Assembly: GCF_026151205.1 (NCBI RefSeq)
Contig: NC_087072.1
Span: 17,747,669-17,811,668, forward strand
Origin: Bolinopsis microptera
Taxonomy: Eukaryota > Ctenophora > Tentaculata > Lobata > Bolinopsidae
DNA: 64,000 nt
Direction: 5' to 3'
Shown here in pieces: positions 1 through 64,000 of this stretch. The notes below the pieces were generated by a model that ran no database searches, had not been told where the DNA came from, and saw nothing but the letters and a program-made list of their open reading frames with translations. A program made the position numbers and the translations under genes. Each line of letters starts with the position of its first letter. The stretch's first letter is position 1.

Positions 1-1734
1 GGTAAAAGTCGATTGATTCTCTGAGAATTGTACCTCTAGGCTCTAGCTGCTATACGTAACAAGTAATATGACAAGAGGAGAGGCTGGTCAATATTGTTAG
101 TATTTTGTGAACGTAATAAAATTGTTGCCTACAGTTTTTTGTAGAGGAGGGCTATCAAATGCTGTGGTTGTATTACAAATTGGGAGGTTTGATTGCTGAC
201 TGGCTGTTGTTGAAATTAACAAAAAGGTGCTGACGTTATTTGTGAAATCTGTAAGTTATCGTATCGCACACATGACACATCTTTCTTCGTTAACAGTGAA
301 ATTATCTTGTATCTGCTCGAGTTTGGACACTACTTTAAATTATAACCTCCAACTGTATTGAATCTGTATTTGTGGTGATATATGTATAAAACCAGCGCAT
401 TTTATCCAAATGTATGTCTAAGCTAACCAGCTCATCCAGCTTGACTCTAATAAACCGTAGATAACCTATTCGGGGCGGGAAGTGGCACTTCCACCCTGAA
501 CTAGACGCATGCTGTCAGGTCACAAACAGTTGCAGTAGAAGTAGGTACTAGTACTAGAACTCCTGATAGAGGCGTCACGTAGCCAGGAACGTTGGAAGCA
601 CATTATTATAAATACGTCATTACCTTCACTACTGCCTTTCTTTCTTCTGCCTTCCTTTCATCACAGTACAATATTTCACTACGGTACTATGTATAGACTG
701 TTCTATCTCGTTCTCTGCCCGCTCTATATCTTTCAAGGTGATATTTTCTTGTTTCTACTTATTTTACACTGTACATTTAATTACTCATTTAGGAAAAATT
801 TTATGTTATGAGGGTTCCTGCGACTCCGTCAAAATACTAAACTTCAAAGTGCAAATCAAGCCGTAGTTCATACACATTACATAAGACGATAAGCTTAGAA
901 TTAAATTAGTAACGCATTTAAGGAATTCAGTGTGATTTTGGGAAACATGTTTACATGTGATGAGGTGATCATATCTCGACCAAGTCCATCTCGTGCCTAG
1001 TTAGCGTTATCTCTTTATCTTGACAAGTAGCCTTCTCATTTTGATTATAATGTTGAAACTTGAACCACTCTCAGGTGTTGTGCAGCTTGTGTTTGTGGAA
1101 ATATTCAGTCATCCGTATCATGAGGCACAGCTATTTCTTGTGGGCATACAAATGGGCCTATAAGTTGAACTGGGTTTAAAGTATTATTGCTTATACATTA
1201 TTATTTATTAGTGGGTTTCTTATTATTAACCTTAGCAGATGTATTGCGGATTAATCAGCGGACCATGAGCGGGATTCTTTATCTGTGGGTCTTCTTATTA
1301 GCGCGTTTATTAAAAAATAATGTTTAGATTTTAGGAATTGATAAACAAATTTATGAAGGAGCAAATTTTGAAATATGAGTTGGTATCAATTCATAAACGT
1401 TATGAATTTCATTCTGACTTTTCTTCTGATCCTGATTAATTTGCTTGATTAATGGCAATTGTCAGCTTTACTGACAGGTTTATTAGAATGTTTACTAACA
1501 GGTTTATAAGAAGGCTAATATTTGTATGACAAGATACCTGTTCGTCACATAGGTGCAGATTTCGTTTTGAGGTGAACTTTTAAGTTCCCGAGAAATTTTC
1601 TTAAGTTTGCTTTTTTTCCTCCTCGGGCACATTCGTAACCTACGGGCCAGGTAAACCTAAACTACATATTGACCGTTATGTACGTCGGTATCTGTTGAGG
1701 AGCCAAATCATCTGAAAAGCCCTTAACCTATATT
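1..1734. other. Non-coding stretch, no gene recognised
   Basis: AT-rich sequence with stop codons in all frames. I see no exon with a convincing acceptor, open frame and donor. A CGTAGCCAGGA word near 578 also occurs at the start of the repeat at 1741, which suggests a small fragment of the same repeat family. Exons too short to recognise by eye cannot be excluded. Confidence 0.5.
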
Positions 1735-1737
1735 TTG

Positions 1738-2250
1738 CTCAGGCACGTAGCCAGGATTTTTCTTTGGGGGGGGGGGGCTGTCGGCGAGCGAAGCTGCAAG
1801 CTGTGGCAGGGGTCCGGGGGCGCGGCCCCCAGCGGGATCCAGGTAAGGCGCAGACCACATTGGCGGGGGCTAGGGGGGCGCAGCCCCCCGGAAAAATTTT
1901 GCGAAATAGGGTGTTTTAGGCTAAATTGAAAGTTTAATGAATTTACAAAAATGTATGGTTTGGCATAATCCTTGCCTACAATCCTGACCTGAGTAATTTA
2001 CCCCTTTGAGACTTTATTTTGGGTTGAAAATTAAGTTTATCGAGAGGAAGTGAAAAATGTTTGGTTCAAATTTGGATTTGAAGCCATGTTTAATTTTTTC
2101 TGTTGAGGTCAATTTTTTGCGCAGAAAGCGTTCGATTTTAGGGGAAAAAATTTATGTTTGCTTTTAATTTTTATGGTGCCGACGGCACCTAAAATCGACG
2201 AAATCTGCAGGGGTGGTTCGTCACGTGATACACCCCTCTTTGTTCCCCAA
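1738..2250. repeat. Interspersed repeat with G-rich head
   Basis: Begins with a GGCACGTAGCCAGG-type word followed by a run of 13 G and GC-rich palindromic blocks (CCGGGGGCGCGGCCCC near 1816; GGGGGGCGCAGCCCCCCGG near 1873), then continues into AT-rich sequence. The abrupt composition change and G-rich head are typical of transposon-derived interspersed repeats in invertebrate genomes. No protein is encoded and the right edge is uncertain. Confidence 0.45.
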
Positions 2251-2935
2251 CCTCTGTAGTTACTGTAGTTGTACACAGTACAACACAATAGAGCTTGTGT
2301 GTTAACCCTGAAGTTACATATTATCATGAATATGTAATTTTGAGCTCTATTCTGTTTTACAAGTTTACTACAGCAAATTATCAAAGTATAACAACCGTCC
2401 GGGGATTGAGACTAACTAAAGTTATGTTTTGTTATCATGTGATTATGTGTATCAATTTTTCTACTCACTTGGATTTATTCTTAATCATAAGTTTGTGGAT
2501 CAAGAACTTAGTATGGTGAATTATATACTGAAGTTAAGTGTAATAATAGAGTTTTTGAACCTTTATGAATCTATATTGTATAATGTGTATTGTAACATGA
2601 GCTGAAATGCATGATGATAATGCATAGCACGAATGTTCTCATAATTACCCCCTTGCAACAATAACAATTATTATAATACTCGGATAATATCTAATATCGA
2701 GTCTGGCAGCTCACACACACACACATCACATGATACTGATCAGCATATCACGTGACTACTTCTTACAATCTTACTGTCATAGTAACTGTTATTAAGTAAC
2801 GTGAGTCTAGTGTGATGATGAGAGTGTACACATGCAGGTTCCTGGCTGGGATCACACGCTCTTAGCCCAATTATCAGATAGATTTGCATAATAGTTGCAT
2901 AATTGTCAGCCGTCAAACCACACGAGGGTTATTTT
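2251..2935. other. Non-coding spacer
   Basis: AT-rich sequence with a short CA microsatellite near 2711-2725. No supported exon was seen. Confidence 0.5.
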
Positions 2936-3052
2936 GTGTAGTGAGTGAGGTTTGTTTAGTGAGTGTTGTGAGGTTTGTTTAGTAAGTGTTGTGAGGTTTG
3001 TTCAGTGAGTGTTGTGAGGTTTGTTTAGTGAGTGTAGTGAGGTTTGTGTAGC
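2936..3052. repeat. Minisatellite, 23-bp unit, about 5 copies
   Basis: Tandem copies of a unit reading GTGAGTGTTGTGAGGTTTG plus TTTA, with single-base variants (GTAAGT, TTCA, GTAGTG) between copies. Every copy contains a GTGAG or GTAAG donor-like word. No coding role is apparent. Confidence 0.85.
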
Positions 3053-3696
3053 GTGGTCCCCACTACACCCACTGCACCGTAATAGTTAATACAGTGTCTA
3101 GTATAGCATGGCATAATGAGTAATAAGTATAATACGCTAATTACAAGTCATGATAATATCTCTGAACCTTGTGTTTTCTACTGAGTTACAATATGTCATT
3201 CTTAAATCATCCATAGCATGATAAGCTCGGGAAGTTGCACTTCTATTCTCTTCTATTTCCCCTCCTCTACCTGTCGTATGATCTCTAACCAGTAACCACC
3301 CTCACATGTCCTCTCTTGCTCATTAGCTTTGTACATGACTCTGTTGTTCTCGCTGACACCTGCTTACTTTGCAGATCCCTGTTAGTGGTTAGCTGTGCTC
3401 CCTTTTATTTTACCCATTTTATTATTTTATATATAGACTTGCATCCAAATTTGAAATTACAATCTTTTATTCTAGATAAAGGAGCAAATAAAATGCGATC
3501 AGTTTAAAAATGCTTGTTAGGTACGTCTAACATTTCAGTTATCTCTTGCAAAATATAATATATTATTTTGTATAACCGTGTCATTATCAGCTCACAGCCT
3601 CGTCTAGATCAGAGGTTTAAAAAGCAGTGCGATGTTATGTACAAGATATGTCATATGAACTGTGTGCCTGTGCTAATCGCATTACTTTTCTTGCAG

Positions 3697-3729
3697 AGTC
3701 CGGTGACGCCCTACCAACACATGATCTAG
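3697..3729 (+). CDS. Possible terminal exon of an upstream + strand gene
   Basis: A strong polypyrimidine tract and acceptor (ATTACTTTTCTTGCAG, ending at 3696) is followed by an 11-codon frame, SPVTPYQHMI and TAG. It could be the C-terminal exon of a gene whose other exons lie at 1-3600, but I could not find phase-compatible partners, so this rests on the acceptor alone. It may equally be a chance match. Confidence 0.18.
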   Translation, partial: SPVTPYQHMI

Positions 3730-3746
3730 CGCGTGTCGTGTGTATT

Positions 3747-4226
3747 TAACAGTCACCTTTACTTACTAATGTAACATTTAGCAGTCACATTTACTTACTA
3801 ATGTAACATTTAACAGTCACCTTTACTTAATAATGTAACATTTAGCAGTCACCTTTACTTACTAATGTAACATTTAGCAGTCACATTTACTTACTAATGT
3901 AACATTTAGCAGTCACATTTACTTACCAATGTAACATTTAGCAGTCACCTTTACTGACCAATGTAACATTTAGCAGTTACCTTTACTTACTAATGTAACA
4001 TTTAGCAGTCACCTTTACTGACCAATGTAACATTTAGCAGTCACCTTTACTGACCAATGTAACATTTAGCAGTCACCTTTACTGACCAATGTAACATTTA
4101 GCAGTTACCTTTACTTACTAATGTAACATTTAGCAGTCACCTTTACTGACCAATGTAACATTTAGCAGTCACCTTTACTTACTAATGTAACATTTAGCAG
4201 TTACCTTTACTGACCAATGTAACATG
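3747..4226. repeat. Minisatellite, 32-bp unit, about 15 copies
   Basis: Head-to-tail copies of CATTTAGCAGTCACCTTTAC followed by TTACTAATGTAA. Variants alternate (TTACTTACTAATG versus TTACTGACCAATG) in an irregular pattern. It ends about 230 bp upstream of the PISD start codon, in the presumed promoter or 5' UTR region. Confidence 0.92.
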
Positions 4227-4457
4227 CGCTGTAGTACATCATGGGACCCCTGTCCTGGAATCTGTGTTTTGAGATGATAGTTCATTGTTACTAACTAAGA
4301 TATTAAATAGCAGTGGAACTTACACTTTACTTCATTACTCGTGATCCAAATTTTGGATTTTGACTCCATATTTTTGTTACTTTCGGCTTTGTTCTAGATG
4401 ACAACTGACAAGTCGTAATTTAATGCCCATGTTTTGATCCGTAGTTTTGTTTGAGAG

Positions 4458-7400
4458 ATGGTTAGCAGATATAAAGTCAGATATAGGATCAAAAACTTCC
4501 GCTACAAAATAGGAAACAAGTCTAAGAAAGGTGAGTAGTAGATAAGAGGCTTAACATTAACAGTTCACTTTAATGACACGTCACACACGTGATGAGGCCT
4601 AACCTAAACATTTTAATAACACAACATAATTTAATCTTTTAATATATAATGTGATGCTTAACTATAACTGTTAACTTTAATAACATACGTATATAATGTG
4701 GTATACCGCCCGTATACGTTATCATATTAATAATTTTACAGGTTCACGTCCCACTATCCTACATAATATCAGCTCATATTCACGTACCATGTCACTGATA
4801 TGGATAAATCTTAATCAATCGAATACGTTCTATAACGTAAACTTGTAACTGAAATAATAATTTGAATTAATGTCTATATTATATTTTAAAATTTTGTGAA
4901 TTCATTAATAACGCTATATTTACAAGTAATATCCGTCCAAAGTGCAACTCATGTAACTTTAAAATAACCCCATAATGTTATCCCAATAATATGATGCTAG
5001 TTTTCCCTTTGTAATGTTATTCTAATAATATGCCACTAGTTTTCAGGGCGTCTTTGTCTAAGGGGCAGAGTTTAACAAACAGGAACCCTAACTCCACTCA
5101 ACTAGGTTAGTACCGACTATTCTTATTTTTTCAGTTATTGCAGGTTTGTTTAAAGGTTTATTCACACTTCGCAGATTTAACTGTTTCAATATCACTCTTG
5201 TTTGATAGATAGTCGCTATTTTTTCCATCGCCTTAAAAAGGCAATAGATGGTTAGAAGTGGTAGGAATTGAGGACGGGTATAGTGGGTAGGTATGTTTTT
5301 CGTGTCACGTGAGTCATGAATTGTGTCACAAAGGAAAACATGCATTACCCTCCGCATAACCATTTAAATGCATCTTCTCTGCGCGCGGAGCAGTAATGGT
5401 GTCATCTCCACGGTTACCCTCCGCACACGTTTGCACGATTCGACGATTGTATTACACTTTCAAATGCGCGGCGCCAAGCTGACTAAAGTTTTCATAACAG
5501 TTACGGTCATGGGTCAGCGTACATATGTAATTACAGTAATTTCTTCTGTTGTTTTAAATGGATTTTAATATAAATAATGTTGATCATTGATGCGCTACAA
5601 GTACAACTACAAGTATAACATACTAATTTCACGTTTTGTTGTGAGTTATTGGTGCAACAACCGACTTGGCTCCCGATAATGCTATTAGAAATTAGAAATT
5701 AGAAATTAGAAATTAGAAAGATCATTGCAAAATTACATGTGTCAGAACTCAGATCCCAATCAGTTAAATGAAGATTATTAATAATCCGTTATATTGTTGA
5801 ACGAGCGTGCTTAATCACTTTACAGTCGATCTTCGAGATTGTTCTAAAATTGGAATTAATATATCAAATAATAGGTTAGGGTTTCGAATAGTCGTTCAGG
5901 GCCAGCTAGAGAACAAGTTGAAAAAGTTACGTGACAGTCGAGTGCAGAGTAATTAATTATCATGATCATCCTTTGTTGAACAAATTATGATGCTGATATC
6001 ATGTTGAACATTATTGTCGAGCGATTAATTTGTTATACGAAATGGACCGTAAATATTATTATGAGTTACATTATGATTACCTAATACGGATTTCAGCCAT
6101 TCCTTCACATGGCTTTTGTAAATTGTAATTTTAAATTTTAAAAAGCAATGCCTACGAGTACGGTCGATGGAAATCTAGCGTCCGCTAACCGGCGCAATTC
6201 TTGTTGGTGTAAATTTGATCTGTGTTATTGACTAAAGCGACAATTTCTCTGTACCTCTTCGCCTCTTGCCTTATCCGAAAAATCACATCTGAAAAATCAC
6301 ATCTGGTCCCTTCACAGTTCAAAATCTGCAGATTTAGATCGGCATATTTGCCTCTCAGGCCTCCATTCCGATTAACAGCCATGTTTGCATAATGCACCAT
6401 TAAGTAATGAAGTATTGAGCACAAGGGGCATACTACACATAATGATCGTTGTTTAGGTGAGGTGTGCACTGTGCATTGTGTAGCCCTGGTACTGTGTAAG
6501 TGGTAACGCCCTTGTAGCTTGTAGATCCAGGGTTCTTTGTATAACTTTATTAGTGGTAGCAGCTTGTAGATAACAAGTGTTGTGACTATAACCTGGTGAC
6601 TTATACCTTCATTAATCATCAATACAGGTGCATGCCTATCACGTAAACAAATACCTCAAATACTTAACGAGCTATAGGTCACCGTCAATCAGTTTCATAA
6701 CATTAGAGCTTACATACTGAAACGATTCGTTTGTTTTCATATAGAGGAACAGAAAATTCTTCGACCTTTCAATATTGTACGTGGTGAATTTGTTAAATAA
6801 TTTCCATCCTTTGCTATCTAAGTTAAAATTTATTATGGTATAAGGTATATATACCTTATATATTACTATTATCACTTCGAGATGGCCAGGCCTACTCTCA
6901 TGCTGTCTATAGGTGATGATTAATTCCGAAAAACTTTCACGTTGAACGTGTAATGTAAATATAGTGTGGATACATGCGAATATATATTCTAAATAACTTA
7001 TAAATTACCTTATATATTACCTTATATATTACCTTATATTTATATATATTACCTTACTGAAAGTAATTTATAAATTACTTTCAGTTAGGAAATGCCTTGT
7101 TTGTTTGTTAAATATACCTTACCATTTCCATGTTCAGTATTGACAGCCTGTTTGAGTGCGGGATCAGTTGCTACATACTACAAAGATAACTGGTTTCGAA
7201 TACCAGTTCTAGTCGGAGTTTTATTTCTCTGCTACATTCAGGTACAGTGGGTTGCCATATTTGTACATTTCATTAATTTGTATCTGCGTTATTCAATATT
7301 TCCATTCTTCTCTCCTGTATAACTATGCGGGGTGTAAACTTGTCCTACAAGAGATTAAAATCGATTGTAAATTCTACTTTGTAGGACTGTAGAAGAGACG

Positions 7401-10400
7401 ATGATATTTCCATATTTTGTGGATTGTGACTTGAAGATGTACACTGTACAGGAATTTAACAAAATTGTTATCTTTAAATTCTTGATATTTTATATCTGTT
7501 TTCATTGTTTCAGTTCTATAAAACTCGGAAACGAGAGGAAAAACGATTAAAAGCCCTGGCAGCAAATCCAGCCGAAGTAGAAGTAGATGATTATTTAGTG
7601 AGTCAATACTGATCTGAGCAATAATGCGTTTTTAAAATGCTGTTAAATTTTATCAGTCCGGTTTCAGATTCAATCAAGTTAAGCTAAAAGAATTATTCCA
7701 TCGGGTATTCCATTAATTGGTATGCGCTAACAGATGTTTCCTATTTCAGGCATACCTTTATCAGTTCTTGCCACTAAGAACCGGATCTAGAGTTGTTGGG
7801 TTCGTCGGGGAGAGGGAGCTGCCTCGACCAGTTCTTAACCCCATTCTTAACTTTTACTGCTGGTAAGGGTTTAGAGCGTGTTATTGATTCTTCACAATTC
7901 TTAACCATTTTGATTTAACCTGGATAAGTGGATAGTAGACCTTACAATATTGAAACTTTCCCCACTTTCTTTCACTAAAATCTTTCTGTCAGGTATTTCA
8001 ATGTAAACTTAGGAGAAGCAGTACAAGAATCACTGGACGCTTACCGAACTTTAGGAGACTTCTTCCAGAGGGAGCTCAAGCCTACTGTTCGGAAGATCGA
8101 CCGTAAATCACCTTTGGTAAGTTCTACATTTGTCATTTGCTATCATTAGCTATCATTAGCTATCATGAGCTGTTATTAGCTGCCGTTTGAGTAGTCTCTT
8201 ATTTCAAACAACAGATTTACTTACACTAGTTCTTAAGGGATGTCCTTACACTCTGTAAACAGCTTACGGCACCAAGCGGCACTCAGCAGCACCCAGCTAC
8301 TAAGCTTCTGGGAGTGGGCCCCTTTTTGAAAAATTTTGAAGCTCGTTTTGAAGTCCATTTTGAAGGCTCATGTTTTACTAGATCTACTATACAGTTCAAT
8401 GTTATAACAAATAATACTGTTACAGGTGATACCATGTGACGGCCGTGTGTTACACTACGGGAAGTGTGAGGATGGTGTTGTAGAGCAGGTCAAGGGGGTC
8501 CGGTACCCAGTGGAGAGGTTCTTGGGCTGTCACCCTCAACTTTCAGGTTCTTATCTTACACTCGTGTAGTTCTTAGAGTTGGTAGGTCCTGTTCATTGGG
8601 GCAGATCGGATAGATAAGCATCGTAGAAATAAAATCAGAAAATACATTATGTTTTATGCGCGTTTTCAACTGTAAACCATTCAAACCCAGGACTTATAAA
8701 TCTTGTTTCAGATCCAGAAGCCAATGATCTGTTTTACTGTGTCCTGTACCTAGCTCCTGGAGACTACCATTTGTTCCACAGTCCCTGCTCCTGGTCAGTA
8801 GACAAAGTCATTCATTTCCCTGGTACGTGGAATTAACACTCTCCTTTTACTTTGTGTTCTCAATTTTCATATATCTCATTTTTAAAAGTGGCAATATGTA
8901 ATGTGATAAGTCATGCGGTATTAGTTGTTTGAAATTTATCTCTAACCAACTGCAATACTGCATTCAGTCTGGACGTAAAGAATGTTCAAAGTCAGTCACT
9001 GAGTACTAAAACAGAAGCCCCCGCCCCCACCTCTAAACAGAAGCCCCCGCCCCCACCTCTAAACAGGAGCCACCCGCCTCCCCCCGCCCCCACCTCTAAA
9101 CAGGAGCCCCCGCCCCAACCTCTAAACAGGAGCCTCCCCACCTCTAAACAGGAGCCACCCGCCTCCCCCCGCCCCCACCTCTAAACAAGAATCCCCCGGG
9201 CCCCCCCCCCCCACCTCTAAACAGGAGCCACCCGCCCCTGCCTCTAAACAGGAGCCACCCGCCTCCCCCCGCCCCCACCTCTAAACAAGAACCCCCGCCC
9301 CCCCCCCCCCCCCCACCTCTAAACAGGAGCCACCCGCCCCCGCCTCTAAACAGGAGCCACCCGCCTCCCCCCGCCCCCACCTCTAAACAAGAACCCCCCG
9401 GAACCCCCCCCCCCCCCCCCCACCTCTAAACAGGAGCCACCCGCCCCCGCCTCTAAACAGAAGCCCCCGCCCCCACCTCTAAACAGGAGCCACCCGCCTC
9501 CCCCCGCCCCCACCTCTAAACAGTAAACAAGAACCCCCGCCCCCCCCCCCCCCCCACCTCTAAACAGGAGCAACCCGCCCCCGCCTCTAAACAGAAGCCC
9601 CTGCCCCCACCTCTAAACAGGAGCCACCCGCCTCCCCCCGCCCCACCTCTAAACAAGAACCCCCCGCCCCCCCCCCCCCACCTCTAAACAGGAGCCACCC
9701 GCCCCTGACTCTAAACAGGAGCCACCCGCCTCCCCCCGCCCCCACCTCTAAACAAGAACCCCCCCCCCCCCCCACCTATAAACAGGAGCCACCCGCCCCC
9801 ACCTCTAAACAAGAACCCCCGCCCCCCCCCCCTCCCCCCACCTCTAAACAAGAACTCCCCGGCCCGGACCCACCCCCACCTCTAAACAGGAGCCACCCGC
9901 CCCCACCTCTAAACAAGAACCCCCCGGCCCGGACCCACCCTGTCTAAACACACACTGTCCAGGTACGCTGATGTCAGTGAACCCGTCAGTCTGTAGGATA
10001 GTACCAAACATACTCACACTAAACGAGCGGGTCCTAATGTCAGGATCCTGGGAACACGGTTACTTCTCCTACACTGCTGTTGGAGCTACCAACGTCGGGT
10101 CTATCAGAATCAACTTCTTGAAGGTACGTTTTTTAGCTGTAACAACAATTTCTCCTTTCAATCATATGTTTTCAGAGCCAGAATTTAGTATCTACTCCAG
10201 CCTAGTCTTGACTTGATGAACTTTGTGTATGTTTCTGTTACAGTACACCATTTATTATCATAATTAAATGTGGTAAAAGTCTGAATTCAGCTAAGTGGGC
10301 TTTTGTGTATTGTGTCTGACCCTGGAGGTCACGAGTAAACAATAAACATGCTATGTTAAATTCATTTACATTTTTATTTTCATATATTATAAGTCTGTTA

Positions 10401-11219
10401 AATTCGTGTAATGCACAACTTTTTCAGGATAAGATCAAAACTAATAAAGGCTTTCTGAGTTTCGAGAAAGACACTGAGATAGAAATCGAACCTAAGAAAG
10501 AAATGGGCAGGGGAGAGATGGTCGGAGGTTTCAATTTCGGTTCAACGATAGTGCTAATGTTTGAAGCTCCGAAATCTTTCGAATTTAATTTTAAAGGTAG
10601 GATAATATTATGTTCCAGACGCTTGTTTATATCCTGTTACTTTAGCGAAATTATTCATGATATGAATGATAAAGTTTTGCAGTTTTCTTGTCATGAACAA
10701 AACAGATAAGGTAAAACTGTCAAGAATGTGCCCGTTATAGTATCTTATCTGTGATTTGATTATGTACTTCATATTGAATTTTCATCTGGAAAAGAATTTA
10801 TTAGAATTACGTCGTGAACTTATAATCAGCCTCTTTCTCTCTCAGCTGAACAGGTGATAAGACTGGGGAGTGCGTTAGGTCACGTACCTGGTACCGAGTA
10901 CCCTTCAGAGGAGGAGGAGCCTGAGGAGACTAACTGCGACCAAATAGCCTTCCAGATTATTGACGAACTTAAAGAAAGTATCAATGAAGTTGTCCATGAA
11001 ACTCAAGAAACTGTGAATGAAGTAGTTCTTGAGACACAAGACACTTTCAATGAAGTTTTCAATGATACCCAAGACACTTTCAATGAAGTTGTTCATGAGA
11101 CCGAAGAACTTTTCCAAGAAGTCACTCATGCGATTTGTAAGTTTGATCAGACTGACATCATGAAATCTTCAGATGTTATAATTACGGGCTCGAAGCCTGC
11201 TAAAGGCGTTGAATCATGA
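4458..11219 (+). CDS. PISD: Phosphatidylserine decarboxylase proenzyme, mitochondrial
   Basis: Decarboxylates phosphatidylserine to phosphatidylethanolamine at the mitochondrial inner membrane; the proenzyme cleaves itself to form a pyruvoyl cofactor. Exons: 4458-4530, 7138-7241, 7514-7597, 7750-7862, 7993-8116, 8426-8546, 8712-8822, 9963-10123, 10428-10596, 10846-11219. All junctions are GT-AG, the phases agree, and the product is 477 aa. Residues 1-24 are rich in Arg/Lys without acidic residues, as in a mitochondrial presequence; a membrane segment follows (about 43-58). Family landmarks are [11 protein letters not shown] (catalytic Asp), [17 protein letters not shown] (catalytic His), [12 protein letters not shown] and the cleavage motif, here FGST (334-337) instead of the usual LGST. 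After GSALG the protein continues about 110 residues beyond the human end as an acidic stretch and 11-residue repeats. Confidence 0.94.
5684..5718. repeat. 7-bp tandem repeat
   Basis: Five copies of TAGAAAT in a row. A simple repeat inside PISD intron 1. Confidence 0.85.
5795..5960. repeat. Partial copy of the CACGTG/CCCTAA foldback family
   Basis: Contains two segments that recur at 49.0-50.3 kb: a GTGCTTAATCACTTTACAGTC segment near 5808, and a later one with GTTAGGGTTTCGAATAGTCG, GCCAGCTAGAGAACAAG and ACGTGACAGTCGAGTG (5875-5945). The TTAGGG block is reduced to one unit. A dispersed, decayed transposable-element fragment is the likely origin. Confidence 0.7.
7056..7085. repeat. Perfect 30-bp palindrome
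   Basis: ACTGAAAGTAATTTA is followed directly by its exact reverse complement, with no spacer. It lies in PISD intron 1, 52 bp before exon 2, next to TATATTACCT repeats. It could be the junction of a small AT-rich foldback element. Confidence 0.85.
9010..9950. repeat. C-rich minisatellite in a PISD intron
   Basis: About 940 bp of imperfect repeats built on ACCTCTAAACAGGAGCCACC or CTCTAAACAAGAACCCCC separated by poly-C runs. It fills most of the intron 8823-9962. Every copy contains TCTAAACA, and the plus strand is closed by TAA in one frame; the minus strand gives Gly-rich open frames that I regard as meaningless. Strand asymmetry of C versus G is extreme. Confidence 0.9.
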
Positions 11220-11888
11220 GCGACCGAAAGTGAAACGGCAATCGTGATAATGATAAACAAGGCACGTCTACTTTGCTTTATTTGATTCATTTGGAATAAT
11301 TTGATGTCTGACAAACTTAAACTTGATAGCAATATTTATTACATTGGTGGATGGTATTTAGACTAAATCTGATAAAGAAGATTATGGTTTCTTAGCATTC
11401 CTGACCGTTATGTTATAAAGTCCGGTCTCAATATTTTAATGAAGGGTTACTGACTTTTTTATTCTTTGACTTGTTTTGTTTTTACTACAGATAACAACAT
11501 TTGTGATTAATTTATTATGTTATAATGATATACATATTATCACAATTATTTAAATCTGAATTTCGCAAGTATTTTTGTGGAAATGTCTCTGAGATAAATT
11601 GAGTATTAATATGAATTCTACAAAATTATATTCATAAATTTAAATCAAAACTACGTATCAGAAACTATCGTTTAAGCAAAGATATATGATGAATAGAACA
11701 CATTAATGTTAGTATAATTATTTTTATAAAAAATTAAATCATATTCATAACGGGCAAATCGTAAATTTTAACAAATTTCTTGAAATTATGCTGTCGTTAT
11801 TTCTAGATATATAAAATTGTAATATAAAATTGAAGTTTTCTTCGAGAATACGATTCGAATCCTGAACTCAAACTGATCGTAATGTTTC
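11220..11888. other. Spacer between convergent PISD and MDH1
   Basis: AT-rich 3'-end spacer between the PISD stop (+) and the MDH1 stop (-). It should contain both 3' UTRs. No other feature is supported. Confidence 0.7.
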
Positions 11889-14800
11889 TCACTCGACGAG
11901 CGCCAAAGCCTCTTCGGCTTCAGCTTTGAGCTCCTGGTAAGAGGTGGCAATCATTTCTTCAGAATACTGGTCCAGCTCGAGTTCAGTATTTACAGACACC
12001 TTCCCAGTGTAACTAACCGTCACCTGCAGGGAGAATCGTGGCTCATTTTTCGAAAACATGTTGGGCGTAATATCTTTATTATACGGTATAGATGAGCAAT
12101 TAATATAATTGTAAAGGCAATGAAAGTGGGATTCTAATAACGATTACCCTCTTTAATTTATATCATAAAAACAGATGAGAGCTCTTACAGGGAAAGAAAA
12201 GAACACTCCCTTTGGTACACCATATTCTCCGTTGCTAGGTAACGCCATGGAGACATGTGCGCCCTGTAGAGTTCCATTTGTCCAATAAGTAAGATGGTCT
12301 GCTATAGCTTTTCCAGTCGACATTGTCGTCATTCCCCGTCGGTTTATAATCTCCTTGAACCTCGTTCTGACGATCTGAAATGGCATTATCACCATGGTTG
12401 ATGTTGCCTGGCCTCACGTTCAACTTTGTCGGCCCTGGTTAATTTGCAGGACTCATAGTCATAAGTCTTGCAAAATAAAGTGTTAATATAAAATCATGGT
12501 CTGACTTGTGTGTTAGGGTACCTGGAGAAGTTCTCCTCTGGACCAGGACTCCTCTATAAGCTGCTTAACAGGTGTTAGGGTGTTAGTGGCTGGATCCAGG
12601 AGGGTAGCGTGAGACACATCAGGGTACATAGTGGAAGAGTGGTTACCCCAGACTACCACGTTCTTAATGTGCTCTGTATTGGCTCCTAGCTTTCTAGCTG
12701 CCTAGTGGGGAGATAAAGTTTATAGTTGGGGGTCGTTCACATATTGCGTAATCAATATTTTAACAATTTCCCCCTCCGCCCCACCCCCCCCCCCCCCCCC
12801 CTCCGTAATCAACCGTATTGGGGAGGTAGGAGAATTAGCTTTGGTTTTATATCTCACAGATTAATTCCCGTGTTGGAGATACTACAACTAGATTTTCAGA
12901 AAATTAAGGATGCCAAAAAGTCGCAGTCAAACACAAAAATAGTTGCTAGTTCTTTATTCCTCACTCCCGCTGAATCTAATTACTTCTTCTACGACATGTT
13001 CCCTAGAAGTAGTATTAGCTGAGCTTGGTAAATTATGAAAAAAGGCAATTTGCAATTGGATAGCTGGTGGGGGGGGGGGGGGGGGGGGGGTCCAACCCGA
13101 TGTCCGATATGAGGGTTGATGAGGCCAAAATCGGAATCGGAAAAATCGGAAAATTGAGAAATTAACAGAATCGATCTCTAAAACCTCTCAGAAGTGATAT
13201 AATTCAACCAGAACCCCTCCATATGCTATATTGTTATGAGAAAACGAACCAATTGGACATTCCAATAGTATGTTTTATGTGTTTTTCCACTGCAGGGGCG
13301 CTAGTATGCTCACTACTAGTTGGAGTTGTCATGTACTCCCAGACCCGAGTGCTTTGGCCTTTTAACGTGAGATTGATTGTTTCTGCTCATTAATTTTATC
13401 CCTGTTACTTGTTATTATGTATTAGTACAACAATAGGTACCGGGTTATATTTTGTGGTCCGGTCTTTAAACATACCATAATATCACTATTACACTGCACC
13501 TTAAATGTATAGTCAAGTACATTTGTATCGTAACACATGCTTGGCTGGGGGATCATGTTTTGTGTCCGTTCGGTGACCTATATTTTCAAAACGGACAAAA
13601 AGTAGGGCGAACAAAAACAGACAACTCCTCCTCCTTCTCATCAGTCCTCCTCCTCCTCTTAAGTCTTCCTCCTCCTCCTGAGTCCTCCTCCTCCTCAGTT
13701 CTCTTCAGTCCTCTTCCTGACTCCTCGTCCTCGTCCTCGTCCTTCTCCTCAGTCCTCCTCACCCTGCTCCTCAGTCCCCTCCTCCTCCTCAGTCCTACTC
13801 CCAGTCCTCCTCCTCCTCCTCCTCCTCCTCATTTCTCCTACTCATCCTCCTCCTCCTTCTCCTCCTCATCAGTCCTCCTGAGTCCTCCTCATAGTCGTCC
13901 TCCTCCTCGTCCTCCTCCACCTCCTGAGCCCTCATTTTGAGTCCTCCTCCTCATCCTCCTCCTCAGTCATCCTCCTCTTCCTCCTCAGTCCTCCCCAGAC
14001 CTCCTCCACCTCATCCTCCTCCTTCTCCTCCTCATCAGTCCTCATCCTCTGTCCTCCTCATAATCGTCCTCATCATCATCCTTAGTCCTCCTTATCCTCC
14101 TCCTCAGTCCTCCCCCAGTCCTCCTCCTCATTCTCCTCCTTCTCCTCCAAGCCTCATCCTCCTCCTCCTTCTCCGCTTTCTTCTTCTCCTAATCAGTCCT
14201 CCTCCTCCTCGTCCTTAGTCCTCGTCCTCGTCCTCCTCAGTCTTCCTCCTCAGTCCTCCTCCTCATCATCCTCCTCCTCTTCCTCAACAGTCCTCCTCCT
14301 CCTCCTCAGTCTCCTCCTCCTCATCGTCCTCCTCAGTCCTCCTCCTCCTTCTCCTCATCAGTCCTCATCCTCAGTCCTACACTAGTCGTCCTCGTCCTTA
14401 GTCCTCTTCCTCCTCCTCTTCCTCCTCCTGAGTCCTCCTCATCCTCATCAGTCCTCCTCGTCAGTCCTTCTCCTCCTCTTCAGTCCTCCTCCTCCTCCTC
14501 TTCAGTCCTCCTTCTCCTTCTCCTCATTCTCCTACTCATAAGTCCTCCTCCTCAGTCCTCCTCTTCCTTCTCCTCCTCCTATTTCTCCTCCTTTTCCTCC
14601 TTCTCCTCCTACTCCTAAGTCCTCCTCCTCAGTCCTTCCCCAGTCCTCCTCCTCATCAGTCCTCCCCCGGTCCTCCTTTTCCTCATCATCCTCAGTCCTC
14701 CTCCTCATCGTCCTACTCAGTCCTCCCCCAGTCATCCTCCTCCTCAGTCCTCCCCAAGTCCTCCTCTTCCTCAGTCCTCCCCCAGTCCTCCTTCTTCTTA

Positions 14801-17800
14801 TCCTCATCCTCATTCCTCCTCCTCAGTCCTCCTCCTCCTCCTTCTCCTTCTTATCAGTCCTCTTCCTCAGTCCTCTTCCTCAGTCCTCCTCCTCGTCCTC
14901 GCTCTCGTCCTCCTCCTCCTCCTCCCCGTCCTCAGTCCTCCTCCTCCCCCTCCTCATCAGTCCTCCTCCTCCTCTTCAGTCCTCCTCATGAGTCCTTCTC
15001 CTTATCCTCCTCCACCTCCTGAGTCATCCTCCTCCTCCTCCACATTCTCCTCCTTATCCTCCTCCTCCTCAGTCCTCCTCATGCTCCTCCTCATTCTCCT
15101 CCTTCTCCTCCTTATCCTCCTCATCCTCCTCAGTCCTCCTCCTCATCCTCCTCTTCCTTCTTCTCCTAATCAGTCCTCCTCCTCAGTCGTCCTCCTCCTC
15201 TTCCTTAACCCTTGTCCTCATCCTCCTAGTCCTCGTCCTTAGTCCTCGTCCTCCTTAGTCTTTCTCCTCAGTCCTCCTCCTCCTCCTCATGAGTCTCATC
15301 CTCCTCATCCTTCTCCTTAGTCCTCCTCCTCTTCCTCAGTCCTACTCCTCAGTCCTCCTCCTCTTCCTCATCCTCTTCAGTCCTCTTCCTCAGCTCTCAT
15401 CTTCTTCCTCCTCAGTCTTCCTCCTCTTCAGTCCCCAGTCCTTCTCCTCCTCGTCAGTCCTCCTCCTCCTCCTCTTCAGTCCTTCTTCTCCTTCCCCTCA
15501 TTCTCCTCCTACTCATAAGTCCTCCTCCTCAGGACCTCAGTCCTCCTCTTCCTTCTCCTCCTCCTATTTCTCCCCCTTTTCCTCCTTCTCCTCCTACTCC
15601 TAAGTCCTCCTCCTCAGTCCTTCCCCAGTCCTCCTCCTCATCAGTCCTCCCCCGGTCCTCCTTTTCCTCATCATCCTCAAGTAAAAGTGTTTGCTGATGA
15701 CTCCAAGCTCCACAAAAACATTAGCTCCCCGTCCGACTGCAAATGTCTCCAGGAAGATCTCTGTGCAGTAGTGCGATGGGCAGTAGCAAACAACATGGAG
15801 CTAAACGAAAGTAAGTTCCAACTTCTCCAGCATGGTAAGAACCCTGAGCTAAAGAAACCCTACATTTTACCATCTGGTGCATCGATATCTTCTGATGATG
15901 TCGTGAAAGATCTCGGTGTGTATGTTGACAGTGATCTCTCCTGGCGTCAACACATCACAAGAAAGTCCTCTGAGGCAGCGAGCAAAGCTGGATGGGTACT
16001 GAGAACTTTCTCTACCAGAGACAAAGACACGATGATGATGCTCTTCAAGACATACGTCCGCTCTATTACCGAGTATTGTTGTGCTCTCTGGTCGCCTCAC
16101 CTGCAGTGTGACATAATCATGATTGAGTCGATCCAACGCTCATTCACTGCGAAAATAGCAGGATACAAGCATCTTAGCTACTGGGAGCGCCTGAAGCAGC
16201 TTGATCTCTACTCCCTACAGCGCCGCCGCGAGAGGTACATGATCATCCTTGTCTGGAAAATTTACTACGGTGAGATTCCCAACAGTGTAAACATTTCTTT
16301 CCAACACTCTCAAAGAAGAGGAGTTACATGTCTTCGTCCTCTTGGCGGATCAAAATACAAAAGCATCAACACCATGAGGTTCCATTCTTTCCCTTCAGTG
16401 GCCTCTGCTTTGTATAACGTTGTGCCTCACGACATCAAGTCTATCCCAACCTTGCCAAAATTCAAGGCAGCACTTGATCGCTTTCTCCATACCGTCCCCG
16501 ACACCCCTCCTACCCCTGGATATACAGGGGCAAATGGCAATTCAATCTTGGAATGGGCTGTGAGCAAGACATGATAACGGAGACACCGGTGGTGGAGACG
16601 CAAGATGTCTTGGCCTGGGCGTGCTAGTCCGAAACGAACCCAAGGTACCCAAGGTAAGGTAGGTCCTCCTCCTCATCGTCCTACTCAGTCCTCCCCCAGT
16701 CATCCTCCTCCTCAGTCCTCCCCAAGTCCTCCTCTTCCTCAGTCCTCCCCCAGTCCTCCTTCTCCTTATCCTCATCCTCATTCCTCCTCCTCAGTCCTCC
16801 TCCTCCTCCTTCTCCTTCTTATCAGTCCTCTTCCTCAGTCCTCCTCCTCGTCCTCGCTCTCGTCCTCCTCCTCCTCCCCGTCCTCAGTCCTCCTCCTCCT
16901 TCTCCTCATCAGTCCTCCTCCTCCTCTTCAGTCCTCCTCATGAGTCCTTCTCCTTATCCTCCTCCACCTCCTGAGTCATCCTCCTCCTCCTCCACATTCT
17001 CCTCCTTATCCTCCTCCTCCTCAGTCCTCCTCATGCTCCTCCTCATTCTCCTCCTTATCCTCCTCATCCTCCTCAGTCCTCCTCCTCATCCTCCTCTTCC
17101 TTCTTCTCCTAATCAGTCCTCCTCCTCAGTCGTCCTCCTCCTCTTCCTTAACCCTCGTCCTCATCCTCCTTGTCCTCGTCCATAGTCCTCGTCCTCCTTA
17201 GTCTTTCTCCTCAGTCCTCCTCCTCCTCCTCATGAGTCTCATCCTCCTCATCCTTCTCCTTAGTCCTCCTCCTCTTCCTCAGTCCTACTCCTCAGTCCTC
17301 CTCCTCTTCCTCATCCTCTTCAGTCCTCTTCCTCAGCTCTCATCTTCTTCCTCCTCAGTCTTCCTCCTCTTCAGTCCCCAGTCCTTCTCCTCCTCGTCAG
17401 TCCTCCTCCTCCTCCTCTTCAGTCCTCCTTCTCCTTCTCCTCATTCTCCTCCTACTCATAAGTCCTCCTCCTCAGGACCTCAGTCCTCCTCTTCCTTCTC
17501 CTCCTCCTATTTCTCCTCCTTTTCCTCCTTCTCCTCCTACTCCTAAGTCCTCCTCCTCAGTCCTTCCCCAGTCCTCCTCCTCATCAGTCCTCCCCCGGTC
17601 CTCCTTTTCCTCATCATCGTCAGTCCTCCTCCTCATCGTCCTACTCAGTCCTCCCCCAGTCATCCTCCTCCTCAGTCCTCCCCAAGTCCTCCTCTTCCTC
17701 GGTCCTCCCCCAGTCCTCCTTCTCTTATCCTCATCCTCATTCCTCCTCCTCAGTCCTCCTCCTCCTCCTTCTCCTTCTTATCAGTCCTCTTCCTCAGTCC

Positions 17801-20800
17801 TCCTCCTCGTCCTCGCTCTCGTCCTCCTCCTCCTCCCCGTCCTCAGTCCTCCTCCTCCTCCTCCTCATCAGTCCTCCTCCTCCTCTTCAGTCCTCCTCAT
17901 GAGTCCTTCTCCTTATCCTCCTCCACCTCCTGAGTCATCCTCCTCCTCCTCCACATTCTCCTCCTTATCCTCCTCCTCCTCAGTCCTCCTTAGTCTTTCT
18001 CCTCAGTCCTCCTTAGTCCTCGTCCTCCTTAGTCTTTCTCCTCAGTCCTCCTCCTCCTCCTCATGAGTCTCATCCTCCTCATCCTTCTCCTTAGTCCTCC
18101 TCCTCTTCCTCAGTCCTACTCCTCAGTCCTCCTCCTCTTCCTCATCCTCCTCATCCTCTTCAGTCCTCTTCCTCAGCTCTCATCTTCTTCCTCCTCAGTC
18201 TTCCTCCTCTTCAGTCCCCAGTCCTCCTCCTACTCGTCAGTCCTCCTCCTCCTCCTCCTCGTCCTCATCCTCCTCGTCCTCCTCCTCCTCCTCAGTCCTC
18301 CTCCTCCTCTTCCTCAGTCCTCCTTCTCCTTCTCCTTCTTCTCCTCCTACTCCTAAGTCCTCCTCCTCCTCCTCCTTAGTCCTCCTCCTCCTTCTCCTCC
18401 TTTTCCTCCTTCTCCTCCTTCTCCTCCTACTCCTAAGTCCTCTCCTCCTCAGTCCTCCCCCAGTCCACCTCCTCATCAGTCCTCCGCCAGTCCTCCTTCT
18501 CCTCCTTCTCATCCTCAGTCCTCCTCCTCATCATCCTCCTCAGTCCTCCCTCAGTCCTCCTCCTCAGTCCTCCCTAAGTCCTCCTCTTCCTCAGTCCTCC
18601 CCCAGTCCTCCTTCTCCTCTTCATCATCAGTCCTCCTCCTCAGTCCTCGTCCTCGTCCTTCTCCTTCTTATCAGTCCTCCTCCTCAGTCTTCCTCCTCGT
18701 CCTCGCTCTCGTCCTCCTCCTCAGTCCTCCTCGTCCTTAGTCCTCCTCCTCCTCACCAATCAGCTGCTCCTCTTCCTCAGTCCTCCCTCTCCTCTTCAGT
18801 CCTCCTCCTCCTCAGTCCTCCTCCTCCTCAGTCCTCCTCGGTCCTTCTCCTCCTCCTCAGTCCTCCCCAGTCCTCCTCTTTCTCCTCAGTTTTCCTCCTT
18901 CTCCTCCTCCTCCTCCTCAGTTCTCCTCCTCACCCTCCTTCTCCTTCTCCTCTTCCTTCTCCTCCTAATCAGTCCTCCTCCTCAGTCGTCCTCCTCCTCG
19001 TCCTTAGTCATCGTCCTCATCCTCATCGTCCTTAGTCCTCGTCCTCATCCTCCAAGTCCTTGTCCTTAGTCCTCGTCCTCATCCTCCTAGTCCTCGTCCT
19101 GGTCCTCCTCTGTCCTCCTCAGTCCTCCTTCTCCTCAGTCCTCAGTCCTCCTCCTCAGTCCTCTTCCTCCTCATCAGTCCTCCCCCAGTCCTCCTTCTCC
19201 TCCTCGTCATCCTCAGTCCTCCTCCTCCTTCTTATCAGTCCTCCTCCTCAGTCCTCGTCCTCGCTCTCGTCCTCCTCCTCAGTCCTCGTCGTCCTTAGCC
19301 CTCGCGTTCTCTTAGTCCTCCTCCTCCCCGTCCTCAGTCCTCCTCTTGAAATGGGTAGCACGGTCAATGGTCATTAACCGTGCTACCCATTTCTGCAGAT
19401 AGCCTGTTACAAATTGTGGAGACAATTTAAATCAAAAGTTACTAAAGCGTTCTCTATTTGTTACGATTGCTATTACCAACCGTACCTCTTTCAATTGTGG
19501 ACCGGGGTGGATGTTTCTGTCAAACAAGAGTTGATACGACAGTGTGTTGTTTTTCGGACGAAACGATTCTTGTTTGGAACTAGAAACCATTTTGGGGTTC
19601 TGGGACCACCACCAATCGATTTCTTGTCATATTTAAGTACAGAAATAGCTACCTATATCGCCTAGAAACCTCAGAGGAAAGATTTAAATTTTCCCGATTT
19701 TTCCGATATGAGGGTTGATGAGGCCAAAATCGGAATCGGAATGATCGGAATGATCGGGTTGGACCCCCCCCCCCCCCCCCCCCCCAGCTGGTGTTCCATA
19801 ATAACTCTAATCTCATGTCTGTTTAAAGGGATCTATATCTACAATCTAACTTTGGATTTACCTGAGCAACAGTTCTGTTGTGATCCAGCATGGATAGTCC
19901 TGTAAATTGGGACGGACATATTGAAGGAGCATATTTCATGGTTATCAGAGCATTTGTGTTGCAAGGATTCGCTACGACCAAAACTTTGATTGATCGCTTG
20001 GCAACCTTTTCTAAAGCTTCCCCAGTTTCTTTGAAGATCTTGGCGTTGGCTCGGAGGAGATCTGTTCGTTCTATACCCGGGAGATGGGGCATTGAAGCTA
20101 TTAGGATAGCGATGTCAGCGTCGGCAAATGCTTCCAGTGGTGATGTTGTGATTACGCAATCTGAACGATAAAGTCAATTAAGGTAGGAAAATGGAATCGC
20201 TTTCATTATTCATCAGCTGAGCCTTGCAGACGCAGTTTGTGAATAGTTCTAAAGGTTTAAAGCCTAAAATTAATGAGCTATTGCAACTTCGACATTCCAG
20301 GTCAAAACAGGAGTGAGCCATCTAGAGGGGACGATTTTTAAAAGCCGCCATATTTTTGTGTTATCTTTGATTTTGAAAGTGTTATTTCTCTCGTCAAATT
20401 TGGAATCATCAATGATTAACTCCGGCCGCCAGCTATATTAATTGTTAAATGAAATATACCTAAAACAACGTGGCTAGCAAGATCCTCGATCTCAAGGGCT
20501 ATACCATAGAGTGCATCTTTACTTTTCTCTATGTCTAGCAGGTGCAAGATCAGCATCTGAATAGAGGCAACGGTTCTTCATTTATTAGGTTAAATCAACG
20601 TATTTCTAGCAATAGATCTGAATACCGGTTGGGAGGTGAACCGTATTTTCTTTAAGCGTGACGGTGATTTACCAATCACATTCACGTTGACCATTCAAAA
20701 CCCAGAAGCACTGTCACGTGTCGAAATGAACATGATTCACCTAGCTCCCCAATAACATCCAAACCTATATCTTGCTTAACACTGAATTAATCCAACTGTC

Positions 20801-21795
20801 AACCAAAATGATATCAATAACATTAACAAGTAACGCCAAGGATACTGTGGTTGTATATAACAAATATTTCATGAAAAATATGAACAAATTTATTGTCTCG
20901 CAGATAAAAAGGTTTAAAGGTCTAAATCTTACCTGATCATGACCAAACACATCCCCTTTAGACAGGGTCTGAATTAGTGAGTAAGCTATTCTTCCAGCAG
21001 CCCCAGTGATGCAGATCTTCAGCGGATCCTGTAATTGGTAATTGGGTATCATTAAATAGTCGTTTTCTGTAAGTGTAATTCATGTCGTGGCTGCGCGAAT
21101 GACGAAACTGTGCACGACATGGATTACAGAACGCAGAACTATGCACGAAATTGAGCACGACACGATCACTAGAAACTGTGCACGTCGCACGAATCTGCTA
21201 TTGAAGGAAACTGTGCAATTCGACTACAAAATATTACACAACGAGAAATTGACCCGATATGACACATGGCACGAAAAGTTATTAAGCTGTACTTGTTTTG
21301 CACTAATGTTTCTACAGTCTACTTGCTACTCTTGATTTTTAATAACATTTCTAAATCTATACTTGCTCTAAAATAAGTCGTCGCTTCTGTCGTTACGTGT
21401 GACGTGGGTGGTACCTGTGTGCTGACAAATGACGAAAGGGGACAAAAATCTGCACAACTATCGAGTACTTTCAATCGCCAAAAGACAACCAGATCAACAT
21501 TTGAACATGTTAATATATAATTGATAAAATTTGTCCGATGGTTATCAAAAAATCATCAATCATTCGAAAATACAAGGATTTTAAAACTTTTCGGCTGTAA
21601 AACCGTAAAAACCGAAGTCACGTGATACATGATAAAGTACGCTGTAGAATGAATTAGTAATAGTAAAAGTAATTTCGACGATCTATTTTATGAGAATTAT
21701 ATATTGCTACTGGATGCAATAATGTGCATATCCATTTATCAATTACCCCGTATTAAACTTACTTTAATATTTCTGCCGACTGATGGAGGAGCCAT
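11889..21795 (-). CDS. MDH1: Cytosolic malate dehydrogenase-type enzyme
   Basis: NAD-dependent 2-hydroxyacid dehydrogenase of the cytosolic malate dehydrogenase family (malate to oxaloacetate). Exons in transcript order: 21795-21763, 21028-20933, 20556-20460, 20160-19862, 12701-12522, 12374-12189, 12023-11889. All junctions are phase-consistent and the product is 341 aa (human MDH1 is 334). It starts MAPPSVGRNIK. Landmarks are the NAD-binding GAAGRIAYSL, VANPCNTN, LDHNR (Asp168) and WGNHSSTMYPDV (catalytic His196). The substrate loop reads MPHLPGIERTDLL where family members have MPRREGMERKDLL, so the first loop Arg, the dicarboxylate-specificity residue, is His101. Exons 4 and 5 are separated by a 7.2-kb intron carrying a 6.7-kb insertion. 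Identity as an MDH1-family protein is secure; the substrate is less so. Confidence 0.94.
12729..12812. mobile_element. Half copy of the GGGGTCGTTC MITE
   Basis: Begins GGGGTCGTTCACATATTGCG, then a long C run and CTCCGTAATCA. This matches one arm of the complete element at 24443-24603. The other arm is absent. Confidence 0.7.
13062..13069 (+). repeat. Left target-site duplication AGCTGGTG
   Basis: Identical to 19786-19793 on the other side of the 6.7-kb insertion. Confidence 0.75.
13277..19665 (+). CDS. Possible two-exon small membrane protein inside the 6.7-kb element
   Basis: Exon 1 is 13277-13366 (ATG, 30 codons) ending at GTGAGA. Exon 2 is 19399-19665, preceded by TTTCTGCAG, 88 codons plus TAG. 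Both junctions are phase 0, giving 118 aa. The start reads MCFSTAGALVCSLLVGVVMY, a hydrophobic segment typical of a signal anchor; the rest is basic and aromatic (CYKLWRQFKSK, CYDCYYQPYLF). The intron would be the whole 6-kb pyrimidine array. No family is recognised, and a chance pair of open stretches is possible. Confidence 0.35.
15680..16662 (+). mobile_element. 5'-truncated non-LTR retrotransposon in the CCT array
   Basis: A 983-bp block of ordinary composition interrupts one higher-order repeat unit; the array resumes on the other side at the following base. It starts inside the reverse transcriptase gene, in agreement with 5' truncation during target-primed insertion, and ends in a short tandem ACCCAAGGT repeat and AAGGTAG, like the 3' microsatellites of CR1/Jockey-type elements. 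The other repeat copies lack it, so it entered after they arose. Confidence 0.88.
15687..16574 (+). pseudogene. Reverse transcriptase C-terminal fragment
   Basis: Open frame of 295 codons beginning at the catalytic FADD motif of a non-LTR reverse transcriptase (frame runs in from VKVFADDSKL). The thumb region follows: NESKFQLLQHG, KDLGVYVDSDLSW, HITRKSSEAASKAGWVLRTF, then SITEYCCALWSPH and YKHLSYWERLKQLDLYSLQRR. Fingers and most of the palm are missing, so it cannot be active. The frame is intact to its stop, which suggests a young insertion. Similar C-termini occur in CR1/Jockey-like elements; the exact clade is not determined. Confidence 0.9.
19348..19393. repeat. Perfect hairpin next to a splice-acceptor-like site
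   Basis: GAAATGGGTAGCACGGT (19348-19364) and its exact reverse complement (19377-19393) enclose a 12-nt loop. TGCAG follows directly, forming the putative acceptor of the exon at 19399. It also marks the end of the CCT array. Confidence 0.88.
19786..19793 (+). repeat. Right target-site duplication AGCTGGTG
   Basis: Partner of 13062-13069. Confidence 0.75.
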
Positions 21796-21908
21796 CTTTA
21801 GTTCAGTTGAACTATTGTACTTGTAGAGTCTATATTTTTTTGGAGAGAACGGTTTAAGTGTTGTTTACTCGATCTACAGTCTACACTGAACAAAATTACT
21901 TGTATCAC

Positions 21909-22416
21909 ATTTTACCAAAACCCATAATCATGGGTAGAGTGGACCGCTGCCAGTGTCTCTCTTTCCCAAACAAAAGGAAATGATATTAATTTGATTGACC
22001 GTTCTCAAATGCAAAATGATACCGAGAATGAAATCGGTCGCTCGCTTTTCCCATTTATTCACGGCTTACGAATTGTAATAATTTTCGATTGATTACATGT
22101 CAATCAGATGCTGTAAAAATCTCTTTGGGTTGCGTTCGGGTCGATACCTAGTATTTCGGGGTAAGGGTGGTAGTTATTACTTATTGCATTAGCTGAAGTT
22201 TATTGAATCTTTATTGCCGAGTACAGCTGCCTTTGGGTAGTTCTTCTTAATCTATTACAATTGTAAATGAATGGGAAAAGCGAGCGACCGATTTCATTCT
22301 CGGTATCATTTTGCATTTGAGAACGGTCAATCAAATTAATATCATTTCCTTTTGTTTGGGAAAGAGAGACACTGGCAGCGGTCCACTCTACCCATGATTA
22401 TGGGTTTTGGTAAAAT
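21909..22416. mobile_element. 508-bp foldback element with 147-bp inverted arms
   Basis: Arms 21909-22055 and 22270-22416 appear identical when one is reverse-complemented, starting ATTTTACCAAAACCCATAAT. The central 214 bp is unique. No coding sequence and no clear target duplication (ATCA-like words lie at both edges but are not cleanly placed). The near-perfect arms imply recent insertion or gene conversion. It sits 113 bp upstream of the MDH1 start codon, so it probably overlaps that promoter. Confidence 0.9.
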
Positions 22417-23498
22417 ATCATCTCTTTTTGATTATAATGTCAGGGTACTTTATAAAGTCGAAATATAAACTGATATCTTCATTATAATAAGGAGGAAGTT
22501 TCAACGATTTCGAAATTTTTCCTTTAAAAACATTTCCTTGTGTTTAGGTAAGCATATCGGTCCATCACTGACTGAATATACCACTTAATACTCATTCAAG
22601 TTGACATTAAATTCATATATAATGACATTAAACTGTCGTGGCAAAGCAGAATTTGTTGGAAATCACGAATGAGCAAAATTCTCACCTTTCGCACGTGCAA
22701 ACTTTGAGCGGACGTTGCATGCGCATCCAATATTGAATCGCCGTAAATTTTTGCATGTAATTGTTTTATATATAGCTTGATAAGCATGCAAAGTTTCAAA
22801 GTATTTCAAGAAGAACTGTAATCACAACGGCACTCTAAAGTTGACAGAAAATGACGAAAACAGCAATTTTCAGTGATTTTAGCAATTTTCTATCAATTTG
22901 GGCGTGTCCCCACGTGTGCAACTTTTCGATTTTCAACTTTAAAACTAGCCTAATGCACAATTTATACCTATAGGAAGCAGAACTGAGCTCCACAACCCAA
23001 GGCATGGCCCAACACCAAAGAATACTAAATCGCAAAATTGACGTTTTTATAAAATAATTCTTCAAAAAAGCACAAACTTCAATGACAAATATTTTTATGA
23101 AGGAGCAAGCTAGAAAAACTTTCCGGTAGATTTTCAGAATGCTTGAACAATTATCTAAGATGAAAATTTCCTCAGATTTTGAATAAAATTACTCCTTAAT
23201 GGGTTAAAATTAATTTTAAAAGTTATTACTTTGTCAAAAATCAAGTTTTAAAAACGGTTAACTTGATGACGTCATCAAGGGGTGTTAATGACGTCAAATA
23301 AATTTTTTATACAATGTAAACTAAAGTGTAAACAATTATTTGCAAGACCTGTGGTCGGAAATGGCTGTATCTTTTATACTTTTGAATCTATGGACACTTA
23401 AATACAGGCTACAATTGACTGGCAAAGCGTCTATCCCTGAATATATATGTATATCTGTATGTATATCTGTATATGTCCCGACAATCTGTCGTAAAACA
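22417..23498. other. Non-coding spacer
   Basis: AT-rich sequence with TATATCTGTATG repeats near 23446-23475. Small open stretches on the minus strand (22596-22799, 22835-23065) have no recognisable features. Confidence 0.5.
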
Positions 23499-24250
23499 TT
23501 GTCATACGTTGTATGACCCGCCGCGCACGAAGTGCGCGGCTCCCCCTGTAGCGTCGAAGACGCTACAGTGAAGCGGCAGTGGGGGTCACCGCGTGATACA
23601 AGTAAAACAGGAGTTCTAGAAAACCCATTTCCCGATGCTCCTGAAACCTGAAACTTTTTTTGCAGTCAATTTGGTCAACGTCTAGACGCCCTGAAAAATT
23701 TCAGATCTCTAACTCAATTTTAACATGGTTTTTAGGGCACCTGAATATGGCGATTTTGGGTTTTTAACCGAATTTCGTATAACAGTGCTGGCGAGTATTT
23801 TATGCAAATTTCTAAAAAATCTGAACATAACTATTTTTTATTCCTGTCATCTTTGACATCAAATTAGAATGTTTTGAACTAAAAATAAATCTGCTGAACG
23901 ACTTCCGATGAGTCTTAATGCCTGGAAAACTCCTGCCGGAGGCGGCGGCCTTCGGCCGCCGCCTCCGGCCGGAGTGCACGCTTCGCGTGCACAAAAGAGG
24001 CTTGTAACGTGTACCAAAGGGGGTATAATAGTAAAAGGGGTATAATAGTAAAGGGGGTATAATAGTAAAGGGGGTATAATAGTAAATGGGGAACATAGTA
24101 TACCCACAATAAATGCAACGGTCGTGCTTGCCAGCACTGTGATCGTGACCCCCACGGTCGTTTCACTATATAACCCCTGTAGAGTTTCTACGATACAGGG
24201 GGAGCCGCGCACTCGTGCGCGGCGGGTCATACAACTACAAGGTATGACAA
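23499..24250. mobile_element. Element with terminal inverted repeats and serial perfect hairpins
   Basis: Ends TTGTCATAC and GTATGACAA are inverted copies, and subterminal GTATGACCCGCCGCGCAC and CGGCTCCCCCTGTA recur inverted at the other end (24186-24233). Hairpins: 23521-23539 (8-bp stem, GAA loop), 23547-23567 (9-bp stem, GAA loop), 23935-23969 (16-bp GC stem, TTC loop), 23974-23992 (8-bp stem, TTC loop), and CCGCGCAC/GTGCGCGG at the right end. Four GGGGTATAATAGTAAA tandem copies lie near 24019-24086. No transposase is present, so it is a non-autonomous element of unknown class. Confidence 0.75.
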
Positions 24251-24442
24251 AAAATTACTAGACGTGACTTAGAGCTAAGAGCACAGCGAAGTGCCACTCT
24301 GTGCAACTGCAACACAATTCAATTCATGTTACTCCTGAGACTAAGTCTAAAGTATATAATAGTCAAACACTGCGACAGGACGGAACCTTCATGATCCACC
24401 ACTGCAAACATATTAATATTATTACGTTAATGGCAATGCTAT

Positions 24443-24603
24443 GGGGTCGTTCACATATTACGTAATCAGCTGAGGGGGGGGGTTCCGAATGATTACGCTA
24501 GTGTAAATTTAACACAATAGCTATGTGTAAACTGATTACGGAGGGGGGGGGGGGGTAAAAATGTTCCAAAAAAGTATTACGTAATATGTGATCGAACGAC
24601 CCC
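24443..24603. mobile_element. 161-bp MITE, TAT target duplication
   Basis: Inverted ends GGGGTCGTTC...GAACGACCCC, with ACATATTACGTAAT just inside on both arms and G-rich blocks around TCCGTAATCA or its complement in the centre. TAT flanks both sides (24440-24442 and 24604-24606). A 3-bp TWA-like duplication and G-rich ends suggest a PIF/Harbinger-type MITE. A half copy lies at 12729. Confidence 0.82.
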
Positions 24604-25600
24604 TATGATGAAATGTTATATGACTATGAGACTTAGAGATTTGCTACCAACACAACCGCTGCTCTCTTGTAATGCAGAAAATTAATTAATTTACCACCAG
24701 AGGTCTACACCTGAAGACTCCTATGTTCTAGATTCTAGAAATTGTAGAAGATTCCCTTTTGGTATAATATGAGACAAAAAACATTTTACTATGAAGAAAT
24801 GTTATAGGAGAGAGCAAGAGATTCACAACAAGAGATTCACAACAAGAGATTTACAACCAACACAGCTGCTGCTCTGTATCTAAGGGAATGAATTGATATA
24901 GCCACCGAGATCTATTGATCTGTAGAATTCAAGAAATTCTAGAAGATTCTACACTAATAATAACTAATTCGGTATAATATGAGTCTAATATGGACGTCAT
25001 CTCTTGATGTTCACTAGGAATATAGAATAATTGTTCGATTGCATATTAATGCATATTAAAATTTAAGTCTGGCTTATGTTTAGATAATAATACAATTGAT
25101 TAATAATACAATTGATAAATGATTGTTGTCGAACTGCCAAGTGCCATTCTTAGTGAGTTAGGGCACAAAAAAGCGCCACACTGTACAACATAAATCAGTT
25201 GTTACTCTGTTAAATTTAAGTGCAGGTTTGGTTCGCTTGCGCGGTTCCAATTATATTATTAAAATACACATGCAAGCAAACCGAATCTGCGCAAAAATCG
25301 AGCAGCTTAACTCCTAAGATTAAAGTATAGATCAAACACAGCGAAAATTGATGAACCACGGCTGCAAACATGTAAGGTTAATGCCATGAAGAAATGTCAT
25401 ATGTGACTTAGAGCGTAAGATTTGAACAACATCACAGCTGCTGCTCTCTTATGAGAGAGAACGAATTAATATACCCTTAGAGGTCTATTTCCAGAAGTTC
25501 TAGAAGCTTCTACACTAGTCTGAGTAGTCCTAATGTGGCATAATATTACATATGACTAATACGTATATTCTATGTACACTAAAACATTGAATTATATACT
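24604..25600. repeat. Three diverged copies of a local repeat
   Basis: Near 24650, 24855 and 25425 the same word order recurs: a CAACA/CAGCTGCTGCTCT block, then GAA-TTAAT/TGATAT-CC, then AGAGGTCTA or GAGATCTAT, then TTCTAGAAG-TTCTACACTA and a GGTATAATATGAG-like word. Divergence is substantial. Palindromic AGAATTC/TTCTAGAA words are frequent. Possibly old tandem transposon remnants; no coding potential. Confidence 0.6.
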
Positions 25601-28091
25601 AGAACACTATACACTTATCTAATAAATAATATGAATCACGTAGTTTCTAAATGTTTACAAGAATAGGATAATTTTTGCATATCTATATTCAATATTGTAT
25701 ATTTGGGCATTCATTTTATGCCTGACTCTGCATAACCTTTGCTAAAATTTCGAATCATTACTGCGGTTCATATTACTTGTTAAGTTATAATACATTTCCA
25801 ACATAAGCTTAAATTTAACGTACTTACAGTTGCCAGAAACTTATCCCACTATTAATACATTGTAGATTATAAATATTTGTGTCAAAATATCATTTGGATA
25901 AAATTCCCCAAAAATCACTACAAATCTTTAGTTTGGCGAAGTTCAAGGTAAATCCTAGATCACTTTAATCGGTAACCAGGTTGCCCCAGAAAGGTATTGA
26001 CAGTTCGTACCCCTTGTAGGAATCCACCCTTAGCTTCCAGGCAGGTTGATGGAGACTGATATGATATATACTGCCACACAGGTGACGGTAGCGATCCTTA
26101 AGAAAACTACTTTTATACTTTTATGTTGAATGAACATAAATTGGACATATAAAATTTGAACGGCCGCAGGACAGACAAAGTGAGAAGTGATTGTATTTGG
26201 TAAATATTACTCTACTCATGATTGTTAAATGTCATGTAACTTCTTATCAGATAAGCCAGCATTACATGGCTGTATGATTTAAGTAAAATTGAATTTTCTG
26301 GAGGGTAAGAAATTCTTTACTGAACTGAGAGAAATTGAGAAATAAAACAATTTATATTCCAATGCTGGTATCTGAAATTCTTATTAGTTGAATGATATAG
26401 TGAAAATAACAATTTACGACATTACACATAGCACCTTATCAACTCAATTCCTCAATAAAACATTATCAATTAAGCTGATTACTCCATTCTAAATCCTCAT
26501 TAGCATTGAATGTATTGGCATGTAGGACTGCAAGTCTCATATTTCATTAAAAATGAGCATGTTAACACACGATTAGGTCAAAAGATTGTCCTACCCTGCA
26601 ATTGGAGAGCAAATGTATTATATAAAATCAATACCGCAAGAAATGGTATTAGTAATTGTTTTTCCCACTAATATGTAAATGAAGAAGTTGCCATAAAACC
26701 AAGTATAATCAGCTACTTCATATTATCACTAAGCTAAATCTGGTAGTCACAAAAAAGAATACTGACGATCTGAAAGATCGTTGTTGACGATGTTTCTGAC
26801 GGGGCCTTTTTCATTCAAAAAGGTAACCTTTTTGTTTTTACAGTACCAGCGATACCAAATTAACTAAACTATAGAAAAGTTAAAAACGATTTGATTGTTT
26901 TCGTGAATCGGATCCATATTTGGGTCGAATTTCAATCTTAGTCAAAATATCGTGTTGAAATTCTGCTATTAACACTGAATCCCAATTGCCCAATATACTA
27001 TGAATATCCCTATAGTTGGAAATCAAAATAAAGCTTGAAAAATATCAGTACTAGGTACTTCGCAAATAATTAACAGTCAAATTTGAGGGAATTTTCTCAG
27101 AAAATGTGATACATTATCTGGAAAACATGTTAAATCAATATATACGTCGGACTAACAATTTTCATTACTTTCCATCATGAACAAAAAATAGCAGAAAGTA
27201 TAGACTTAAATGATAAACTGATATTTAATTTCCCTGTTAACTGAAACTCACTGCAAAATTCAAAATCCAGGAAACATATTTATATCAGAATTTCTGTCTT
27301 CCTAGACTGGATAACTTAGATTTGTTAACGTACAAACAAAATAGCCTCATATTACATCAGATGTAAACTATGTAAAAAACACGAAGGAATATCAATAAAA
27401 ATCAACTTTTGATTGACTTAAAATCCTAAAAACTTAGACAAGAAATAAATATATATTTAACATCAAATACATAGTACCATACCATACTCACTAAAAAGCC
27501 CAGCCTTGTTTCGAATTTGGACGCAGCCCCTGGCAAAAATGTACAACGCATATAATCTTCAGATAAACTTCTATCGAAATATTTATTTGAATAATAGTTC
27601 AGGTAAATAGTCATTACGGACGTAGTGGAGGGTTGGATTGGTGCCAAGCTCAGGTCGCTCTCAAATCTCCCAATAAGTAACCGACACTTGTCACCACAAC
27701 ATTAGCTGATTCCAATATTTTTAATTAAGACTCATATAATCTGCAATTGCTGCATAATTAATTGGATATTATATTCAATTGCTGATTGTTATTGCTATTG
27801 TTTGATTATACTGTAAAAATAACCGATTTTTAAAATCAAATTGATTGTTTTGTTAAGAATGATGTCGTTCTATCATTGTTTTATTGCAGTTACCGATTAA
27901 GTGTGGCTACTCCAAATAAAAATATTTTTATCCTTCAATCCGTGTTTGTTGAAATTCGCGATTTCGGATTCATTGTGTGAGCTGGGGTCACACGATTACG
28001 CCAGTTGCTACGTCTTACGAAACGCCGAAGATTAAGGCTTCTAACATAAAATTGCTGTTTGAATTACTATAATATATTAGAAAACTAAGCA
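25601..28091. other. Non-coding spacer downstream of E2F
   Basis: AT-rich. One open stretch on the minus strand (27426-27647) lacks good splice signals and is not needed for the E2F frame, which ends at 28092. No other feature is supported. Confidence 0.55.
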
Positions 28092-31000
28092 TTAGAACAA
28101 CTCAGTTGTCGATATGTCGAAGAGGTCCAAAAGTCCTTCCTCGTGGTCCATAGAGAAATAGTAGTCATGGTCCATTGGGGTAGGAGATATGGGAAATAGG
28201 GCTCGTAAATCTGAGAGAATTTTAGAGTTAGAACAGTCTGGTAGCAACTACCTTACTCGGGAATATTATGACTGGGATAAAGTGGTGGGTTTTGGAAAAT
28301 TCCGCCATATTTTTCCCGGTCATTAATTTTCCCAGTCATAAATTAACCCGCTATAATGTTCCTGAGTAAGGTAAACTAATAGTAATACATTTTGATGCTT
28401 GGTGGGTTTTGGAAAATTCCACCATATTTTTCCCGGTCATTTATTTTCCCAGTCATAAATTAACCCGCTATAATATTCCCGAGTAAGGTAGTAGCTTTTT
28501 CAACAAGTGGACAGCGTGGAAAATGACAAATTCCATTCGCATATTACCTACAAGTCAACAGAATATGTTTTGTGTAACACAATACACAGTAGTGCACAGC
28601 ACTACATACATTCAATACACATCTAATTAGCGGTTAAAAACGTGTGTACTTACCAGTGTGTTCTTTCCGAACGTCGCCGCAATACGGAATCGGTTCTGAA
28701 AGGGGAGAGTGTAATGAACCAATTAAAAGCGCCCTGTGTAGCCTCACGGGGAATTTGTGCCAGCCTCCAAGGTTACTGGAAGAGCGCCAGAACAGTAAAT
28801 ATGTGACACCACCCACAACATCATTAGCAATACTATTGTTTAAAAGATGGACTTCTCAATCAGGTAGTGTGTGTTTCACTGATGTTCGGACAATCGCCTG
28901 AGCATGTCGTTTCGTGATGCAGCGCAGTGTACACGGCGTTTTAAACCCATATCGGAAAAAATTCAAAAAATGCTTTCGGCTGACTGACAGTAGATGATTA
29001 CGGGCCGTTGAAATGTCTTCGCGCGTTACATGACTGTGATTTAGCGCGCGATATTCAAAACATAATTTCTAGACTACTAGACAACACAAAACGGGTAACC
29101 AAGCTAGTTGCACACTACCATCCAAAAATGATATCTTAATCTAAAGGAGTCCATGTTAAAGATTGAATGAACAACTGCATCATGATGTTGACCATGATCG
29201 CAAGTATCATTGCACCAGTTTCGGCGGAGTTTCGTCAACGAAAAGCGCGCGCATTTTACGCGCGCAAAATTAAAATTGTAACTCAGTACACCGATTTAAC
29301 GAGCCAAGGGAGCCTGCGACTAATAAATAAGATTTCCATGTTAAACAGTGATTAATAACAAGTACGGCTACTAGCCAGTAAGTGGAATAAGGCTGCAGTA
29401 TCCGACAGGGGTCTGATCGGACCTAATTCTACACGATATCCTGCCAACGAACATAAGTAAAGCGATATCTTACCGTAAGGTTTAATTCGATTACTATCAA
29501 GAATTACATCTTTTGATATCTCCATCTGCACTGTATCAACGTCTGATCGCTTTCGTTTCCTAACCTCTTCTTTAATAGTCTGATTGAATATGTCGAGGTA
29601 AGTGACATTTTTTAAATGATTAAATTACATAACAGTAAATCTTCAAATGTTACATATTTGGCTAATTAAAAAGAATATTTAAAAATACATAAGTTTAGAT
29701 TTTTGATAGAAAAATACAATAGTTACGTAATGGTTCGAAATATTTTAATAATACAAACGTGTTATTTTAATTTTAGATGGGTTCATTTTCAAACATTCAA
29801 ATTTTCCAGGTATGTGTAACTTGAAAAATGTGCTAAATTCCTTAACTTAATCAAGTTTAAGTCTCCAAGCTTAGCATATTGTTTTATATTCGCACTTCTT
29901 CCAATTTGGTATAGCTAACGAATTTTATTTTAAAATTCGATACTCTTCATAACAAGTCCCTTATTGTATTGATAAACTGATTATGAGATAATCTGCATTA
30001 CCTCCATATAACTTTTAAAGACTCTTCACACAAGGTAATAATATAGACAAACCTGATCGTTATCACCGCCACAGATTTTATCGTAAGGTGGCTGAGGTGG
30101 CAGCTGGAGCTTGGGCATGGGCGGCACTGGCACCCTGTTCTCATTGGGATACTCGTTATAAAACCTCCGCGGAGATAAGCGAGCCGAGGGTTTGTGTCCG
30201 TTTATAATGTTAGGATCTAGATCTTGAAACACAAAACTAGTGTGAGACACTGGCGAGGATGGGATGTAAGTTTTGTTTTTCCGGAGTGCGGAGCGACCAC
30301 GTGTCACAGGGCTGGTCGTCACCGGCGCAGTGTTCCGCACATCCAACAAGTTATGATTAGCAGTAACAGGAGTGGCCCGGGACTTGGCTTCTTTAGACTT
30401 AGTTTTATTGAGGAATGTGTTTGTCCGGGTAGGCTGATAATTAATATTGCCGTGTTTAATACTCGATCTGATAGAGTCTGATAAGCTGGCGGCTGGTTTG
30501 TCCGAAGTGCCGTTAACAAGAGGCTGAGGTTTGGGTTCTGTGCAAGGGAAAGGTAGAGGAGGTGGAGGTTGTTGGCTTGGTGACCGGGTCTTGGTGTTCA
30601 GTTGGTGAGGAATTCCTGTCTGATTCAATACCCACACGTCTATTGGGGTCGTACTGAAACAATCATATCGTTTAGAAAACTAAAGGTAGCTAGCTAATGC
30701 CCATTTAAATTGAACCAGATCAAACTTGGCTATCAGTAATATTTATTAGAAGTTTGGTAGTATGGTCAATATTTGGACTACAATATTTAACAATGCACCA
30801 TGGTGCGGACGTGGTTGGAGAATATGTAAGGACAGAGTAAAAACAATCAGAAATTCGTTTATTGTTAATTTTATCCCTAATGGCGGTAGTAAATGCCATA
30901 ATACCACAGATAAGGAAGCATTTCGTTACCAAGAATACTGGCTGTACGAAAATATGCGGGAGTGTAGAGTGTAAAAATGAAGTAGTGTTACAGTATTGCA

Positions 31001-34000
31001 GTATTATTATGTTCTGATGTTATAAGGCCGTGTAAATGATGGCTCTTAGCTAGCAACCTTGGATTGTTAAACAACTGTTCTATGAATATTCAATATTCAT
31101 ACTATATTATAAACGTTATAACATTGTACAACGCTGCTCGAGTATCCACCTACCGCTTATATTAAAATTATCAACTTATAAGATAGGATGCTAAAGAATT
31201 TGCTAATAAATTATACATTGGCAAAAGAAAGGTTTTAAAAGGTTACCTGTCCATATGGTAGTGCCAGTAATTAGCACCGTCTCGCTGAAAAATTTAATTG
31301 TAAGTATTGTGAGTAAGAGAATAAAACCATATCAACATGATTTCAAGAGCTTTGTAAGAATTCAAAATAATGTAGACATTGCAGACACTAGAATCTACAT
31401 ACGTCTATAACCTAAATTATTGGTCCGAACGGACAGAATCTTTGCTTAACGCTAACCAGCATGATATTAATAGCTTTACAAGTTGACTGTTCAATTAAAT
31501 GTGATATATCACACCACGTGATAACAGATGTAGGTTATAGAAAGCGTAGCAGGAAATAACTTGTATAGTGTATTAAAGTGTAGCACGGGCAATTGTACAC
31601 AGCACACACACGCCAACTGATATCATCTACTTTTGCACATTAGATCAGATCAAACCATACTTTGAGAACTGAGATACGTGACCACAGATGATCTTTATAG
31701 ATCAAGATATGAAACAGTAGATTGGATCACAATAAATTCTTGAGTGCATAAAATTTAAGTTAAAACCTTTAAATTTGGGTATGTCAAAATTATATCGGGA
31801 TTAAATTTCTGTACATTCCACATTATCACTACTCATCAAGTGCTAATTGAGGGAATATTACTTATTGCATTCAGAATAATTGATTAAAATGTTCAATTAC
31901 GATAATATTCTGATCATGAAAAGTCAGCTGTCTAGTCTTCAGTGTTAATCAGCCTAAGATATTTTAACAATCGTATTTTACACTCTACATAGCATAACGG
32001 TAAATAAGCAATATCTCTTGTATTTAGTATTTACGTATTATGACAACTGAATAACAGGAGGTTTGTTAGCTGTAAGAGCTTTATATCAGGGATATAAAAC
32101 AGAGAGTTCCAGTTCCACACTAGACCTGAGAGTATAATATCCCCCGCTCCGGGATACACACACACACTCTCTGTGTAACGGCTTACACACAGTCCCATAC
32201 TAGAGTATAACAATATGAAGTTTTTAAGGGGACCCCTCACTTCCTAGAGCTAGATAATGGTATAACTGGATAACACGGCACCAACAAGGCCAGACCGCCA
32301 CACTGTGCGGCTACACTCTACAGCTACACTCTACAGCTACTCAGTGCAGCTTACAGTGCAGCTTACAGTGCAGCTTACAGTGCAGCTTATAGTGCAGCTT
32401 ACAGTGCAGCTCGTGGTTAGATCGGTCATCGGCTTCCTTGACGTGTCCAGTAAGATGCCGGGATTGAGGGCCTGCACAGCGCCGTTTTAAATACACTTGT
32501 ACTGTTTGTACTGTTTGTAAGGTGGCACAGACTTCTAATTATATTGTCAAGATGAGCCCGCGAAAGAGAACCTTGGAACTGTGCCAGCATTGTACCACAC
32601 TTTATATAACCTCTGTAACTTCAGTAAGGGAGTTTCATAACCTTACTCCTTACATTAGAACTGTGAACACACCAGGAAGCGAAAGTAATGCACCACTTCC
32701 AGGAAGCTAACTGGCGATAAGATGACAGTTGTCGGGTCACGTGACCTGCATTATATACGTTGAAATACAGTTCTAGGAAGCCAAACGTCGGGTTGGGTAT
32801 GATTTCATCCACTATTGCACGCTGAGTACTCCTTTAATCAGTACAATGTACTAATGTATACAACAATGTACTAATGTATAGTACCATGGTATCCAATAAC
32901 AGCACGAGTAACTGATATCAGCATTTACAGACACATTGCAGCTCAATATCTAGTCCCCCTGTATTAAACACAGAGTAATAAACTCTACTACTGTGTATCT
33001 ACTGATATATCACCTCCTCTATCACCTCTAATAGCACCTTTGGTTCCCATGTCAACAAACCCGGGAACAACCCCGTATCTCACTCAACACCTTCACAAAG
33101 TGCCACAATACAGTTCACAACGTACCAAAATACTGGCAGTTCTGGCACAACCAGGGTAACCAGGGTAACCAGGGTAACCAGGGCACACGTCTGTCCCCAC
33201 TTTTAGCAGCCCTGTTATAGTGCGGGATAGGATCCGTTAGAGGACTTTAATAACGCGGATATAGCTGGAGAGAGTGTAACATCAGTTACACTGGGACAAG
33301 TTACACGTGAAACTTACAGCTTGCACGTGCAGGAGACGCATTAACGGTAATGACTTCAGGGAGTTTGGGAGATCTAGCAAGTACACAATACGCTACACGT
33401 GGTACAAGCTTCCACCGTGGTTCAAGCTTCCACTGTGGTTCACACCTAGATTTACACGGTATGTAGATTTGTACTGTAATCTGGCACCTTGTGTTAATTA
33501 GTACTGTGCAGTGTATCAAGCTTGTAATGCATTATTCTCAATCATGGCTAAAAGAGGGTTCTAGTAGTATCCTCCATTACAAAACACGGCCCTACATTCC
33601 ATAAAATCCACCTAATACAGCTCCCTGCAATTAATAAATTGGTATTTAGCACACTTCCCCCGAAGTAACATTGCACGTGCAAATGGTTTAAGCAGATACA
33701 GAACAAGTATCAAGATACGTATCTGGACAATGGTGTCATTGTGTCAATACTTACCTTGTATCTTGACAAACCACATCCCATAGTTGTACAACACAAGGTC
33801 CCCATTTTAACTAGGCTGCAGTTTGTGATAGACATGAGAAGATAACAGTATTTGATTATTTTTTACCTCCCATTTCTCTTCTCTGTGATATCATAGGTCA
33901 ATACCTAAATTAACAATGTATCTTAAAAGTCTCGGACAAAATCTGGATAAAGCAGGATGTACAGACTGTCAACTTTCTCCTAAAAACGTAACTTTTTAAC

Positions 34001-37000
34001 TAGTAGTGTAATGACTGGTGAGGGTTTAAAGTCTAACCTAAGTATCTTATTAGAAACTGCACCGATTTAGAATAGGCGGTTTTGTTAGATTCTCAATAAG
34101 ATCAGCCAATAAAAATACACATCAATCCAATCATTACCGGACCACTTTTAATCGATTCTACGATCAACATTACCTTTAGTAATAGTACAACATATTATTC
34201 AGAGTTCTAGAGCTCTAAAGTATCAAACAGAGAAACCAATTCTAAATTCTTACACAGGTTGAACCTGGTGGCTCTAACCACTGAATGAAAGTCCACAAAG
34301 TAATGAAACTTAGGTCATCTCTAATTCTAACTCGTCACATTTCTCTTCTACAAATCTTTCCACATAACATACCGTGAGACCGACAATTTAAGAATATTAT
34401 CTTAACACTATTTTATTATTGCAGTAGTGAAGTGTGAAACACCCAATTACAGGTTAAATTTATGCAGGGGTGAAATCTGTTTAATAATTGTACGATTTAA
34501 CGGCTCTACTGATGTAAGAAAAAACCATAGATCGGGTAGAAGGGTGGTTTATTACTAATATCTTGTTGTTACTTACCACGAACTCTGACTTTGCCATGTT
34601 AGTGTTAACAGGATGATGTATTGCTAGTATCTTGTTGTTATCAGCTACTCCAGTTTTACCAATATCAGAGTAGGGAACATACAGTTCCAGTTTGTTGTTC
34701 ATCACTCCCGCTTTACTCTGAAGTGGGGTCAAGCTTTAGTAATCTTACAGAAATATATATATTATATATATACATACTACTAAGTAATCTTACGTTTAAA
34801 CTTGATCATCAGTCAATATGGATATTATAAACGACATAGTTTGTTACGATGGAGAGCCTGTAAATATGGAATTTATGACAATGTGTTACTTAAAGGATGT
34901 TTGCCACATTTAATACATTATAGGATAGTAGAGGATTTATATAGGATAATATAGGATAGTACACATTGCAGTGTGTAGAAAATGCAGACTACAACCTCAG
35001 AGTCAGCTCACATGTATATTCCTATTAATTGTGGCCAGTATAAAGTTGTTTCCCCCCCCCCCCCCAGTATATCTACCTGGTCCAGCACCTCCAACAGTTC
35101 GTCTATCTGAGCCTCTACTTCATTAAGAGTCTCCAACTCTGATCTTATCTCGTCTGACTTTGCATCTGCCTGTGTGTTTGTCAGACTAGATCCCCCTCCT
35201 CTGTGAGAAGAAGTGTTAGATAAACTGTTCTAGTTTACGTGTACAGCACGCGGGATGACGGGATGGATTGTTGAACTTTCTTTACTTTTAAAGGTACTGT
35301 CTGTAATTCTGCAAAATTGGTTTTGTTCTAGAATAAACTGACCACGCGATCACGTTTTCTTCTAGAACAAAACCAATTTTGCACTGAAACTGTAACTAGA
35401 GGTTCCCCATACATATTGAGTTAATAAAATATGTTAACAGTTGTAAAGAATTATAGCTCCAATATGTCGCGCTCACACTGTAGTGTTTAAAAGAAACAGC
35501 GTGCCAAGGAATGATAAAGCTCTGTATACCCTGTATAATGTATATAGGTTATTATATATTTTATATTATGTTATATAAGTGAAAGTTATTGGCTAATTAT
35601 TAAGTGCACACAATATATAGAGACTGTAATATACGGGTAATAATCCAGGGTAGAGTTGGGCGTGTGACAAAGTGCGCTATGTAGATGTGTATGTGTGTGT
35701 GTAGTGCCATGTGTACATATTATTAGCAGTCGTTATACAGGCGAATAGACTAATACTAAGTTATTTACTACAACACTGTACAATTACAACACTGTACAAC
35801 TACAACACTGTACAACTACAACACTGTACAACTACAACATTGTACAACTACAACACTGTACAGCTACAACACTGTACAACTACAACACTGTACAACTACA
35901 ACACTGTACAACTACAACACTGTACAACTACAACACTGTACAACTACAACACTGTACAACTACAACACTGTACAACTACAACACTATACAACTACAACAC
36001 TGTACAACTACAACACTATACAACTACAACACTGTACAACTACAACACTGTACAACTACAACACTGTACAACTACAACACTATACAACTACAACACTGTA
36101 CAACTTGTCACTGATCTAGACTTGTAATTTTAACTTTACCTCCCACTTGAATAGATAACAGATAATTTAAGAGCACGTCAGCCGTCAGATTATACAGTAT
36201 ATTATAGGCTATAGCTGTACTACTGTAGAGTATACAGTAGAGTATACAGTAAGGTAGTAATGACTGCGGTCATATAAACTGCTAATTGCCCATCAAAAAT
36301 ATCTAGCGTCTCTTTAAATATGACTATGAAGCGTCCACTGACTTCTAAACATATAAGTGACCGGGCTTTTAGGAGAGTTTGAAGCAAATGTCACATTTCG
36401 ACACAGTGATTATGCCACTAATTCAGAGTCGCTAATTCTGTACCACGAACAAGTTATGGTCACAATATTGTGTGTACACGTTTGTAAGCATGTAACGGGA
36501 TTATTACTGGAATTGTAAATATTTCGTGGTTCAAACGGGATAGAAATAAAGGACTAGTGTGTTTGATAATAGACTACAATGTCTACATTATATCTACAGT
36601 GTACGGTAGCTCTTTATATAAACTATAGCTCTCAACCCTGCACGATTGCCACATATTCAATTGTTAGTAGTTGGCAGATGTTCACATCAGATTAGCACTA
36701 ATATGTTGAGTAATATAGTAAGTATAAGGGCGGTTTATCCGGTGAAATGATGTATAATAATAAAGAAAACCGCTACGTTATAAATAATAGCAGCTGTAGC
36801 GCATTGTTAGGTAGCGCCTAGTTAGGTAGCGCCTAGTTAGGTAGCGCCTAGTTAGGTAGCGCCTAGTTAGGTAGCGCCTTGTTAGGTAGCGTCTCGTTAG
36901 GTAGCGCCTCGTTAGGTAGCGCCTTGTTAGGTAGCGCCTTGTTAGGTAGCGCCTTGTTAGGTAGCGCCTTGTTAGGTAGCGCCTTGTAAGGTAGCGCCTA

Positions 37001-40000
37001 GTTAGGTAGCGCCTTGTTAGGTAGCGCCTTGTTAGGTAGCGCCTTGTTAGGTAGCGCCTTGTTAGGTAGCGCCTTGTTAGGTAGCGCCTTGTTAGGTAGC
37101 GCTTTGTTAGGTAGCGCCTTGTTAGGTAGCGCCTTGTTAGGTAGCGCCTTGTTAGGTAGCGCCTTGTTAGGTAGCGCCTTGTTAGGTAGCGCCTTGTTAG
37201 GTAGCGCCTTGTTAGGTAGCGCCTTGTTAGGTAGCGCCTTGTTAGGTAGCGCCTTGTTAGGTAGCGCCTTGTTAGGTAGCGCCTTGTTAGGTAGCGCCTT
37301 GTTAGGTAGCGCCTTGTTAGGTAGCGCCTTGTTAGGTAGCGCCTTGTAAGGTAGCGCCTTGTTAGGTAGCGCCTTGTTAGGTAGCGCCTTGTTAGGTAGC
37401 GCCTTGTTAGGTAGCGCCTTGTTAGGTAGCGCCTTGTTAGGTAGCGCCTTGTTAGGTAGCGCCTTGTTAGGTAGCGCCTTGTTAGGTAGCGCCTTGTTAG
37501 GTAGCGCCTTGTTAGGTAGCGCCTTGTAAGGTAGCGCCTTGTTAGGTAGCGCCTTGTAAGGTAGCGCCTTGTTAGGTAGCGCCTTGTTAGGTAGCGCCTT
37601 GTTAGGTAGCGCCTCTGTTACAGCAGAGTAGAAGCTAGACTTTAGAATGAGACACACAATGTGTCCTCCTATTTAGGGTATTTTCTACTCACATCCATTG
37701 TATTGAGTTTTTACTCTTCTTCTGAATAAGGCCGATACCCTCCAGAACGTTGGTTATGTCGTAAATCCTCCTCTTTTGTCTGACCATTAACTTTACTGCC
37801 GCCTGCAATAATGCGATGTGTAATGAGATTTCAGCTCACACACACACACGCCCACCGTTCTGTTAGCTGGCGTACTGTTTGTGTGTAATTCTACACTTGG
37901 GGTGATGCCATCCAACTTTAGTACACAATATCAACCCGCCATTTCAGCAAATCACTTGTTTTAGCACACTTTTCTCTGTGTAATAGAATAACTAGCTAGC
38001 CACATAATATGTGACAAAAATATGTACATATATTATACACTGTACTGTACATACGCGGATTTTTAATAGTCGACTTCTAAAAATACGGTACAAATGTGTA
38101 CAGTATAACCTTGTATTGTAGTAAAAAGTAACAATTAACAACATTTCCGTACCACGTTCAAATCAAGTATTCCTTCAGGACTGTTCTTCAGTAACTCCAC
38201 AAACTTAGAAGTGAGTAAACCAAGAGATTTCTCCGATCTAGAGAGAGGCCTGGAAAGTAATTATGTTAAATTCAGGATATTATTTTTCATATGCAGCAGA
38301 TGTCGCGATATGTTACACAACATCCAGGGACCCAATTAAAGGTTACACGAGACTAGTTACAGGCCTATATTCAATACACCGCCTAACGTTCGAGGAGAAT
38401 TAGACAATTATATCTCAAATCTCTGAAAAGTAAATAGTGTGGTTTCACAATGAAATGAGAGGTATAATATCTAACCGTTCGATACACTGAGAGTAAGAGA
38501 TTCCATTCCACTGACAAGGTTGGGTAGAAATACCACTTTTAACAGGAGGAGTGGTGCGAGGACTGTTGCTCTCCTCCGAGCTGGCCGCTGCGTTAGCCAG
38601 GATAGAGAGGTCCGATAAGTGGTGGGAACTGGAATGGAATTGTTTATTAGCCATGATAGAGAGGTCCGATAAGTGGTGTGAACTGGGGTGGAATTGTTTA
38701 TTAGGCAGGATAGAGAGGTCCGATAAGTGGTGGGAACTGGGGTGGAATTGTTTATTAGCCAGGATAGAGAGGTCCGATAAGTGGTGGGAACTGGGGTGGA
38801 ATTGTTTATTAGCCAGGATAGAGAGGTCCGATAAGTGGTGGGAACTGGGGTGGAATTGTTTATTAGCCAGGATAGAGAGGTCCGATAACTCGATAAGTGG
38901 TGGGAACTGGGGTGTAATTGTTTATTAGGCAGGATAGAGAGGTCCGATAAGTGGTGTGAACTGGGGTGGAATTGTTTATTAGCCAGGATAGAGAGGTCCG
39001 ATAAGTGGTGGGAACTGGAATGGAATTGTTTATTAGCCATGATAGAGAGGTCCGATAAGTGGTGTGAACTGGGGTGGAATTGTTTATTAGCCAGGATAGA
39101 GAGGTCCGATAAGTGGTGGGAACTGGGTGGAATTGTTTACTAGGCAGGATATAGAGGTCCGATAAGTGGTGTGAACTGGGGTGGAATTGTTTATTAGCCA
39201 GGATAGAGAGGTCCGATAAGTGGTGGGAACTGGGGTGGAATTGTTTATTAGCCAGGATAGAGAGGTCCGATAAGTGGTGTGAACTGGGGTGGAATTGTTT
39301 ATTAGCCAGGATAGAGAGGTCCGATAAGTGGTGTGAACTAGGGTGGAATTGTTTATTAGCCAGGATAGAGAGGTCCGATAAGTGGTGGGAACTGGGGTGG
39401 AATTGTTTATTAGCCAGGATAGAGAGGTCCGATAAGTGGTGGGAACTGGGGTGGAATTGTTTATTAGCCAGGATAGAGAGGTCCGATAAGTGGTGGGAAC
39501 TGGGGTGGAATTGTTTATTAGGCAGGATAGAGAGGTCCGATAAGTGGTGGGAACTGGGGTGTAATTGTTTATTAGCCAGGATAGAGAGGTCCGATAAGTG
39601 GTGGGAACTGGGGTGGAATTGTTTATTAGCCAGGATAGAGAGGTCCGATAAGTGGTGTGAACTGAGATGGTTTATGTTGATAATGATATCATAGATTATC
39701 TTCATGATCATGATTATGTCCTATGCATGCACTCCTTGATAGTTATCTTGATCTAGTATCTTTGTTTCACACAATAGAGCATACGTTTTGTGGTTTATCC
39801 ACTGGGCTTAGAGTTTACCAAATTTTATTATTATATCGGGTCTCAATAAGAGGTCTCGACTGCCTAGGCATCAAACCTTGGCAATCGGTAATATTATTAT
39901 AAAGGGTCTCAATAAGAGGTCTCGACTGCCTAGGCGTCAGACCTTGGCAGTCGGTAGTTTTCCTCTGGCCCGGGATCAGCTGACCCTAGGGACCAGAGGA

Positions 40001-40991
40001 TAAAGGTGTAGAAACTATATGTATCTACAAAACTTTCAAGGTTGTTTTTACAAGAGACAGGGCTTGCTGCGCAAGGGAAGAAAAGCGGGAGAAACACTCA
40101 CAAATTATACAAATAAATATTATAAAACATAGCAAAAAGAAATTCAAACAATCCTACACTACTACAAATGTTTATTACATACTACAATGTGATACATGAT
40201 AATTATATGCTGTATAGACAAGAAACAGGGCTTGCAGGGCAAGAGATGGATCAAAGGGACTAGTCACAGAGTGTAATATACAGTGATTCAGCAAGAACCC
40301 ATTGCTGAATCTGGCACACAAAATACCACAATCAATACAAAAATATACAATATTATATCAAACAATATGTTTATACAAGAATCAGGGCTTGCAGAGCAAG
40401 AGAAGAAAAATAAGAGAAAACTACCATCAACTGTATATATACCGTAGTCCATCAGATAGGTAATCATTACTAATACACAAATCAGCAGGGCTAACAACAA
40501 TATAAAATCCATAATAAATACTCAATCTACCCAATATACGAGTTAAAAATTGTATAAACAAGAGACAGGGCTTGCATAGCAAGGGAAGAAAAATAAGAGG
40601 ACCAGGTAAAAAGTGTTTATTAGAGTACCCAGTGAAAATTAAACTAGTGAAAATTAAACTAAAAAAACTTTTCACCCAGTGAAAATTAAACTAAAAAAAA
40701 TATTATTATTATTATTATAACATTGTTTATAACAGAGACATGTAAAATAATGGTGCAGTATTGCAATTATGTATAATCATATAAATATAATACATTCCAC
40801 AGCCAAGCTCTTCGAACTGAACAAAATATATTCTAAACTACCACTTATTTCTAAAGCAATAACTCTGATGCAGGAACTAAGCAATACTTTAAATGTCAAT
40901 CTCAATAGTAGTTGAAATGTTCATACCTGTTGCTGTTGCTCGGTGTAGAGCATCTACTGAAAGAAGAAGATCTGGAATCTTCGCTCATCAT
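28092..40991 (-). CDS. E2F transcription factor (E2F1-5 type)
   Basis: DNA-binding regulator of S-phase genes that pairs with DP and is held by retinoblastoma proteins. Exons in transcript order: 40991-40927, 38628-38476, 38249-38153, 37802-37693, 35200-35077, 34717-34577, 31284-31247, 30653-30053, 29579-29474, 28695-28654, 28210-28092. All phases agree; the product is 531 aa from [13 protein letters not shown]-binding domain about 78-142 ([41 protein letters not shown]); leucine-rich dimerisation helix 143-183; marked box 184-255 ([20 protein letters not shown]); Pro/Ser-rich linker 256-480; RB-binding motif at the C-terminus ([17 protein letters not shown], 508-524). An in-frame upstream exon (41223-41191) may extend the N-terminus. 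The 38628 acceptor lies inside a minisatellite and is the least certain junction. Confidence 0.93.
28248..28492. mobile_element. 245-bp MITE-like element in an E2F intron
   Basis: Inverted ends CTACCTTACTCGGGAATATT and its complement. The interior contains two copies (period 117 bp, from about 28284 and 28401) of a segment with GTGGGTTTTGGAAAATTCC and TTTTTCCCGGTCAT. No clean target duplication was found. Confidence 0.75.
32345..32412. repeat. 12-bp tandem repeat
   Basis: About six copies of CAGTGCAGCTTA, preceded by three CTACACTCTACAG-like copies. Located in an E2F intron; each unit contains the GCAGCT palindrome region. Confidence 0.85.
33148..33184. repeat. 9-bp tandem repeat
   Basis: Four copies of ACCAGGGTA in an E2F intron. 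Confidence 0.8.
35765..36106. repeat. Minisatellite, 16-bp unit, about 21 copies
   Basis: Copies of ACTACAACACTGTACA with rare TATACA and ATTGTA variants. Located in the E2F intron 35201-37692. Because 16 is not a multiple of 3 the plus-strand open frame cycles through frames; it is not a gene. Confidence 0.95.
36804..37615. repeat. Minisatellite, 15-bp unit, about 54 copies
   Basis: Copies of GTTAGGTAGCGCCTT with scattered variants (GCCTA and GCCTC at the left edge, GTAAG in a few units). Most of the array is identical, implying recent homogenisation. It shares the E2F intron 35201-37692 with the 16-bp array. Both strands are open (Ala-Leu-Pro-Asn-Lys or Leu-Gly-Ser-Ala-Leu repeats) because 15 is a multiple of 3; there are no splice signals or domain. 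Confidence 0.96.
38596..39666. repeat. Minisatellite, 54-bp unit, about 20 copies
   Basis: Plus-strand unit GATAGAGAGGTCCGATAAGT, GGTGGGAACTGGGGTGGAAT, TGTTTATTAGCCAG. A 10-bp insertion near 38886 and 1-bp loss near 39126 shift frame. It abuts the E2F exon 38628-38476 on its upstream side; the last unit seems to supply that exon's acceptor and first codons. On the minus strand every unit carries a CCCAG/TTCC acceptor-like word. Confidence 0.93.
39838..40000. repeat. 66-bp tandem duplication and adjacent hairpin
   Basis: GGGTCTCAATAAGAGGTCTC begins at 39838 and again at 39904, each followed by GACTGCCTAGGC and ACCTTGGCA-TCGGTA. A CCTCTGG...CCAGAGG inverted repeat lies at about 39962-40000. 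Confidence 0.8.
40050..40600. repeat. Four spaced copies of a GGGCTTGC hairpin block
   Basis: ACAAGARACAGGGCTTGC, 3 nt, GCAAGRGA-GAAA recurs near 40051, 40217, 40376 and 40557 (spacing about 160-180 bp). CTTGC/GCAAG can pair in each copy. Intervening AT-rich stretches are dissimilar. Upstream of the E2F 38628 exon on the minus strand. Confidence 0.75.
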
Positions 40992-41190
40992 CGATGTCAC
41001 TGAAGTGTTAGGAATGTTACGAGCTCTGAACAACGGCATATATATTATCTACTTATCATCATCCCATTTTGTTTAAGTTTACTAGTTTTATGCAACTTTA
41101 AACTGCTGGAAAAACATTTACGTAAAGCGCTATTTTGATAGCAAAAAAAAACTTTAAATTATTTCCCAGATTTACAAAAATTATACTTAC

Positions 41191-41223
41191 TCATTTGAAA
41201 ACTTTGCTGTTAACCCTGGAATG
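41191..41223 (-). CDS. Possible upstream exon of E2F
   Basis: Flanked by CTATAG on the acceptor side and GTAAGT on the donor side. It reads IPGLTAKFSN and joins in phase to the exon starting at 41025, giving [17 protein letters not shown] before the first likely Met. It may be 5' UTR or N-terminal coding sequence. A second, diverged copy after the gap at 63754 has lost 4 bp here, which would shift the frame. Confidence 0.4.
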   Translation of the reverse strand, partial: HSRVNSKVFK

Positions 41224-41891
41224 CTATAGGCCCATGAAGTGTTTCACCTACCTGGTATTAATTAATTTAGCAAATATTGTATTTTGTAATGATTGTTCAT
41301 TCATTAAATCTTGTTAATTGTAGCAAAAAATAAGATCACATTTTAATCACAGAATTATTGCACAGCGTGACGAAACTTATTTCTATTTGTTGAACTATGG
41401 CGCTACGTTTCCTGTCAACATTTAAACTATCATTATATGAAGAAATTGAAAAATACATAACAAAATTCTTTACAAATTTTGAATTGAAATTAAAGATTGA
41501 AGAATGAAAATGTTTTATCAAAATGGAAAGAAAAAAATAAAAGGTTTAATCTGTTAAACAGACTGAACGAGACAATGTTACGAGGATGGCATAAAGCTTA
41601 AATTAATCCTACAAAAATTCATTCATAACAACATAATTATCAACTTACATAACAAAAATCATCAAAAGCTTTTTAATGTTGAACAAAAATCACTCACTTC
41701 TTAAAACCCTCTATATTATATATAACAAGTTGTAAATCTAAGTCTCCCATAGATTAACATCCCAGAGAACTAATCAGTCCTGCAAATATCTAAGATCAAA
41801 AAATAAAGCTAGGATAAAACTTTATCGTAAAATGATGCATTAAATTAAAACCCTCTACTCTTACTATGCTTTTAATGTAAAAACAGAATAC
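41224..41891. other. Spacer between BTB gene and E2F
   Basis: AT-rich. It includes the presumed E2F promoter region and a GTAGGT donor-like site at about 41246-41251 on the minus strand, where an earlier non-coding exon could end. Confidence 0.5.
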
Positions 41892-44498
41892 CTAGTTAAT
41901 TATCCTGTAAATACTTTGCACAAGAACTTTGTCTAATTCTGCAGATTTAACAGTGAGTCCTTTTGAGTATATCACAACAATTTGCACAGATGAGAGTTTT
42001 TTCGATGCCTTTAGGATTTCAGGGATTTTCAGCTGTAACATGGACACATAAGAAAGAACAGTCCCACCCTCTGCAGATCCAATCATGTAGCAATGAATAA
42101 TATAATCTTTATGGATTTCATTCTCTGATACAAAATCAATTCCGGATTCCAAACTTAGATCAATATTAAATCCATCAATCATGTGAGACAGTTCCTCGTC
42201 ACTTCGTTTAGGACAGATTGGACAGCAAATGGCTTGATCAAGGTGCAAGCAAATCCTCTTATTTTGAGTCAGTTCCTCCCGGAACAAGGCCATGTCATTG
42301 AATGTTTTTGTTACTGATAATGTTTCAAACCGTCCAGGAATATCAATTACAATGACAGTTTCCTTCAATTTCAATTCTTTTCTTTTTATTCTGGGAATGA
42401 TGCTTTTGGACAAAATTATGGCCCTTAAATCTTCAAGTAAGGATACAGCTACCAAAGGATCTTTGAAATATGGCAAAATAAGTGGTAACAGTGTGTCAAA
42501 TAATCTAGCAGGCTGAGTGTTTCTGCAAATATTCATAATGATAAATTCTAGTTTAGAATAAAGGGGATAATCCTTGATTGAGTCAGAATTGACATGCTGT
42601 TTTAGTACTCGTTTTCTACGTGTATTATTACTCTTTCTCAGATCGTCACTCATGTCATCCCTTTTATGATTTATTACTACTGGCTGTGGGGCTAGAGTAT
42701 CTCCTGGTGTAATTGAATCTGATGGAAGATCATCAGGTTTGTCAATTGAACACTTCTGTTGTAGACACTTCACAAGCACATTGTCAAAATCGTCTAAAAG
42801 TTCAGGAGATATTTTGGAGAAAATTACAACCACTTTTGCGCTGCGAAAGTTGTCATCATTCACAAGGTCCAATATTTCAGAAACTGTTAATTGAAGAAGG
42901 GGTATGTATGCTAATACAGTTCCATTTCTTGAAAAGACCAGCAAATAGCAGTGAATAATGTTGTCTCTGTGGCTTCCGCAGCAAGATTTTATCTCAATGC
43001 TAGGTTCAGAGGCATAGTCGATTTTTAATTCCTTAAAGAAATGGGTTTTGTCAGTTTCTTCACTTGAGTCACAGTATACTATCTGACAGGGAATAAATTC
43101 GTCTGATGTTAAATCTATCTCTTTCCGCTGCATAATTTCTGCTCTGAACACTTTGATATCATAGAATGTTTTATCCACTATAAAAGTGTCAATTCTATTA
43201 GGTAAAAACCCAGCTTGTAGATCATCATCGACTGTGCGACATTGTTTGCCGCATTTTTGTAAGGCAATGACTTTAATGTCTTCTAAAACACTTGATGGAA
43301 TAAGAGGATTTTCAAAGTAAGGTGAAAGCAAATTCACAATATTAAGCTGATTGAGGTATCCTGATTGGGAAATACAATGAGCTACAATGTCCAATCCGGT
43401 ATACAAAGTGAAGTTTTTCTTGATTAACCCTGGATAGCCTGAGAGAGGAATTCTACATCGGCGACTGCTCCCACTTGCAAATAACTGTTTCCTCATTGCT
43501 TCAACCCGATTCATCTTAGGTTTTAAACAGCTGTTACTGGCTTTTTCTGAGCTACCTGAACCAGATACTAAGTTGACATTCTGTTCACCATGAATTGCCA
43601 CTTGATCTCTCAGTATTTCTTCAGGTTGCTCAATGGCTGATGTCAAATCAAGTGAAGCCAAAGGCAAATCAGCCTCGACTGCTTCTGTTGAATGATGTCT
43701 GTAAAATTGAACTGTAATGGGTACAAGTTTACTTCTATCAGAAGGAGAAAGTTTACCTTTAAATGAAAGAAATTCTGCCTCATTGACGAATGCTGTTGCA
43801 GCTGGGATTGACTGCAGACTCATTGAAACGTGGTCCTTTTGATCATTCCCACTACCAAGAAGTAAAGCTAAAAACTTTCCACAAGCAGCTGTCTTTGAGT
43901 TCTTTATCAAACCTTTAATCATGCGAAGATCAATATCAAATAGACTTGGCTGGTCAATGAGATATTTTATCAAGCTGTCAGCATTTGCACGGATCATTTT
44001 ATTCAACTCCCTAGAAAGTAATTCATGCTGCCAATCTTGTGATGCTATTATATCAAACTTTTGATATAATTCAAAGATTTCGTTTGGATTAATCGCAAGT
44101 TCTGCTTTGACTTGTTCGTAACAAGCATACCAAAGACTAGGAATGTCCCAAATATCGGCAAACTTGAACATTCCAATAATGTCGTCAACTTTTCGAACTA
44201 TAGAACGATTACCATACATGAACTCAATACAATTCCGAACTGTATCTGTACCTTCAAGGTCACTCAAACCATCAAGATATATTTCTGTACTTCCGGCACA
44301 AATGGTTTTCCTGAACTTTTCACTGTGTATGGCCAATATAACAGAATTGCAGATAAACTTCTGGGTAGGCACAGTGTTCTCACCCAGCTCTTCATCTTGA
44401 GGAGCATGAACAAGGAAAACTATTTGAGGTATCTCAAAGTTGGTGAAGAAGTTGACTAAATTTTTGGGTAATCCAAAAAACACCATCGTTATTTGCAA
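41892..44498 (-). CDS. BTB/POZ protein with tandemly duplicated C-terminal domain
   Basis: Single-exon frame of 868 aa. Residues about 20-130 resemble a BTB/POZ domain (QKFICNSVILAIHSEKFRK, IYLDGLSDLEGTD, CIEFMYG, FKFADIWDIPSLWYACYE), usually a dimerisation and Cullin3-adaptor fold. About 130-220 looks like a BACK-type helical region. Residues 363-582 and 644-868 are clear duplicates of a domain I do not know: FTLYTGLDIV/YPLYSKLEFI, PYFENPL-VLEDI/PYFKDPL-LLEDL, KTFYDIKVFR/KTFNDMALFR, IIHCYLL-GTVLAYI/IIHCYMI-GTVLSYV, LQLTVSEIL/LQLKIPEIL and VVVIFSK/IVVIYSK. A 61-residue polar linker (RRKR-containing) separates them. Absence of introns in an intron-rich genome suggests a retrogene or element-borne origin. 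Confidence 0.88.
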   Translation of the reverse strand: MQITMVFFGLPKNLVNFFTNFEIPQIVFLVHAPQDEELGENTVPTQKFICNSVILAIHSEKFRKTICAGSTEIYLDGLSDLEGTDTVRNCIEFMYGNRSIVRKVDDIIGMFKFADIWDIPSLWYACYEQVKAELAINPNEIFELYQKFDIIASQDWQHELLSRELNKMIRANADSLIKYLIDQPSLFDIDLRMIKGLIKNSKTAACGKFLALLLGSGNDQKDHVSMSLQSIPAATAFVNEAEFLSFKGKLSPSDRSKLVPITVQFYRHHSTEAVEADLPLASLDLTSAIEQPEEILRDQVAIHGEQNVNLVSGSGSSEKASNSCLKPKMNRVEAMRKQLFASGSSRRCRIPLSGYPGLIKKNFTLYTGLDIVAHCISQSGYLNQLNIVNLLSPYFENPLIPSSVLEDIKVIALQKCGKQCRTVDDDLQAGFLPNRIDTFIVDKTFYDIKVFRAEIMQRKEIDLTSDEFIPCQIVYCDSSEETDKTHFFKELKIDYASEPSIEIKSCCGSHRDNIIHCYLLVFSRNGTVLAYIPLLQLTVSEILDLVNDDNFRSAKVVVIFSKISPELLDDFDNVLVKCLQQKCSIDKPDDLPSDSITPGDTLAPQPVVINHKRDDMSDDLRKSNNTRRKRVLKQHVNSDSIKDYPLYSKLEFIIMNICRNTQPARLFDTLLPLILPYFKDPLVAVSLLEDLRAIILSKSIIPRIKRKELKLKETVIVIDIPGRFETLSVTKTFNDMALFREELTQNKRICLHLDQAICCPICPKRSDEELSHMIDGFNIDLSLESGIDFVSENEIHKDYIIHCYMIGSAEGGTVLSYVSMLQLKIPEILKASKKLSSVQIVVIYSKGLTVKSAELDKVLVQSIYRIIN

Positions 44499-46006
44499 CA
44501 GCTGATATCACCTCACAATGTGGATCCAATACAAGGGTATATTGCCTGGCAATAAAACATTGGACTGAGAAGAATAATGTTGAGAATATAACGTACGAAG
44601 ATTAATGTGTAGGTTGGAACATCATAAAACCTTATATCAATCACATCAAGGGTTATTTTAAAAGAAACAAATAGATTTGAAATAATGAACAGGGAGGGAC
44701 ATCAGCAATATTTTTATTACAATAGCCGGGTTTGATCAAGTATAGTGAGTTTAACATTAGCTTCGCTTCTCTTTCCCAGGGAGGAGTGAGCAATATACCA
44801 CTATACCAGTCAGCTGCCCGGTACTTAGGGATACCTTGTGGTGCTATTCCATATTCAGTGTTCATGTTCAATTAAGTTCTCTGCAAGCTTAACACCATTA
44901 TATGACACCATTAGCTTCAGTGGCCTAACGAAGGGCCCCGCCGACCCCGCTGTGCTGGGGGTGCCATCTTAGGGGAGCGCCAAATCTTCGTTGGGATGAG
45001 GGACAATTTAAAGAAACTTAACTACAGTACTAGCAAAACTGTGAGCTTTGCTCTAGAAACAAGAAGGAAAAATTATTCAAACAATATACACATAATATAA
45101 CAATTACCCTATATAAAAATTCAATATAAATTCAATAGAAAACTAAATAAAATTTATAAACACCCTTTAAGTAGTATAAACAGCTCTAGAAACACACTTA
45201 TTTAGAAATTTTACTGGCGTATTCTCTAAAATCATCTAATTTTTTTTTTTTCATACAAACAAGTAAGATAATGAATAAATTACATTCAATTTCAGCAATG
45301 GCCAATTGGCCTGAACAAACAATTTTTTTAAATAGTCAAGTGATGCTAAAGCAGAGCACAAATGTGTAATAAGTTAATAGATTAAAAACTGATTCATGTG
45401 ATGCATTACGCAGAGCACAGATAAAAATACTGATTCAATGATTAAAATTATAGCTGTGAGTGTCAATAAATTACTGTGTCATAAAAAAGGAACGATGTAC
45501 ACGTGATCTGAGATACCAATATCTCAATATCAAAAGGATAAAATCATCTAATTTGTCCAATTTTAGAGAGGGGCACAAACAAAAAGGGGCACCAAATAGG
45601 GGGTGCTTTATCAGCAGGGGGCGCCAACAGGCAACTTTCCCCACTGATTAGCTTGATAGGGTATCCTTAGCCACATTATTTAATTCTTGTTGAATCAATT
45701 TGCTATTACAAATTTACGGACAATTTGCATGTTTGTTCGACTTTCCTCAGTGCCAAGCTTTTTATTTCAGTTCAAGGTCTAGCAAATTTCAATGAAGATT
45801 GATTTCATTTTTAAAATCGATTACTGTCAACTGTTGTGTTAATCATTCAACATTAATAATGCAACGATAAAAATCTACAATATACACATAATATAGCGAC
45901 TTTTTTTTTTTAATATCAGAAATGTCAAACAGTATATATACAATAAATTAAATCAAGTGATGCAATTGGCAGAGCACAATCGTAAATCCTGAGCAATAGA
46001 TATCAT
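44499..46006. other. Spacer and probable retrotransposon 3' region
   Basis: Contains a GC-rich block at 44930-44990 (GGGCCCCGCCGACCCCGC, GCTGGGGG) and a GGGGC-rich block at 45566-45640, both out of character with the surroundings. AATATACACATAATATA occurs near 45083 and 45881, and CAAGTGATGC with GCAGAGCACA near 45339-45360 and 45953-45978. These local repeats may belong to the 3' UTR of the adjacent retrotransposon. No gene is supported. Confidence 0.5.
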
Positions 46007-48955
46007 CTATCCCTCGTAGCTCTTCTCCTCAGGTATCAGGTTGAAGGAGACATTGGATATAGGGGCAGTCCATGCCTTCTTTGCCTTTCCACGTACACCT
46101 CTAACTGCTACTAGCACACTCCTCATTATATCCATGCTCAGGCGTGTCCTGATGTTACACATCACCTGGCTGTAGTCCTCCTTTGTTTTGGTGGCTATCA
46201 ACACAGCAAGTCTCCTTATGAAACGCTTGGCCTCCGGTGCCATTCCTCCTGTAGTGGTAAATACAAGGGGGACGAATGACCCTTTCTCCAATTGTAGCAC
46301 TCGGTTCATGTACTGGTTCTTTTTCTCATTCTCGTGCAGAGTGTAGAGCTGTGGCATGGTCTTTCCTTGATATGTAGGCGATTTAGGATTGAAAATGCGC
46401 ACATCAAAGAAAGTCCTCTCAAATGTGCTCCACACTCCTCTTGCTGATATATCAAGCCTAGCCTTATCAGCATTGTTGCCCTTTTGTTGGAAGTTGGCCG
46501 ATTCTATAGGTGTTAAAAGGGGCTCAATCCTCACATCCTTGGTCACCAGCCTAAGGTATTCAGCAACGGAGTCTCTCACGTTGTTATGACGGTAGTTCAC
46601 ATACCCCCCTCTCTTACAGTTGAGGATATGATTGTGATCATTCTTGGCTCCACAATCGCAGAATCTTGGGGTGTTAGGGATGTCCCAACCATACCGGAGA
46701 TGAACAGCATCTCTGAAGTCTTGCTTGCTGTAAGAATACCCTAGCTGTTGAATGGGGAGACATGTTAGCCAAGCTCCTGACCCATGCTCTTGTACCAGCT
46801 GCAATGACTCCCTGGTATTCTCATCCACTTCACTCATTATCTCAGCAAGCTCCTTCTTCAAGCGTAATTCTTTAACTAACTTGAGGCAATCTACTCTGCC
46901 CTTTATCTTAATTTTATCCAACTTCATCAGGGATGTCTCCTGGTGATAGATAAGGTCAACCAGCTCCTCTGTTATCTTGAGTGACGTCTGGTATTCCTTC
47001 TCCGCGATCTCTACTGGATTAACAATACCAAGCCCCCCTAATCTTACAGGTAGCTCAAACATTCTCCTGTGCAGATCAGACACATTCCTACCAATAATTG
47101 CAGGGATGAACTTTTCTCTTATACACTTCTCCAATGGGATGAAGAGGTCTTTAGTGTCTTGGATGGTACGCATCACAAAGGTCCACCGATGACATAGGGC
47201 TTTGGTATACCCTGATAGGGCTGCCTGAGGTTCATCGAGGGCAATATCTGACAACTCTTCTACATCCTTCACCCATTTCTCTACTTTCTTTTTTACATAT
47301 GTCTCTCTAGCCTCCTCTCCACCTATCACTGCTCCCAGATGACGCTCCCCATCACATGTGATCTCTATACCAGTCTCTCCAAATAAAAACGTGGCTGCTG
47401 GTAGTAGCGATTTTTCTTTTAGGATAAGAATAGTCTTCACTGCTTTAGGGAAGTAGCCTAACTTAGGACCGTTCACACTGAGTAAATCCCACCACAGCCG
47501 GAGTTTCTTCAGGGTACCTGCTGCTGCAGAGTCATCTGCATACCACGCTTGCATCAATTCTCCTAATTTTGTCACGCTGGCCAGGATGTTGATAAGAGGA
47601 CGAATACCGATAGCATACTCTGCCATTGCTGCCACATCCCCTTGCGTTGCCCCTTCATCAGAGTAAATTATCTCACACGAATATGTGTCGTTGACAATGA
47701 GTTTGGCTGATTTCTGATATGTGTTTTTCAGGTATTGGTGAAACGGAGGACATAGCTGCCTGATGTTGTGAATAGCTGCTTTGCGATTAAGCCTGTTAAA
47801 CGCATTATCAGCATCAACAAGAAGCACTGCCTCTGTCTTAGGATCTTCCCATGTCCTCTTAACTGCTCTGATGGATGCCTCAATGCCTGACTCTAGCCCA
47901 GCACATGACTGAAGAGGTCCTGCAGCCTCTTGTATATCATCCTTAATTACCCCAATAACCACCTTGCCAACAATACGCCGAAGAACCTCTCCTACCCCCA
48001 CCGGCCGTACACCAGGATTACCTCTCTTATCGTCACCCTTATTTAGTGGTACCAGTCTACAGGCCACAAACTCATTCAGACTCTCTGGGTTAACATCCTC
48101 TACACACAAACGCTTTGCAAATTCAGCTATTGCACCGCAGAGTTGAAAAGGAAGTTTCCCATACGCTTTAGAGCACAAGATGTGCTTCCACCCATCTGCA
48201 TCCAAATGGGTTGGGCCACCTGAGCCCTTAACATGAAGTGCCGCTTTCTCAACTAGCTCTGCCGATATTTCAGCAAATATCACCGACTGTGCCTGAGGCG
48301 CTGTTATAGGTAGAAGGATATCAGCTGGAGGTGTCTCAGCTTTAGGATGTTTCTCTTGTAATAGACTCTTTATCTTTCTATTTAATGTGTGTACCCCAAC
48401 AACTGAGTCTTCGTTGTTGATGAGCTTCATGGCCTGACATACTTTACCCACCATCATTAACCTACTAAAGCCTTTCATTTTCGATGGATCTTCAGACTTT
48501 TTCCTTCGTTTTAGCTTCTCCTGGATGACACGAGCTTCATCCATGAGGGAATTGAGGTCGCCATCCTTCCACTTTTCTAGTCTATCTACCAGGTACTTGG
48601 CATTGTCTCTAGCTTTTGACTTAGATGAAGGCTTCTGTAACATAATAGGGATAAATATATGGACTAGCTGCAATGAAAGACTCTCCCAGGCCGTTTTATT
48701 CACAAAAAGGCACAAAAGTCGTGTCAACTCTTTGATAAACTTCTCCCCACTCTTACCCCTTGGCACCATAAACAAATTCCTACGCCACGTAATAATTTCA
48801 TCATATATCCCCGTAAGTTCTGACCGTATACACCCTTCCCCAACCATGGTACCCCACGTCAAATTATTAGATCTATTCAACTGGCAGCAGTCACAATACC
48901 ATTCATCATCTTCACTGGTTTTATGATCCTCATACTCTTCATCACTCATACACAA
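46007..48955 (-). CDS. Non-LTR retrotransposon polyprotein (half PHD finger, RT, Cys motif, nuclease-like)
   Basis: Uninterrupted 982-codon frame. In-frame sequence before the first Met (WIHKACLC) plus DEWYCDCC gives the second half of a PHD finger; the first half is missing, so the copy is 5'-truncated or its N-terminus is on a lost segment. Reverse transcriptase motifs: LVPLNKGDDKRGNPGVRPV (about 301), LLVDADNAFNRLN (about 378), GATQGDVAAM (435) and WYADDSAAAG (471). A Cys/His motif FCDCGAKNDHNHILNC (765-780) with GGYVNYRHN follows, then a C-terminal region (RLDISARG, FFDVRIFNPKSP, TTGGMAPEAKRF) like the endonuclease end of site-specific-type non-LTR elements common in cnidarians and sponges. 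All catalytic Asp residues are kept, so it may be recently active. Confidence 0.95.
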   Translation of the reverse strand: MCMSDEEYEDHKTSEDDEWYCDCCQLNRSNNLTWGTMVGEGCIRSELTGIYDEIITWRRNLFMVPRGKSGEKFIKELTRLLCLFVNKTAWESLSLQLVHIFIPIMLQKPSSKSKARDNAKYLVDRLEKWKDGDLNSLMDEARVIQEKLKRRKKSEDPSKMKGFSRLMMVGKVCQAMKLINNEDSVVGVHTLNRKIKSLLQEKHPKAETPPADILLPITAPQAQSVIFAEISAELVEKAALHVKGSGGPTHLDADGWKHILCSKAYGKLPFQLCGAIAEFAKRLCVEDVNPESLNEFVACRLVPLNKGDDKRGNPGVRPVGVGEVLRRIVGKVVIGVIKDDIQEAAGPLQSCAGLESGIEASIRAVKRTWEDPKTEAVLLVDADNAFNRLNRKAAIHNIRQLCPPFHQYLKNTYQKSAKLIVNDTYSCEIIYSDEGATQGDVAAMAEYAIGIRPLINILASVTKLGELMQAWYADDSAAAGTLKKLRLWWDLLSVNGPKLGYFPKAVKTILILKEKSLLPAATFLFGETGIEITCDGERHLGAVIGGEEARETYVKKKVEKWVKDVEELSDIALDEPQAALSGYTKALCHRWTFVMRTIQDTKDLFIPLEKCIREKFIPAIIGRNVSDLHRRMFELPVRLGGLGIVNPVEIAEKEYQTSLKITEELVDLIYHQETSLMKLDKIKIKGRVDCLKLVKELRLKKELAEIMSEVDENTRESLQLVQEHGSGAWLTCLPIQQLGYSYSKQDFRDAVHLRYGWDIPNTPRFCDCGAKNDHNHILNCKRGGYVNYRHNNVRDSVAEYLRLVTKDVRIEPLLTPIESANFQQKGNNADKARLDISARGVWSTFERTFFDVRIFNPKSPTYQGKTMPQLYTLHENEKKNQYMNRVLQLEKGSFVPLVFTTTGGMAPEAKRFIRRLAVLIATKTKEDYSQVMCNIRTRLSMDIMRSVLVAVRGVRGKAKKAWTAPISNVSFNLIPEEKSYEG

Positions 48956-49072
48956 GCAGGCCTTATGAATCCAAAAAAAAATAAATAAAAATCAACCCTT
49001 TAAGAATTCAAAAAATTCCCTTAACAATTAAAAAATACCCTTGGCCTTGTGGCTCCAAGTTAAGATCTGATT
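48956..49072. other. 5' junction of the retrotransposon
   Basis: The frame remains open for a short distance through an A/T run (48973-48989), then stops. No PHD first half, promoter or ORF1 is visible. Confidence 0.5.
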
Positions 49073-51290
49073 AATCACTCTACTATACACTCGACTGTCG
49101 CGTGACTTTTTCAACCCGTTCTCTAGCTGGTCCTGAACGACTATTCGGAAGCCTAACCCTCTAATCTGATCCCAACCCTAACCCTAACCCAATCCTCAAC
49201 AAAATCATATGCTGAAACCCTAACCCTAACGAGAAATTATACTAACTTCCTTATACGGTCATATCACGTGACCAAAACGGTTTTTTGCCCATAACTCTCC
49301 AGGGAAGCATTTTAACTATGTCATAGGGGGTGATTCGGAATCAGCGTCCGAAAATACATCGATTGAAGTTGGTTTCAACTGTCGGGGGCCATTTTAGAAC
49401 AATCTCGAAGATCGACTGTAGAGTGATTAAGCACACTCGTACCCATGGAGCTGAGACCGCTCCTAATAAATCGCTCGCCCAAATTAAAATAAAATTCTTG
49501 ATCTTGTGAAAAGGCCCTTTGGTTGTAATCGGTGTATTTTTGGACGTTGATACCGAATCACCCCCCATGACGTAAGGTAAAAATGCTTCCCTGGAGAGTT
49601 AAGGGCAAAAAACCTTTTGGTCACGTGACAGGCTAGTTGCTCTAACCAGAGCCCTTTCGCTTGCAGTAGCGCGTTACCTGGGGACCTCAGGCTATCATGT
49701 TCATAAACATAGACACATGGCTATGTGAAACAGGCTAGTAAAACATGAATTCGATTGTTGAGGGCTCGGGTTAGGGTTAGTGTTGTGGTAAGGGTTCGAG
49801 CGTGCTAAATCACTTTACAGTCGATCTTTGAAAATTGTTCTAAAAGGGCCCCCGACGGTTGTAACCAACTTCAATCGATGTATTTTCGGACGCTGATTCC
49901 GAATCACACCCCCCCCCCCCCCCCCCCATGACATAGTTTTACCCGGGGACCTCAGGCTATCATGTTCATAAACATATGAATAGAGATTAGGCGGAATGAC
50001 AGGCTGAGCGCGGCCCAGTAAGACATAGTTAAAATGCTCCCCTGACGAGATATTGGCGAAAAACTGTCTCGATCACGTGATATGACCGTATAAGGAAGTT
50101 AGTCTAATTTCTCATTAGGGTTAGAGTTTCAGTATATGTTTTTGTTAAGGATTGGGTTAGGGTTAGGGTTGGGATCAGATTAGAGGGTAAGGGTTTCGAA
50201 AAGTCGTTCAGAACCAGCTAGAGAACGGGTTGAAAAAGTCACGTGACAGTCGAGTGTAGAGTCAGAGTGATTAATCATCATCCGTAAGGGTGGATATGGA
50301 TAGCTTCGGGGTTTCACATTAGCCATGTGTATACGCGTACTGCGTGACGCGCGCTACTGCAAGCGAGAGGGCTCTGGTTAGAGCAACTTCGGGGTTATGC
50401 ACTGCCGCGCGCAGTGTTGTGACCCCTCTTCGTCGTATTTTACAAATATTTGGACGTTGGCAATTTATTCAATTGATAATTTTAAAGTTTTAACATTTTT
50501 AATATTAAATTCTTTTTTAATATAGTTCTAAAACGATTATGCTTGCTTTCTGTGAAAATTTAATGTACTTTCGTAAAATAATTTTGATGTGGCAGCGATT
50601 TGAAAAAGAAATTAGTTAAAAATGATACAAAAAAATTGTACATTTTTTGATATTAAAACATGTATAACTTGGGCTCTGTTGACAGTAGAAAAATAATTTA
50701 ACCCTTGTCCGAAAGGTTTACAAAAGTTTTACGCGCCGCGCATAATTGCCGCGCAATTTCGCGTGTCAAATCCGTCTAAGAGTGAACATAATTGATGAAG
50801 GAGCACTTTAAGCTTTACACCTCGTGCGTTCACTGTTCGCGCCTTAATTGCGCTCAGTTCACTGTTGCCTCGCGTTATTCCATCATCCATATTTCTGCTC
50901 TTACTTGCTTTATAATGTGTCAGCAGTAATCAGCCCTGCTGTATTATATATTGTGCTTGATTGTTGATACCTAATTAATTAACTGTTTACGATGGCAGTT
51001 ATGGTGGATGATGATTAATCACTCTACAATCGCCTGTCACGTGACTTCTTCAACCCGTTCTGTAGATGGCCCTAAACAACTATTCGAAACCCGGAAACCA
51101 TAACCCTCTAATCAGATCCCAACCCTAACGGCCTAACCCTAACCAAATCCTTTACAAAAGCATATACTGAAACACTATAGAGAAATTAGGCTAACTTCCT
51201 TATACGGTCATATCACGTGATCGAGACAGTTTTTCGCCAATATCTCGTTAGGGGAGAATTTTAACCTTATGTCAAGGGGGTAATAGGTAA
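49073..51290. repeat. Nested foldback cluster with CACGTG and CCCTAA motifs
   Basis: A roughly 250-bp module occurs at 49073-49330 (-), 50025-50285 (+) and 51014-51290 (-). In order it has AATCACTCTAC, a CGTGAC site, TCAACCCGTTCT, CCTAACCCTAACC-type telomere-like units, TTCCTTATACGGTCATATCA, CGTGA and an AACTCTCC/ATCTCG-GGGGA end. A second module (GATTCGGAATCAGCGTCCG to AATCACTTTACAGTC) lies inverted at 49330-49440 and 49798-49920. Arms are diverged but readable end to end. The telomere-like repeats are only 2-4 units, so this is not a telomere. Confidence 0.8.
49930..50025. repeat. Dispersed repeat, GGACCTCAGG family
   Basis: GGGGACCTCAGGCTATCATG followed by TTCATAAACAT and GGCGGAATGACAGGCTGAGC, GCGGCCCAGTA. 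Other copies: about 54945-55035 (decayed) and 56845-56925 (inverted); the first half is also at 49679-49710. It splits the inverted modules of the surrounding foldback cluster. Confidence 0.65.
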
Positions 51291-51962
51291 GTACTTAGTA
51301 ACCTCTTTGCTTTTATTCGAGCCTTTTATTAAATCGAAGTTACAGTTCACGAGGTTGATCCTTTGGGAGATATTAAATCCTGTTTTACTATTATTTATAA
51401 ATTCTAACGTTTAACTTTAATAATAATAAGTAAGTTTGGACGCAGACTAGAAACGAGTTTAATCGACTAAGTTTTTGATTTTGTGTACCTTTTTATCATA
51501 CAACTTTTTAATTTCAGCAAATTTTAGTTAAAGAGTAAATCAAAGTTAGCAATCATTGAACTCAATAGTTAAAAAGGTGACTGTAAAAATAGAACTAAGA
51601 TTTCGATACTTTTAAATGAACTTCTAGTTCTAATGATATAATTTTAAATTATTAGATGTTTAAATTTTCCTGATAGCTGGATCATAGTCATGTAGAAATT
51701 AGGTTAAACATTGTCATGCAGAAATTAGGTTGAAATAATTTTGTCCATAGAAAACACAGTCACGCCTTACATTATTACAAGCTTTAAAGGGCTCGTGAGT
51801 CGTGTTAGTGTTACTATTACTTTTGAGCTTGAAAGCAGACAAAACTTTGCTTATTTGTTTGTTTATTATTTTGTTTGTTATTAGAGAAAGAAGACAATAT
51901 TACCTCTCGATTATTTCAGGAGAAGCTAAAAGCGCTGAAAGACCAAAAAGCATCTCCCGCAG
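51291..51962. other. Non-coding stretch
   Basis: AT-rich with no recognised feature, except two TTAGGTT-containing copies of CATGTAGAAATTAGGTTAAA and CATGCAGAAATTAGGTTGAA (near 51690 and 51717). Confidence 0.5.
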
Positions 51963-53267
51963 GAGCTGTTGAATCAGCACGCTGAAGAAGTACAGAGACT
52001 GGTGAACAAGCTGATAAACTCAGACAGCAGCAAAAACTTCAAGTGAGCTTCGTGACGTCATTGACATTACCGTCGTTGTGACGTCATTTTCGATGTTGAT
52101 CGAATGAATTTATTTGTATTCTAGAGATTCTATTTTAGCATTTGACAATTAACAACTTTGGCTCTGTTTACTGTGCTGTAATGCACTGAACGACCGGGAT
52201 TCCCGGCGCCGGGGGAGGTGTTTATTCCCGGCCCCGGCCAATTTTGAGTTTTTGGCCGGGAATTATAGATTAAAAAGTCACATAAGAACATAAAAACTAC
52301 TGTCTTATTTGACCCACAATTCATACTTACATTTACAACTTATCTTATATTGGTAAGGGATCAATTAGCCGAAGTTAAAATGGAAAGTGCCAGTTTTACT
52401 TTAAAGTCTGAAGCACTGAGCTTGAAAAGTGATATTAAAATGGACTCTAAAAGTGCCTGTGTCTTCATACTATGGTGTTCCGCCTCACTTCTATACTACT
52501 ATAATCGAGAACAGGACTTGACAAGCCCACTAAAACAAGTTGTGTAAAAAATACCACCAGTTCACGGCCCAACCACATTGTTTATTTGTACACCCAGTGA
52601 ATTATTCCTTATATGGCGCGGAACATTCCTGGCCTAACGTGTGTGCCGTGTTTCTCCGCACTATCAGTTGACTACCATTCATGTAGTTGACTGCCACTGT
52701 ACTCGCATTTATGTGTTACTTTTTTTTACGTGTTTGATTTAAATTGCTCGTGATTAGACACACGTTCGGTGAAAGGGGAGGGGATAGTTTTCACTTTTCA
52801 GACAAGGGAAGGGGCAAGGAAACGTGTGATTACTTGATTATTGATTTTTCACGTTTTAAGTTAATCTCGACACGTGTTCAGTAATTATGTGTTTTATAAA
52901 TACCCTACTGTTTACACTTTTTAAATCCCTTTAAAGCCAACAATATAATCCACAAAACAGACTCCTGGCACTAATTTCAGGATCTAAAATAGGCCCGGGC
53001 TTTTTTTAAAGTTACTGACATGACGCTGGTCCTCACTTTTTGGAGTCTACTCCCTCATTTCCAGGTTAGTGCACTATTAGTGGGGAGGAGGTGTATTAAC
53101 TTTATCAGTCACGTAACCTCATGACACTCCCCATCACGGGTAACTTGTAATGGTAACGTTGTCATGGTAACAGAAATGTGTTTTCAGGCTGAACACTGAA
53201 CAGGAAGCTGTACAACAACCGGTCTGACAAGTTACAAGTGGTGGACCTACATCATCTAGATGTACAG
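51963..53267 (+). CDS. Two candidate exons, weakly Smr-like
   Basis: Exon 51963-52042 (after CTCCCGCAG, ending before GTGAGC) reads ELLNQHAEEVQRLVNKLINS and on to KNF. Exon 53204-53267 (after GAACAG, before GTTCGT) joins in phase to give KKLYNNRSDKLQVVDLHHL and DVQ. The VVDLHHLDVQ stretch resembles the IDLHGLxVxEA start of Smr domains, but no continuation was found downstream. This may be part of a real gene, a gene fragment or chance. Confidence 0.22.
52185..52270. repeat. GC-rich palindromic patch
   Basis: CGACCGGGATTCCCGGCGCC, then GGGGGAGG and TTCCCGGCCCCGGCCAATT and TTGGCCGGGAAT. Internal complementarity allows stem-loops. A transposon-derived patch is likely. Confidence 0.5.
52271..53203. 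other. Non-coding stretch
   Basis: No convincing exon. An open stretch at 52350-52547 (+) lacks splice support. Confidence 0.4.
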
Positions 53268-53462
53268 GTTCGTTCATTTACTGATTGATAGCTATTTTAA
53301 TGAACTTATTTGTTTAGATTTATGACGTGTTTCTCAATTGACAATTTTATACCCTCGAGATAATACAAAATTCTATGAAGGATACATTTTTAATGTTCAA
53401 TTACATAAATGACAAACTTAAGTTGACTAAATCGCTGCCTGTATTTGGATTATTTAAAAAAA

Positions 53463-54234
53463 TCAATTTGGTGTGACCACAGTACCATAAGTCGCACTGA
53501 GCATAAAACCTGTGAGCGAATCACCATACTTAAAGAGTGTGTGCCAGCTCATGTCCGTCTTCATAACCTCTTCCCTCCACTGTCCCCATCTTGACTGCAT
53601 CTCAAGAGAGCCGCATTGAACTTCACTTTCATGCTCGAGGTTTCTTTTAACTCTCTGAAGGACCTCAGCTTGTTGTTCCCGGGCGTTCATCTTCTTCCAC
53701 GGTTTCTTCCATTCTCCAAAACCAATCCTTGCCCTGCTGTACGGCTGGACCATTCCTCTCACCGCTTCACAGACTAAGTCCCTCTCAGCACAATCTAGTT
53801 CCTTGTCTGGTCTCCAAACTCTCCCTGACCTGACTTGCGGTTGAATCGCCCTTATCATGTCATCAAAAAACTGCTGGTAGGACTGTTGGAGTCGACATTT
53901 CTCCAGCTTCCAAGTATCGGACAGGCTGCCGATGGGCAAGGCCACACTAGATGTTTGACTAAATAAGCAGATGTTACTCAGTGTATGGCATACACCCTGC
54001 CACGTCCTATGAAAACTGTTGGTGTGCTGCCTCTGCTCTAATCCACCGACCCAGGAACTTGATTGGCTTTTCCGCTACGTTTGGAATCACCTCTCCCCCT
54101 AGACTCAGACTTTCTTCGACGCCTCCACTTCCACTGTTCTCTTCATACCATTCTACTACTACCCCCCTCTTCATAACCAGGGCTCTTGACTTGGAGGATT
54201 TCAACTGGATTCTGGAAACGTGACCAGTCCACAT
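53463..54234 (-). pseudogene. Decayed non-LTR reverse transcriptase C-terminal region
   Basis: Two open segments in transcript order. 54234-54007 reads KSSKSRALVMKRG, EVIPNVAEKPIKFLGRW, as in the post-palm region of many animal retroelement polymerases. 53945-53463 has the helical C-terminal part with VWRPDKELDCAERDL, SRARIGFGEW, QSRWGQWREEV and DSLTGFMLSATYGTVVTPN. A stop or frameshift lies between them, and the fingers/palm and the CPLC-type zinc tail are missing. It is distinct from the 46-49 kb element. An inactive remnant. Confidence 0.75.
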
Positions 54235-55186
54235 ATCTCTTAAATATATTGAGCAGGGTTTTCATATCCTTCATCCGGGCACATGTCAAACAACTGGATG
54301 GATAACATCATTAATTATACGGCACTAATTGGTGATATAATCTGACCCCCTAATATTTGGGGTTCCCCTTTGTCGTGCTAGCCCTTAAATGGGTCATAAC
54401 TTGGCCAAATTGTGTAATCAACTTGAAATTTTGGGAATCACTTCAATTATTATACCAAATGTGTCTGTCAACTTTGGAGTTCCTAGTATAAAGTGTTGTC
54501 ATTTTATGGCGACAATAATTAAAACTAAAAGGAGAGAGTGACGTGCCACACCCTCTGAAATCAATGAAATTTGGCGAAACTTTCAGAAATACTAAGTTTG
54601 ACCCACATGTGAAGGTCGCTAAACTAAATGTAATATTTCAGGTACAAATTCTACTAGTACGATTCGATGCAGTGGAAGAGGTTGAAGTTGACGTTTAAGC
54701 AGTCACCCTGCCGAACAAGAAATCAGTCAGGCAAAGAGGCTAGGTTGACTAGAAACTCAATCACTATATCCGTGAAACTTGCTGGAAGCTATGTGAGTTA
54801 TTTTACCTCCTTATTTCAAATGACCTCCAAACCAATTACATTGAACTTTGAAGAGGTGAAGAAACCATTAATATTTACTGAATTAAATGCGACTATAAAA
54901 CCGAAATAGTAATACACTGCTGACTACAAAGAAACATCTTACATGGGGCCAGGCTCATATAAGTGTTCATATGTTAGTGTTCATAGCCGTTGAAAAAATA
55001 TGGCAGAATGACAGGCTGAATGTGGCCCAGTAGAAGAAAAAAACATTATAATTCTTTCCGACCATAATAGAAATACAATTAAACTAGAATGATCAAACAA
55101 AGAGTATTAAATTTTTAAATTAGTCGAGTCAACCAAATTTCACAGAGAAGCTGGACATTTATACGACAATTTAAACGCAATGTGTA
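54235..55186. other. Non-coding stretch with one dispersed repeat copy
   Basis: Includes a decayed copy of the GGACCTCAGG family near 54945-55035 (ATGGCAGAATGACAGGCTGA, TGTGGCCCAGTA). An acceptor-like TATTTCAG near 54642 is followed by a short open stretch ending in TAA; not convincing. Confidence 0.45.
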
Positions 55187-55247
55187 TGCGCCGTGATCAA
55201 TGGTCACGGCGCAGAACCATTGCGCCGTGACCGTTGATCACGGCGCA
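55187..55247. repeat. Hairpin of two nested palindromes
   Basis: A 27-nt arm (55187-55213) and its inverted copy (55221-55247, one mismatch) around a 7-nt spacer. Each arm is itself a near palindrome: TGCGCCGTGA at one edge and TCACGGCGCA at the other. The sequence can fold as one long stem or as two short ones. Flanks are AT-rich. Confidence 0.88.
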
Positions 55248-56319
55248 TAACCCGTAAGATGCTGCGCACATTTTTGATTTTAAAATGGCGGGAACACATT
55301 TCAACTGCCATTGTTATACGATACATTGAAGTGCATAGTGGAGTGTGTGGTCTGATAGTAGACAGAGGATTTATTTGAAACATTCCCGGTGCCTTCAACT
55401 GTTCTTTGCACTGACTATTTGATTGCTTAAACGAATAGGCGAGCCTTCAAAAACATTAGTTTTCATAGTTTTATGATGCAAATATGATTTTTCCATTTAC
55501 TTAACTGATAATACCCCAATATCTTTTCAGGTGTGGAGGTCGGACCGAAACTGTAATCAGACACTAAACATTAACGAGGACCAATTATTTTACTCCCTTA
55601 ATGATGAATAAAGATCGCTGATTGCTTTTACTAATATATAGTGTTAAAATGAAAGAGAAACTGTTGAGACGAAAGAGAAAAACGCACTCATTTATTTATA
55701 GTTTTATGTCTTAACAATGTTATTCGAAAGCTAATTTTAAAAGCTGGCTCTGAATCCTTGCTAAATGATTTGGGAAAGTGTAAGGGCTAAATATGCCTGT
55801 AGACATCATTTTCAGTGGGTTTTATGAAGTTTATGATTAGGGTATATTTTGGGACTGAAATAAGCGCAAGACCTTCGACGTTTCTATTCCTACTGTTTTT
55901 TTAATTTAGCAAATATACAAAAAAAAATTACACTGTCGTAAAGATAAAATGTTTAGTTATCGGATAGATACTTTAAAATTAAGTATTAAAATAACCGAGC
56001 TAAGATATTCAATGTTAAACTCAAAAATGTTCACGCGTTTATGAAGAAATATTTAATTCTGCGCGTAGTTTTTTGGTCACAACTATGGCAAATTTTTACC
56101 AATTTTGTTCATAATTTCAAAATGTTATTCAGTAGACAAATTACTTTCGGACTAAATCCTTATTGTTTATTCAAATCTAAAAGAAACAACATTTATTTGA
56201 CTTCAAAATTGTTCAATCTGAATACGAGCTAATTACGACGAAGGGAGGTCACAACACTGCGCGCAGGAGTGTTATGGTTAACCCTTACCCTTAGGGTTAG
56301 GATTTGGGTTTTGTTTGTA
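55248..56319. other. Non-coding stretch
   Basis: AT-rich. An acceptor-like TATCTTTTCAG at 55531 is followed by 26 codons and a stop (VWRSDRNCNQTLNINEDQ and on), a possible but unsupported terminal exon. AACCCTTACCCTTAGGGTTAGG at 56280-56301 is an inverted telomere-like motif. Confidence 0.4.
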
Positions 56320-56339
56320 GTTTGTAGTACAGGTTGTAG

Positions 56340-56625
56340 GTTTATAACCTACCAGGACGAACGCCGAGTTGGACTCGTCGAAACAAATATTTTACGAGTA
56401 TCACCGGTTAATTTGTAGGTTTATAACCTACCTTGATTCACGATGTCAATCCTTCGCAGCTCGGTGAGGCACAGTGGTGCCACTCGCCGATCTACCGAAG
56501 AGAAGCATTATTTGATGCGCGCGCGACCCAGTAGTGCATCGCGCTACAATAACCTACCAGGACGCTCGCCGAGTTGGATTCGCCGAAACAAATATTTTAA
56601 TACAAGTGTCACCCGTTAATATATT
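56340..56625. repeat. Direct repeat of about 70 bp, 207 bp apart
   Basis: AACCTACCAGGACG, CGCCGAGTTGGA, CGAAACAAATATTTTA and a TATCACCGGTTAAT or TGTCACCCGTTAAT end occur at about 56347 and 56554. GTAGGTTTATAACCTAC, an exact palindrome, occurs twice nearby (56337 and 56420). Could be decayed transposon ends. Confidence 0.6.
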
Positions 56626-58092
56626 GACTACATTGTTGATGGACTAGCCCGGCGCGCGCTTCTTCGTAGCACTTGCCTACTTCGTTGGTGACAGTAAGTC
56701 AAAATCTCCACTTTTTGGTGATTAAATTAATTATTCGTTGTGAATATATTTTGTATTTGCTACACGTTGTATAGTGTATACCTTTTAGTGCATTCCAGCC
56801 GGATGCCGCTGCGCGTGAAAAGGGCCGGTTGCAACGCGTGTGTTACTGGGCCGCGCTCAGCCTGTCATTCCGCCAAATCTTTATTATGTTAATGAACATA
56901 ATAGCCTGGGGTCCTCAGGTAACGCGTGTGTCAAGAATTGAGAATATATTTTATTTGTGCATCCAGGCCAGTTAAGGATAATAGTATAATGTTGCATATA
57001 CAATATATACACGTTGCATTCTTTTCCGCGACCTCAATTTCTGGCTCATGAATAAGAAAGGACACGCGCTGCATGCGCGTGCAGGTTAGGCAACGATATA
57101 AATAATAACGATATAACATATAAATAATAAACGATATAAATAATAAACGAGCTTGAAAGTTTACCATTAACTTCTACAAACTCAGCTCAGAGGCATAGCT
57201 AACAGCTAACGTAAAACGTTATTTCGTCGCCACTTGCGACTTGCGACCTCTAGCTCTATGAGTCTATTTTGTTTTTTCAAGCGACTTCAGCATTCAGACT
57301 TACTTGTATCACGTCGTGACCCTCATTGTCATTTCACTAATAGTAGGTGAAAGTCACGATACAGCCGCGCACTCGTGCGTAGCGGGCTTACGACGTGAGG
57401 CAAATACTTAAAGTTTAACTGCTTACGAATCAAATCAGATGGAAGTCCCCGTTATGGTTTCGGAGTGTTGAATCTTGACGAGAAACACTAAAATGGGCCC
57501 ACCCGGCACCCCAGTGGTCTTTTATATTGGTTAGGGTAATAGGGAATCAAAGTAACGGGTGTTATTTGAAGTGGGCTATATTGACATGGGCTCGCTATCT
57601 AGACTGTTGACGTGTAGCTAGTTGAGTCTGGGATTCATGCTCCTGCTGTTTTATTTTGCTGCTATATCCAAACTCTCATTTCCGCCCAATTCTGGACCTT
57701 TGGGCGCGTGGAATTATTTATCATTTATAGGGATAGGGTGGTATCCGAGGTTGAACTTGAACTTGTGTATGGTGCGCGTCGACATGCATAGGTTGGAGGG
57801 TATTGCCCACCACGTGCCATGGTAAGGGAGTTCTAGAAGGATGGCTTGTGGTAGAGTTTTAGGAATGGGACATTAAACAACAATGAATAAACAATGTTAT
57901 TAATGAATGGTAGAGGATTGAGAACATCGTCTGAAACGTCGCACACAACAAAATAGTAAGCACAATATCTATCATTAACATGATCATTTACGTGAAACCT
58001 TGAGCAAACGAAAAACGGATGTAAGAATTACATTCAAATACAAAATATGGACATTTACTGAAACACACCACTTTGGTTAAGTTTAATTTCCC
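56626..58092. other. Repeat-rich spacer downstream of MTBP
   Basis: Contains an inverted copy of the GGACCTCAGG family at 56845-56925, AACGATATAAATAATA repeats near 57088-57150, and at about 57310-57395 a diverged relative of the right end of the 23.5-kb hairpin element (TCGTGACCCTC, ACGATACAGCCGCGCACTCG). No gene is supported. Confidence 0.55.
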
Positions 58093-58098
58093 TTTATT
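58093..58098 (-). terminator. Poly(A) signal of MTBP directly after the stop
   Basis: AATAAA on the minus strand begins immediately after the TGA stop at 58101-58099, implying a very short 3' UTR if used. Confidence 0.5.
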
Positions 58099-61000
58099 TC
58101 ATTTCCCTTTATGTTTTTCCAGTTGAACGATGAGGTTTGCTTGTGGTTTGATGATAGCCAACATTGTGTCCTTAATCCCTTCGCTTCCTGAAGTAGAATC
58201 TTTCAACATAAGTTTGCCGATATCGTACAGTTTGGAGCTCAACGACTTGAACCTCGGATGATCAGGGGTGATCCCTTCGCTTGCTAAACATTCCGATATC
58301 ACGGATTTCAACAGAGTCTTGTTTTTCTGCGATCTAGAGGGTTTTAACGTCCCACAAGTTTCTGAATTAGAACTGACACCCGAGGATTCTGGCTTAGCTT
58401 CAGACGAAGTTGGTGGTAACACTTCTGTAGATTTAGTGTTCCGACTTACAGAAACAATCGGAATCTGAGCAATGTTTTCAGACGATTTGGCGTGCCTGGG
58501 CTCAATTTTAACGCTAGAACTACACGAAGGTAAGTGAGATAAGCTTTTACTACGATCGAGGGTGGAAGCTTTACACTTTCCTTTACCGCTCACTGACTTT
58601 TCAGAGTTGTTGGAGCTTGTGCGGTAAAATCTGGAGTCTTTATTTGATTTACTGGTTGCTGATTTATATTCTCGTTTCTCTTCGGTGTTGTAGGGTGAGA
58701 GGCTGCAGTATGTTTCTCTGAAATTAGTTGATGTTAACTATCAACTTTCAATCTCGATATAATATCCAGTAATTCAATAAAAAGTTATCAATATTTTCCA
58801 GATCCACTTTTATGTGATGTCTCGGTTAAAGTATAAATCATTACCGATGGACGAATTTTCTCTGTAATTCCTGTATCCGCTCGTCTGAATCGTCGTGACA
58901 ATTAAAATAGTTTATACCGTGAGTCTGTAAGTTCACTACATCCTGTAATTTTATTAACACCAGTTATTTAATATTCTTCAAGTAATGATATCAATCTAAG
59001 TATAACAAGTAATTAAGTTAAATCAGCCGAGAAGTTTCTCCGACTATATTTTAATACGTGGAACGTGGATAAATGTTGTTAACTAGACTCACTCTAAAGG
59101 GAAGCGAAGCAGTTCTTTGTTCGTGGAACTCTTCTCCTGAACTATCCTGGTTATCACTCTTGAACGAGCTGGGATCGTAGTTACTCAGGAAATCCTGAAA
59201 ATAAAGTTATATAACGAACTATAGATTGAAACTATAGATCATGAAGAATCAAAACTTTATCTGTCCTCCAAAACTCCGCATATGATGTGAACAGAAAATG
59301 AACATAGAAAATTAAGATCCCCTGGAATGTGAAAATAAATATCCATGAGAAATAAATGTTACAGTTGGTACCATAGGAGAAGGAACTGAGGCGGCAGCTG
59401 GTGTGTTTCTAGGAGAAGGTATCCTGACTGGAAAACTTTTATCAGTCTTAGTGCTCTCAACGGCCGCCCTCTCGAAGAACTCCAGTAGCTTCTGCTCGTG
59501 ACTCCAGTCTACACGTGGGTTCTGGTTTATAAATACTCCTCCTTTTTGGGTGCTAGGTGGTCTGAAGAGAACAGCTTAGTAATAGCTATCTTTAAACTAG
59601 TACCGACATCTTAATGTAGTCTGATTTATAAACACCATGCTGACTACAGAATGTGCAATATATGTAAAAATTCTCTGAGTTGCAATATTTCCACTCGATA
59701 CATGTTGCGGCAACATGTGCATTTTATTTATTCGCATAATATGTATTACACTGAAGCTCAGAGGACATATAACATGCTAGATGCTGATGTCGATTACACG
59801 ACATCTCAAACACTACTTACTGCAGCTAAAACACTACTTACTGCAGCTAAAACACTACTTACTGCAGCTAAAACACTACTTACTGCAGCTAAAACACTAC
59901 TTACTGCAGCTAAAACACTACTTACTGCAGCTAAAACACTACTTACTGCAGCTAAAACACTACTTACTGCAGCTAAAACACTACTTACTGCAGCCAAAAC
60001 ACTACTTACTGCAGCTAAAACACTACTTACTGCAGCTAAAACACTACTTACTGCAGCTAAAACACTACTTACTGCAGCTAAAACACTACTTACTGCAGCT
60101 AAAACACTACTTACTGCAGCACGTCTCTGAAAGTGTAAAGTTTTCCCCTCCACAAGAGAACGTAAGGTCCCTGCGTGGTGTTAGCTGAGTTACCAATACT
60201 GCGAGTTTGCACTGCTCGTATCCACTCAGACTTCAACTTAATACCTTGTTCTCTCTGTGGATAACATGTATTAAGGGAACGTGTGATGTCTCTTTAATGT
60301 CATGAAATGACGAAACAAACCGTATGAGTGAAAATAAATAACATAAATCAGTGTTATTGAAGTGGACACTGTAAATTTTGCTAAATATTTTAACCACAAG
60401 TAACTTATTTTAAACAGACCTGGTAAGTAACTTTGCATAAAATTCCTCTGGTTGTGAGTGTAGCCAATCTCCGAGCGGTATCCATGGCAACCGTAGTAAC
60501 GTCAACACACTCTTTTAGGATGTACAGTGGAACCGAATTTACAATCTGGAGAGGAAATATACCATTAATTTACAAGAGTTAACGGACCTACTAATTGTCA
60601 ATGTATCGAGATACGGTTAAAATGTATACACTTTTAATGTGGTGTACAGGGTTAGTATTAAGAGATGATACAGAGATCTAGAATGGTGTAGTGACAAAGT
60701 CACGTGTTGATAATATCAAGTAACCTGTATAACAGAAAGGAGTGTAAGATTCCCGTTCGTTACAAAGTCCGTGTGTTTTCCCATCACAACAATTCCCGTT
60801 AGTGTCATGTCCACACTACTTTGCCCCGTTCCTGGTAACAAAATCATTAGCGAATTTGTAATTTAACATTAACCTGTCATTATAAACTGTCCAATGTACC
60901 CAGTGTAGTTATTTGATCCATTCTGTATTAAACAAAGTAAGTTTGAAATTGTTTTCTTTGTAAGATAAAACTACTTAAAACAAATGTTGGCCCCATAACT

Positions 61001-61891
61001 AGAGCACCCACCTCTGAAGTTGATGTCAGTAACCCAACAACACTTGCTGATGATCTTAGCCAAGTTGTGAACATCGCTCTTCAGGAGAACAGCAGCCTTC
61101 ATTGCTTTAACCCAAGGACTGTGGTTAGTGTCCCTAGACTGGGACACTATGGACAGGTAACCATGATGACATTTAATGAATCTCATTAGACCACTGGCAA
61201 GGATTAGTGATGCCCCCGCTGTAGGGATCTGAAATAAAAAATTCATTAATTTAAGCGAAGTTTTTAAGCGTAGGTCACATAAAGTGGGCAGACTTAGGCC
61301 GAAAATTATAAATTAGCAATGAAACAATTACAGATAATTTAATATTCTTAAACATGTAACCTGTTCTGTGATCCACACTGCATGTATAACGTTATATTTA
61401 GGAATCTCGTCCAGCAAGTTATGAAGTGTTATCCCAACGTTATCAAGGGACCCAGCCCTAAGTTTCTCCTCATCAAACTTGAGTCCAGCTAGAGAGGTAC
61501 TCCACGTGGTTTCCTGAGAGTTAGCTGGTCCGGGAGACTCAGTACCGCACCAGAGAGGTGCTTCTCCTGAACTTGTGATGATGCAACAAGGGATATCCCC
61601 ACTCAAGTTAGCGTCAAATTGAGACAGCACCTGTAAGGGAAATAGCCGTTCATTTTAAGTTAATGTATATTCATGAGTCAATATACATACATATTCCAGG
61701 AATGTTATCTTCTACAATATTGTGGAGGCGTAAGCCGATTTAAATCTGAGTTGAACCGAAATTGAAAGACCAACAAAGATTAACAGAACGTTTATAATGA
61801 TGGTTTCTTGAAATGATGGTAGTACCTGGGAGATGAACTCCTGAGATGTGTGGGGCCCTGTGAGGAAGAGAACGCATGAGCGGGCTGACAT
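58099..61891 (-). CDS. MTBP: MDM2-binding protein, origin-firing factor
   Basis: Partner of Treslin/TICRR in activating replication origins in metazoa. Exons in transcript order: 61891-61826, 61630-61361, 61228-61012, 60922-60874, 60831-60725, 60545-60420, 60254-60194, 59561-59372, 59194-59093, 58942-58845, 58717-58099. The start MSARSCVLFLTG follows an acceptor-like CAG in the 5' region. Similarity is clearest at the C-terminus: RSQKNKTLLKSVISECL, GITPDHPRFKSLSSKLYDIG, KLMLKDSTSGSEGIKDTM, matching the conserved C-terminal (Sld7-like) domain. NQNPRVDWSHEQKLLEFFER also matches the family. About 634 aa, shorter than the human 904. Two junctions (61012/60922 and 60194/59561) are off by one base, so an exon edge there is wrong or missing. 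Confidence 0.82.
59811..60121. repeat. Minisatellite, 21-bp unit, about 15 copies
   Basis: Nearly identical copies of ACACTACTTACTGCAGCTAA plus A (one copy has GCC for GCT). It lies in the MTBP intron 59562-60193. All three plus frames and one minus frame are open because the unit is a multiple of 3; not coding. On the minus strand each copy has TGCAG acceptor-like and GTAAGT donor-like words. Confidence 0.95.
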
Positions 61892-62997
61892 CCTACCTGA
61901 GTCAGTTGAAATTAGAAAGAAGTAAATACGAGCGATAACCTTATCAAGGGTCGATGTAAACTAATATCACAACACTTGCACAATAATATAATATATTAGG
62001 TATATACGGTATACATACTTTGCCGGCTTCAGTCGGTAAACTGAGTTTTTTGTTATTACGTAGAGGAAATCAGGTACAACACAACAAAACGTTTTAATCT
62101 ACCAAGTATTTTGTCGATCATAACGGTCGTGCGAATAATGCTCACAATATGTAGACCTTAAACTTTTCCACATTTAATTCCGGTTGGGCGCGCGCGTCCG
62201 GCGATGCTCGGAAATATCATTTCCGACGAATTTCATTGAACGTGAAGACCTCCGACGCATGAAATCCAAATCGGGAGTTTAGAAGGCAAATCACAACGAT
62301 TGGCGGCCTTTGGGAAGCCTAAAAGGGTTTCTAGGGTTTAGAGAGTAAACTGTGTGTGACCTTTGTGGTGCCAAAATGTATCCTAACTGAATTTGTTGGC
62401 AATGTTTTGCATGACATCACGATGTAATATATCAACATAATATAATCTAATAACTTTTATTATATAAAACCGGATAGTTTCAATGGTAATTTCTAACACA
62501 ACATGAAGCCGAAGATAGCCGAAGATAGGCCCAAATTCTAGCTGTAACTGACGAAGGGATTAAGAGAATTCGTTTTGCTGCATTTTGCAAATCTGCCTAG
62601 TAATGACCTAATTAAGATACGATCTGATAGCGTTATGATCTAATTAGCCATCAGGCAGTGTCAAATAATGAGGTGCCCGCCCACTTGTTGACTATTGGGG
62701 ATCAAGTATCAAGTGTACTGTCGATTATATTATGTGCAATTAAGCAACATTCCATGTAATGACTTCTACTTGATTAATGCTATTTTCCTACATGTTGGGT
62801 TGGTTATCTCCTGTTTATTCATAAGTCTTATCATTGGGTATAAAGTATATATCTTTAAAATACAAGTGTCAATCCGATTTAAAAAGGTCAAAATCGCTAA
62901 TAATATCAATAAAAATATGTATCTGAGTAAAACATCTTTGAAAAATTCGGTGTTTTAATTCTAATAAACTCAGTAACCCCAGTAACTCGGATAATCA
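61892..62997. other. MTBP upstream region
   Basis: Presumed promoter of MTBP (minus strand). A GC-rich island at 62180-62210 (CCGGTTGGGCGCGCGCGTCC) contains TTGGGCGCGC, close to an E2F site (TTTSGCGC). A GCCGAAGATAG direct repeat lies near 62509-62528. No coding sequence. Confidence 0.45.
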
Positions 62998-63173
62998 TTA
63001 GAAGGGATGTTTGGAATGAAGTAAGTTAATAATCTCCACGTAATCCGGCATGTTATCAGGTTCCAATAGACTGTGTCTTATCAGGAAGTCAATAACAACT
63101 CCAGCACAGTTTGTTTTAAATTTATCCGTTATAACTACTTCCTTCAGCTCATCTATCGTCATCAGCTCAAATC
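62998..63173 (-). CDS. Terminal exon of an unidentified gene
   Basis: Acceptor TTTCTATTTCAG (63185-63174 on the minus strand) followed by 57 codons and TAA: FELMTIDELKEVVITDKF, CAGVVIDFLIRHSLLEPDN, MPDYVEIINLLHSKHPF. Amphipathic helices with a winged-helix or helical-repeat look. Upstream exons must lie beyond 63174, in or past the 100-N gap. I do not recognise the family. Confidence 0.55.
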
Positions 63174-63653
63174 CTGAAATAGAAAGCTCTTATTTGTTTT
63201 CCCACAACGTCTTCATAGAATCAGTCACTCAGACACTGGTACAGAAATGAGATTTTCTTTGCAACTGTCCATGTCAGTTGAGTAGACGGATATTTGTAGA
63301 GTTTATAAATCAAAACCAAAATCGAATGACGAGTTGTTAATATCAAGATTAACACACAATAGTACAGTGTACATTTACACTAAAACTTGCGTGTAATATG
63401 TACATTTTACAGTTAACACCAAAACATATACATATCCCTTTCACCGTTAATTTAACATACAGCATTACACTTATTAAAGAACACATTCTGTTAAGGAGCT
63501 AGTTATGAACGGATTTTAGCAAGTATCAGAAATGATAGAGAACATCTTTCCGTCATAGATTTTAACGCAAGAAAATCCGTACATATGCGAAGATAGAAAT
63601 GTTTCAAAATATTAAAGATGCATGCAGTAAAATATAAAGTATATACTGTATAT
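63174..63653. other. Non-coding stretch before the gap
   Basis: AT-rich, probably intron of the gene ending at 62998. No feature seen. Confidence 0.45.
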
Positions 63654-63753
63654 NNNNNNNNNNNNNNNNNNNNNNNNNNNNNNNNNNNNNNNNNNNNNNN
63701 NNNNNNNNNNNNNNNNNNNNNNNNNNNNNNNNNNNNNNNNNNNNNNNNNNNNN
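63654..63753. other. Assembly gap of 100 N
   Basis: Exactly 100 unknown bases, the conventional placeholder for a gap of unknown length. Confidence 0.98.
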
Positions 63754-64000
63754 GTGTTAGGAATGTTACGAGCTCTGAACAACGGCATATATATTATCTA
63801 CTTATCATCATCCCATTTTGTTCAAGTTTACTAGTTTTATGCAACTTTAAACTGCTGGAAAGTATTTATGCTGGAAATATTTTAACAACAAATTTTATTT
63901 TATTATTTTATAAAACTCTCAAATAAAAAATACTTACTCATTTGAAAACTTGTTAACCCTGAGATGCTATAGGCCCATGAAGTGTTTCACCTACCTGCGA
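63754..64000 (-). repeat. Second, diverged copy of the E2F 5' region
   Basis: 63754-63997 repeats 41005-41257: GTGTTAGGAATGTTACGAGC, the intron GGCATATATATTATCTACTT and TATGCAACTTTAAACTGCTG, the exon-like GAAAACTTGTTAACCCTGAG and GAAGTGTTTCACCTACC. Indels separate the copies in the intron, and 4 bp are missing within the upstream exon. It starts exactly at the gap edge. Confidence 0.92.

Follow-up and report, generated by a model that had tools for sequence, protein, structure and literature searches.

Kolobok and piggyBac elements duplicate TTAA on insertion, Helitron-type insertion makes no target duplication, and hAT and P elements are inverted-end DNA transposons that also have non-autonomous derivatives. 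The available part of one study reports duplications of about 8 bp for the hAT and P superfamilies, and for the Dada superfamily 6-7 bp duplications and insertion into small-RNA genes, with Dada-U6 and Dada-U1 having no terminal inverted repeats (PMC3706591). In the accessible portions of other papers, three further systems are described: the Tetris/DAIBAM foldback elements of Drosophila, which are non-autonomous, carry tandem repeats and long inverted repeats and make 8-10 bp duplications (PMC4079207), the oyster Cg_HINE elements, non-autonomous Helentrons that spread satellite-like central arrays (PMC7492417), and TRIM retrotransposons, in which direct terminal repeats flank a non-coding interior (PMC6934838). 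No description of homopolymer-ended transposons was found in the literature searched, which does not by itself establish that none is in print.

In the window, the whole 64,000-nucleotide stretch of Bolinopsis microptera DNA analysed, we found an insertion (Table 1) that is probably a copy of a new non-autonomous DNA transposon family, here family A, with slipping homopolymer ends and an array as cargo. Dispersed copies share the termini G(n)TCCAACCCGAT...ATCGGGTTGGA C(n). A sequence-only reading had described an insertion in an MDH1 intron, with inverted ends beside G and C runs, an identical 40-bp direct block inside each end and a mostly pyrimidine interior, and these features are borne out: minus-strand MDH1 exon pieces matching Ldh_1_N and Ldh_1_C flank the insertion, one per side, the two blocks are identical, and the interior is a two-part array. 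That reading counted 21 G in the left run, where we parse 22, the first of which may belong to the duplication; the eighth base of the window duplication is an ambiguous G. As had been proposed, the tandem array moves with the element, as one unit, and in the sister copy L031, on a different contig (98.9-99.8% identity across 6.7 kb), it does so together with the LINE-like fragment; L031 has a duplication of its own, AATATAT. Read by eye, the frame in that fragment is putatively reverse-transcriptase-like and of LINE type, and a Pfam search with it gave zero matches at E<=0.001. Seven other left-end loci were fetched; the left end region aligns over 542-579 bp in six of them, and in the seventh (L007) the alignment is interrupted after 475 bp.

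Table 1. Positions in the window of the family-A copy, its parts and the neighbouring host features.
Feature	Position	Strand	Remark
Family-A copy (probable), whole insertion	13062-19793		window; 6.7 kb, inside MDH1 intron
Left target-site duplication AGCTGGT	13062..13068	.	8 bp if the run's first G is counted
Left outer terminus, 22 G	13069..13090	+	
Short terminal inverted repeat TCCAACCCGAT	13091..13101	+	
40-bp direct block, left copy	13103..13142	+	edges TCCGAT...ATCGGA
Conserved left end region	13091..13624	+	alignment with other fetched left-end loci
Polypyrimidine array, part 1	13617..15683	+	85% pyrimidine
Presumed reverse-transcriptase-like LINE fragment splitting the array	15681..16662	+	also present in sister copy L031
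Polypyrimidine array, part 2	16662..19350	+	85% pyrimidine
Inverted-repeat hairpin, inner edge of right end	19348..19393	.	
Conserved right end region	19394..19763	+	genome matches
40-bp block, right copy	19702..19741	+	orientation same as left copy
Short terminal inverted repeat, ATCGGGTTGGA on + strand	19753..19763	-	
Right outer terminus, 22 C	19764..19785	+	
Right target-site duplication AGCTGGTG	19786..19793	.	
Host MDH1 exon region, Ldh_1_N	19829..20173	-	
Host MDH1 exon region, Ldh_1_C	12156..12413	-	
MITE-like copy, the unoccupied form of the L073/L074 family-A target	12729..12781	+	

Exact family-A ends (eight G followed by TCCAACCCGAT) occur 190 times in 264.65 Mb and the same pattern read backwards does not occur at all, so the ends are not due to chance; with at least six G and up to two mismatches allowed there are 260 ends against 5 for the control. 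Among the 100 of the 190 ends listed, we counted 36 facing pairs, and among the 40 genome matches listed for each end, the left-end matches are 93-100% and the right-end matches 97-100% identical. The target duplications were surveyed in 44 family-A copies, of which 43 were measured, mostly picked because they have an exact end preceded by 8 G, a choice that favours young and intact copies. In 33 of the 43 the duplication measures 6-8 bp, the exact flank repeats being 7 bp long in 19 copies, 6 bp in 13 and 8 bp in one, and in all 33 the first base is A and the last is T, usually in the form A-N4/5-T. The last base of the left flank is T in 42/43 copies, and the first base of the right flank is A in 40/43. 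A fixed 8-bp duplication is thus rejected for the family, with 6-7 bp in 32/43 measured copies, and the 8 bp originally given stands for the window copy only when a G from the run is included. Two observations count against the transposon reading, namely that the flank repeat is shorter than 6 bp or absent in 10/43 measured copies and that a single DDE transposase does not usually make duplications of two lengths.

When the flanks were joined and compared with the window and the retrieved sequence, 3 of 38 queries matched an empty site, a fourth match (29 bp at 83%) not being counted. L073/L074, with a 7-bp duplication, match the MITE-like copy of Table 1 and window positions 24440-24468, and the empty sites of L014 and L020 (6 bp) are adjacent units of the tandem arrays into which these copies are inserted. 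Assembly is difficult across long homopolymers and arrays, yet an assembly or chance artefact is scarcely credible given the 190 ends against 0 in the control, the differing flanks and the empty sites. The genome search and flank comparison that had been suggested therefore returned copies, pairs, duplications and empty sites, and the prospect that no other copies share these ends has fallen away.

In comparison with the described systems, family A resembles Tetris/DAIBAM, as far as the available text describes them, in being non-autonomous and non-coding, with tandem repeats, shorter derivatives and an autonomous partner that was not found. However, the Tetris/DAIBAM repeats sit within long inverted repeats and the duplications are 8-10 bp, whereas in family A the inverted repeat is 11 bp long and adjoins a homopolymer, the blocks are direct and the duplications are 6-7 bp. 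The combination of 8-10 bp duplications and long inverted repeats that marks Mutator or foldback elements is absent from family A, as is the TTAA duplication of Kolobok/piggyBac. With Dada, in the part of its description at hand, family A shares the 6-7 bp duplications, but it has inverted ends, a difference drawn from the U6/U1 members, and its targets include a MITE and satellite arrays. It also departs from hAT and P in its 6-7 bp duplications with fixed A...T and in ends that begin with a G run. A Helitron or Helentron with central repeats, as in the oyster, would likewise be a non-autonomous element carrying satellite-like arrays (PMC7492417, in the portion available), and the genome-wide dispersal of such arrays is common to Cg_HINE and family A; Cg_HINE belongs to the Helentron superfamily, though, and the target duplications and inverted ends of family A make this origin extremely unlikely. 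Family A spreads satellite-like arrays round the genome, here into an intron.

The direct terminal repeats and non-coding interior are also those of TRIM elements, as the accessible part of their description has them, and an LTR-like retroelement of this type would account for the direct terminal blocks, inverted tips, solo copies and lack of a coding region. In each of families A-D, which share this layout, the score for direct blocks is much higher than that for inverted blocks or for shuffled sequence, and there are three solo elements with a single block. Nevertheless, reverse transcription would equalise the two blocks at each insertion, and in 28 copies the left and right blocks keep end-specific bases, one position being A in 28/28 left blocks and T in 28/28 right blocks. 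The mean differences are 0.36 between left blocks and 1.10 between right blocks, and the left and right blocks of one copy (3.5) are as far apart as a left and a right block taken from separate copies (3.49). The end blocks are therefore inherited separately rather than copied one from the other, and LTR-style copying is rejected; the inner block edges, moreover, have neither the complete tip sequence nor a run. All of this leaves a retroelement of this kind highly improbable.

Under the preferred reading of family A as a DNA transposon, a DDE-type transposase supplied in trans would recognise the inverted end together with the TCCGAT-rich block, and would join the element's C-ended 3' strands to the target immediately 5' of an A, one on either strand, with a stagger of 6 or 7 bp. 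Recombination between the two direct blocks could produce the solo copies; in the solo L041, one side has left-end bases and the other has right-end bases. The enzyme is one that we infer, since neither an autonomous partner nor a transposase was found: the proposed search for an autonomous member turned up none with the same ends in the longer copies read (100 of the 190 ends listed), and no transposase-like frame was recognised in 20 whole family-A copies, which agrees with the earlier suggestion of a new non-autonomous element carrying satellite DNA. Twelve long family-A stretches were read (L028, L029, L032, L091-L096, L119, L120, L121/L122). Nine contain long sequence absent from the reference copy L017 (L028, L029, L091-L095, L119, L120), some of it with inverted repeats or a poly-A tail at its borders. 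A long array makes up most of L032 and L096, with a 0.3-kb insert in L096, and L121/L122 has 12 kb of mixed sequence between facing ends, one more family-A left end among it. In L095 the short family-A ends enclose 4.1 kb of uncharacterised sequence; L095 has about 1 kb in common with L121 at 95%, and Pfam gave only sub-threshold matches (zf-RVT, RRXRR) for seven L095 and three L121 frames. We provisionally take L095 as decayed retroelement sequence; it may instead be an unusual longer family-A member.

The domains PF21787 (P-type transposase) and PF18758 (KDZ transposase, KDZ/Zisupton) had no match in this genome, nor in any control genome. The MULE domain has 88 genome matches, hAT at least 150 (150 of 366 candidates scored) and THAP 43; when their places were checked by eye against the 36 listed family-A pairs and the listed contig-1 ends, none fell within a pair. 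A MULE match about 7.5 kb from a family-C end (L123) was set aside as a FLYWCH/MULE gene outside the element, and in the stretches fetched for four THAP loci (L124-L127) no run of G or C exceeds 6.

The G/C runs of family A vary from 7 to 50, with left-side runs of 7-32 in the 43 measured copies. Two loci alike at 109/110 flank bases have G20 and G25, and a third, alike at 100/114, has G46; since these duplicates of one apparent insertion differ, the runs slip after insertion. L014 and L019 are 99.8% identical and have unequal runs. In the transposon reading, the run would be ordinary end sequence grown long enough to slip, and each copy would therefore come to have its own length. Alternatively, a polymerase may make the runs anew by adding C residues without a template to the two 3' ends of the element, once excised or copied and before it integrates, as the weak correlation of left and right run lengths (r = 0.15), the very different runs of near-identical copies (22/22 in the window, 7/8 in L031) and the unchanged internal runs (5 G in 17/17 and 4 G in 19/19 readable cases, 21 looked at) would suggest; we consider such tailing unlikely, as the G20 and G25 duplicates indicate that slippage can yield the spread. 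If runs were added at each jump, the host would process transposon ends in a manner not yet described; if slippage is all that happens, the runs offer a fast marker for single insertions.

The G-run ends that had been noted are present but not confined to family A. We found four further G-run-ended families, of which B, C and D have direct blocks and mostly 8-bp duplications, the latter like hAT and P, while E has long inverted repeats and a TTAA duplication in 3/4 copies. Homopolymer ends thus occur in families A-E, whose duplications are of three types (6-7 bp, 8 bp and TTAA), which speaks for C-tailing and hints that something beyond one transposase favours G/C ends. However, the pattern that yielded D, E and most of C required a G run, so that their sharing of the run is partly selection. 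A general process in this genome creating and maintaining terminal G/C homopolymers whatever the transposase, for example a host polymerase that C-tails exposed transposon 3' ends ahead of integration, is rather unlikely; if true, it would explain the run-ended termini of all three duplication types, and the run would be a record of each jump. Within family-A stretches, L091 is a nested family-C element and L093 a nested family-B element. Among 21 family-A sequences, one of them a 65-bp solo, no exact empty site was found for the family-C insertion in L091, and 11 of the 21 have exact empty sites for the family-B insertion in L093. Satellite-like arrays are carried both by family A and by the family-B copies read.

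The sequence-only reading described a 6.7-kb insertion with G/C homopolymer ends in an MDH1 intron, and we find this structure in the window copy, with repeated flanks, runs of 22 G and 22 C, inverted tips and identical 40-bp blocks. Malate dehydrogenase exon pieces (Ldh_1_N and Ldh_1_C) lie on both sides of the element, which is therefore intronic. The further copies for which that reading proposed a genome search were found: in the 264.65-Mb assembly that contains the window there are 190 exact ends (G8 followed by TCCAACCCGAT), 93 of them in forward and 97 in reverse orientation, and the backwards-read pattern gives none; relaxed ends (at least 6 G, at most 2 mismatches) number 260 against 5 for the control. 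Among the 100 end places listed of these 190, a manual count gave 36 pairs of ends that face each other, leaving 28 ends single; spacings were 2.6-3.7 kb in 26 pairs and about 80 bp in one, with a maximum of 6.7 kb. Upon examining this dispersed family, termed family A, we observed identities of 93-100% at the left (G-run) end in the best 40 of 249 first-look candidates and of 97-100% at the right (C-run) end in the best 40 of 356. Long runs are usual among the 40 listed left-end matches, since 37 cover all 8 query G. Seven other left-end loci aligned over 542-579 bp in six cases and over 475 bp, followed by an insertion, in L007. Another possible run-ended element, GGGGGTGATGCAAACGTCAATTAATGTCAG, begins at L122:1191.

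Features of the window copy and loci (L numbers) of the further run-ended families B, C and E
Feature	Location	Remarks
Left target duplication AGCTGGT	13062-13068	
Left G run, 22 G	13069-13090	
Short inverted repeat TCCAACCCGAT	13091-13101	
Inverted copy of TCCAACCCGAT	19753-19763	
Right C run, 22 C	19764-19785	
Right target duplication AGCTGGTG	19786-19793	
40-bp block, two identical copies	13103-13142 and 19702-19741	
Malate dehydrogenase exon piece, Ldh_1_N	19829-20173	minus strand
Malate dehydrogenase exon piece, Ldh_1_C	12156-12413	minus strand
Family B, ends AACCAACGGGCATTAATGG	L093:2454-5109, L103:44-389, L104:51-2599, L105:45-2407, L107:45-1560	direct blocks in four tested
Family C, ends CCAATGGCATAAA	L091:1939-3619, L108, L111, L112, L116-L118, L123:8944-9926	direct blocks, mostly 8-bp duplications
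Family E, about 1.36 kb, G-run ends	L110, L113, L114, L115	

Next to the claimed target duplication we can set 44 family-A copies (the window copy, 23 whole loci including 2 solo elements, and 20 flank pairs), of which 43 were measurable. Exact flank repeats, measured without an initial C or final G since those merge with the runs, were of 7 bp in 19 copies, 6 bp in 13, 8 bp in one, 5 bp in three, 4 bp in two and 3 bp in one, with none in four; duplications of 6-8 bp thus accompany 33/43 copies, and empty sites were recovered for three insertions. All 33 begin with A and end with T; a T directly precedes the G run in 42/43 copies and an A directly follows the C run in 40/43, a fixation that is not explained by the approximately 30% G+C of the flanks. 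For 38 copies the two flanks were joined and matched against the sequence gathered in the analysis. The L073/L074 copy is inserted in a MITE, unoccupied copies of which, with a single ACATATT, lie at window 12729-12781 and 24440-24468, while L014 and L020 lie inside tandem arrays, other units of which have a single ACTTCT and AGTACT, respectively; because of these empty sites, both 6 and 7 bp are real duplication lengths. MITE-like copies beginning GGGGTCGTTCACATATT occur at window 24440-24590, with inner G9 and G13 runs, and at 12729-12801, adjoining a C18 run.

The runs themselves vary by locus, measuring 7-32 bases on the left side and 7-50 on the right (left/right correlation r = 0.15). 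Two loci with 109/110 flank bases in common, which we read from these flanks as probably a single insertion duplicated afterwards, carry G20 and G25; a third, sharing 100/114 flank bases with them, carries G46, and another pair with 109/110 in common carries G26 and G25. Internal runs are constant, with 5 G in 17/17 and 4 G in 19/19 readable cases among 21 sequences inspected. It is improbable that the run is made anew by tailing at each jump; slippage above a length threshold explains variable terminal runs together with constant internal ones. On contig C5, near 6.66 and 6.81 Mb (L048, L049), a duplicated segment carries family-A left ends with 109/110 flank bases identical. Elsewhere in the window, an inverted-repeat element at 49326-49927 (AACTATGTCAT...) has a G5/C19 run that is subterminal, as its matching flanks extend beyond it, and a C-rich minisatellite at 9009-9930 has many C runs, the longest of 18.

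The locus L031 on contig 7 matches the whole window copy (98.9% over a 6275 alignment, 99.8% over 480), including a reverse-transcriptase-like fragment, yet has its own flanking duplication, AATATAT, so that the array is mobile cargo; its runs are G7 and C8, versus 22 and 22. All 18 whole copies measured have the CT-rich array strand as the one read from the left end, and array parts span 1.3-2.7 kb at 82-85% pyrimidine, except for a 0.26-kb piece in L020, which also contains an inverted portion. Pairwise identity exceeds 99% in the best pairs, with a median of 90.5%. One family-A region contains two copies of a 1.7-kb inverted-repeat element (GGCAATTCCACGG...; L119:2643-4371 and 5809-7538), and clean tandem arrays are found in the window at 36796-37620 (15-bp unit), 38593-39664 (54), 35767-36105 (16), 3744-4225 (32) and 59808-60120 (21).

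Just inside the short inverted repeat, the family-A ends are direct repeats (local score 67-70 direct versus 34-35 inverted; 200 shuffles at most 23), and single-stranded folding of end units exceeds 200/200 shuffles in families A (solo copy, z -4.7), B (-4.4) and C (-6.7). Three solo elements, with one block between two inverted ends, were found, the two read having duplications ATCTGTT and AACTAAT. In L041, left-type bases precede the shared block and right-type bases follow it, as expected from recombination between blocks. Of 30 whole copies listed, two with an unreadable right block were set aside and L091 was not extracted (n = 28); blocks differ by 3.5 within one copy and by 3.49 left to right between different copies. 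One position is A in 28/28 left and T in 28/28 right blocks, and two further positions are nearly fixed. We reject an LTR-type element, since its copying would erase the end-specific bases kept in these 28 copies.

No transposase was recognised among frames of at least 100 codons in 20 whole family-A copies; these frames derive from translated arrays, from the ends or from nested insertions, and the only one scanned against Pfam, the L021 end frame, had no match. MULE, hAT and THAP domains are present in the genome, and by eye none lies within a listed family-A pair (100 of 190 ends listed). L095, where short family-A ends enclose 4.1 kb, gave sub-threshold Pfam matches only. L095:225-4331 and L121:238-1376, both between such ends, have about 1 kb in common at 95%, with weak retroelement-like matches only. 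Separately, L124:1858-4245 holds an open frame of 796 aa in which a THAP and a Mutator-like transposase domain occur, with equal score and frame length at C1:24398622 and C9:11280744. Copies of family A are dispersed and move as a unit, with target duplications, empty sites, runs that change and solo forms; we rate the family as non-autonomous DNA transposons with unusual termini. A transposase supplied in trans would attach the element's C-terminated 3' ends to A residues of the target, the two joins being staggered by 6-7 bp, and solo elements would originate by recombination. Dispersal of satellite-like arrays by mobile elements is known from oyster Helentron derivatives (PMC7492417) and from the foldback element Tetris (PMC4079207). 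Dada, as portrayed in PMC3706591, shares the 6-7 bp duplication but inserts into specific targets, and inverted repeats are lacking in its U6 and U1 members. No named family tested matches family A in every defining feature.

Further G-run-ended families were traced from nested insertions in family-A copies, namely B and C. In B the run G(n) is followed by AACCAACGGGCATTAATGG, an end with 9 exact occurrences against 0 for the control, and the longer copies contain CCCTGA and telomere-like CCCTAA arrays; in C it is followed by CCAATGGCATAAA. The pattern G8, 0-3 bases and CCAAYGG had 1049 matches in forward and 330 in reverse orientation versus 7 and 3, many places being counted repeatedly; CCAATGG-type ends apparently number several hundred. 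This search yielded further C copies and families D and E. The common G run is partly a search effect, because D, E and most C copies were found via this pattern; family B and the first C copy came to light independently of it. Direct blocks occur in 10/10 B, C and D sequences tested, and long inverted repeats take their place in the single family E copy tested. Duplications of 8 bp flank 11/14 copies of B-D (B 3/5, C 7/8, D 1/1), three of the 11 counting one run base and that of L091 being 8-10 bp owing to its C run, and TTAA is duplicated in 3/4 family E copies. In the family B copy L107, one T breaks the left G run, outside which lies ATCCCGAA.
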